IMG/VR virus record: IMGVR_UViG_3300019927_000116
Span: 1 to 31,451 of that record
DNA from: a virus
DNA: 31,451 nt
Strand: one strand, 5' to 3'
Part shown: piece after piece, positions 1 through 31,451 of the stretch
Numbering within the stretch: the first letter of the stretch is position 1
Layout: every line of letters begins with the position of its first letter
The notes under the pieces: model-generated
Told to the model about the DNA's origin: nothing
The model's database searches: none
Seen by the model: the letters and a program-made list of their open reading frames with translations, nothing else
Position numbers and translations under genes: made by a program

Positions 1-362
1 GTCGTCAGTTGCTCGGCCATGTCCTCCCGAAGGTCGTCGTCGAGCGTGTCGATTTCCGTCTCGTCGTCGGGTTCGAGAGCTTCGAGGCGCTCGGCCGCCT
101 CGCGGAACTCGTCGTTGTCGCTGTCGACGTGGACCAACAGGTCGTTCCCGAACACGTCCACCTCTGTCCCGAGTTGTTCCTTGTCGGCGTGGACGACCAA
201 CTCCTCGACCCGTTCGTTCTGTTCGTCGATCCGCTCGCGCGTCTCGTCGGCTTCTTCCATCAACTCCAGCAGACTCTCCCGGCGTTCGTACTGTTCGACG
301 GTGAGTGTCTGCCGGGCCTCGTCGTCGTCCATCGCCCGCAGTTCCCGCGGCGTGTACTCCAT
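1..362 (-). CDS. Tail assembly chaperone-like protein, 3' end cut by window edge
   Basis: The first 120 codons are visible and the gene runs off the left edge without a stop. The product is very acidic, with long Glu/Asp/Arg helices (residues 10-55 and 80-115 look like amphipathic or coiled-coil helix) and no cysteines. It lies directly downstream of the tail tube gene. In HK97-type siphoviruses that slot holds the tail assembly chaperone(s), followed by the tape measure gene, whose C-terminus lies at the opposite edge of this window. Function is inferred from position and composition only; no family motif was recognised. The start is ATG at 362, with a CACGTTTT promoter-like box whose T-run sits at -30 to -27, suggesting a leaderless transcript separate from the tail tube gene. 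A -1 frameshift product, typical of this gene, could not be checked because the end is missing. Confidence 0.55.
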   Translation of the reverse strand, partial: MEYTPRELRAMDDDEARQTLTVEQYERRESLLELMEEADETRERIDEQNERVEELVVHADKEQLGTEVDVFGNDLLVHVDSDNDEFREAAERLEALEPDDETEIDTLDDDLREDMAEQLT

Positions 363-386
363 ACTAAGCCCGACTTACTGCCCGGG

Positions 387-396
387 TGAAAACGTG
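387..396 (-). promoter_or_regulatory. TATA/BRE-like promoter of the tail chaperone-like gene
   Basis: On the minus strand this reads CACGTTTTCA, with the T-run at -30 to -27 from the ATG at 362. It is one member of the spacing-conserved family described in the findings. Confidence 0.5.
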
Positions 397-403
397 TCGG
401 TGG

Positions 404-865
404 TTACGCCGTGGCGTCGGTGTTCGTGATACTGGACACGTCCGGCGCTCGGAGTTCGAGACTCATCCCCATCCAGTCCTCCCGACTGCCGCCGATTTCC
501 GGCATGGTCGGGAAGTAGGCGTCGGCGAACTCGATGTCTTTGGTCGACCCGTCGGCGGCGTTCATCGTGACCGTGACTGTGTAGCGGTCCACGTCGGCCG
601 ACCCGTCAGTCTCACTCGTGGCTTCGTCCCACTCGACGGTTCGGTCCCAGGTTTCGAGGTCCCACGACATGACCTCGCCCGTGATGTCGAACGCTCGCGC
701 CGTTTCCATCACGTCGACGAATCGGGTGTCGCCCGCTCCCCTGAGTTCGGACGTGTCGCGGTCGGGTGTGATCGTGACTTCCTGGAGGACGCCGATGGGG
801 TCGGTCGGCAGGCTCCCGCCGGAGAGTTCGAGGACTGCTTCCTGGCCTCTGAATTTCTTGGGCAT
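404..865 (-). CDS. Major tail tube protein
   Basis: A 153-aa protein starting MPKKFRGQEAVLEL. It is beta-rich with alternating hydrophobic residues and has the look of siphovirus/myovirus tube proteins: an N-terminal strand with a small-molecule-like SGG turn, a central W-D-x-E-x-W segment around residues 80-90, and a C-terminal SLELRAPD strand. The tube is formed by hexameric rings stacked around the tape measure. The gene follows the gp10-like and tail completion genes and precedes the chaperone-like gene, the standard order. An upstream in-frame TTG at 892 is possible, but ATG at 865 is preferred because the ACGCTTTT box lies exactly at -29 to -26 from it. Identity rests mainly on synteny and fold-like composition. 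Confidence 0.65.
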   Translation of the reverse strand: MPKKFRGQEAVLELSGGSLPTDPIGVLQEVTITPDRDTSELRGAGDTRFVDVMETARAFDITGEVMSWDLETWDRTVEWDEATSETDGSADVDRYTVTVTMNAADGSTKDIEFADAYFPTMPEIGGSREDWMGMSLELRAPDVSSITNTDATA

Positions 866-890
866 ACCGGCGTATCGGCCCGCGTCGGGC

Positions 891-901
891 AAAAGCGTAG
901 T
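891..901 (-). promoter_or_regulatory. ACGCTTTT promoter of the tail tube gene
   Basis: The minus strand reads CTACGCTTTT. TTTT occupies -29 to -26 from the ATG at 865. The same decamer recurs before 6824 and 27996. Confidence 0.6.
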
Positions 902-907
902 GGGGCG

Positions 908-1330
908 TTAGAACTCGCCGGGGTCGAGTAACGTCGTACACTGGAAGTCGGCCGTCACCGCCAGCACGAGACTGTTACCCGGTTCGCCGCTGAAAAAGTT
1001 GATCCGGTTGACGTGGTAGTCGTTGATACACCCCACCTCGCCGAGTGCGGTCAGTGACTCGTCGAGGACCGACGCAACCGGGTGGAGGATGTCCGGCACG
1101 AAGTCCATGTCGCGCGACCACTCGAAGTACATCGCCGCGGTGATCGTGAACTGCCAGTCGGTCGTCCCCGTGCGGGCGAACTCGTCAAGATACGTCTGTG
1201 CCGCGGGGTAGTCGATGCGGTCGAACGTGAGCGGCCCGCCGTGGGTTGAAGCGAACTGCGGCCCGGCGGCGTCGATGCCGTGGCGGACGGCCTCGAACGG
1301 CCCGGCCAGTCGGTCGGCCCAGTCGGTCAT
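908..1330 (-). CDS. Tail completion / tail terminator-like protein
   Basis: A 140-aa acidic protein of mixed alpha/beta character with an aromatic-rich middle (TDWQFTITAAMYFEWSRD, residues about 57-74) and a C-terminal beta segment ending in CTTLLDPGEF. It sits between the HK97 gp10-like gene and the tail tube gene. That slot in siphoviruses holds the tail terminator, a ring that closes the tail tube and joins it to the head. The length is within the usual 120-160 aa range. No diagnostic motif is visible, so the call is positional. It has its own promoter-like CGCCTAAC box at -26 and is separated from the preceding gene by 40 nt, so it may be expressed independently of the connector genes. 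Confidence 0.55.
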   Translation of the reverse strand: MTDWADRLAGPFEAVRHGIDAAGPQFASTHGGPLTFDRIDYPAAQTYLDEFARTGTTDWQFTITAAMYFEWSRDMDFVPDILHPVASVLDESLTALGEVGCINDYHVNRINFFSGEPGNSLVLAVTADFQCTTLLDPGEF

Positions 1331-1355
1331 ACCTGTGCGTGGGTCCGGCGACGGG

Positions 1356-1366
1356 TTAGGCGTAAC
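1356..1366 (-). promoter_or_regulatory. ACGCCTAA promoter of the tail completion gene
   Basis: The minus strand reads GTTACGCCTAA, with CTAA exactly at -29 to -26 from the ATG at 1330. It is located just below the stop codon of the upstream gene. Confidence 0.55.
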
Positions 1367-1370
1367 GGCG

Positions 1371-1784
1371 TCAGAACTGCCCGAACGTCAGTTGCCCGAT
1401 GCGGTCGGTCGTGTTCTCGATGGCCCGCCCGACGTAATCGTTCGGTTCGGTCCCCTCCTGCTGGATCTTCCGATACACCGGTCCCGCGGCCGACTCGTAG
1501 CCCAGCACGCGCCGCGACCACACCTTGATGGCCTCGAAGTCCGGGGTATGCGGCGGCTTCCCCTTCCAGACACCCTCGGCATACGGGACCCGCGTCCCCA
1601 GCCACACCACGCCGTCGCCCGTGCGGAACACCTGAAATGATTCTTGAAGTCTCCCGGTCGCCCCGACTGGCGCTTCGATCTTCAACTGATTCACTAACTC
1701 ATTCGCCACTTCGAGCGCGACCTGTTGGGCGGCGTCCCCGAGTTCGGCCTCCAACTGCTGGAGGTCGAGGCGTACCATCACCAT
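1371..1784 (-). CDS. HK97 gp10-like head-tail joining protein
   Basis: A 137-aa protein starting MVMVRLDLQQLEAELG. It carries the usual gp10-family layout: an N-terminal amphipathic helix (residues 8-35) leading to APVGATGRLQESFQV, a segment of the APVDTGxLRxS type that is highly characteristic, then WLGTRVPYAEGVWKGKPPH, matching the VGxxVxYAxxxExG segment of the family, and a C-terminal helix. This family joins the head connector to the tail or assists tail terminator docking. The start is ATG at 1784, three nt after the stop of the connector gene; ATG at 1778 is an alternative. A longer reading frame extends upstream to 2042 but overlaps the connector gene and was rejected. Confidence 0.8.
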   Translation of the reverse strand: MVMVRLDLQQLEAELGDAAQQVALEVANELVNQLKIEAPVGATGRLQESFQVFRTGDGVVWLGTRVPYAEGVWKGKPPHTPDFEAIKVWSRRVLGYESAAGPVYRKIQQEGTEPNDYVGRAIENTTDRIGQLTFGQF

Positions 1785-1786
1785 GA

Positions 1787-2473
1787 TTAGACGCTGAGGG
1801 TTGCCATGCCCGGCGTGGTCACGTCGTCGATCCGCTGGCGGAGGTCCTCGGTCAGCATCTCGCTCGTGCCCATCGCGTTCGATAGCTCCTCCGGACTGGC
1901 CGCCGAAATGGTTTCGTCCTGTTTGCGCTTCCGGAGTGCGTTCTGTATCATCTGCACCTGGATGTTCTGGATGTCCGTCGGCGGTTCGTCGCCAAAGCCG
2001 CGGTCGTAGGTGACGCGCAGGACCGTCGCGTAGTCCTGCCACGTCACCCGCTCGGCGTAGCGGGTGAGTGGGTTCGAGTGTTGCTGTTGGCGAAGTGTTC
2101 GCGTGTTCGGCCGCCGGGCCAGCACTAAGCGGTGGTTAGTCCAGTCGTACCACTCGGGGTCGACTTCCTCCCAGTCCGACGAGAGGCTAATCTTCCGCTC
2201 GACTTGCGACACGGACTGGATGGGGTAGACGAGCGCCAGCGCCGAGTCGTCGGTCGTGCGGATTTCCTGCACCCGGTCGGTCTCGGTGAGTGGCGTTTCG
2301 TCGCCCCATAGCGTTTCAAAAATCCCGCGGGCCTCGGCTTCGAGTTCGACGAGGAGTTCGTCGAATCGGAGCGCGGCGTTGTCGTCGAAAAAGTCGTCGG
2401 CCTCGAAGTCGATCCGCTGGCGGATTCGCCCGAGCGACTGATAGGCGTCGGCGTCCGTCGAGACTGTCGGCAT
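1787..2473 (-). CDS. Head-tail connector (gp6-like adaptor) protein
   Basis: A 228-aa protein. The N-terminal half is helical (YQSLGRIRQRIDFEADDFFDDN, then an Asp/Glu-rich helix with FDELLVELEAEARGIFETL), followed by a beta region (ALALVYPIQSVSQVERKISL), a YDWTNHRLVLARR strand and a helical C-terminus (IQNIQVQMIQNALRKRKQD). This helix-beta-helix plan matches the gp6/gp15-type ring adaptors that dock under the portal. It precedes the gp10-like gene by 2 nt and should be co-translated with it. A CGCCTAAC box lies exactly at -29 to -26 from ATG 2473. The family call is by synteny and layout. Confidence 0.65.
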   Translation of the reverse strand: MPTVSTDADAYQSLGRIRQRIDFEADDFFDDNAALRFDELLVELEAEARGIFETLWGDETPLTETDRVQEIRTTDDSALALVYPIQSVSQVERKISLSSDWEEVDPEWYDWTNHRLVLARRPNTRTLRQQQHSNPLTRYAERVTWQDYATVLRVTYDRGFGDEPPTDIQNIQVQMIQNALRKRKQDETISAASPEELSNAMGTSEMLTEDLRQRIDDVTTPGMATLSV

Positions 2474-2498
2474 GGGCGAGGGTACGCGCGAGAAGGGG

Positions 2499-2510
2499 TT
2501 AGGCGTTCGG
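2499..2510 (-). promoter_or_regulatory. ACGCCTAA promoter of the connector operon
   Basis: The minus strand reads CCGAACGCCTAA, with CTAA at -29 to -26 from ATG 2473. It is the same 12-mer as the portal promoter. Confidence 0.6.
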
Positions 2511-2515
2511 GTGGG

Positions 2516-2821
2516 CTACTGTTCGGTATCCGTGGTCGAATGAGCGGCCGATTCGTCTCCCGCAACTGCTGAACGCTCTTGGGTGGGTCGAACGCGCTCG
2601 ATTTCGACTTCTTCCTGAACATCCCACTCTCCGCCTTCGGTGCCAACAGCATGACCGCAGAAATCGCAGGTGTGGGCCGTGACTCCGACATCCTGCATCA
2701 AGTTCACAGGCTCTTGTTTCTCCTCAACGAGCCTATTCACGCAACTACAGCGCGGACATTCAGCGACTATCAGGTAGAGGGTTGGCTGTTCGGTATCGTT
2801 CGTGTCTGTATCACTTCCCAT
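2516..2821 (-). CDS. Small zinc-ribbon protein of unknown role
   Basis: A 101-aa protein starting MGSDTDTNDTEQPT. It has two cysteine knuckles: CPRCSC at about residues 23-28 and CDFCGH at about 53-58, a C4 zinc-ribbon pattern with 27 residues between. The rest is acidic and low-complexity (VQEEVEIERVRP, then a Ser/Thr/Glu tail). GC is lower than in neighbouring head genes, consistent with an accessory gene inserted into the late module. ATG 2821 is chosen because the operator-bearing promoter (CTTTG at about -27 and the GCC-N4-GGC palindrome at -22 to -13) fits it; the longer upstream frame would read through that promoter. It could bind nucleic acid or protein; no function is assigned. Confidence 0.65.
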   Translation of the reverse strand: MGSDTDTNDTEQPTLYLIVAECPRCSCVNRLVEEKQEPVNLMQDVGVTAHTCDFCGHAVGTEGGEWDVQEEVEIERVRPTQERSAVAGDESAAHSTTDTEQ

Positions 2822-2833
2822 GCCACCACATAC

Positions 2834-2858
2834 GCCACCCGGCACAAAGTAAGTTCCG
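2834..2858 (-). promoter_or_regulatory. Promoter with GCC-N4-GGC operator, copy 1
   Basis: GCCACCCGGC at 2834-2843 lies at -22 to -13 from ATG 2821. Upstream on the minus strand come TTTG near -27 and CCGGAAC. The upstream edge overlaps the stop codon of the gene at 2860-3021. Confidence 0.6.
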
Positions 2859-2859
2859 G

Positions 2860-3021
2860 TTAGTCCTGTTGGCAGTCCGGATCGGAGAGTTCCCGCCGCT
2901 GGCGTTCGGAGCGACACATGGCGACCACTTCGTCCCACCCGAGCGCCAGCGCCTCGCACTCCAGTTGAAACACCCCGTCGCCCGAGAGGTCCTGCACGGA
3001 CCACGGGTAGGCCGTGTCCAT
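2860..3021 (-). CDS. Small acidic protein, unknown
   Basis: A 53-aa protein starting MDTAYPWSVQDLSGDGV, with LECEALALGWDEVVAMC as a probable amphipathic helix and three cysteines that do not form a clear zinc site. The start ATG 3021 lies 53 nt from the divergent plus-strand gene at 3075, so the two share an intergenic promoter region. It is probably co-transcribed with the zinc-ribbon gene at 2516-2821. Not recognised. Confidence 0.5.
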   Translation of the reverse strand: MDTAYPWSVQDLSGDGVFQLECEALALGWDEVVAMCRSERQRRELSDPDCQQD

Positions 3022-3074
3022 ATGTGACCCTATCGTGCGGTGGCCTCTTTGTCGTTGCCCCGAGAGGTACGGGC

Positions 3075-4328
3075 ATGGACGGCGCAGGACTCGAACTGTT
3101 GCGAAAGATGGCCGACGGGTGGAGTGACGCATTCAACGAACAGGTCGCCAAGGGGACCCGGAACGCGCTGGACCTGCCGGCCTTCTATGATTTCTCGGAA
3201 GAACGATACCGCTTTGTCGAGAACGGGTCGCGGATTCGAGACCCCAATGCCGACAGCACGCGATTCACGGATCAAGACCAACAGTTCCTTATCGAACCAC
3301 AGGCCGGCGACACGCTGGAGTTCAAGACTGCCGAAGCGCCCCGATACGTCGTGGGCAACGACGCCGACGTGAGTTGGTCGTTCCAGTTCCAGACACCGCT
3401 ACAAGACGGGAGCGACAGCTTCACGCTATTCGTTGAGGGGGCGTTTGAACTCGAATACGACGGTGCGGGCAACGTCTCGTTTCGGTCGCTGGAGGACGGG
3501 GCCGAAAAGACCAGCACGGCCGTCTCGACGCCCGATGGTGTCGACACACCCCAGCGCCCGGAGTTAGAATTTAACTGGTATGCCGTCGGGCGGGCCGAAA
3601 TCACCATCGACTATACCGAAGACAACGAACAGCAAAAGACGGACCCGGCCACGATCACCGTCGACGACGACTGGTTATCTGACGACCCGACAGGCCGCAT
3701 CGGCTTCCGGTTGGACGTGGCGAACTCGGGCATCCAACTTGAAGCGGGGAGTATCGCGTACATCGTCAAGTCGGGGACAGACCCGACGGCCCGGCCGAAG
3801 CCCCACCTGTTCTCCGAAAGCGAACTTAACCAGATACCGGCCGATGGGTATGGTGTGGTGGGTGCGCTTCGGATCGACCCGGAACGGGATAACGTGTTCA
3901 CGACGGTCACCGACGTGGCGTTTTTCGTCAATCAGGACGTGGACGCCGAACTCTGGCTATCGGCCGTGCCCGAGAGTTCGACCGACGCCGACTTTCTGGA
4001 CCCCGACAACGACGGCACCGACGAGGGGCCGGCGTACCCCCGGAACAACTCGCCACAGAACACCGTTCTTCAGTGGACGCCCAACGTCTCGACGTTCCCC
4101 ACCCGGACCTACGCCGTCACTGGTGAGCAAATCCCGAACGGTCGATCAATCGGGGCGGCCAAACAGGACGCTTCTGGCGTCGGGGCCAACTCACAGAAAA
4201 CCGGCGAGTCGTTCATCAAACCGCGGCCGGTCTACCCCGATGACGTAGTGCTGATGATCGGGAACACACCGAACGCCTCGACCGCCGCCGATGCGTCGGT
4301 GTTCTTCGCCACCGACGAGGACTGGTAA
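3075..4328 (+). CDS. Putative virion surface protein on the opposite strand
   Basis: A 417-aa protein starting MDGAGLELLRKMADGWSDAF. An N-terminal helix of about 40 residues is followed by a long beta-rich body (SWSFQFQTPL, SFTLFVEGAFELEYDGAGNVSF, ITIDYTEDNEQQKTDPATITV, GRIGFRLDVANSGIQLEAGSIAYIV), and a C-terminal portion with VALMIG-like beta strands. There is no signal peptide and no catalytic motif. The composition (Asp/Ser/Thr/Gly-rich, beta sandwich-like) resembles head-decoration or fibre proteins of haloviruses. It is the only plus-strand gene within the head-tail module and has its own CTCTTTG box at about -27. ATG 3075 is preferred over the in-frame ATG at 3024, which would overlap the promoter. 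The structural role is inferred, not shown. Confidence 0.55.
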   Translation: MDGAGLELLRKMADGWSDAFNEQVAKGTRNALDLPAFYDFSEERYRFVENGSRIRDPNADSTRFTDQDQQFLIEPQAGDTLEFKTAEAPRYVVGNDADVSWSFQFQTPLQDGSDSFTLFVEGAFELEYDGAGNVSFRSLEDGAEKTSTAVSTPDGVDTPQRPELEFNWYAVGRAEITIDYTEDNEQQKTDPATITVDDDWLSDDPTGRIGFRLDVANSGIQLEAGSIAYIVKSGTDPTARPKPHLFSESELNQIPADGYGVVGALRIDPERDNVFTTVTDVAFFVNQDVDAELWLSAVPESSTDADFLDPDNDGTDEGPAYPRNNSPQNTVLQWTPNVSTFPTRTYAVTGEQIPNGRSIGAAKQDASGVGANSQKTGESFIKPRPVYPDDVVLMIGNTPNASTAADASVFFATDEDW

Positions 4329-4335
4329 GCGTGGC

Positions 4336-4557
4336 TTAGTCTTCGGAGTGGTACGGACACGGCAGGTCTCGGCCGCACACCTCGCCGTCCGACATGACCG
4401 TCTCGCAGGTGTCGGGTTCTGCTTCCTCGTCGGCACAGTGGTCGCACCCGTCGCGGTCGCCCGTCTCGTCGATCCGGCGGATACGCCCGCCTGTGTTGTG
4501 GAGTCGTCGGCACCGTCGCCGGTCGTGATACGTTCCGCTCCCGTTCGTATAGGGCAT
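4336..4557 (-). CDS. Cysteine-rich small zinc-binding-like protein
   Basis: A 73-aa protein starting MPYTNGSGTYHDRRRC. It contains C16, a CDHC knuckle near residue 38, then C51, C61, C66 and a C-terminal PCPYH, enough ligands for two zinc sites. It ends 7 nt from the stop of the convergent plus-strand gene (3075-4328), leaving no room for a separate terminator. The T-rich box at 4583-4588 sits at -26 from ATG 4557 and is also just downstream of the capsid gene, so it may act both as terminator and promoter. Function unknown. Confidence 0.6.
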   Translation of the reverse strand: MPYTNGSGTYHDRRRCRRLHNTGGRIRRIDETGDRDGCDHCADEEAEPDTCETVMSDGEVCGRDLPCPYHSED

Positions 4558-4582
4558 ACCTACGGGTAGCGGGCCAGTCGGC

Positions 4583-4592
4583 AAAAAACGAA
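4583..4592 (-). promoter_or_regulatory. T6 tract: promoter of the 4557 gene and/or terminator of the capsid gene
   Basis: The minus strand reads TTTCGTTTTTT. The T6 run at 4583-4588 is 18 nt after the capsid stop codon, as expected of archaeal oligo-T termination, and at -31 to -26 from ATG 4557. Confidence 0.5.
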
Positions 4593-4605
4593 AGGGTCAG
4601 TCGGG

Positions 4606-5533
4606 TTAGGCGACCGGGGAGACCTGCGCGGCCTGGACGTGTGCGCCGAAGTCCTCCGAGACGAGGGTCCCGTAGGCGTCGAACGCCATCTGCTCCTGGG
4701 GCGCGACCTTCGCCAGCGGCTTCATGCTGGTTTCCTGGAGCATGGCGAGGTAGGTCGCGTCCATGTTGACCGTGTACGCCTGTTCGTACTGCGAACCATC
4801 GGCGCGGTCGAATATCCGCGGGATGGCGTGGGACTTGAACACCGGCACGTTGTCCAGCGTCAGCGTCGAGAACCCGGCCTGGAGTTCTTCGATGTTGCCC
4901 TCGTAGCGCTGTTGGCTCACGAGACTGTCACGGACCTCCTTGTGCCAGTCGAAGTCACAGACCACCGCGAGGTTCTGTTTCGGCGCGCCGGCATACTCGG
5001 CCTCGTCGATGAGCGTCCGGGTCGCCTGTTCGTAGTCCTCGGGGTTGGCGCTGGCCGGGTCGCCGACCTGGACCGGCGTCCCGCCCGTGTACGACCCGCC
5101 CGTAGCGAAGTCGTTCAGCCCGTCCCACCCGCTGGCGTTGTTCGAGGACCCCAGGATGATCTGGCGTTCGATCTCCTGTTCCATGGCCCGAAGGAACGCC
5201 TGCTGAGTCGTCGACTCGGCGTTCCGAAGGTTCGACGACGCGAGGATGAGCTTGTCCTCCAGTCGCGTGGCCGCTCCGAGGCCCACCACGTCGAACACCG
5301 GGTCGCCGTCGTAGGTGGCATCCGCGTAGTTGCTCCCGGCGCTGTTTCTGGAGTTCGACCGTGTTCTGACCGCGGCCACCTGGGGTCTTCGATCCCATCG
5401 GGTCGCGGTAGATCGTCATGTGGTCGAGGTCGCCGAACGAGTTCTTGAACATCGCGTCGGCGTCCTTCTTGATTTCCGTGCGATTCTTCAGGTGCTTGGC
5501 ATCCGCACTCGGGCGGAAGTTGTTTGCACTCAT
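4606..5533 (-). CDS. HK97-fold major capsid protein, interrupted by a +1 frameshift near 5345-5347
   Basis: The frame opening at ATG 5533 encodes MSANNFRPSADAKHLKN and stays plausible to Q62 (TVELQ). The remaining ~245 codons, with clear capsid features, are one base out of phase. That second frame reads NSAGSNYADATYDGDPVFDV, then ERQIILGSSNNASG, the NLAVVCDFDWHKEVRDSL helix/strand, LDNVPVFKSHAIP and a C-terminal EQMAFDAYGTLVSEDF. Removing one A of the AAA codon 63 (plus-strand TTT at 5345-5347) restores a 308-aa protein, the usual HK97-type length. Either a sequencing/assembly indel, a real inactivating mutation, or +1 recoding explains this. The gene starts 2 nt after the protease/scaffold stop and would be co-transcribed with it. 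Capsid identity is supported by position directly after the protease. Confidence 0.75.
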
Positions 5534-5535
5534 TG

Positions 5536-6810
5536 TTACATGTCCTCCGCTTGTTCGGCCAGTGCCTTGTACGACGGCGTGCCCGACGTGGCGGTGCCGT
5601 CGTCGGTGACGCCCTTCGCCGCTGTCTGCCGGCCGTCGCCACCTTTCGAGAGGTTCGCTTCGTCGGCCCGCTCGCCCGCCGACTTCTCGGCGGTCTTTTC
5701 GTCCTCGTCATCGTCGTCCATCTCGTCGTCGCCCATGCCGTCCTCCTTGGCTTCCTCGTCGGCCGACGCGCTGATGCTGTCGATGGCGTCCATGACTTCG
5801 CCCGGGTCACGGCCCGACGCCGCGTCGATGATGTCGAGAATATCGCCCGGAGCCATGTTGTCGCGCTGTTCGGCCAGCATGGCCGCCGCCTCTTGGTCGT
5901 CTGCCTTGTCCGTCTCGACGGCCTCCTTGACCGACTCGACGGTTTCCGCGAGGTCGTCGACGCTCGCGGCCACCTCGCCGATGTCCGGCCCGCCGCCTGT
6001 GGTATCACCGTCGCCGGAAGCGTCCCCGCCCCCGTCGCCGGTCTGTTCCGGTGCCATACCGTCGGATTCCGGGCCGTCCCCCTTATGCGTGTCGCCACTC
6101 TGAGGCTTAGCGGCGCTTAGTGACTCGCCACACTCCGCGCAGGTGGCCGCCCGTTCGAGTGGGACGTGTTCGGCCATGCCGTAGATCGACAGGCCGGTGA
6201 GGTCGCCATTCTGGATTCGGTCCCAGGCGTCTTTGCCCCACTCGATGCCGACCATCCACGTCCCCGCGCCGTAGGTCTCGGTCTCGCCGCCCGGCAGGTC
6301 GAACGTGCGTTCTTCCTTGAGGACCCACGACTCGACCACCTGCCCGTCGCCGTCGATCAACGAGTGGTCCGTGTCGACGCCGCCGTCGCTCTTGAGGAAA
6401 TCGTGGGCGGCCTTCTCTACGGTCGGCGTTGCCACCACGTCGCCCTCTTTATCGGGTTCCCGCGGGATCATCGCCGCCGCGTAGGACAGCCGCGCGTCGG
6501 ACTCGTCGGCCTTCGACAGCAGGATAGGCGAGTCGGCCCGCCAGTCGTGGCCGTCGGCGTCTTTCGTCATGACCCACTTCGAGTCGACGGCCGGCACGTC
6601 CACACCGGACACGAGGTCAACCCCCACGTCGGCGATGAGTCCCGCGCCGCGGTCGAGTGCCTGCCGGAGTTGGTCGACGTTGCCGTTGTCGGCCTTCGAC
6701 TCGGCCTGGAGCGCGCCGCAGATATTCTCGGCCGTCTCTTTGTCGTGGCCTTCTTCGTCGGTCATGGTCCGCATACAGGCATCCCAGTCGTCGAAGCCTG
6801 CAAACGGCAC
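5536..6810 (-). CDS. XkdF-type prohead serine protease fused to acidic scaffold
   Basis: A 424-aa protein. The N-terminus (MPFAGFDDWDACM through NICGALQAE, residues 1-37) matches the short conserved leader of XkdF-like phage proteases. Residues about 105-220 form the protease domain, with DTDHS (His149) and GLSIYG (Ser208) as candidate catalytic residues and WGKDAWDRIQNGDLTG before the Ser. A CAEC knuckle follows at 224-227. The region from about 240 to 424 is Asp/Glu/Gly/Ala-rich with a helical stretch (ASVDDLAETVESVKEAVE), typical of an internal scaffold that the protease removes during maturation. The only usable start is GTG 6810. An ATG at 6824, exactly 26 nt after the promoter, opens a four-codon frame that stops across the GTG. 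The capsid gene follows immediately. Confidence 0.82.
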   Translation of the reverse strand: MPFAGFDDWDACMRTMTDEEGHDKETAENICGALQAESKADNGNVDQLRQALDRGAGLIADVGVDLVSGVDVPAVDSKWVMTKDADGHDWRADSPILLSKADESDARLSYAAAMIPREPDKEGDVVATPTVEKAAHDFLKSDGGVDTDHSLIDGDGQVVESWVLKEERTFDLPGGETETYGAGTWMVGIEWGKDAWDRIQNGDLTGLSIYGMAEHVPLERAATCAECGESLSAAKPQSGDTHKGDGPESDGMAPEQTGDGGGDASGDGDTTGGGPDIGEVAASVDDLAETVESVKEAVETDKADDQEAAAMLAEQRDNMAPGDILDIIDAASGRDPGEVMDAIDSISASADEEAKEDGMGDDEMDDDDEDEKTAEKSAGERADEANLSKGGDGRQTAAKGVTDDGTATSGTPSYKALAEQAEDM

Positions 6811-6849
6811 TATCGAATCACCATACCGACGTGTGCGGTCACGGAAAGG

Positions 6850-6863
6850 AAAAGCGTAGCGGC
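6850..6863 (-). promoter_or_regulatory. CTACGCTTTT promoter of the protease-capsid operon
   Basis: The minus strand reads GCCGCTACGCTTTT, with TTTT at -29 to -26 from position 6824, the likely transcription start. This gives a 14-nt leader before GTG 6810. Confidence 0.6.
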
Positions 6864-6938
6864 GTGTTTGTTACAACAGTTCGGTATTGAAAAGCCCGTT
6901 CGGTATGTGCCGCGTATCTATCACACCGAGTTGGTTGA

Positions 6939-8783
6939 TTAGCTGTTCTTGATCGCCCGACTGGTCGGTTCCCGACGAACTTCGTACAGCGCCGAGACGT
7001 CGTTCGTGTCGCCAGGGTCAGTCCGCCACTCGACAACGAGGTCCCACGCATTCGCGGATGTGTCCCACTCGGCATATGCGTCCCAGGCGTAGTCCTGGTC
7101 TGGTTGCGTGCTGCCTGGGTCTGGCGTTACGCTGACGGTTGGACGGATGCCCTCGTTCGATGAGATGCCGTCGACGCGGGCGGCTGGCGTGTCGCTGCCG
7201 CCCAGCGTGACCGTCCCCTCGTCGTCAAACAGCGCGGGAAAGTTCGCGTAGCCCCACGAGGTCGACGACAATGAGGCCCACATGTTGCCGATGGTATCTG
7301 GCCCGCGATTGGCGACGTAGAGGTTCTTGCCCGCATTCGAACCCTCCTCAAATCCGTTATTCCCGAGTCCGCTGATGAGATTAGCGACGATCAGCATATA
7401 GTTGTTGTCGATCAGAAACTCAGTTCCACCGCTCGCAAAATGCGAGACGTTGTACCCAACTCCTGTGGGAGTGCCCGTCTGAGCAAAATGGAAGTTTTCG
7501 GCCGCTGCGTTGGTCACGTGGCAATCTGTCACAACGCCCTGTCCGATCTCCGAGTAGACTCCCTTACCGCCCATGTCCTTCATTACCAGGCCAGTGAGCG
7601 TCCCTTTCTTACCGAGCACATAAGCGCCGTCGCCGCCACAATCCCGCCCAGTAATATTGGAGATTGTGAAATTCTCTGCGTTGTTGCTGCCGACGTAGAC
7701 GGCTTCGGCGTCGTATCCCTCGACCGTGCAGTCTCCGACTGAGAAGTTCTTGAGTGCGCCGTCGATGGAGATACCCGCTTCGTTGTTCGCAGTCCCATTT
7801 TCCTTCAGGAAAGTGCAGTTCGTGATAGAGACGTTGTAGGAGGTCCCACGGAAGCGGACGCCACGGTCGTGGTCGCCGTAGAACGTGCAATTGGTAATGG
7901 AGTAATTGCGGCCCGTCGAGCCCGCGGTCCCGTTGTTGTGGGCGATAGCTGAGCCAGTGATGGTCGGGCCAATCATACAGCCTCGGATTGCGACGTCCCG
8001 ACTCTCGTAGTCGTTACCGTCCATCGGCTCGGATTGCGTCTGGAGGGAGATCGGTCTGTCGTAACTTCCAGTGATGTGGCAGCGCTGTATCCAGGTTCGG
8101 GTCGCCGCCGTCTCGATGGAACGGTCGCCGATGTCGTGCAGCCGCAGCCCGTCGATGTAAACGTCGGCGGAGGGACTAAGGGCCGCGACACCGTCCCCTC
8201 CCTGGCCGTGCTGCTGGGGGCCAGTGTTCTCGATGTGGCCGCCAACGATCCAGCAGCGCTCGACGTCGCGCAATTGGATTGCGTCCCTGTGGTTGCCCGA
8301 GGTGTTCGCACGGTTGCCGTAAAATCCAATGTTCTCGAACCGAACGTCTGTGACAGCCGCGTTCGCGCCGACGCGAAATCCACCGTTTGAACCCCCATCG
8401 GCGGCGGATAGTATTTGGTTGCCATCGGCGGCATATGGGCTGGCGAACTCGACAGTCACGTCCGAGACGTCGATTTCCAGCCAGGCGTCCAGTTGATAGG
8501 GGGTCGCGGGCTGCTCGATGAAGACGTGATCGCCCTGGGAGAGTTGCGTGTTGATGGTGTCCTTGAGGGCAGAGAGCGAGGAGATCTCGTAGTCAGCAGT
8601 ACCACCGCCAGGACTTGTCGTCGTGCTCGACCCGTCGGGCCAGGTGACCTTCGTATTGATAGTTGCGTCCTCTGTATTGACCGAATCGAACGTCGCGTCA
8701 GATATGCCGTGGTGGAATATCTTACTGATAAGGTCATACCGTCGGTAGTCCGTCGGGTCGAAATCCTCGCCGTCGTGGGCCAT
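6939..8783 (-). CDS. Right-handed beta-helix tailspike / receptor-binding protein
   Basis: A 614-aa protein. Residues 1-110 form a particle-binding-like head (FDPTDYRRYDLISKIFHHG). From about 115 to 480 there is the repeated short-strand pattern of pectate-lyase-like parallel beta-helices: recurrent N-x-x-I/V-x-N/D-C/I-x-F/V units such as YSITNCTFYGDHDRGVRF, VSITNCTFLKENG, FSVGDCTVEGYDAEAVYV and FTISNITGRDCGGDGAYV. The C-terminal ~120 residues are a separate beta domain (TVTLGGSDTPAARVDGI, then AWDLVVEWRTD). Such spikes bind or cut surface polysaccharide or glycan; no catalytic triad could be assigned. GC drops over 7300-8300, consistent with exchange of receptor-binding modules. It is unusual in sitting next to the protease-capsid operon rather than with the tail fibres at 27436-30289. 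Confidence 0.8.
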   Translation of the reverse strand: MAHDGEDFDPTDYRRYDLISKIFHHGISDATFDSVNTEDATINTKVTWPDGSSTTTSPGGGTADYEISSLSALKDTINTQLSQGDHVFIEQPATPYQLDAWLEIDVSDVTVEFASPYAADGNQILSAADGGSNGGFRVGANAAVTDVRFENIGFYGNRANTSGNHRDAIQLRDVERCWIVGGHIENTGPQQHGQGGDGVAALSPSADVYIDGLRLHDIGDRSIETAATRTWIQRCHITGSYDRPISLQTQSEPMDGNDYESRDVAIRGCMIGPTITGSAIAHNNGTAGSTGRNYSITNCTFYGDHDRGVRFRGTSYNVSITNCTFLKENGTANNEAGISIDGALKNFSVGDCTVEGYDAEAVYVGSNNAENFTISNITGRDCGGDGAYVLGKKGTLTGLVMKDMGGKGVYSEIGQGVVTDCHVTNAAAENFHFAQTGTPTGVGYNVSHFASGGTEFLIDNNYMLIVANLISGLGNNGFEEGSNAGKNLYVANRGPDTIGNMWASLSSTSWGYANFPALFDDEGTVTLGGSDTPAARVDGISSNEGIRPTVSVTPDPGSTQPDQDYAWDAYAEWDTSANAWDLVVEWRTDPGDTNDVSALYEVRREPTSRAIKNS

Positions 8784-8825
8784 GCGGAAAACACCATTCG
8801 CCAGTTACATGACTCTTACGCGGCG

Positions 8826-9401
8826 TCACTCCGGCGTCTCGCCCGTGCCTTGGGCGTCGAACGCAGTCCGGCGCGTCTCGTCGATGTCGAGCGAGGTCCG
8901 ACGGCGAAGCGGCATCAACGCGAAGATGTCGACTGCCACGCTCACGTTTGCGGTGATGGGGACCGACTCCGAAACGTTTGCCGCCTCGGCGACGGCAACC
9001 GACGCCGTGGACGTGACAGCAACCGTTTCGCCGACGCGGATTATCTCGGACAGTTCGGCCACCGACACCTGTGCAACGATTCTCGCGTCCTCGACCGCTC
9101 GTCCAACGTCCGACAGAGACGTGTCAGCCACCGCGAGGACCGCCGCCGACTCGAACGCCCGTCCCGTATCTGCGACTGCCACAGTGGCGTCGGCGGTCAC
9201 AGCCACCGAATCGGATACCAGAACCGTGTCCGAGACCGTCGTCGAAACCGTCGCGGTTACGCTAGACGACTCGCTGACGGCATCGCCGACGTTCGCCGTC
9301 CCGTCGAGGTTAAGCGTCCCGTCGAGGTTAAGCGGCCCGAATAGGTTTTCAGACTCACCCGCGGCGATGGTTTTCGTCTCACCCTGTGCGATGTCGGTCA
9401 T
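8826..9401 (-). CDS. Repetitive low-complexity virion-associated protein
   Basis: A 191-aa protein. The N-terminus (MTDIAQGETKTIAAGESEN) is followed by a perfect six-residue repeat, LNLDGT twice, and then about 120 residues of degenerate VxVAxxxxVxE repeats rich in Val, Ala, Ser and Thr. The final stretch (ALMPLRRRTSLDIDETRR) is charged. Long beta or coiled repeats of this type suggest a fibre or adhesin-like particle component, in line with its place between a virion-like gene (9411-9839) and the tailspike. It starts 9 nt after the upstream stop codon and is thus in the same operon. Not assigned to a known family. Confidence 0.5.
   Translation of the reverse strand: MTDIAQGETKTIAAGESENLFGPLNLDGTLNLDGTANVGDAVSESSSVTATVSTTVSDTVLVSDSVAVTADATVAVADTGRAFESAAVLAVADTSLSDVGRAVEDARIVAQVSVAELSEIIRVGETVAVTSTASVAVAEAANVSESVPITANVSVAVDIFALMPLRRRTSLDIDETRRTAFDAQGTGETPE
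9306..9341 (-). repeat. Tandem 18-nt direct repeat inside the 8826-9401 gene
   Basis: Two adjacent copies of an 18-nt unit containing CCGTCGAGGTTAAGCG (plus strand) encode the doubled LNLDGT. Copies differ at the last base only, pointing to recent duplication or slippage. Confidence 0.7.
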
Positions 9402-9410
9402 GGCTTACGC

Positions 9411-9839
9411 TTAGTTGACCGTCACCGACAGGTCGCCCGCCGAAATCTCGACTTCGGACACTGACGACAAGTCGCGCGACTGTGAGAGGTCGCCCGCCGC
9501 GACGAGGTGGTCCGTCGGCGACCCGTCCCCGGCCACGGTGTCGGACTGGAAGTTGACGACGAGGAACGCCGCGTCGACAGTTTGCGACGAGTCGGACGTG
9601 TCGAACGTGATGATCGTATCGTTGTCGATCCCGAAGTTGCCCGAAATCTGTGCCGTGGTGACGGCGCTCGATTGTCGGGCATACGACCCGCCTGTCGGCT
9701 CGGTCGTGATGCTCGATAACGTCGACCCGTCGCCGAGTGAGTCGGTCGTGTCGTTGTACAGCCCGACGGTGACACTCACACCGTCGATGTTGTTCTCGGT
9801 GTACCACTCCTCCCCGATGTCCGTCAACAGGTTGACCAT
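9411..9839 (-). CDS. Small beta-rich virion-like protein
   Basis: A 142-aa protein starting MVNLLTDIGEEWYTENNIDG. It contains VSVTVGLYNDTTDSLGDGS, TTEPTGGSYARQ and a beta-rich C-terminus (AAFLVVNFQSDTVAGD and EISAGDLSVTVN). This pattern, a GLYNDxTD strand-turn followed by a PxGGxYARQ motif, is seen in structural proteins near fibre genes of haloviruses, which is recollection rather than a database result. ATG 9839 fits a TTTTTATC box at -26 and excludes the longer frame to 9962. It heads a two-gene unit with 8826-9401. Confidence 0.6.
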   Translation of the reverse strand: MVNLLTDIGEEWYTENNIDGVSVTVGLYNDTTDSLGDGSTLSSITTEPTGGSYARQSSAVTTAQISGNFGIDNDTIITFDTSDSSQTVDAAFLVVNFQSDTVAGDGSPTDHLVAAGDLSQSRDLSSVSEVEISAGDLSVTVN

Positions 9840-9863
9840 ACCCGACAGTGCGGGCGAACGGGT

Positions 9864-9872
9864 GATAAAAAC
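9864..9872 (-). promoter_or_regulatory. TATA box of the 9839 operon
   Basis: The minus strand reads GTTTTTATC. Its TTAT is at -29 to -26 from ATG 9839. This is closer to the canonical archaeal TATA than the ACGC-type boxes. Confidence 0.6.
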
Positions 9873-9883
9873 AGCGGGGCGTC

Positions 9884-10012
9884 CTACTGTCGCGGTTCGA
9901 CCGGACTCGACATGGCGATCCACTCGTGGGGGTTGTCTGATGTCGACTCGATACTGAACCACTGCACGCCGCGATGTCGGAAGGCACGGGCGTCGGTCTG
10001 CTGGTCAGTCAT
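9884..10012 (-). CDS. Small protein, unknown
   Basis: A 42-aa protein starting MTDQQTDARAFRHRGVQWF. The start ATG 10012 overlaps the end of the membrane-protein gene (10005-10265) by eight bases, the coupling style used throughout the window, which is the main support for its being real. There are no cysteines or membrane segment. Function unknown. Confidence 0.45.
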   Translation of the reverse strand: MTDQQTDARAFRHRGVQWFSIESTSDNPHEWIAMSSPVEPRQ

Positions 10013-10265
10013 CGGCGACCGTCACCTCGACGACGGTCTTCGAGACGGCGCGGCGATACAGCGCGTAGCCGAGATTCAGCAGACCGAGCGTGGCCCACCC
10101 GATGACGAGGAACAGCACGACGTGGGCCAGCAGTGACCCGTGGTCGCGCTTCCGAAGGACTGTGGTGTCGGGCAGGTCCGACACGACCGCGTAGCCCTCG
10201 TGCTGGAACTCGTCGACGACGCGCTGGCGCTCGGCGTCGGACTGGCAGGTTCGGGTTCGGGTCAT
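10005..10265 (-). CDS. Single-pass membrane protein
   Basis: An 86-aa protein starting MTRTRTCQSDAERQRVVDEF. A soluble N-terminal region of about 45 residues is followed by one or two closely spaced hydrophobic helices, LLAHVVLFLVIGWATLGLL and the adjoining NLGYALY, then a short basic segment and an acidic tail. ATG 10265 overlaps the upstream stop by four bases. Role unknown; possibilities include an egress or superinfection factor, but there is no direct evidence. Confidence 0.6.
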   Translation of the reverse strand: MTRTRTCQSDAERQRVVDEFQHEGYAVVSDLPDTTVLRKRDHGSLLAHVVLFLVIGWATLGLLNLGYALYRRAVSKTVVEVTVADD

Positions 10266-10642
10266 TCGTCGCTTTCCTCCAACAGAGTAGCAACGAACTC
10301 GTCGTCGGTTAGGATGTCGGTCAGCGTCTCGTCGGTGAACCAGTCCCACGTATACCTCTCGGTCTGGTGGCCGTTGGCTCCGTCCGGCGCAGGTCGGTGC
10401 CACGGTTCAATGCTGGCGATGTCGCCCGAAATCGTATCAACTGGTTCGGACGCACCAACCTCATACAAGTCCTCTGTTCGCCGGTTGATGTCCACGCCGT
10501 CGTACCCGGCCCGAATCGCGCCCCGGATGGCCCGGTCAATCCGCTGTTGCTCGAATTTGACGAGTGTCTGTATCGCGTCGGCCAGCGGCGTCGAGTCCAC
10601 ATCGCCGAAGTCGTCGGTGTGAATCTGAAAGTCGCCGTTCAT
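10262..10642 (-). CDS. Conserved-looking acidic protein, unknown
   Basis: A 126-aa protein starting MNGDFQIHTDDFGDVDSTP. It has one long predicted helix (LADAIQTLVKFEQQRIDRAIRGAIRAGYDG) and a Trp-rich region (IEPWHR and YTWDWFTDETLTDIL). There are no membrane segments or cysteines. ATGA overlaps on both sides place it firmly in the operon 11114-9884. No family recognised. Confidence 0.55.
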   Translation of the reverse strand: MNGDFQIHTDDFGDVDSTPLADAIQTLVKFEQQRIDRAIRGAIRAGYDGVDINRRTEDLYEVGASEPVDTISGDIASIEPWHRPAPDGANGHQTERYTWDWFTDETLTDILTDDEFVATLLEESDE

Positions 10643-10815
10643 GGTTCCCTCCCCGGCGCGGGCCGCGGTTCGGGGTCGGCCGGCCGGTCGCTCTTGATGT
10701 GGTCGAACTTCGTTTCACACTGGACCGAACAGAACCGCCGCGAGCGGTAGTCGTCGCGGTCCTGCTGTCCCGGTTCGCGTGAACACGAGGGATAGCGGCA
10801 GGTGTCGCGGGTCAT
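10639..10815 (-). CDS. Small zinc-finger protein (FCSVQCE type)
   Basis: A 58-aa protein starting MTRDTCRYPSCSREPG. Cys6 and Cys11 (C-x4-C) plus the later FCSVQCE (C-x3-C) make one compact zinc site. The FCSxxC pattern resembles small treble-clef/MYM-like fingers that recognise proteins or nucleic acid. The C-terminus is Pro/Arg-rich. Four-base overlaps occur with both neighbours (ATG at 10815 within the upstream TGA; own TGA within the downstream ATG). Confidence 0.65.
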   Translation of the reverse strand: MTRDTCRYPSCSREPGQQDRDDYRSRRFCSVQCETKFDHIKSDRPADPEPRPAPGREP

Positions 10816-11114
10816 CGTTGCAGGTCCTCCAGCAGTCGTTCGATCCGCCCGGTGCGTTCCTCGATAGTGGACAGCGACCCGTTGATGTCGCCCGCGCCGT
10901 CGAGTGTCATGCCGTCGCCGAGTTCCGTAACCAGCAGGTCGGCGACATCCTCGGCGAGTGCGTCGGGGTTCGGTGTTTGTCGAAGTTCTTCGGCCGTGTC
11001 GTCGCCGTCGAGCAACCGCCCGACGACCGACTTGTACGGTTCGGTGTCGTGGCGCTTGTGGTCGTCGAGGCGACCCTTCTGTTCGTCGGTTACTTCGATG
11101 GTTGTGGTTCCCAT
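10812..11114 (-). CDS. RHH/antitoxin-like DNA-binding protein
   Basis: A 100-aa protein starting MGTTTIEVTDEQKGRLDDHK. The first 40 residues follow a ribbon-helix-helix plan: a short strand (TTIEVT), helix A (DEQKGRLDDHKR) and helix B (PYKSVVGRLLDGD). The remainder is an acidic linker and a C-terminal coiled coil (LSTIEERTGRIERLLEDLQR) that could mediate oligomerisation. Small proteins of this layout are common in haloarchaea as regulators or antitoxins. No toxin-like partner is evident, though four unknown small genes follow in the same operon. The start at 11114 is eight nt below the tRNA-like fragment. Confidence 0.6.
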   Translation of the reverse strand: MGTTTIEVTDEQKGRLDDHKRHDTEPYKSVVGRLLDGDDTAEELRQTPNPDALAEDVADLLVTELGDGMTLDGAGDINGSLSTIEERTGRIERLLEDLQR

Positions 11115-11121
11115 TGCTTCA

Positions 11122-11146
11122 TGCCCACCCACGGAGTCGAACCGTG
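11122..11146 (-). other. tRNA 3'-end-like fragment (possible attachment site core)
   Basis: On the minus strand, a perfect 5-bp T-stem (CACGG/CCGTG) encloses a consensus T-loop TTCGACT and is followed by a 7-nt acceptor-like GGTGGGC and A. No matching 5' acceptor strand (GCCCACC) or anticodon arm is found in the upstream 60 nt, so this is a 25-nt 3' end, not a tRNA gene. Haloarchaeal proviruses and plasmids often integrate into tRNA 3' ends, which makes an attP core possible. No integrase is visible in the window. Confidence 0.55.
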
Positions 11147-11161
11147 GTTTCTCCGAGTGAG

Positions 11162-11398
11162 TTATTCGATTAGTGCCGTCCACTTCCCAACAATTGAGTC
11201 GTTGTGGTAGACGTGCCGGGTGTTGTAGGTTTCTGACACCTTAACCTCGAATCGGTTCCCATCCGTGTCTTCAAAGTGAACCGTGTCGGTGAACTGTCCT
11301 TCTTCGCGGCCCACAATCTGTCCTTCTTTGACAATCTTCTTTCCGTTCTTGTGGTCGTATGCCAGCACGCTTTCGGCAGCAGTCTGTTGTGCTTCCAT
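11162..11398 (-). CDS. Low-GC accessory protein between portal and regulator genes
   Basis: A 78-aa protein starting MEAQQTAAESVLAYDHKNGKK. It is predicted to be mostly beta (IVKEGQIVGREEGQF, TVHFEDTDGNRFEVKVSETY) with little helix. It uses AT-rich codons and many Lys, unlike the Arg/Glu-rich neighbours, and overall GC near 50% marks it as a recent arrival. It has its own canonical TATAAG box at -26 in an AT-rich, repeat-dense leader. It is flanked downstream by the tRNA-like fragment. It looks like a self-contained, independently expressed unit. Function unknown. Confidence 0.6.
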   Translation of the reverse strand: MEAQQTAAESVLAYDHKNGKKIVKEGQIVGREEGQFTDTVHFEDTDGNRFEVKVSETYNTRHVYHNDSIVGKWTALIE

Positions 11399-11401
11399 AC
11401 T

Positions 11402-11470
11402 ACAACCTTATGGCCATAGCTACTTATAGCTTTCTATAGTGTGCTATGGTAAAACAGCTATAGCCGGCTA
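11402..11470 (-). promoter_or_regulatory. AT-rich promoter with GCTAT/ATAGC repeat cluster
   Basis: TATAAG (minus strand) centres at -26 from ATG 11398. Around it are CCATAGC (11414-11420) and its inverse GCTATGG (11443-11449), the palindromes CTATAG (11434-11439), GCTATAGC (11457-11464) and TAGCCGGCTA (11461-11470). The last runs into the portal stop codon. A dense cluster of this kind suggests a cooperative operator. Confidence 0.6.
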
Positions 11471-14194
11471 TTACGGAGAGCCGTCACCCGCGTAGTCGTC
11501 GCGGTCCACCTCGTCGGGGTCGCGCAGCAGAACGTTGCACCGACAGCCGATGCCCGGCTCCGAATCGCCCGGCACCGATTCCTTCTGCACGCCGCGCCCT
11601 TCCGCCGAGTAGTCCACTTCCCAGTTATCGCCCGGACGCTTCCACGTCCCGTCCATGGCCTCGTGGGCCGGCCGAACCCGCCGGTCGCCCGACGTGTTCC
11701 ATATCTCCACCTTGTCGATCTCGGCGGCGAACTCCGACCGTGCGTGGCCCGTGGCGATATGCAATTCCTGGCGGGCGATGCGTTCGGCCCCGGTCCACCC
11801 CTCGTTGATGTCGGCCTGCTCGGCGATGTCGTCGGCGATTTCCCGCGTGCCTTTGCCTTCGGCCCACCCGTCGCCGACCGTCTCGCGGATGTCCTCGCTC
11901 ATCTCGTCGGCGAACTTGTCGGCGAACTCGACTTCCCGATCCCGTAGCTGGGACTCGATAGCGTCGATGTCCACGTCCGGGTCTTCGTCCGTCTCGGCCA
12001 CGGCGTCCTCGATGGCCTCGCGGGCGGCGTCGGCCGTCTCGTCGCGGAGTGCCGACTGGATGCGTGCCACCACGTCGCTGTCCTCGAAGATTTCCCGCAG
12101 TCGCCGGCCGAGCGAGGACAGGGATTTCTCGGTCTCCTCGTCGGCGTCGTCGGCGGCCAGCCGGTCGATGATGTCTATCACCTCGTCGTCCTCCAGCACG
12201 CGGTCGAACAGCGCCCGTACGTCGTCGGCGATTTGCTCGGTCAGGTCCTCTACCATGTGGGGCTGCACCGTGAACTCGTGCCAGTCGTCGGACTCTCGGA
12301 GCGGTTCGTCCTTCCGTACCGACCTATCCGCGTTTCCCGAACCACCTGCCGAGTCCTGCTGTATCTCGCTCGCGCCGTCGACGGTGTGGGGATCGGACAG
12401 CGCCACCGCCTCGTCACGGTAGCGACTCCACACCGCGTAGGCCTTCCGCTCGCCGACACCGACGGCGCGGATCGGTTGGCCGTCGAGGTCGCCCGCCATG
12501 CCGTCGGGGTATTCGTTCTCGCCGACGAACACACCGCCGTCGCAGACTTCCGCGAGGTCGTCGCAAAAGTCGATAAGCGTGGTCCGGCGCTCGAAGGCCG
12601 GCCCGCCAGCGTTGGGGAACTCCACGGCCGCGCCGGTCGCCTTGTCGAGTGCCAGCGCGAGGTCTCCGAGCGCCCCCTCGTCGTCGGGGGCCGTATCCTC
12701 GACCACCTCGTCTTGGAACCCGTTGAACTCGTCGTCGACCGGCGGCCGACCGAGTTCCTTCCGGGCTTCGTTCCGGCGGATGAGGCCACTGGAGAACTCG
12801 CTGTTGACCCGCTCGGAGATCATCTTTCGCGTCGACTCGCTCATGCCGGGCTTGAACTCAAAGCGGTAGCCCTCGCCCCAGTGTGGCGCGATGAGGTCGT
12901 GGTTGATAATCCGTTCGAGCTTCTGGAGGTACGGCCCGAGGGTGTTACTCTCGAAGTTCTGCCTCTCCCCCTGAAACGTGTTGTAGTTGACCCGCTCGGG
13001 TTCGATCCCCACCACCGCCGTCGGGACCTGGAAGGCCGAGGCGACCACGCGAGCGTACCACTTCATGCGCTCGGTGAACTCCAACTCAGAGAAGTTCATA
13101 CTCATCGGCTCGAACTTCACGTCCCCGCCGCGGCCGGCGAACATGAGCGACTTGTGGGGTTTGCCCTTGACGTTCTCGGCGTTTTCTTCCTTCCATTCTT
13201 TCACCTGCTGGCGGTCCCACTCCTCGAACACCCACGCCCCCGACGGGATCGACCCGCGGGAGAGATACTGCTGTTCCTGTGTCACCGCGAGGTCGATACT
13301 CTGGAGGAAGTCCTCGACGAGCAACGTGGGCGGCATCCCGTATCGGCGATTCGACCGCGACGACATATCCGACCAGACCATTTCCGCCGCGTCGAAGAAC
13401 TCGGGTTGGGTGCCGCCCCAACTCGTCGACGTGGGCGCGTCGGTCGACCCCGACCCCGGACTGTGGTGGTCGTCGAACTGCCAGTACCCCTCGACGATGC
13501 CCGTCCGGTCGTGATAGTCCTTCGTCCACACCTCCGGGGCCGTCACCTGGAGTGCCCGCGGTTCGATAGTCTCCGGGTCGGCCGCCAGTTCGTCGCCGTC
13601 GTAGGCGCTCCGGTGGAAGGCCTTCACCGTCGCCATGCTCCCGACTTCGAGGAGGTCGGCCATCCACTGCTCGACCATATCGTGCCACGTCAGATCGGGG
13701 TTGGGTTTGGACAGCAGGCGATAGATGCGCTCTGCCGTGGCGTCGGCGAGTTCGTCCGGCGCGTCGGCCTTCGAGATGGGGTCGCGTTCTTCCGGGTGCG
13801 TGGCGAGGCGTTTCCGCGTCTCGACCGCGCCGTTGGCCTCGGTGATCGTCCACGGCGTCTCGGCGATCTCCTTGGTTATGGACTGGACGAGCATCCCGAC
13901 CCACGTGTTCGCCTGCCCGAGGTTCCTGAGTTGGATGGGGTCGAAGTCCCACCGGACACCACGCGACGGGTCGTACAGCCACGGGAAGTCGGCGCGGTTC
14001 TTGACGTTGCGCCCGAGCGTGTCACCGTGGGCCTTGGCGAAGGGGGCTTCCTCCGGGTCGGTCTGTGTTCGCCCGGTGTCGGTGATCCCGTGCTCCCTGG
14101 CGAACTCCAGGTTGTACTGTTCCACGTCCTCCGGCGTAGCCATCTCCGGCGCAGGTGGTCGGTCCCCACCGCCGCCGAAAATGTTGAAGTCCAT
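11471..14194 (-). CDS. Portal protein fused to MuF-type minor head protein
   Basis: A 907-aa protein. Residues about 60-490 are portal-like: RNLGQANTWVGMLVQSITKEIAETPW near the start, VTQEQQYLSRGSIPSGAWVFEE, an FSELEFTERMKWYARVVASAFQVPTAVVG segment typical of portal wing/stem regions, then FKPGMSESTRKMISERVNSEFSSGLIRRNEARKELG at the crown side. An acidic linker and helical region (about 500-740) leads to a C-terminal Mu gpF-like domain (about 750-907) with GWTGAERIARQELH, VEIWNTSGDRRVRPAHEAMDG and the terminal GIGCRCN. In most phages these are two genes; here they form one chain, tying MuF copy number to portal copy number. The start ATG 14194 lies exactly 26 nt after a CGCCTAAC box. Confidence 0.85.
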   Translation of the reverse strand: MDFNIFGGGGDRPPAPEMATPEDVEQYNLEFAREHGITDTGRTQTDPEEAPFAKAHGDTLGRNVKNRADFPWLYDPSRGVRWDFDPIQLRNLGQANTWVGMLVQSITKEIAETPWTITEANGAVETRKRLATHPEERDPISKADAPDELADATAERIYRLLSKPNPDLTWHDMVEQWMADLLEVGSMATVKAFHRSAYDGDELAADPETIEPRALQVTAPEVWTKDYHDRTGIVEGYWQFDDHHSPGSGSTDAPTSTSWGGTQPEFFDAAEMVWSDMSSRSNRRYGMPPTLLVEDFLQSIDLAVTQEQQYLSRGSIPSGAWVFEEWDRQQVKEWKEENAENVKGKPHKSLMFAGRGGDVKFEPMSMNFSELEFTERMKWYARVVASAFQVPTAVVGIEPERVNYNTFQGERQNFESNTLGPYLQKLERIINHDLIAPHWGEGYRFEFKPGMSESTRKMISERVNSEFSSGLIRRNEARKELGRPPVDDEFNGFQDEVVEDTAPDDEGALGDLALALDKATGAAVEFPNAGGPAFERRTTLIDFCDDLAEVCDGGVFVGENEYPDGMAGDLDGQPIRAVGVGERKAYAVWSRYRDEAVALSDPHTVDGASEIQQDSAGGSGNADRSVRKDEPLRESDDWHEFTVQPHMVEDLTEQIADDVRALFDRVLEDDEVIDIIDRLAADDADEETEKSLSSLGRRLREIFEDSDVVARIQSALRDETADAAREAIEDAVAETDEDPDVDIDAIESQLRDREVEFADKFADEMSEDIRETVGDGWAEGKGTREIADDIAEQADINEGWTGAERIARQELHIATGHARSEFAAEIDKVEIWNTSGDRRVRPAHEAMDGTWKRPGDNWEVDYSAEGRGVQKESVPGDSEPGIGCRCNVLLRDPDEVDRDDYAGDGSP

Positions 14195-14219
14195 ACCTGT
14201 GGGTGTGCGGGCGAGTCTG

Positions 14220-14231
14220 TTAGGCGTTCGG
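14220..14231 (-). promoter_or_regulatory. ACGCCTAA promoter of the portal gene
   Basis: The minus strand reads CCGAACGCCTAA, with CTAA at -29 to -26 from ATG 14194. It is identical over 12 nt to the connector-operon promoter at 2499-2510. Confidence 0.65.
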
Positions 14232-14251
14232 GTACTTCGGGGTAGGACAGC

Positions 14252-14914
14252 CTACCAGTCGCCGAGTTCGGTACACGTCACCGCCTCGCCGTCGAGCGCC
14301 CGCTCGCAGGCGTCCCGTATCGTTTCCGAGAGGTCGTATGGAACCTTCGACCGTTCGGCTACGTCGTTGTCCATTGAAGCGACCGCCGATGTCCCGTCGT
14401 GATCGACGTTCCGTTTGTGACAACGCTCGCCAGACCGGCAGGAGTCGTATTGCATCGGTGGGTGGTCACCCCACAAGTCCGTCCGTTTCTGGTAGTCGCG
14501 TCCGTACTGACAATACGTCACCTGCCCCGTCGGCGGGCCGAGTACCCATCGAAGTCTTCCGGTCGGGTTCTCAAGAAACCAGTAGTCTGGTGACAAGCCG
14601 TGCATCAATCCGACCGTGTGGTGAGCGAGTGCTACGTGGTCCCGTGACTTCTCGGCTATCGGTTCCTGTTCGTCGTGGTCCCACAGGTCGTGATTTCCTG
14701 CCGGGGAGAATACCGTACACGGAACGCTCGCCAGCACCACGTCGAACTCGGTGTCGAAGTCCGACGGCCGGAGGTCGAACACGTCGGCCGTTACGTCCGG
14801 GTCGAACCGATCTTCGATGTCGACCGTCGTCACGTCCCATCGGTCGCTGTCCTCGAAGGCCGCAGAGAACCCGCCGAGACCACAGAAAAGATCGAGGACG
14901 TGGTACGTAGTCAT
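14252..14914 (-). CDS. C5-cytosine DNA methyltransferase, short phage type
   Basis: A 220-aa protein. Motif I is VLDLFCGLGGFSAAFE (residues 6-21, SAM binding). Motif IV is ASVPCTVFSP with catalytic Cys66. Motif VI is ENP (115-117) in place of the usual ENV. TYCQYGRDYQKRTDLWGD is the conserved later segment of this phage subfamily. The protein is much shorter than typical m5C enzymes (300-400 aa) and lacks an obvious target-recognition domain between motifs VIII and IX; instead it has a Cys/His knuckle (CRSGERCHKRNVDH, 159-172). It would protect viral DNA from host restriction. GC is lower than the portal gene. A palindrome-bearing promoter lies immediately upstream, so it is expressed on its own. 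Confidence 0.85.
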   Translation of the reverse strand: MTTYHVLDLFCGLGGFSAAFEDSDRWDVTTVDIEDRFDPDVTADVFDLRPSDFDTEFDVVLASVPCTVFSPAGNHDLWDHDEQEPIAEKSRDHVALAHHTVGLMHGLSPDYWFLENPTGRLRWVLGPPTGQVTYCQYGRDYQKRTDLWGDHPPMQYDSCRSGERCHKRNVDHDGTSAVASMDNDVAERSKVPYDLSETIRDACERALDGEAVTCTELGDW

Positions 14915-14926
14915 ACCTTACTGTAC

Positions 14927-14953
14927 GCCGCCCGGCATACTAACAGTTCCGGT
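14927..14953 (-). promoter_or_regulatory. Promoter with GCC-N4-GGC operator, copy 2
   Basis: GCCGCCCGGC at 14927-14936 is at -22 to -13 from ATG 14914. TTAG on the minus strand is at -29 to -26, preceded by CCGGAACTG. Confidence 0.6.
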
Positions 14954-14955
14954 TA

Positions 14956-15157
14956 GGACAGGGAAGGGAGACCGGACAGCGTGAAAAGCGCCGCCCGGTT
15001 ATGGGGTCAGACCGTGTATCGCTCGGCGACAACCAAGCTTCTTTCGTGCCCGGGCCGTGACGATGCGGCCGGTGCCACCGACCCACGACATCCGAGGGTG
15101 TCGGCCGCCGCGCGACAGTGTGACACTTGTCGGCATGGCCTATCAGCGTGTCGGTCG
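14956..15157. other. 202-nt gap with only a doubtful small reading frame
   Basis: A minus-strand frame at 14999-15136 would give a 45-aa Arg-rich peptide starting MPTSVTLSRGGRHPR, but it has no -26 promoter box, no overlap with neighbours and no family features. The GTGAAAAGCG at 14981-14990 is not at a useful distance from any start. I regard the stretch as probably untranslated leader/trailer between the 15158-15328 gene and the methyltransferase promoter. Confidence 0.35.
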
Positions 15158-15328
15158 CTACCACTCGAACGCGCCGTCGTCGGGACCGTCCTCCGGGTCG
15201 ACCCGCTCCCGGTGGCCGCAGTTGGGACACTTGACGACGACGCGATGCCCGCCCGGTGCCGGCGCAGTCCCGGCGTAGTCCATGGCCGGCCCGGCAGGAC
15301 ACTCCGGGCAGGCCCGGCCCGTCACCAT
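15158..15328 (-). CDS. Small C4 zinc-ribbon protein
   Basis: A 56-aa protein starting MVTGRACPECPAGPAMDYAG. CPEC (residues 7-10) and CPNC (near 38-41) flank a short beta hairpin, the classic rubredoxin-like zinc ribbon, followed by GHRERVDPEDGPDDGA. The start ATG 15328 overlaps the end of the DUF3307-like gene by seven bases. It ends the terminase operon. Likely nucleic-acid or protein binding; no specific role can be given. Confidence 0.65.
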   Translation of the reverse strand: MVTGRACPECPAGPAMDYAGTAPAPGGHRVVVKCPNCGHRERVDPEDGPDDGAFEW

Positions 15329-15636
15329 AGTACCACCACGGCGGCGATTAGTATGCACGACAGCAGATGCACCGTTTGATCCTCTCGGATGCCGAAGTCC
15401 TTGGCGTCGGTCGTTGCATGGAGTATCGGGACGGTGGCCCCCACCGTCGCAACGTCAGCGAGTGGCGCGAGTGGGGCCACGGCGGACGCGGCGACGAGGC
15501 CATGCACCACCGAGTGTGTCAACAACGCCGCCGTACTGTCGTGCTTGTTCGATGCCATCCAGTCAGTCTGAAGTGGGTAATCCGCGACGAGGTGCGCGAG
15601 CGCGAGTGCCGTAACAACCGGGTAGAAGGTCACCAT
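15322..15636 (-). CDS. DUF3307-like membrane protein
   Basis: A 104-aa protein starting MVTFYPVVTALALAHLVADY. The segment LAHLVADYPLQTDWMASNK followed by a LTHSVVHGLV helix is the signature I associate with DUF3307 membrane proteins of phages and bacteria. Hydrophobic helices lie at about residues 5-18, 37-52, 55-72 and 87-103. The embedded His and Asp residues (HLVADY, LTHSVVH, ILHATTDAKDF) are conserved-looking and may be functional. It overlaps the terminase stop by seven bases and the next gene's start likewise. Its role in the viral cycle is unknown. Confidence 0.7.
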   Translation of the reverse strand: MVTFYPVVTALALAHLVADYPLQTDWMASNKHDSTAALLTHSVVHGLVAASAVAPLAPLADVATVGATVPILHATTDAKDFGIREDQTVHLLSCILIAAVVVLW

Positions 15637-16934
15637 TCGATGACCACCCCGCCGGCTTCGAGCGCCGTGTCGTGGGTAAACAGCGCGTAGCGCATGGCGT
15701 CCATCAGGTGATCGTTCTCCTTGAGCGGCGCGTCCATCCCGTCCTTGTACTGGTACTGGTTGAACTCGTTGATGAGGTTCTGGCAGTCCGTACACACCGA
15801 CAGGTTCTCGCGGAGTCCCTCGACGTGTCGAATCCCCTCGTCAACGGACTTGTCGGCCTCGTCGACCGTCAGCCCCTCGCGGGTGAGCTTCTGTATGGTC
15901 CGGGGTTCGTGGTCGGCGTAGATCGGCCCGCGGCCATGGTCCTCGTGCATCCCCTGGAGTTCCGCCGCCAGCGTGTCGTCGGTGACGCGGGGTTGATAGA
16001 ACTCGTCGACGGCATACCACTCCTCGCCGGCCCGTCGCAGGCACACGATAGCCGACGGGACCGACCCGCCGAAGTCCAGGCCATATATCGTCTCGTCGAA
16101 CGTGTCCGGCAGGTCGCCGCGGTCGATCTTGTTGCCGTCGTCGAACCACGTATACACCAACCCCTCGAACTTCACGAAGTCGCCGAGGACTTCCTGTTGA
16201 TACCGCTGGCCGTCGTGGTCTTTCTCCAGCGATTCGAGATAGTCCTCCGGGTTGTGCGGGTTGGCGTGTGACGGGACCCGAAGCAGAGCCAGCCGGTCGG
16301 CACACTCGTACACGTCGGCCGCGCCCACCTCCCGATACTGCCCCTCGTGGTCGCCGACAAAGAAATCATACGTGTGATTCTTCCCGCTCGGCGTCGTCGT
16401 CATGTACCCGTTGCGATACTCCCCGACGCGAATCCGCTGGGTGAGGATTTCCCGCGCCCGCGGCGGGACTTCGCTCTCCTCGTCGATCCAAAACCACGCG
16501 AGATTCAGGCCGCGCAGTCGCTCGATGGTCTTTCGGTTATCCGCCGAGAGGACGAGCGCCCGCGACCCGTTCGGGGCGTGGATGCCCGGTTCCTCGGAGT
16601 GGGCCGACTGATACTCCCAGTTCACCGGCGAGTCGAACAACCCGAGTTGCCGCATCTCGAGAATCTTCACCCACGCCTGTCGCATCTCGCGGGCGATGTT
16701 GACCTTCTCGTCGGGCGGGGCCTGCTTATAGAGGTCCGACAGGTCGCCGAGTATGTCCTGCATCTCGGCGGTCGTCTCGTCGGCCATGCGGTCGAGTCGT
16801 TCCTGGGCCTTGTCCTGCACCTGCTCGGCACTGCCCCCGTGGAACCGACAGACGTTACTCCCTGGTATCGCCGGATTTTTGCACCGCTCGCCGGTCGACT
16901 TGGCGGTCGCGGTGCATCGGTCTGAATCGTCCAT
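15630..16934 (-). CDS. Terminase: small-subunit-like N-terminus joined to a large subunit lacking Walker A
   Basis: A 434-aa protein. Residues 1-97 look like a halovirus small terminase: a zinc-finger-like CTATAKSTGERCKNP...CRFHGG (Cys7, Cys18, Cys29, His32) followed by charged helices. From about 100 the sequence is large-subunit: NGSRALVLSADN (122-133), RLRGLNLAWFWIDEESEV (139-156, Walker B with DE at 151-152), the coupling motif TTTPSGKN (179-186), then the RNase H-type nuclease with Asp287 (GLDFGG), Asp341 (YADHEP) and Asp412 (HLMDAMRYAL). The P-loop region GxxxxGKT/S that must precede Walker B is absent, and so are about 60-100 residues of the ATPase core. The frame is intact across the junction (about 16620-16650). 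As written it could cut but not pump DNA. Confidence 0.8.
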   Translation of the reverse strand: MDDSDRCTATAKSTGERCKNPAIPGSNVCRFHGGSAEQVQDKAQERLDRMADETTAEMQDILGDLSDLYKQAPPDEKVNIAREMRQAWVKILEMRQLGLFDSPVNWEYQSAHSEEPGIHAPNGSRALVLSADNRKTIERLRGLNLAWFWIDEESEVPPRAREILTQRIRVGEYRNGYMTTTPSGKNHTYDFFVGDHEGQYREVGAADVYECADRLALLRVPSHANPHNPEDYLESLEKDHDGQRYQQEVLGDFVKFEGLVYTWFDDGNKIDRGDLPDTFDETIYGLDFGGSVPSAIVCLRRAGEEWYAVDEFYQPRVTDDTLAAELQGMHEDHGRGPIYADHEPRTIQKLTREGLTVDEADKSVDEGIRHVEGLRENLSVCTDCQNLINEFNQYQYKDGMDAPLKENDHLMDAMRYALFTHDTALEAGGVVIEW

Positions 16935-16959
16935 GGGGTTCTATGCTACCATGCGGTAG

Positions 16960-17160
16960 TCACTCGCCGGTTGTATCGGTGTCGCCGTTCGGGGCGTTCT
17001 CTGGATGTTCAGACCTGACGTGTTCGTTCCAGATGTCGATAGCGCCGTCAGTGTCGTCGGCGTCGGACAGGTCTATCGGTTCGGAGCAACCTTCGCACCT
17101 GATTTCACCGTACTCGTGATACGCCTCGTGAAACGTGCTGTAGTCCATTTCGTCACGCAT
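16960..17160 (-). CDS. Small C2H2-like zinc-finger protein
   Basis: A 66-aa protein starting MRDEMDYSTFHEAYHEYG. CEGC (residues 22-25) is followed 22 residues later by HVRSEH, giving C-x2-C...H-x4-H, the spacing of a C2H2-type finger with a long acidic loop. The N-terminus is aromatic and helical. It overlaps the upstream RHH-like gene by eight bases and lies 25 nt before the terminase start. Possible regulator or terminase accessory; unproven. Confidence 0.6.
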   Translation of the reverse strand: MRDEMDYSTFHEAYHEYGEIRCEGCSEPIDLSDADDTDGAIDIWNEHVRSEHPENAPNGDTDTTGE

Positions 17161-17341
17161 CGTCGGCCCCCATCGCGTCTGTCACGGCCTCGGGCAGTTC
17201 GGCCTCTCGCTCCAGTGCGTCGAGCGCCCGGCCGACAGTCCCCGAGAGCGTTTCGCCCTCGCGGTTGTGGTCCTTGAGTCGGTCGTGGGTCGGATCGACG
17301 AGTCGAACCGTCGTCGACTCGCGGCGGTGTTCGTCACCCAT
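17153..17341 (-). CDS. Small RHH-like regulator
   Basis: A 62-aa protein starting MGDEHRRESTTVRLVDPTHD. The sequence TTVRLVDPTHDRLKDHNREGETLSGTVGRALDALE fits strand-helix-helix of a ribbon-helix-helix domain, with the usual GETLSGTVGRAL second helix. It is close in plan to residues 1-40 of the 10812-11114 protein. ATG 17341 is 2 nt below the upstream stop, arguing against the longer frame to 17461. It could autoregulate the palindrome-bearing promoter at 17506, but this is inference. Confidence 0.6.
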   Translation of the reverse strand: MGDEHRRESTTVRLVDPTHDRLKDHNREGETLSGTVGRALDALEREAELPEAVTDAMGADDA

Positions 17342-17343
17342 TG

Positions 17344-17493
17344 TTATCTCTCCTCCCCGACGAGTAGGTCGGTGTCGATCTGCTCGCCCGGTTCGAGGTC
17401 GTAGTACGACACTTGACGCGCTTCGGTTGTGCCCCGTGGCCGGAATATCATCTTGAAACACCCGTCTTCGTCAGCGTAGTAGTCGCTTCCCAT
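17344..17493 (-). CDS. Small acidic protein heading the terminase operon
   Basis: A 49-aa protein starting MGSDYYADEDGCFKMIFRPR, with a beta-hairpin-like CFKMIFRPR and SYYDLEPGEQ. One cysteine. The start ATG 17493 is supported by an ACGCTTTG box at -29 to -26 and an operator palindrome at -22 to -13. Function unknown. Confidence 0.5.
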   Translation of the reverse strand: MGSDYYADEDGCFKMIFRPRGTTEARQVSYYDLEPGEQIDTDLLVGEER

Positions 17494-17505
17494 ACAAACC
17501 GATAC

Positions 17506-17528
17506 GCCCCCCGGCATACAAAGCGTTA
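17506..17528 (-). promoter_or_regulatory. Promoter with GCC-N4-GGC operator, copy 3
   Basis: GCCCCCCGGC at 17506-17515 is at -22 to -13 from ATG 17493. TTTG is at -29 to -26 within AACGCTTTG, so this site combines the ACGC-type box and the operator. Confidence 0.6.
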
Positions 17529-17541
17529 CGGTGAGTGGTGC

Positions 17542-18072
17542 TTAGTCCAGCCCCAGTGCCGCTCGAACGACACCGCGCGGGTCACCGTCGGTCTGTAGGT
17601 CTGACAGGTGGCCGTCGGGGTCGGACACACTCGTCTCGTGGTGTGTGTATACGTCGGTTGTTCCATCGCTGTTACGGAACACGTAACACTCGGTTTGCGT
17701 GCCGTCGTCGTGGGTCCAGACGACGTGAGCCATCGAGAGTTTGTCGCCATGCTCCGGTGGGCGACGTTTGATCGACGACAGCAGGTGGAGGGACCCGCCC
17801 GCGTCTCGGCACAGACCAACCACGTCCTTCACGCCGCCGTGTTCGGTCGTCACGAACTCCGGGTCCGACCGGGCGCCCTTCTCGTTGACGAACTCGGCGA
17901 ACCCGAACGGCCGGCGGCGCTGGAGGACCGGGAACAGCAGGCGCTTGATGCCGTGGAGGGTGCGATACTCCGGCCACGTGAGCGAGCGTTGCCACGCGAG
18001 GCCGGCCCGAAGGACAAGCGCCAGCGCGAGGACGGCCACCGGGTTCTCGAACAGCAGGTCCACGGGCGTCAT
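17542..18072 (-). CDS. Membrane-anchored protein, unknown
   Basis: A 176-aa protein starting MTPVDLLFENPVAVLALALVL. One N-terminal membrane helix (residues 10-26) is followed by a soluble domain with WPEYRTLHGIKRLLFPVLQRRRPFGFAEFVNEK and a beta-rich part (SLHLLSSIKRRPPEHGDKLSMAHVVWTHDDGTQTECYVFRN). The C-terminus is acidic. There are no catalytic signatures I recognise. It is coupled by an ATGA overlap to the 46-aa membrane gene upstream, suggesting the two products act together at the membrane. Confidence 0.6.
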   Translation of the reverse strand: MTPVDLLFENPVAVLALALVLRAGLAWQRSLTWPEYRTLHGIKRLLFPVLQRRRPFGFAEFVNEKGARSDPEFVTTEHGGVKDVVGLCRDAGGSLHLLSSIKRRPPEHGDKLSMAHVVWTHDDGTQTECYVFRNSDGTTDVYTHHETSVSDPDGHLSDLQTDGDPRGVVRAALGLD

Positions 18073-18209
18073 GCCTCACCACCCGAGGTCGGAATCCGCT
18101 TGTCGACGAGGCGACGGGCCAGCTTGGCGAAGTACCCCAGCGGCAGGATAATCGCCACCAGCAGGCCCCACAGGGGGACGGTCACGGGTTGGGACAGCCA
18201 TTCAATCAT
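18069..18209 (-). CDS. Small single-pass membrane protein
   Basis: A 46-aa protein starting MIEWLSQPVTVPLWGLLVAI. The hydrophobic stretch PLWGLLVAIILPLGYFA is followed by a basic tail (KLARRLVDKRIP), predicting an N-out/C-in single helix. It overlaps the next gene by four bases. The size and topology would fit a holin-type or spanin-like factor, but there is no sequence motif for that. Confidence 0.55.
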   Translation of the reverse strand: MIEWLSQPVTVPLWGLLVAIILPLGYFAKLARRLVDKRIPTSGGEA

Positions 18210-18230
18210 ACGCGACCGTTCGTGTCGGAC

Positions 18231-18247
18231 CCCCTTACATTTAGGGC
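18231..18247. promoter_or_regulatory. Compact bidirectional promoter between two membrane-protein operons
   Basis: CCCTTACATTTAGGG (18232-18246) is a near-palindrome. Read on minus, its GTAA lies at -29 to -26 from ATG 18209. Read on plus, its TTTA lies about 30 nt before ATG 18272. One TBP site could serve both directions within 62 nt. Confidence 0.5.
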
Positions 18248-18271
18248 CCCTGCGGCGTAGGTGCAGACTAT

Positions 18272-18616
18272 ATGCAGGCCACGCCTGAGGATGCCCGGCG
18301 GTCGTTCACTGACGCGCCGTTGCGACGGGCATGGGCCGAGGTGTACTGTTTCGTGCTGACGTTCGTGTTTCACGACGGCAACAACGACGGCCGAAAGGCC
18401 GGGACCATCGTCATCGTTGGCGTGTGGGCGATGATTGAAGTCGGCGCGGCCTTTGGCTACGCTTCACTCCCCGACCAGTTCTTCTTTTTGCGCATCGTCG
18501 TCGGCGTGTTGATCGGGCGGATGTGGGGCATCGAGATCAACAACTTCGCGGGCGTCGAGTTCGCGTATGCCAGCGACGGTGGGAACGACTCGGAGGGTGA
18601 CGATGGCGACGAGTGA
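18272..18616 (+). CDS. Membrane protein, two or three helices
   Basis: A 114-aa protein starting MQATPEDARRSFTDAPLRRA. Hydrophobic segments are VYCFVLTFVF (weak), AGTIVIVGVWAMIEVGAAFGYA and FFFLRIVVGVLIGRMWGIEI, ending in a long acidic tail (DGGNDSEGDDGDE). It overlaps the following membrane gene by 14 bases. The pair is transcribed toward, and ends against, the convergent operon at 18900. Possibly holin-like; unproven. Confidence 0.6.
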   Translation: MQATPEDARRSFTDAPLRRAWAEVYCFVLTFVFHDGNNDGRKAGTIVIVGVWAMIEVGAAFGYASLPDQFFFLRIVVGVLIGRMWGIEINNFAGVEFAYASDGGNDSEGDDGDE

Positions 18617-18824
18617 ACACACCGCCGGGTTGGTCCCAGCGGTGAACGACCTGCTGGCCGCGACGGTGATTCTCGGTGTGTATATCGTCCGATTCGGGAC
18701 CGTCGACGAAGGGGTCGCGCCCGGCCTGCCGCTCCGGGTGACGACGGACCTCCTGTTGCCACTGCTGGGTGGGGTGTGGTTGCTCGCAGTCCCAACGGTG
18801 CAGGTCGTCCAACGGTTACGGTAG
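18603..18824 (+). CDS. Small two-helix membrane protein
   Basis: A 73-aa protein starting MATSEHTAGLVPAVNDLLAA. Hydrophobic segments are LLAATVILGVYIVRF and LLLPLLGGVWLLAVPTVQVV, separated by a short polar loop (GTVDEGVAPGLPLRVTTD). Two close helices with both ends on one side and a short basic C-terminus is a common holin topology, but also that of many small unknown proteins. ATG 18603 was chosen because it overlaps the upstream gene; the longer frame starting at 18567 lies mostly within it. Confidence 0.6.
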   Translation: MATSEHTAGLVPAVNDLLAATVILGVYIVRFGTVDEGVAPGLPLRVTTDLLLPLLGGVWLLAVPTVQVVQRLR

Positions 18825-18855
18825 GAAGGGTGTGTGGTGGGCGTGTGACGGATGC

Positions 18856-18876
18856 ACGTCGGCCCGTTGCCGACGT
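18856..18876. terminator. Hairpin between convergent operons
   Basis: ACGTCGG (18856-18862), a 7-nt loop, then CCGACGT (18870-18876): a perfect 7-bp GC-rich stem in the 75-nt gap between convergent genes. It could terminate or stabilise both transcripts. There is no oligo-T tract. Confidence 0.4.
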
Positions 18877-18889
18877 ATGTCTGTTGTGT

Positions 18890-18899
18890 GCCGGGTGGC
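18890..18899 (+). promoter_or_regulatory. GCC-N4-GGC palindrome, orphan copy
   Basis: GCCGGGTGGC directly abuts the stop codon of the 18900-19133 gene. No start codon lies at the distance found for the other copies, so it is either a degenerate site or a binding site without a promoter. Confidence 0.4.
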
Positions 18900-19133
18900 T
18901 TAGGCGTTTCGGTCAGAGTCTTCGAGAAGTTCGTTCCAAACACCAAGCCACGCGACGGATAACAGGCACCCAACGAACGCCCCGACCATCATAGACAAGA
19001 AGAACCCGCCGACGTGGTAGTAGGCCAGCAGGAACATCGGCCCGACGAACAGGGCCACCGTCCCGCCGACGACCGTCACGACCAACAGCACGAACGCGAC
19101 CGGGAGTAACGCGGCTCGGAGTAGGTCGTTCAT
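18900..19133 (-). CDS. Small two-helix membrane protein
   Basis: A 77-aa protein starting MNDLLRAALLPVAFVLLVVT. Helices at about residues 8-36 (long, with VVGGTVALFVGPMFLLAYY continuing) and 45-66 (FFLSMMVGAFVGCLLSVAWLGVW), with a charged tail. Last gene of the 22560 operon, overlapping the preceding 36-aa membrane gene by four bases. Confidence 0.6.
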   Translation of the reverse strand: MNDLLRAALLPVAFVLLVVTVVGGTVALFVGPMFLLAYYHVGGFFLSMMVGAFVGCLLSVAWLGVWNELLEDSDRNA

Positions 19134-19240
19134 TTGTGACCACCTTCGCCGTGGGCATACAGCAGTGCCCACATCCCGAGTATGAACGCGATCCACAGGC
19201 CGGCGAACGACACCATGCCAACGAGTGCGACGGCGCTCAT
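19130..19240 (-). CDS. Very small membrane protein
   Basis: A 36-aa protein starting MSAVALVGMVSFAGLWIAFI. It is essentially one hydrophobic helix (residues 3-28) with a HGEGGHK tail. It overlaps both neighbours by four bases, which is the main support for its being translated. Confidence 0.5.
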   Translation of the reverse strand: MSAVALVGMVSFAGLWIAFILGMWALLYAHGEGGHK

Positions 19241-19446
19241 GACTGTCGCCCCGTCGTCGACGTGTCGCTGGCGAGGTCGTGCCCACAGACCGAACACCGA
19301 TACACCAACAGACTCGCGTGGCCGACCGGACATTCCCACGGCCCGCCCTCGTTGCGCACGCCGGCCATGCTTCGAGACCACCGCGGCCGGGCCGTGGCGA
19401 GATAGGAGTGTTTGCCGGCCACATCGCCGGCGGTGAGCATGGTCAT
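19237..19446 (-). CDS. Small zinc-ribbon-like protein
   Basis: A 69-aa protein starting MTMLTAGDVAGKHSYLATAR. The second half has ECPVGHASLLVYRCSVCGHDL: C-x3-H followed 9 residues later by C-x2-C-x-H, a compact zinc ribbon. The start ATG 19446 overlaps the PP-loop enzyme stop by four bases. The close coupling raises the possibility that it is a partner of that enzyme; unproven. Confidence 0.6.
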   Translation of the reverse strand: MTMLTAGDVAGKHSYLATARPRWSRSMAGVRNEGGPWECPVGHASLLVYRCSVCGHDLASDTSTTGRQS

Positions 19447-20348
19447 GAATACCGCCCCGGTTCGTCCTCGTACAGGATCGACACCGCTTCCTCGATTGAC
19501 GCGCCGTCCGACCGGGCCTTGAACGCCTGAACCTCTGCCGGGTCGCGTGCCCGCTGGCATCCTTCGCCGTCAAGTCCACACATCGGGAGAGTCTGCTGTT
19601 CCATCCCGTCGCGTTCGACGGCCCTCTCGTCGGAAGACAGTCCGTTCCATCCGAGGGTATCGTGAGGGAAGTCGTGGGTAATCGCTTCCTCGTACTCGCG
19701 CATACGCTGGCCGAACTCAGGGAACAATTCTTCTGTCCGTTCGAGTTCCGACGGGTCGCCGTTGGCGAGACACCCACAGTCTTTGATAACCGCCCGTTCT
19801 TCCCACAGTGGGTTTCGAGGACAGTCAGACCGGAGGATAATCTCGACTCGTTCCTTCCGCGAGAGCCGGTGAACCGGATAGACTTCGGTATGCCGGCGCA
19901 TCTCCCGAACCTTGTCATACCCTGCCCGAGTGTCTGACTCGTCGGCGGCGAGGCCGAGAATATACACTGGGTCGTCGAGTTTCGTCGTCAATAGTGAAAT
20001 CTGCCGGTCTTTGAGTTCGTTCTTGACGTTTTCATGGGCGGCGCTTCCCGGCGCACCGTCGCGGCGAAGCCACTCCAGAAAGTCCTCGTCAGTTCGGAGC
20101 GTCCACAGTTGAACACCCAACCAGTCACACAAGAGTTCCGTGTAGATTCGGTTTAACGGCACGCCGATCCCGGTGTCGAGATATATTGCGTGTGGCTTCT
20201 TGGCGAAGTTTCCGCCGGCCCGATTCGTTTCGATGGCATCCAGTGTGACGAGTGCCGCCGCTGTGCTGTCGATCCCGCCCGACATGGACAGTACCCAGTC
20301 AGGATGGTCTTCGGCACGCCCCGGCGCTCGTTGGTAGTGGTCACTCAT
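19443..20348 (-). CDS. PP-loop ATPase of the PAPS reductase / DndC-like family
   Basis: A 301-aa protein starting MSDHYQRAPGRAEDHPDWVL. The PP-loop SMSGGIDSTAAAL (residues 21-33) activates a substrate by adenylation. HAIYLDTGIGVPLNRIYTELLCDWLG (about 55-80) matches the second helix-strand of PAPS reductase-type enzymes. Cysteines at DCPRNP, KDCGCLANG and MCGLDGEGC could hold an Fe-S cluster or zinc. True PAPS reductases carry a C-terminal ECGLH-type Cys that is not clearly present, so sulfate assimilation is unlikely. A role in nucleic-acid modification, as for DndC or tRNA thiolation enzymes, is more plausible in a virus. GC is lower than neighbours. The start at 20348 overlaps the upstream stop by four bases. 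Confidence 0.8.
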   Translation of the reverse strand: MSDHYQRAPGRAEDHPDWVLSMSGGIDSTAAALVTLDAIETNRAGGNFAKKPHAIYLDTGIGVPLNRIYTELLCDWLGVQLWTLRTDEDFLEWLRRDGAPGSAAHENVKNELKDRQISLLTTKLDDPVYILGLAADESDTRAGYDKVREMRRHTEVYPVHRLSRKERVEIILRSDCPRNPLWEERAVIKDCGCLANGDPSELERTEELFPEFGQRMREYEEAITHDFPHDTLGWNGLSSDERAVERDGMEQQTLPMCGLDGEGCQRARDPAEVQAFKARSDGASIEEAVSILYEDEPGRYS

Positions 20349-20770
20349 AGCGACCCCCGAACCATCTCCTTGAAGAACGCCTCGACGTACTCCTCGCCGC
20401 AGTGTTTGCACGAGATTACCCCGTCGGGGTCGTCCCGTGTATCTGGAACATGAACCCGGTGGCCGCATTTGGGCAGGGTTTCGAGTTCGTCGAGATACCC
20501 CAGCAGGCGCTCGCGGGACCCTTCGGTCCAGGCGTAGCGCCACACGAGTTTGCCGTGTGACCGCTCGCGGTCGATCTTCTCCAGCGCGCCGGCCTGGATG
20601 GCTTTTTGCAGTGTGCCCTTCGTGTCGTGGACCTGTGCCGCCGCACCCTCGCCGCCCAGCGGCGTCTCGCGGAGGGTGAAGTCCTCGTATTCCAGCAGCG
20701 GTTGCAGGTCGTGGATGATGGGGTACAGACGGGAGATGGACGACGGCGCGCGGTTGCCGGTCTTACTCAT
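20345..20770 (-). CDS. Winged-helix-like protein with C-terminal zinc ribbon
   Basis: A 141-aa protein starting MSKTGNRAPSSISRLYPIIH. The middle (HDTKGTLQKAIQAGALEKIDRERSHGKLVWRYAWT) reads like a helix-turn-helix and wing, followed by a helical linker and a zinc ribbon: PKCGHRVHVP...SCKHCGEEYVEAF (only three clear Cys plus His). Likely DNA-binding. ATG 20770 overlaps the preceding gene by eight bases. It precedes the PP-loop enzyme in the operon. Confidence 0.6.
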   Translation of the reverse strand: MSKTGNRAPSSISRLYPIIHDLQPLLEYEDFTLRETPLGGEGAAAQVHDTKGTLQKAIQAGALEKIDRERSHGKLVWRYAWTEGSRERLLGYLDELETLPKCGHRVHVPDTRDDPDGVISCKHCGEEYVEAFFKEMVRGSL

Positions 20771-21194
20771 CGGCATCACCATCAGATACCAGAGCTTCGT
20801 ATATCGCACGCCAGCCTTCTTTTCGGATGCTCGGTTGTTTTGTCTGTCCCGAGTAGGCCTGTCGGACCGAATAATGTGTTCCTTCTTTCAACCCGAGACG
20901 GTCGGCGATATGGGTACAGTAGTCCATTGAGGACATACCACCTCGGCTGTTTCGAGTTCCGGTAGCGTGGTCAATCGGACCGAGTGCGACCACCGCCGCT
21001 TGTAGGCTCCGAATTGTCGGTTCTGACACAGAGAACTCGTCAGACACGTCAGACTGTGACTTTTCGGTTGAAACATATTCGATGGTCGCTTTGATACTCG
21101 ACGGCGCGCGTCCTTGTGAAGTGAGTTGGTCGAACGTGTCGTGCCACTCCTCAGGGAGGTCGTCTTTGTGGTCGTTGAACAATCCGCCACTCAT
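20763..21194 (-). CDS. HTH DNA-binding protein
   Basis: A 143-aa protein starting MSGGLFNDHKDDLPEEWHDT. The segment KATIEYVSTEKSQSDVSDEFSVSEPTIRSLQAAVVAL (about residues 35-71) is a clear helix-turn-helix with the SQSDVSDEFSVSEPTIRSL recognition core typical of homeodomain-like/transposase-type HTH units. The C-terminal half (DYCTHIADRLGLKEGTHYSV...) is unassigned. GC is lower than average, with many Ser/Thr/Gln. Coupled to the winged-helix gene downstream; probably regulatory. Confidence 0.65.
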   Translation of the reverse strand: MSGGLFNDHKDDLPEEWHDTFDQLTSQGRAPSSIKATIEYVSTEKSQSDVSDEFSVSEPTIRSLQAAVVALGPIDHATGTRNSRGGMSSMDYCTHIADRLGLKEGTHYSVRQAYSGQTKQPSIRKEGWRAIYEALVSDGDADE

Positions 21195-21445
21195 ACCATC
21201 TTCACCTCCGGGTCGTCGCCGTCGTCGAACTCCCGGTCGCCGACGAGATACACGAACCCCTCGCGTTCGAGCGCGTCAAGTTCGCGTCTCGCCGCCGCGG
21301 CGTCGACGCCCGCGGCCGTCTGCTGTTCGACTTCGCTCAACAGATACGAGCGCTGGAGCGACTCGTTGTCGGCCTGCTGGATGACTTCGCGGATGGTTTT
21401 TCGGATAGCGGTACGGTCGTGGGTGGGTGAGTCAGTATCGCTCAT
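21191..21445 (-). CDS. Small winged-helix-like protein
   Basis: An 84-aa protein starting MSDTDSPTHDRTAIRKTIRE. It is helical with QRSYLLSEVEQQTAAGVDAAAARRELDALEREGFVYLVGD, which matches helix-turn-helix plus wing (REGFVYLVGDREF). Such proteins often act as halovirus or haloarchaeal transcription factors. Four-base overlaps occur on both sides. Confidence 0.55.
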   Translation of the reverse strand: MSDTDSPTHDRTAIRKTIREVIQQADNESLQRSYLLSEVEQQTAAGVDAAAARRELDALEREGFVYLVGDREFDDGDDPEVKMV

Positions 21446-21642
21446 AGTTGGATTTCGTCGCCGGTTTTCGCATCGATCACGCGGTCGTGCCGTGGGTCGT
21501 CACCGCGCCGTAGGCACGACGTACAGTACACACGGGTCTCGGCCCCGCCGTTGGGTTGCCGGAGTTGTGGGTTCCGGTCGCCGTTGGGGCAGGCCCGCCG
21601 CCACGGATCGGCCTGGAGGTCGTCGAGTGTTACGTCAGGCAT
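21442..21642 (-). CDS. Small zinc-binding protein
   Basis: A 66-aa protein starting MPDVTLDDLQADPWRRACPN. Cys18 with N/G following and the later YCTSCLRRGDDPRHDR give a Cys/His set compatible with a zinc knuckle. ATG 21642 overlaps the end of the upstream gene by eight bases; the longer frame to 21882 is a shadow of that gene. Confidence 0.55.
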   Translation of the reverse strand: MPDVTLDDLQADPWRRACPNGDRNPQLRQPNGGAETRVYCTSCLRRGDDPRHDRVIDAKTGDEIQL

Positions 21643-22003
21643 CCGCGGCGAACACCTCCCAGGCCGGCGTGAGTCCGTCGGCTTCGATAGCCTCCCGAGC
21701 CTCGGCCATGACCGATTCGCTGGCCGGGATATGTGGGTTCGGCCCGAGTTCGCCGTCGGCGTACAGCGCGGCTTCCGTCCGAAGGATGTCCACGCTGGCC
21801 GTCGTCGAGACGCCGGGCGTGTAGAGTGCCGACACGTCCACCTCAACAGTCTGTTTCGTGTCGGCCGGACCGCGGATAACACGTTCCCGAATCTTGTTAT
21901 CGTCCTCGTTGATCTTGTCGAACGTCTCGACGAACTCGTCGCCCTGTCGTTTGCGTGCCAGTGCCAGCAACTTCCCGATCTCTCCGGTTCGGTCGTGTGT
22001 CAT
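21635..22003 (-). CDS. Acidic helical protein, unknown
   Basis: A 122-aa protein starting MTHDRTGEIGKLLALARKRQ. The N-terminal helix is followed by a beta-containing middle (TVEVDVSALYTPGVSTTASVDILRTEAAL) and a helical C-terminus (SVMAEAREAIEADGLTPAWEVFA). No cysteines. It overlaps the RHH-wHTH regulator by four bases and thus is co-translated with it. Not recognised. Confidence 0.5.
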   Translation of the reverse strand: MTHDRTGEIGKLLALARKRQGDEFVETFDKINEDDNKIRERVIRGPADTKQTVEVDVSALYTPGVSTTASVDILRTEAALYADGELGPNPHIPASESVMAEAREAIEADGLTPAWEVFAADA

Positions 22004-22560
22004 TGTGTTACCTCGATTTGCTCCGCTATCTCGTCGTATTCGACAGCATCCATCGGGTATGGGTCGGTGTAATCGTGGAGGTCGTCGTCCCCCACCCATA
22101 CACCTTCAACCCACTTGACCCACTGCTGTCGTGAATCGGTCCATACCTCGGAAGCTGGATGTTCCCACAGCAGGCCGCGCTTCTTGAGTTGGCGCTTGTA
22201 CTGTTCGACAGTCCGTTCAGTCGCGCCGCCGATGTCCTCGATGGCGAGTTCCACGTCGACTGACTTGATAGGCGGTTCGTGGTTGCTGTAGATGCGTTTC
22301 GCTATCGCCCGGGCCGTCTCGGGAACGCTCATTTGCTTCGAGTGGCTTGTGCGTGTGTTTTCATCGCCGCCGTCGAGAGAGGACAGGACCCGATCTAACT
22401 TGTCCTCAATCCGCTCGAAGCGGTCGCGGTCGGTATACTCCCGAATCGCCTGTCGAGAGAGTTCAGACACCGACTTTCCCGACTCGTCAGCCCACTGTTC
22501 GAGGTCGGCTTTCTCCCCGTCAGTGAGATAGACCGTCACGGGATTGTCGCGTTCGGCCAT
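22000..22560 (-). CDS. RHH-winged-helix transcription regulator heading the operon
   Basis: A 186-aa protein starting MAERDNPVTVYLTDGEKADL. Residues 7-45 form a CopG-like ribbon-helix-helix: strand PVTVYLT, helix EKADLEQWADESG, helix SVSELSRQAIREYTD. A short coiled coil follows (FERIEDKLDRVLSSL). From about 80 to 140 there is a second DNA-binding unit with SVPETARAIAKRIYS...GGATERTVEQYKRQLKKRGLLW. The C-terminus is Trp/Tyr-rich. It is the first gene of a ten-gene operon and has a perfect inverted repeat over its own TATA-like box, the arrangement of an autorepressor. Confidence 0.75.
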   Translation of the reverse strand: MAERDNPVTVYLTDGEKADLEQWADESGKSVSELSRQAIREYTDRDRFERIEDKLDRVLSSLDGGDENTRTSHSKQMSVPETARAIAKRIYSNHEPPIKSVDVELAIEDIGGATERTVEQYKRQLKKRGLLWEHPASEVWTDSRQQWVKWVEGVWVGDDDLHDYTDPYPMDAVEYDEIAEQIEVTQ

Positions 22561-22579
22561 GAATCACGACCCCCGCTGT

Positions 22580-22645
22580 ACTAGCAAAGTGCTAGTAGAT
22601 TTGTTTGGTTTACTTACACTACTACTAGCAAAGTGCAGTGTGACA
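22580..22645 (-). promoter_or_regulatory. Operator-promoter of the RHH-wHTH operon
   Basis: A perfect inverted repeat ACTAGCA-AAG-TGCTAGT (22580-22596) covers the CACTTTG box at about -28 to -25 from ATG 22560. A second copy, ACTAGCA-AAG-TGC, begins 44 nt upstream at 22624 and has a degenerate right arm. GTAGTAGTAG trinucleotide runs flank it. Confidence 0.7.
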
Positions 22646-22972
22646 GTAGTAGTAGTAGTGAAGGTTTTGCCGGTTCTTCGTGTGTGTTCGTTCGGACACA
22701 CGCCGCCGTCCGGCGATTCGTGATTGTAGTCATACCCCACTCCACTCTTTCGGAGCGGGTTCGTGTGAACACACACACGTACTGTATCAATCGGTCGGCC
22801 GTGGGCCGTGGTTTGGTCGTCCATGTGGGTCGAACCTCCCGAGAGAACAGACCGGATCGGGACCCCACACCGCAACCGTTACAACGGAACGAACCCAACC
22901 AACTCATGCATAGGGTCGGCGGGGTCTTCCTCCCGTCGTTCTCTCGTTATCCCATAGTAACAACGCCGACAC

Positions 22973-22981
22973 TAAAAACGT
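22973..22981 (-). terminator. Oligo-T terminator of the PCNA operon
   Basis: The minus strand reads AACGTTTTTAG about 33 nt after the stop of the 23014-23115 gene, the last of the operon. No coding frame starts at a fitting distance, so termination is the better reading. Confidence 0.45.
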
Positions 22982-23013
22982 TCCTACTGGTTCATAGCCA
23001 CGGCTTACGCCGC

Positions 23014-23115
23014 TCAGTCCCGAAACCGCAGTTCGGGAAAGAACCGGCCACAGTCGTTACACTCGAACGGGCGGGAGACGACCCCCAGCGAAGCGTCACA
23101 GTGCGGGCATTTCAT
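23014..23115 (-). CDS. 33-aa zinc-ribbon miniprotein
   Basis: The protein starts MKCPHCDASLGVVSRPFECN. CPHC (3-6) and CNDC (19-22) are separated by 12 residues, followed by GRFFPELRFRD: a complete minimal C4 zinc ribbon and almost nothing else. The start ATG 23115 overlaps the upstream stop by four bases (ATGA). It is the last gene of the PCNA operon. Confidence 0.6.
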   Translation of the reverse strand: MKCPHCDASLGVVSRPFECNDCGRFFPELRFRD

Positions 23116-23669
23116 AGTTCGATGGCGTACTCGGTCCCGTCGGTCGCGTCATTCGCGCACTCCAGACACCGCTGGCCCTCGAACGCGCCGGACTCGGCCA
23201 GCACGTCGGCGTCGGCCCCACACTCGGCACACCCGTCGGGGCCGTGCGTGACGGGATCGGCGGCCTGCTGTTTGGCGTCCTCGCCCCACGCCCGGACCTG
23301 GGCTTGGGTGATCTCAGAGTGGGTGCCGTGGTCGACGAGCGTGGTCCAGGTCTCGCCGTTGGCGGCCGGCATCCCAGCGGCGTCACGGTCGGGCTGGACG
23401 TGGTGGACATCCGCGCCGTCCAACTGCGATAGCGACACGTCCTCGCCGAGCGTGCCGTCGGGCAGGTGCCACGCGACCGCGGCCAGCCGATGCACCGACA
23501 CGAACACGTCGTCGGCCCCGTCGCCGGGCGAGTGCTCGCGGCGCTCGGTCGACCGCACTCTGGCGTACCCGCCGCCAGTGTAGCCCGCCGCCGAGGGTTT
23601 GAACTCGAAGCGTGGGCGCGCCCGGCGGGCGTAGGTCGGGCCGACGACATATTCGGGTGTGGTTGCCAT
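23112..23669 (-). CDS. HNH-like nuclease domain protein with zinc ribbon
   Basis: A 185-aa protein starting MATTPEYVVGPTYARRARPR. The segment VHRLAAVAWHLPD (59-71), ADVHHVQPDRDAAGMPAANGETWTTLVDHGTHSE (87-119) follows the plan of haloarchaeal HNH homing-type nucleases: a VHRLxAVA helix, DVHH (His89-His90), Asn104, and a final H-x2-H (114, 117). The usual NRPENL segment is replaced by MPAANGETW, so catalytic competence is uncertain. The C-terminus holds a zinc ribbon (Cys147, 150, 168, 171). It lies 16 nt downstream of PCNA. It might nick DNA for replication or packaging, or be a relic of a homing element. Confidence 0.6.
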   Translation of the reverse strand: MATTPEYVVGPTYARRARPRFEFKPSAAGYTGGGYARVRSTERREHSPGDGADDVFVSVHRLAAVAWHLPDGTLGEDVSLSQLDGADVHHVQPDRDAAGMPAANGETWTTLVDHGTHSEITQAQVRAWGEDAKQQAADPVTHGPDGCAECGADADVLAESGAFEGQRCLECANDATDGTEYAIEL

Positions 23670-23685
23670 AGGTTGATCTCTTTCG

Positions 23686-24456
23686 TTACTGCGACTTGAT
23701 ACGGGGCGCGCACATCATGGTCACGTCGACCGCGCCGTCGCTATGCTCGTAGTCGAGTCGGCAGGGCCACTCGTCGCCGGCCCGAATCCGAACTGCGGCC
23801 TGCTTGGGCAGGGCCGACACGAGGTCCTCCCAGTACTCGTGACTGAACAGTGACTCGGCGTCGGCGTCCACCGATGACCCATCCTGTAACGACTCGCCGA
23901 ACCGAACCCGCGTGTCGTCAGTGTCGCCCTCGCCGATAAAGTGGACAGGATTCTCTCGGTCGGGGTCGCTGTCGATCTCGACGTGATCGGACACCATGCC
24001 CACCACGTCGATAGCGTGTTTCACGGCCGCACCGTAAACCTCCACGTCGGTCGTCATCCCGTCCGACGTGTCGCTGTCGTCGACGGACGTACCGTCTCGA
24101 ATCGCGTCGGGATCAATCAGAGCCATGTTGTAGTCGGCCGATCCGATGTCGACGTTCAACCGGCGGTTCTCGGCGTTGTATTCCAACTGTACGAGCGTGT
24201 CCGAATCGGCCTTGTCGATGAAATCGTGTAGTTGTTCGAGATTCAACCCCAGGCGAATCGGTGCATCGCCGACGTGGTAGTGCTCGAACGCTTCGGCGTC
24301 GAGCCACTGGTTGACCATGGCGACGTTCGCGGGGTCAACCGGCTGTCCGTACAGTTCGCCGTCGCGGGCGAACAGCGTAGCCTCCTGTACGATACTCTCG
24401 AAGGTGTCGAGGAATCGGTCCAGCGTCGATTGTCGGATGATGGCTTCGAACTCCAT
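23686..24456 (-). CDS. pcn: Archaeal-type sliding clamp (PCNA)
   Basis: A 256-aa protein starting MEFEAIIRQSTLDRFLDTFE. Two-domain PCNA layout: VQEATLFARDGELYGQPVDPANVAMVNQWLDAEAFEHY (residues 22-60) matches the archaeal clamp pattern of ...GLSIRAVDPANVAMV..., followed by LGLNLEQLHDFIDKADSDTLVQLEYNAENRRLNV (interdomain region). The C-terminal domain ends in TMMCAPRIKSQ, the equivalent of the LAPRI tail that binds PIP-box partners. The length matches host PCNA (about 247 aa). It forms a homotrimeric ring that tethers polymerases. No polymerase is seen in the window, so it probably recruits the host replication machinery or biases it to viral DNA. It starts one base into the stop of the preceding 44-aa gene. 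Confidence 0.92.
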   Translation of the reverse strand: MEFEAIIRQSTLDRFLDTFESIVQEATLFARDGELYGQPVDPANVAMVNQWLDAEAFEHYHVGDAPIRLGLNLEQLHDFIDKADSDTLVQLEYNAENRRLNVDIGSADYNMALIDPDAIRDGTSVDDSDTSDGMTTDVEVYGAAVKHAIDVVGMVSDHVEIDSDPDRENPVHFIGEGDTDDTRVRFGESLQDGSSVDADAESLFSHEYWEDLVSALPKQAAVRIRAGDEWPCRLDYEHSDGAVDVTMMCAPRIKSQ

Positions 24457-24590
24457 TATAGAATCTCCTCCTGGGTCTCGTAGCGGTCGGCCAGCGCGTC
24501 GAGGTCGTCCGACAGCGCGCGAAGGGTCGCGGCGTCGGGGTCGTGCCGGCGGATCGTCTCCTTCACGTCCTCGCGGAACTCGTCACTCAT
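24456..24590 (-). CDS. Small acidic helical protein upstream of PCNA
   Basis: A 44-aa protein starting MSDEFREDVKETIRRHDPDA. Almost entirely amphipathic helix (ATLRALSDDLDALADRYETQEEIL). TAATG coupling to the PCNA start and an eight-base overlap upstream show that it belongs to the operon. A PIP-box is not evident. Unknown. Confidence 0.5.
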   Translation of the reverse strand: MSDEFREDVKETIRRHDPDAATLRALSDDLDALADRYETQEEIL

Positions 24591-24828
24591 CGGCACCACC
24601 GCAGACCATGCTGGCGAACTCGTTTTGTTCGAACTGCGCTTCTAACTCAATTCCTACGGCGTCGGTGAAGGCCCACCGAAACACCTCTGCCCGAATACCT
24701 GTGTCGTCGGTGCGTTCAATCATAGCCTCTCCCGGTCCGGTGTCAACCACTTCGTATTCGTTCCCGTCGAACGCAACCGTCTGCCCCATCTCTAAGTCGT
24801 CGGGGTACACGGGGCTGTCGTCACTCAT
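24583..24828 (-). CDS. Small acidic protein, unknown
   Basis: An 81-aa protein starting MSDDSPVYPDDLEMGQTVAF. An SH3-like small barrel is suggested by DLEMGQTVAFDGNEYEVVDTGPGEAMIER, followed by GIRAEVFRWAFTDAVGIELEAQFEQNEF. One cysteine (VCGG). It overlaps the RHH regulator stop by eight bases. Function unknown. Confidence 0.5.
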   Translation of the reverse strand: MSDDSPVYPDDLEMGQTVAFDGNEYEVVDTGPGEAMIERTDDTGIRAEVFRWAFTDAVGIELEAQFEQNEFASMVCGGADE

Positions 24829-24955
24829 TGGTACACTCCGGTAGCAGGTCCCGAACGTATTCGGACGTGTTCGAGTAGCCCTTCTCTGTCGCGGCCTCTT
24901 TCACCGCGTCCTTTTCTTCTGGATCAACGTATACGCTTAGTTCAACTACTGCCAC
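24821..24955 (-). CDS. Minimal RHH regulator of the PCNA operon
   Basis: A 44-aa protein with GTG start at 24955, encoding MAVVELSVYVDPEEKDAVKE. The entire chain is a ribbon-helix-helix domain: strand VVELSVYV, helix DPEEKDAVKEAATEKG, helix NTSEYVRDLLPE. GTG is chosen because a strong TATATAA-type box lies at -26 and an inverted repeat covers the start region. It heads the PCNA operon and probably represses it by binding GTCTGC...GCAGAC. Confidence 0.7.
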   Translation of the reverse strand: MAVVELSVYVDPEEKDAVKEAATEKGYSNTSEYVRDLLPECTNE

Positions 24956-24987
24956 GTCTGCACGCACGCACGCAGACACTATATAAG
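24956..24987 (-). promoter_or_regulatory. TATA box plus inverted-repeat operator of the PCNA operon
   Basis: CTTATATAG (minus, 24979-24987) is the most canonical TATA box in the window, with ATAT at -29 to -26 from GTG 24955. The arms GTCTGC (24956-24961) and GCAGAC (24972-24977) enclose GCAC-type repeats and fill the space between TATA and start. Confidence 0.7.
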
Positions 24988-25025
24988 TTGTCCTTACCTC
25001 GGCGAACACAACGGCTAAAAGAAGC

Positions 25026-25238
25026 CTACTCGGCCGCGGCGCGGGCGTTCTCGACGGCCAGTTCGTCGACGTGTTCCGCGCCGGCCGGGTCCCACCCGTC
25101 GCCGTCGTCGCGGTACTCACGCCGAAGCCACTGGTCGACGGTCGTCAGCGGCTCGAACACGAGTGCGTGCCGCCCGGTCTCGGTATCCCAAGCCACCACG
25201 ACACTCTCCTCGCGGGCGGGCAGATCGTTGACGTTCAT
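25026..25238 (-). CDS. Small protein, unknown
   Basis: A 70-aa protein starting MNVNDLPAREESVVVAWDTE. A beta hairpin (ESVVVAWDTETGRHALVFE) is followed by an acidic helix (VDELAVENARAAAE) and a Trp/Arg-rich middle (VDQWLRREYRDDGDGWDP). The start overlaps the upstream stop by four bases. It ends 70 nt before the next promoter. Not recognised. Confidence 0.5.
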   Translation of the reverse strand: MNVNDLPAREESVVVAWDTETGRHALVFEPLTTVDQWLRREYRDDGDGWDPAGAEHVDELAVENARAAAE

Positions 25239-25372
25239 GCCGACCCCTCGGTGACGGCGAACAGATTGAGTCCGTGGCGGTGGTGCAGGAACGCGGCGTC
25301 CTCGGCGTCCGACACGGGGATGCCGTCCTCGCGGCGCTGGGTCGGGCTGGCGAAATACGTCGTGTCGGTCAT
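25235..25372 (-). CDS. Small protein, unknown
   Basis: A 45-aa protein starting MTDTTYFASPTQRREDGIPV, with SDAEDAAFLHHRHGLNLFAV as a possible helix carrying a His cluster. ATGA overlaps occur with both neighbours. Unknown. Confidence 0.45.
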   Translation of the reverse strand: MTDTTYFASPTQRREDGIPVSDAEDAAFLHHRHGLNLFAVTEGSA

Positions 25373-25626
25373 TCGTCGGTGTCCTCAGTTTCGGGTTGCA
25401 TTTTCCGCACTGTGTCAGCCGTCTCGTGCAGGTTCTCGATAGTGGCGTTCAACTGTTCGACCACTTCGTCGGCGTCGTCGCCTTTCACCTTCACGTCGAT
25501 TTTATCTTGATCTCGCGTTCCGGTACCCCGAGTAACCTGTGTCTTCACGCGGATTTTGTCGGCCGATTCGTTGACGTTGTAGTTCGGTACAACCTGCTGG
25601 TTCGAGAAGTCGATTTCGTCTGTCAT
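25369..25626 (-). CDS. Conserved-looking haloarchaeal small protein
   Basis: An 85-aa protein starting MTDEIDFSNQQVVPNYNVNE. The segment KIRVKTQVTRGTGTRDQDKIDVKVKGDDADEVVEQLNATIENL is a two-strand sheet followed by a helix. I recall similar RGTGTRDQDxI sequences in small haloarchaeal and halovirus proteins but cannot name a function. GC is moderate. Separated by 70 nt from the upstream gene without an obvious promoter box. Confidence 0.5.
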   Translation of the reverse strand: MTDEIDFSNQQVVPNYNVNESADKIRVKTQVTRGTGTRDQDKIDVKVKGDDADEVVEQLNATIENLHETADTVRKMQPETEDTDE

Positions 25627-25696
25627 AGTCGTTGTAACACTCCACCGTGACGACCGGCCACCGCGACCGGCCGCCGTTCCGGGGAGCGGGCGGGCG

Positions 25697-25819
25697 TCAG
25701 GCCCACCCTTTCGCGCGGCGGATGTATTCGAGCGCGTCCACGTCGCCGTATTCCTGCACGATCAACGCCCGCGAGATGCGTCGGTCCATCGTCTCACCGT
25801 CGTCGGTCCACTTACTCAT
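25697..25819 (-). CDS. Small protein, unknown
   Basis: A 40-aa protein starting MSKWTDDGETMDRRISRALI. Amphipathic helix RRISRALIVQEYGDVDALEYIRRA. ATG 25819 overlaps the end of the upstream zinc-finger gene by four bases. Unknown. Confidence 0.45.
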   Translation of the reverse strand: MSKWTDDGETMDRRISRALIVQEYGDVDALEYIRRAKGWA

Positions 25820-26004
25820 TGATGGAAGATATACCGCGTCACACCACTGTCGATGTTCGTCTGACTACACTCGCCATTGTATACGCGCGGCCCGTCGACG
25901 CGGCCACACTCCGGACACTCGCAATTCTCGACGACGGCCTGGACCGACTCGCCACACACCGGACAGTCGTCGCCGTACTGGAGTCGCGCCTCGAACGCCG
26001 TCAT
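25816..26004 (-). CDS. Small zinc-ribbon protein
   Basis: A 62-aa protein starting MTAFEARLQYGDDCPVCGES. CPVC (14-17) and CECPEC (28-33) with intervening strands form a zinc ribbon, followed by GRVDGPRVYNGECSQTNIDSG. The end (GVTRYIFHQ) is a beta strand. ATGA-coupled to the first gene of the operon. Likely nucleic-acid or protein binding. Confidence 0.6.
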   Translation of the reverse strand: MTAFEARLQYGDDCPVCGESVQAVVENCECPECGRVDGPRVYNGECSQTNIDSGVTRYIFHQ

Positions 26005-26132
26005 GCAGCCCCCTCCGAAACGCGGTCGAGCGTGTCCTGCACCGCCCACGCCGCCGCGTCGAACGTCTCGAAGTCAGGGAGTTGGTCGTATGCCAGTGCG
26101 TCCGCGGCCACCTGTGCCGTGGTCTCTGCCAT
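26001..26132 (-). CDS. Small leader gene of the early operon
   Basis: A 43-aa protein starting MAETTAQVAADALAYDQLPD. Helical, Ala/Asp-rich, with FETFDAAAWAVQDTLDRV. Start supported by the operator-bearing promoter (TTAG near -26 and the palindrome at -21 to -12). Unknown. Confidence 0.5.
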   Translation of the reverse strand: MAETTAQVAADALAYDQLPDFETFDAAAWAVQDTLDRVSEGAA

Positions 26133-26143
26133 ACCTACAATAT

Positions 26144-26170
26144 GCCACCCGGCACACTAATAGGTTCCGG
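26144..26170 (-). promoter_or_regulatory. Promoter with GCC-N4-GGC operator, copy 4
   Basis: GCCACCCGGC at 26144-26153 is at -21 to -12 from ATG 26132. TTAG on the minus strand at about -28 to -25, preceded by CCGGAACC. It faces the divergent tandem-repeat gene at 26224. Confidence 0.6.
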
Positions 26171-26187
26171 TTGCACACTAACCCGCG

Positions 26188-26200
26188 CTAAGGCTTATTG
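26188..26200 (+). promoter_or_regulatory. Promoter of the tandem-repeat regulator gene
   Basis: GCTAAGGCTTATT: the TTAT is at -29 to -26 from ATG 26224. It lies back-to-back with operator copy 4. Confidence 0.6.
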
Positions 26201-26223
26201 TCGGCCGGCCGCGTAGGGGCAGT

Positions 26224-26700
26224 ATGCCGAGTGATAGTAGCGAGTATATGTTTCCTGACCGGGAGACAACCAGCTACCTGTTCCGCGTGCCCAAAACAGA
26301 CTGGGACGACTGGAAACGCCGCGTGCCGCGCGACGTGCCGCTGTATCAGCGTATCCACACCCTCCTTCAACAGGACACGCGAGCGCGAGCAACGGGCGAC
26401 ACCGACGAGGTGGTCTGTTATTCCTTCCTCGTCGACCCGGACCTGTGGCGGGACTGGCTGGACGTGATGGATCACACCGAAACCTATCACGAACGCATAC
26501 AGTCGCTACTCGCGGAGGACATCCGCGCGAGCTACGCCGCCGGGTGGGACGACATGGACGAACGCACCGCGCGGTTGATCGGCGACCGCGTGAAACACCG
26601 CTCGAACACGGCCATAAACGCACTGGAGAATGGCAACGTCGAGAAGGCCCGCGAGGAACTGGAGGAGATCAACACGCTGGCCGAGCAGTTCGACGAGTAG
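26224..26700 (+). CDS. Tandem-repeat protein, candidate single-chain RHH regulator
   Basis: A 158-aa protein. Residues 15-54 and 63-102 are copies offset by exactly 48 residues: YLFRV (18-22) matches YSFLV (66-70), W27/W30 match W75/W78, RI 43-44 matches RI 91-92, LL 47-48 matches LL 95-96, and D51/RA match D99/RA. Each copy is one strand followed by two helices, the plan of a ribbon-helix-helix monomer, so the chain may fold as a covalent pseudo-dimer. The C-terminal third is a charged helix (NALENGNVEKAREELEEINTLAEQF). It is divergently transcribed from the early operon with an operator palindrome in between, making it a candidate binder of those palindromes. The RHH assignment is inference; the duplication is seen. 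Confidence 0.65.
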   Translation: MPSDSSEYMFPDRETTSYLFRVPKTDWDDWKRRVPRDVPLYQRIHTLLQQDTRARATGDTDEVVCYSFLVDPDLWRDWLDVMDHTETYHERIQSLLAEDIRASYAAGWDDMDERTARLIGDRVKHRSNTAINALENGNVEKAREELEEINTLAEQFDE

Positions 26701-26728
26701 GCTTCACTTTCACCGCGGTATCAGCACC

Positions 26729-26745
26729 CTTATCTGCCACCCGGC
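26729..26745 (+). promoter_or_regulatory. Promoter with GCC-N4-GGC operator, copy 5
   Basis: CTTATCTGCCACCCGGC: the palindrome at 26736-26745 and TATA-like CTTAT just upstream have the same spacing as in the minus-strand copies. This predicts a transcription start near 26758 and a leader of about 37 nt before ATG 26795. Confidence 0.5.
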
Positions 26746-26794
26746 ACACCATACACCTGTCGCCGTCCGTGGTGGGACGGTGACGGATGCACGC

Positions 26795-27373
26795 ATGACG
26801 AACGACCAACAGCGAACTGACCGTGCCGTATCGTATCTCACACGCCGCCGTGCCCTCGCGGGTGCTGGCGTCCTTGTCGCCTCTGGTGGGAGTGTAATCG
26901 TCGCGTCGGACCCGGCCAGCGCCGCCGTGTCAGTCGACGAGTTGTCGATCCCCGACGAGTCCTTTACCCGGGGGTCCGTCACGCCCCAGCTTGACGTGAC
27001 CGCGCAGTATCGGTATGACGCTGGCAGTCAGCCCGTCGAGCGCCTTCGCTTCCGGTTGTTGATCGACGGCGAGGAAATCGCGTTGACCGACCTTGTAACC
27101 GACCGCGCCACGCTGGAGAACAGTACTACACTATCAGGTGTCGTCACCGACGCCGAGGCGTGGAGTGAATCGGACTTCGCGCCCGACGTGGCCGAAACCG
27201 TCGAGCGCGAGGTGACTGTCGGCCTAGAGTTCGCCGTGCTTGACCGCGAGGGTTCGGTAATTGTCAAGGACAGCGCGACCGATACCGCAGTGGTGTCGGT
27301 ATCGCACCCACAGGAGAGTAAGATTACCGCGTCGGTCGGCGGGACTGGCGAGTTCTCGGCCGCAGACAACTGA
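26795..27373 (+). CDS. Tat-exported protein
   Basis: A 192-aa protein starting MTNDQQRTDRAVSYLTRRRA. The twin-arginine motif TRRRALAGAG (16-25) is followed by a hydrophobic stretch (VLVASGGSVIVAS) and a likely signal peptidase site after PASAA. There is no lipobox Cys. The mature part is beta-rich (VTPQLDVTAQYRYDAG, RLRFRLLIDGEEIAL, EREVTVGLEFAVLDREGSVIV), like an immunoglobulin-type or S-layer-associated fold. A virus-encoded secreted protein next to the adsorption fibre could modify the cell surface or block superinfection; this is speculation. The in-frame GTG at 26780 is an alternative start, but the Tat context favours ATG 26795. Confidence 0.7.
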   Translation: MTNDQQRTDRAVSYLTRRRALAGAGVLVASGGSVIVASDPASAAVSVDELSIPDESFTRGSVTPQLDVTAQYRYDAGSQPVERLRFRLLIDGEEIALTDLVTDRATLENSTTLSGVVTDAEAWSESDFAPDVAETVEREVTVGLEFAVLDREGSVIVKDSATDTAVVSVSHPQESKITASVGGTGEFSAADN

Positions 27374-27390
27374 CGGCGACACGCGGCCCT

Positions 27391-27397
27391 ATTTTTT
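27391..27397 (+). terminator. T6 terminator after the Tat protein gene
   Basis: ATTTTTT begins 18 nt after the stop at 27373, in a GC-rich context (GCGGCCCT before, GGCGG after), as expected for archaeal oligo-T termination. Confidence 0.6.
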
Positions 27398-27435
27398 GGC
27401 GGTGGGGTGATGAAACGCCCGCTCAGTGTGCCCGC

Positions 27436-27996
27436 TTATCTATATTCCGACCACTCTTCAAGCGAAAAATTGCCAGTGTCTCCTGCGGACACGATTTTAT
27501 AGTATTGGCCAGCAGGGACTCGCAATGTCGGGATTGATGGGCGGGTAAATTCTGCTGCTGACGTATTACCTTCTCGCATGATTACATTGTCAGTCTGAGA
27601 CGTATTAACGTGTCCTTGGAGTGTGACATTCACTCCATCCGCATTAGCTACTGCATTTGCTGTAAACCAAATATCACGGTTTGATGGTGCCTGATACCAG
27701 GTGTCAAAACTCCGCGAACCGGCCAATTTTTCCCAGTTGTACCCGGGAGTGGTATCAACAGCGGCTGTACTGAGCGATTGCGCGTCTATCGCCCCGGCGT
27801 TCGTAATATCGTTCCCGCTCATGTTCACCGGCCCGCGACTGACGAACTCGCCGGCCGTTTCGTCGTACTCCAGCAGGACCGTCCCACCGTCGAGGTCCTC
27901 GACGATGATAAAGCGATTATTCGCCGTGTCGTCGCCCGTCCGATACTGTGCGTCGGTCGCGTCAGCGCCCCAGTTAAGTCGACGTTCCCCGGCCAT
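27436..27996 (-). CDS. Tail fibre / adsorption protein with exchangeable C-terminus
   Basis: A 186-aa protein starting MAGERRLNWGADATDAQYRT. The N-terminal ~65 residues (NNRFIIVEDLDGGTVLLEYDETAGEFVSRGPVNMSGNDITNAG) are the type of module used by halovirus fibres for attachment to the tail. The C-terminal ~110 residues (PGYNWEKLAGSRSFDTWYQAPSNRDIWFTANAVANADGVNVTLQ...) form a beta-rich head ending in WSEYR. The coding DNA switches from high GC in the N-terminal part to clearly lower GC after about 27760, indicating domain exchange. Its CTACGCTTTT box lies 8 nt further upstream than usual (-37 to -34), so an 8-nt leader is expected. Confidence 0.65.
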   Translation of the reverse strand: MAGERRLNWGADATDAQYRTGDDTANNRFIIVEDLDGGTVLLEYDETAGEFVSRGPVNMSGNDITNAGAIDAQSLSTAAVDTTPGYNWEKLAGSRSFDTWYQAPSNRDIWFTANAVANADGVNVTLQGHVNTSQTDNVIMREGNTSAAEFTRPSIPTLRVPAGQYYKIVSAGDTGNFSLEEWSEYR

Positions 27997-28029
27997 AGGT
28001 TGTTATTACCACCGACCCACGCCGGCCGC

Positions 28030-28043
28030 AAAAGCGTAGCGGC
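28030..28043 (-). promoter_or_regulatory. CTACGCTTTT promoter of the fibre gene
   Basis: The minus strand reads GCCGCTACGCTTTT, identical over 14 nt to the protease-operon promoter. TTTT is at -37 to -34 from ATG 27996. Confidence 0.6.
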
Positions 28044-28046
28044 GAC

Positions 28047-28421
28047 TCAGGCCGTTAGAATCACCGGCCCGACCCACGACGCCCGTGTCCCGTCGGTCTG
28101 TTCGACACTGGGCCGGTGCGTGAACTCTCCCCACAGGTCGGCCGTCGCTTCGCCGTCTACCCGAACCTCGAACTCCCCGACGCTCGTGTCGACGCGGTTG
28201 TCGGTCACGATCTCGATGTCGCTGTCCTGGCCCGACAGCACAGCGTCGGCCGGGTCGGATTCATACGGCCGCTCGTACATGGCCCACTCGACGGTCGCGT
28301 TCGTGATGTCCACGCCGTCGCCGTTGGCGTCGGTCACGCGGAAGGCCAGCGTCCGGTCGTCGCCGGCCAGCCAGTCCTCGACGGCGGGGAGGTCGGCGAC
28401 GTAAATATTCAGGTCGTGCAT
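28047..28421 (-). CDS. Small baseplate/fibre-attachment-like protein
   Basis: A 124-aa protein starting MHDLNIYVADLPAVEDWLAG. It is an immunoglobulin-like beta domain (LAFRVTDANGDGVDITNATVEWAMYE, then EIVTDNRVDTSVGEFEVRVDGEATADLWGEFTHRPSVEQ). The pattern VTDxxGxxVDxTxATV resembles the N-terminal domain of phage baseplate upper proteins. It starts 2 nt after the hub/fibre gene stop and is co-translated with it. Position between hub and fibre supports a connector role. Confidence 0.6.
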   Translation of the reverse strand: MHDLNIYVADLPAVEDWLAGDDRTLAFRVTDANGDGVDITNATVEWAMYERPYESDPADAVLSGQDSDIEIVTDNRVDTSVGEFEVRVDGEATADLWGEFTHRPSVEQTDGTRASWVGPVILTA

Positions 28422-28423
28422 GG

Positions 28424-30289
28424 CTATATCTGTTCTTCGAGGCTACTAAGGCGTTCCTCCAGGTCGTCGATGCGGGACTGCTGGGCGCGGCAGATGTCCG
28501 CGAGCCACTTCGACAAGCTGGAGATGTCTGTCCCGACCACGTTGCCGTCATCGTCGAGCGGTTGGCAGTGGTCCGGCGGCCCGTGCCCCTCCGCGAGCCC
28601 CGAGAGTGGGTCGCCCCCGTCTGACAGTTCGCTTCCGGTGTCGGCGTCGATAAAGGCATAGGCGTGCATCTCCGAAAACGCATTGAACGACTGGCCGACG
28701 TTGCTTACGTTGTCGTTGTTTGGGACTATATCTGCGGTGTCTGTCCCGAGTTCGAGTAAGCTGTTGGCCGTCACTGTCGAAGCGAATACGGATATGAGGG
28801 GGTTTATGTCTCCGATCTTCCCCGCTACTGGGTCCGACGGGTTCATTTTGGCGAACGTCTGGCCCGAAGCAGAGTCGAGTTCTGTCGTAAATTCAAAGAA
28901 CGAGTCCGCGTTCGCCCCGATGGTCAACTCCCCAGTGTCAAGATTCAGCGTGTCTATCTCGTCGGCCGTGATCGAATTGGCGATTAGTTCTCGCGCCCCC
29001 ACGGCGTCGGCGTCGATCTTCCCGGCCTCCACTGCGTCGGCGGCGATGGCCGTTGCCGTCACCGCCGCCACGTCAATCTTCCCGGCCGTGACACTCCCGA
29101 CCTGGAGCTTCGGCGTCGAGATAGAATCGTCCTGCACCTTCACCTCAGAGATGGCTTCGGTTCGGACCTTCGCCTCGGCGACGGCCTGGTCCTGTATCTT
29201 GTCGACCGACACCGAGAGGTCCTGCAACTTCGATTCGGTTATACTGTCGTCGCCGATCCGGTCACCGCCGTACACCGACCCCGGTTCTGTCGTGTCATCC
29301 TGTGACTTTGACCCGCGATTGACGTTCTCGATACTGACGCCCGACCCCTCACCCACCTCCAGCGTCACGCGGCCCTGTTCGAGCGTCTGTTTTTCGATCA
29401 CCAACCCCGACGTGTCGATGTTCTTCCCGTCGTCGGTGAGGTCGATGGTGAAGTTCGCCAGCGGCTGGGTCACGTCGCCGATCTGTTCGGTCACGAGGAC
29501 GGTCGCCGACGCCAGCGGGTCGGGGATGATGAGTTCGTCAGCATAGGCCTGAGCTTCGCCCGCCGTCGCCGCGTAGCCGATGTTAATTTCCTCCGAGCGC
29601 CGGCCGTACTCCGAAATACTCGTGGCGTCGGTCGCGGTCGCCGACACCGCTTCCTCGCCCGTGGCGATGACTGTCACGTCGTTTCGCACGGTCGCCACAC
29701 TCCCGTCGTCGTAGGTCTCAACCACCGCCTTGTCGGCCTGGGTATCTATTGAGTTCCACGTCCCGCGGTCGCCTTTCGGTTCGACGTTGATGGTCGTGCC
29801 CGACGGGTCGACCCACCACACCCGGCCCGTCCGGTCGGTCATGTCGCGGAAGATAGCCGTCAGTTGCCGGTTCTCCACGTCATACCCGCTGTCGAGCGTC
29901 ACGTCGTTGCCCGACCACGACAGCATGGTACTGTCGCCCCGGTTCGAGTTGTTGAGTGCGGCCTCCAGCACGTCGATAGCGGTCACGGTGCCAGACAACG
30001 ACAGCGAGATGCGTTCTTCGAACAGTGCGTCGTGTGGGTGGACGACCGAGAGACTGACCTGTCCGTTACGGTTGATGGACCCGGCCGATTCGGTCTGCCC
30101 TTCGAAGACTGTCGTCCCGTCGATGACGATTCGACAGTCCTGATTCACGTCAATGGGTTCGTTGGCCTGTGTCGTCACCGACGCGCTCGGCGTCGGGGCA
30201 ATTGCCGACGTGGTGATTTCGACCGAGAAGCGGCTGTAGTCGATAGGTTCGTATGCCCCCGACCGTCGGAGTTCGATGTCGGTCGCCAT
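28424..30289 (-). CDS. Tail hub / central fibre protein
   Basis: A 621-aa protein starting MATDIELRRSGAYEPIDYSR. Residues about 1-310 look like a tail hub (gp27/Tal-type) domain: VVHPHDALFEERISLSLSGTVTAIDVLEAAL, IFRDMTDRTGRVWWVDPSGTTINV and LANFTIDLTDDGKNIDTSGLVIEKQTLEQGRVTLEVG. Residues about 335-470 consist of short repeats of the type SITESKLQDLSV, AVAEAKVRTEAI, SVTAGKIDVAAV, AVEAGKIDADAV and SITADEIDTLNL, a fibre-shaft motif common in phage tails. The C-terminus ends in a coiled coil (SKWLADICRAQQSRIDDLEERLSSLEEQI). ATG 30289 is preferred over the TTG at 30295, because an ACGCTTTA box is exactly at -29 to -26. Confidence 0.75.
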   Translation of the reverse strand: MATDIELRRSGAYEPIDYSRFSVEITTSAIAPTPSASVTTQANEPIDVNQDCRIVIDGTTVFEGQTESAGSINRNGQVSLSVVHPHDALFEERISLSLSGTVTAIDVLEAALNNSNRGDSTMLSWSGNDVTLDSGYDVENRQLTAIFRDMTDRTGRVWWVDPSGTTINVEPKGDRGTWNSIDTQADKAVVETYDDGSVATVRNDVTVIATGEEAVSATATDATSISEYGRRSEEINIGYAATAGEAQAYADELIIPDPLASATVLVTEQIGDVTQPLANFTIDLTDDGKNIDTSGLVIEKQTLEQGRVTLEVGEGSGVSIENVNRGSKSQDDTTEPGSVYGGDRIGDDSITESKLQDLSVSVDKIQDQAVAEAKVRTEAISEVKVQDDSISTPKLQVGSVTAGKIDVAAVTATAIAADAVEAGKIDADAVGARELIANSITADEIDTLNLDTGELTIGANADSFFEFTTELDSASGQTFAKMNPSDPVAGKIGDINPLISVFASTVTANSLLELGTDTADIVPNNDNVSNVGQSFNAFSEMHAYAFIDADTGSELSDGGDPLSGLAEGHGPPDHCQPLDDDGNVVGTDISSLSKWLADICRAQQSRIDDLEERLSSLEEQI

Positions 30290-30314
30290 GTCCAACGCGA
30301 CGGTATCGCGGGCC

Positions 30315-30324
30315 TAAAGCGTGC
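30315..30324 (-). promoter_or_regulatory. ACGCTTTA promoter of the tail hub operon
   Basis: The minus strand reads GCACGCTTTA, with TTTA at -29 to -26 from ATG 30289. It starts in the 41-nt gap after the distal tail gene. Confidence 0.6.
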
Positions 30325-30330
30325 CGTGGG

Positions 30331-30795
30331 TTAGATGGACTGCCCGCGGCGGAGTCGGATACGACAGCCCGTCCACTTCGGGTTGCTTTGGGACAGGATA
30401 CTCGGCTCGACGTTCTCGAAAAACACCTCGTCGCCGTTGAACGCTGACCCTGTAAGGTGGTCGAGTTGCCACGACGCCGCAAAGTCTGGGGCCTGCACTG
30501 TCTGTTCGAGATACGTCGCCTGTTCGTCGATAGTCTGGACTGTCGAGGAGTGGGTCCCGTTGGCCCGGTCCTGGCCCGAGTCCCAGAGTGAACACCGGAT
30601 CGTGATTTCGGACTGTTTGCCCGAGATTCCCAACAGGATGTTCTCCGACGCGGCCAACCCCGGCGGTGCGACCGAGAAAGCTTCTTTCCGCGACGAGATG
30701 TCCACCGACTGCACGGGGTAAATGTCATACGACCGCTCGTCAGACTCGCCAGGGTTGAGCGTCAACCGGAGCTTTTCGAGGTCGGACACACTCAT
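30331..30795 (-). CDS. Distal tail-like protein
   Basis: A 154-aa protein starting MSVSDLEKLRLTLNPGESDE. It is beta-rich (DIYPVQSVDISSRKEAFSVAPPG, EITIRCSLWDSG, DFAASWQLDHLTGSAFNGDEVFFENVEP, GCRIRLRRGQSI). It follows the tape measure with a four-base overlap and precedes the hub gene, the slot of the distal tail (Dit) protein, which forms the hexameric ring joining tube and hub. The length is short for Dit (often above 200 aa). Positional call. Confidence 0.6.
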   Translation of the reverse strand: MSVSDLEKLRLTLNPGESDERSYDIYPVQSVDISSRKEAFSVAPPGLAASENILLGISGKQSEITIRCSLWDSGQDRANGTHSSTVQTIDEQATYLEQTVQAPDFAASWQLDHLTGSAFNGDEVFFENVEPSILSQSNPKWTGCRIRLRRGQSI

Positions 30796-31451
30796 GGCAA
30801 AAAGTCGACACTGCCCTGTTCGATGTTCTTGGCGAACGCTTCAAGACCGCCCTGTAGTTCGATGGCGAGACCGCCCAGCGGGAACGCTCCCGACGCCGCA
30901 GCGTTGACGGTGTTCTGTGTGGCTTCACTCGTCGCCACGTCCTGCGCGCCCTCAACTACGTCACCGGGCAATGCGTTGATGATGGACGACGCGAGGTTTC
31001 TGGGCAGGTTCTTGAGTTTTGTCCAGATGTCGCCGAGCGTCTTCGTGGTCTTGTCCCACACGGCTTTCCCGATAGCCGCCGCGCCGTTGGCGAACCACGA
31101 CGCGCCCGACTTGATGTTCTTCCAGATTAAGTCCGGTAGTGACGACAGGAACGACCACACCATGCCGGGCAGGTTTGACAGCAGTTCCTGTAGCTTTGGC
31201 ACCCCCTTCATTGCGATGTCCATGAACTTCATCCACGTCGGGAGTAGCTGAATCAACCACCGGAGGACGGGCGACAGCAGGCGAAGCAACAGCGCGGCGA
31301 GTGGGGCCAGCGCCGCCTGGAGGATCTTGAGCATGGGCGTCAACAGGTCAAGCAACGGCCCCAGCAGTTGGGACAGCAGGCCGCCGATGATGCCGCCGCG
31401 GATGGACTGGCGAAGGCCACCCTCGCCACCACCGCCACCGCCCGCGCCGCC
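30792..31451 (-). CDS. Tape measure protein, C-terminal part (5' end cut by window edge)
   Basis: The last 219 codons; the frame is open to the right edge, where a Gly-rich stretch (GGAGGGGGGEGG) begins. Strongly hydrophobic helices follow (IIGGLLSQLLGPLLDLLTPMLKILQAALAPLAALLLRLLSPVLRWLIQLLPTW when read in pieces), typical of the membrane-interacting part of tape measure proteins, then Lys/Trp-rich amphipathic helices (SFLSSLPDLIWKNIKSGASWF, AVWDKTTKTLGDIWTKLKNL). The position upstream of distal tail and hub genes agrees. TTG 31355 is not a real start because coding character continues upstream. The length of the full protein, which fixes tail length, cannot be read here. Confidence 0.75.
   Translation of the reverse strand, partial: GGAGGGGGGEGGLRQSIRGGIIGGLLSQLLGPLLDLLTPMLKILQAALAPLAALLLRLLSPVLRWLIQLLPTWMKFMDIAMKGVPKLQELLSNLPGMVWSFLSSLPDLIWKNIKSGASWFANGAAAIGKAVWDKTTKTLGDIWTKLKNLPRNLASSIINALPGDVVEGAQDVATSEATQNTVNAAASGAFPLGGLAIELQGGLEAFAKNIEQGSVDFLP

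Follow-up and report, generated by a model that had tools for sequence, protein, structure and literature searches.

The open reading frame (ORF) at positions 15630-16934 (minus strand) of the window, the whole stretch of 31,451 nucleotides of the IMG/VR virus record IMGVR_UViG_3300019927_000116 analyzed here, probably represents the broken remains of two terminase genes, terS and terL, of a haloarchaeal podovirus resembling HSTV-1, from which about 300 nt have been lost. The cause of the loss is most likely technical, namely a fault of sequencing, library preparation or assembly. The lost segment would correspond to the C-terminus of TerS together with the P-loop-containing N-terminal ~75 residues of TerL, and the remains of TerS and TerL would be in the same frame by chance. 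Since the major capsid protein (MCP) gene also lacks 311 nt, out of frame, the sequence as assembled is not that of a viable virus, and a virus with it could make neither motor nor capsid. Thus, the ORF is most likely not a new kind of packaging motor.

Structure of the chimeric terminase ORF

The ORF consists of 434 codons and is open throughout. Its residues 1-92 (16659-16934, minus strand) are derived from TerS and contain a Cys/His finger, CTATAKSTGERCKNPAIPGSNVCRFHGG at residues 7-34, in the region covered by PHROG phrog_3678. Residues 93-434 (15630-16658, minus strand) are derived from TerL and contain the end of the ATPase domain, with Walker B and the coupling motif, and an RNase H-like nuclease. 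Walker B, WFWIDEE, is located at residues 147-153 (16476-16496), and the coupling motif TTTPSGKN at residues 179-186 (16377-16400). The nuclease Asp residues D287 (16074-16076), D408 and D412 (both within 15699-15713) are spread over 15699-16076 and are invariant in an alignment of 11 TerLs. In profile searches, PHROG phrog_2 (TerL) spans residues 80-421 (1.7e-34), and both Pfam Terminase_6C and Terminase_6N are matched, the latter starting at profile position 28 only (1.1e-15). The solved TerL structure 5oea matches residues 234-418. The original prediction had described a TerS finger N-terminus and a TerL with Walker B, TTTPSGKN and the nuclease Asp residues joined in one ORF, and the reading frame itself, Pfam, PHROG and the alignment all agree with that description.

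It had also been claimed that Walker A is absent from the ORF and from the neighboring frames, and this holds. A GK[TS] P-loop was looked for in frame and none was found, and ten GK[TS] matches were obtained on both strands of the whole contig, none of which is a TerL P-loop. Of the parts of a functional TerL, Walker B with the coupling motif and the RNase H-like nuclease with its catalytic Asp residues are therefore retained, and Walker A is missing. The P-loop has a known role in DNA translocation, and because it is missing, the predicted fusion protein would be unable to translocate DNA. A finger TerS is otherwise a complete separate gene overlapping the start of terL, and here only its first 92-93 residues are left, with neither its own stop nor its C-terminus.

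This normal arrangement is seen in four related IMG/VR contigs (L030, L012, L003, and L005). There, a complete gene of 121-136 aa encodes the finger protein, which continues toward its end as ..ILDRTGHG.. or a similar sequence, and the end of this gene overlaps the start of a normal separate TerL with a P-loop (GGVGSGKT, SGVGAGKT or similar). Residues 1-92 of the window protein are 57-70% identical to the separate TerS of the four contigs, and over residues 1-93 the identity is 70% for L030 and 57% for L012. By protein alignment to halovirus TerS and TerL, both halves of the ORF were thus matched to separate genes in relatives. Between the homologous points, L030 has 322 nt, L012 has 298 nt, and L003 and L005 have 289 nt that are absent in the window; the length of the deletion can be given only as this range of 289-322 nt, because the nearest complete terS-terL region (L030) is just 56-70% identical. 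In all four contigs the length of the missing segment is 1 mod 3, which fits an in-frame join of two genes lying in different frames. An accidental deletion would give such an in-frame outcome with a chance of one in three.

The junction itself lies at about 16655-16661 (minus strand), not at the 16620-16650 originally assigned to it, and includes codon E93 (16658-16656). The TerS part is kept through KIL, and the TerL part is kept from the residue after a conserved IIP (EMRQLGLF...), so that after KIL the window runs as TerL past IIP, EMRQLGLFDSPVNWEYQSAHSEEPGIHAPNGSRAL (the counterpart in L012 is EMRDLGLFDPPINWEYKSAYSDEPGIHAPNGSRAL). Possible microhomology at the junction is about 3-4 nt, as estimated from the relatives. 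The EMRQ/GAGATGCG repeat near the junction was considered as a recombination site and rejected, because both copies are retained.

Walker A is present in 86 of the 88 distinct related TerL ORFs; the two exceptions are cut off by a contig end and start past the Walker A site. The same fusion was searched for in related genomes and was found in none of the 86 comparable relatives, so that the form in the window is unique in the set. The exact 30-mer across the junction occurs in no other IMG/VR contig, scans of genome contigs found no relative and hence no proviral copy for comparison, and an intact copy of the missing segment was not found elsewhere in the contig. The original proposal that TerS and TerL were joined by an in-frame deletion or by an assembly collapse is therefore right, since in the relatives the two genes are separate and overlapping and contain the missing nucleotides.

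A second deletion in the major capsid protein gene

The decisive fact for the interpretation lies outside the coordinates covered by the original prediction. In the window, the MCP gene is divided into an N-terminal fragment (5333-5533, minus strand), which ends at a second deletion junction (5333-5346), and a C-terminal fragment in another frame (4606-5346, minus strand). Residues 12-63 of HSTV-1 gp14 match positions 5491-5327, and its residues 174-413 match positions 5328-4609 in another frame. The spacing from VELQK to DPVF is 366 nt in four relatives (L033, L034, L036, and L028) and 55 nt in the window, which gives a loss of 311 nt, out of frame. The closest relatives of the window MCP are those of L033 (IMG/VR 3300017523_000121), 92% identical over its C-terminal 240 aa, and L034, 85% identical, this close identity being confined to the capsid region. 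In both contigs the MCP is intact, 413 aa in one open frame with the 311 nt present.

The break is also found when these four relatives are not consulted. The match of PHROG phrog_25898 to the window MCP is split between two frames, with profile positions 17-79 in the first and 161-393 in the second, and its match to L034 covers 19-392 in a single frame. Codon-usage scoring, by a model trained on window genes including the 3′ part of the MCP gene, places the frame switch at 5333-5346. Microhomology at this junction is about 5-6 nt, again estimated from relatives.

The missing MCP segment was not found elsewhere in the contig. Among the remaining genes with known relatives, none has a frame switch within it. 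The portal/MuF, protease, tower, and recognizable tail genes are all open in the window. Because the portal/MuF gene (11471-14194, minus strand; 907 aa) is intact, the virion module can be regarded as otherwise open.

Origin of the two deletions

That two essential genes have lost segments of nearly the same size, while the genome is open otherwise, suggests a fault of the library or the assembly, less a non-viable deletion genome, and not a functional fusion. Chimeric reads, wrongly merged reads or the joining of scaffolds may have bridged stretches of low coverage, and such bridging would produce deletions of similar size. The near-equal size of the two deletions is suggestive of an artefact and is no proof of it. 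What speaks against an artefact is the short microhomology at the junctions, about 3-6 nt. A de Bruijn assembler needs more than this to collapse a sequence unaided, so that some reads were probably chimeric or some molecules truly deleted.

If the deleted molecules were real, the contig would be a non-viable genome or population variant that lost ~300 nt twice by illegitimate recombination and was complemented by intact sister viruses. We consider this possible and rather unlikely. Each junction is clean with 3-6 nt of possible microhomology, as illegitimate recombination would leave it, and the other recognizable genes are open, as expected shortly after such an event. However, two near-equal deletions in separate essential genes without further decay are improbable in nature, and a defective genome is expected to be rare beside the intact parent virus, although here it is the defective form that assembled. 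It is very unlikely that the contig is a defective virus genome occurring naturally in a haloarchaeal population, with a ~300-nt deletion in each of its packaging and capsid genes, which depends on an intact sister virus for propagation and yields the finger-nuclease fusion as a by-product.

The original prediction had gone further and proposed a packaging-deficient satellite-like or gene-transfer-like element that depends on the terminase of another virus. Such an element would have lost its motor ATPase by design, fused a DNA-binding finger to the headful nuclease and used the motor of a helper, and the in-frame fusion and the intact nuclease residues speak for it. Nevertheless, an in-frame join arises by accident in one case out of three, and the fusion recurs in no relative. 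Structural genes or an autonomous packaging programme would also be expected to be lacking by design, whereas the window has a near-complete HSTV-1-like virion set (portal, protease, and tail genes) with a frameshifted MCP gene. Known satellites take the TerL of their helper and are not known to keep half of it. This proposal is thus extremely improbable and is not supported. It is hardly credible that the P-loop segment comes from another place and is joined in trans, be it through a gene split in two or through an ATPase gene of its own in DNA that was not sequenced. The contig is unclosed and, in comparison with HSTV-1, may lack about half a kilobase between the two ends, but this possible gap would fall among the tail genes, between the orthologues of gp23 and gp25. 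A search of the window with the TerL N-termini of four relatives gave no significant match, a separate motor ATPase was not found in the contig, and relatives carry the segment exactly between the two halves.

The two deletions and their extents are observed, as are the intact genes in related contigs and the lack of the missing pieces anywhere else in this contig, and loss by a technical fault probably explains them best. A literature search for terminases with mutated Walker A and for errors of assembly found nothing directly on point. The apparent loss of the ATP-binding site of a packaging motor came from a single contig with a second lesion of the same size in its capsid gene, which calls for caution. 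Before a virus is called packaging-deficient or a satellite, its other essential genes can be screened quickly for lesions of the same kind.

Comparison with HSTV-1 and other haloarchaeal viruses

Judged by gene content and order, the window is the genome of an HSTV-1-like haloarchaeal podovirus, nearly complete and circularly permuted. HSTV-1 (Haloarcula sinaiiensis tailed virus 1) belongs to the Shortaselviridae, and its gp3, gp11-14, gp17, gp20-23, gp25-31, gp40, and gp41 match the window in HSTV-1 order, which resumes at the other contig end after window position 75. It is this order, restarting at the other end, that indicates both near-completeness and permutation. The contig ends (1-75 and 31274-31451) lie between the orthologues of gp23 and gp25, and the circle is left unclosed there, with about 550 nt that could be missing in comparison with HSTV-1. 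Most virion genes of the window are also found, in a similar order, in an independent 34 kb contig (G006).

Several other genes of the window are worth recording. A PCNA-like gene (23686-24456) and a PAPS-reductase-like gene (19443-20543) are present in the 17000-24500 region on the minus strand, and the window lacks the MCM helicase that HSTV-1 and HRTV-29 have, with no remnant of it found. The ORF at 3024-4328 (plus strand; 434 aa) has a strong coding score and runs opposite to the virion genes; it is 73% identical to a minus-strand ORF of L030 and 26% identical to an ORF of L008, and has no Pfam or PHROG match. A gp29-like virion protein (27436-27996, minus strand) has 186 aa vs 479 aa in HSTV-1. 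Its first 70 residues are 73% identical to HSTV-1 gp29 and the rest is unrelated, perhaps reflecting a swapped fibre end. It was considered as a third deletion and rejected, since the rest diverges and the stop is normal.

The TerL part (15630-16658, minus strand) looks mosaic, since its residues 93-262 share about 60% identity with the TerL of BLv36, HRTV-29, and L012, and its nuclease half resembles HJTV-4, L030, and L028. From the sequences, this suggests that an exchange may have occurred at the ATPase-nuclease boundary among haloarchaeal viruses.

The virion module of the window is of the Shortaselviridae type. Its portal/MuF, tower, protease, MCP, and tail genes are homologous to and collinear with those of HSTV-1, in permuted position, and the MCP, intact with 413 aa in HSTV-1, is broken in the window by the 311-nt loss. 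The terminase module is of another type than that of HSTV-1 and is common to a set of IMG/VR contigs, and its ATPase part is also found in BLv36 and HRTV-29. HSTV-1 TerL has the P-loop VGYAGGKT and is distant from the window TerL, with 31% identity over the C-terminal two thirds, so that an HSTV-1-type TerL was rejected as the parent. Nearer counterparts are L012 (IMG/VR 3300017815_000051) and Halorubrum tailed virus BLv36, which share with the window the PEMRDLGLFD..NWEYKSAYSDEPGIHAPNGSRAL stretch in an ATPase part about 60% identical. Unlike the window, both have a complete TerL with SGVGAGKT and a different nuclease half, and L012 retains its 298 nt between the homologous points. The likeness to L030 (IMG/VR 3300017815_000009) extends over the whole module: together with the finger TerS, 70% identical over residues 1-93, it has a TerL 56% identical over residues 94-434 and the same portal/MuF downstream of the terminase. 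In L030, however, TerS and TerL are separate and overlapping, its TerL has GGVGSGKT, and the 322 nt between the homologous points are in place.
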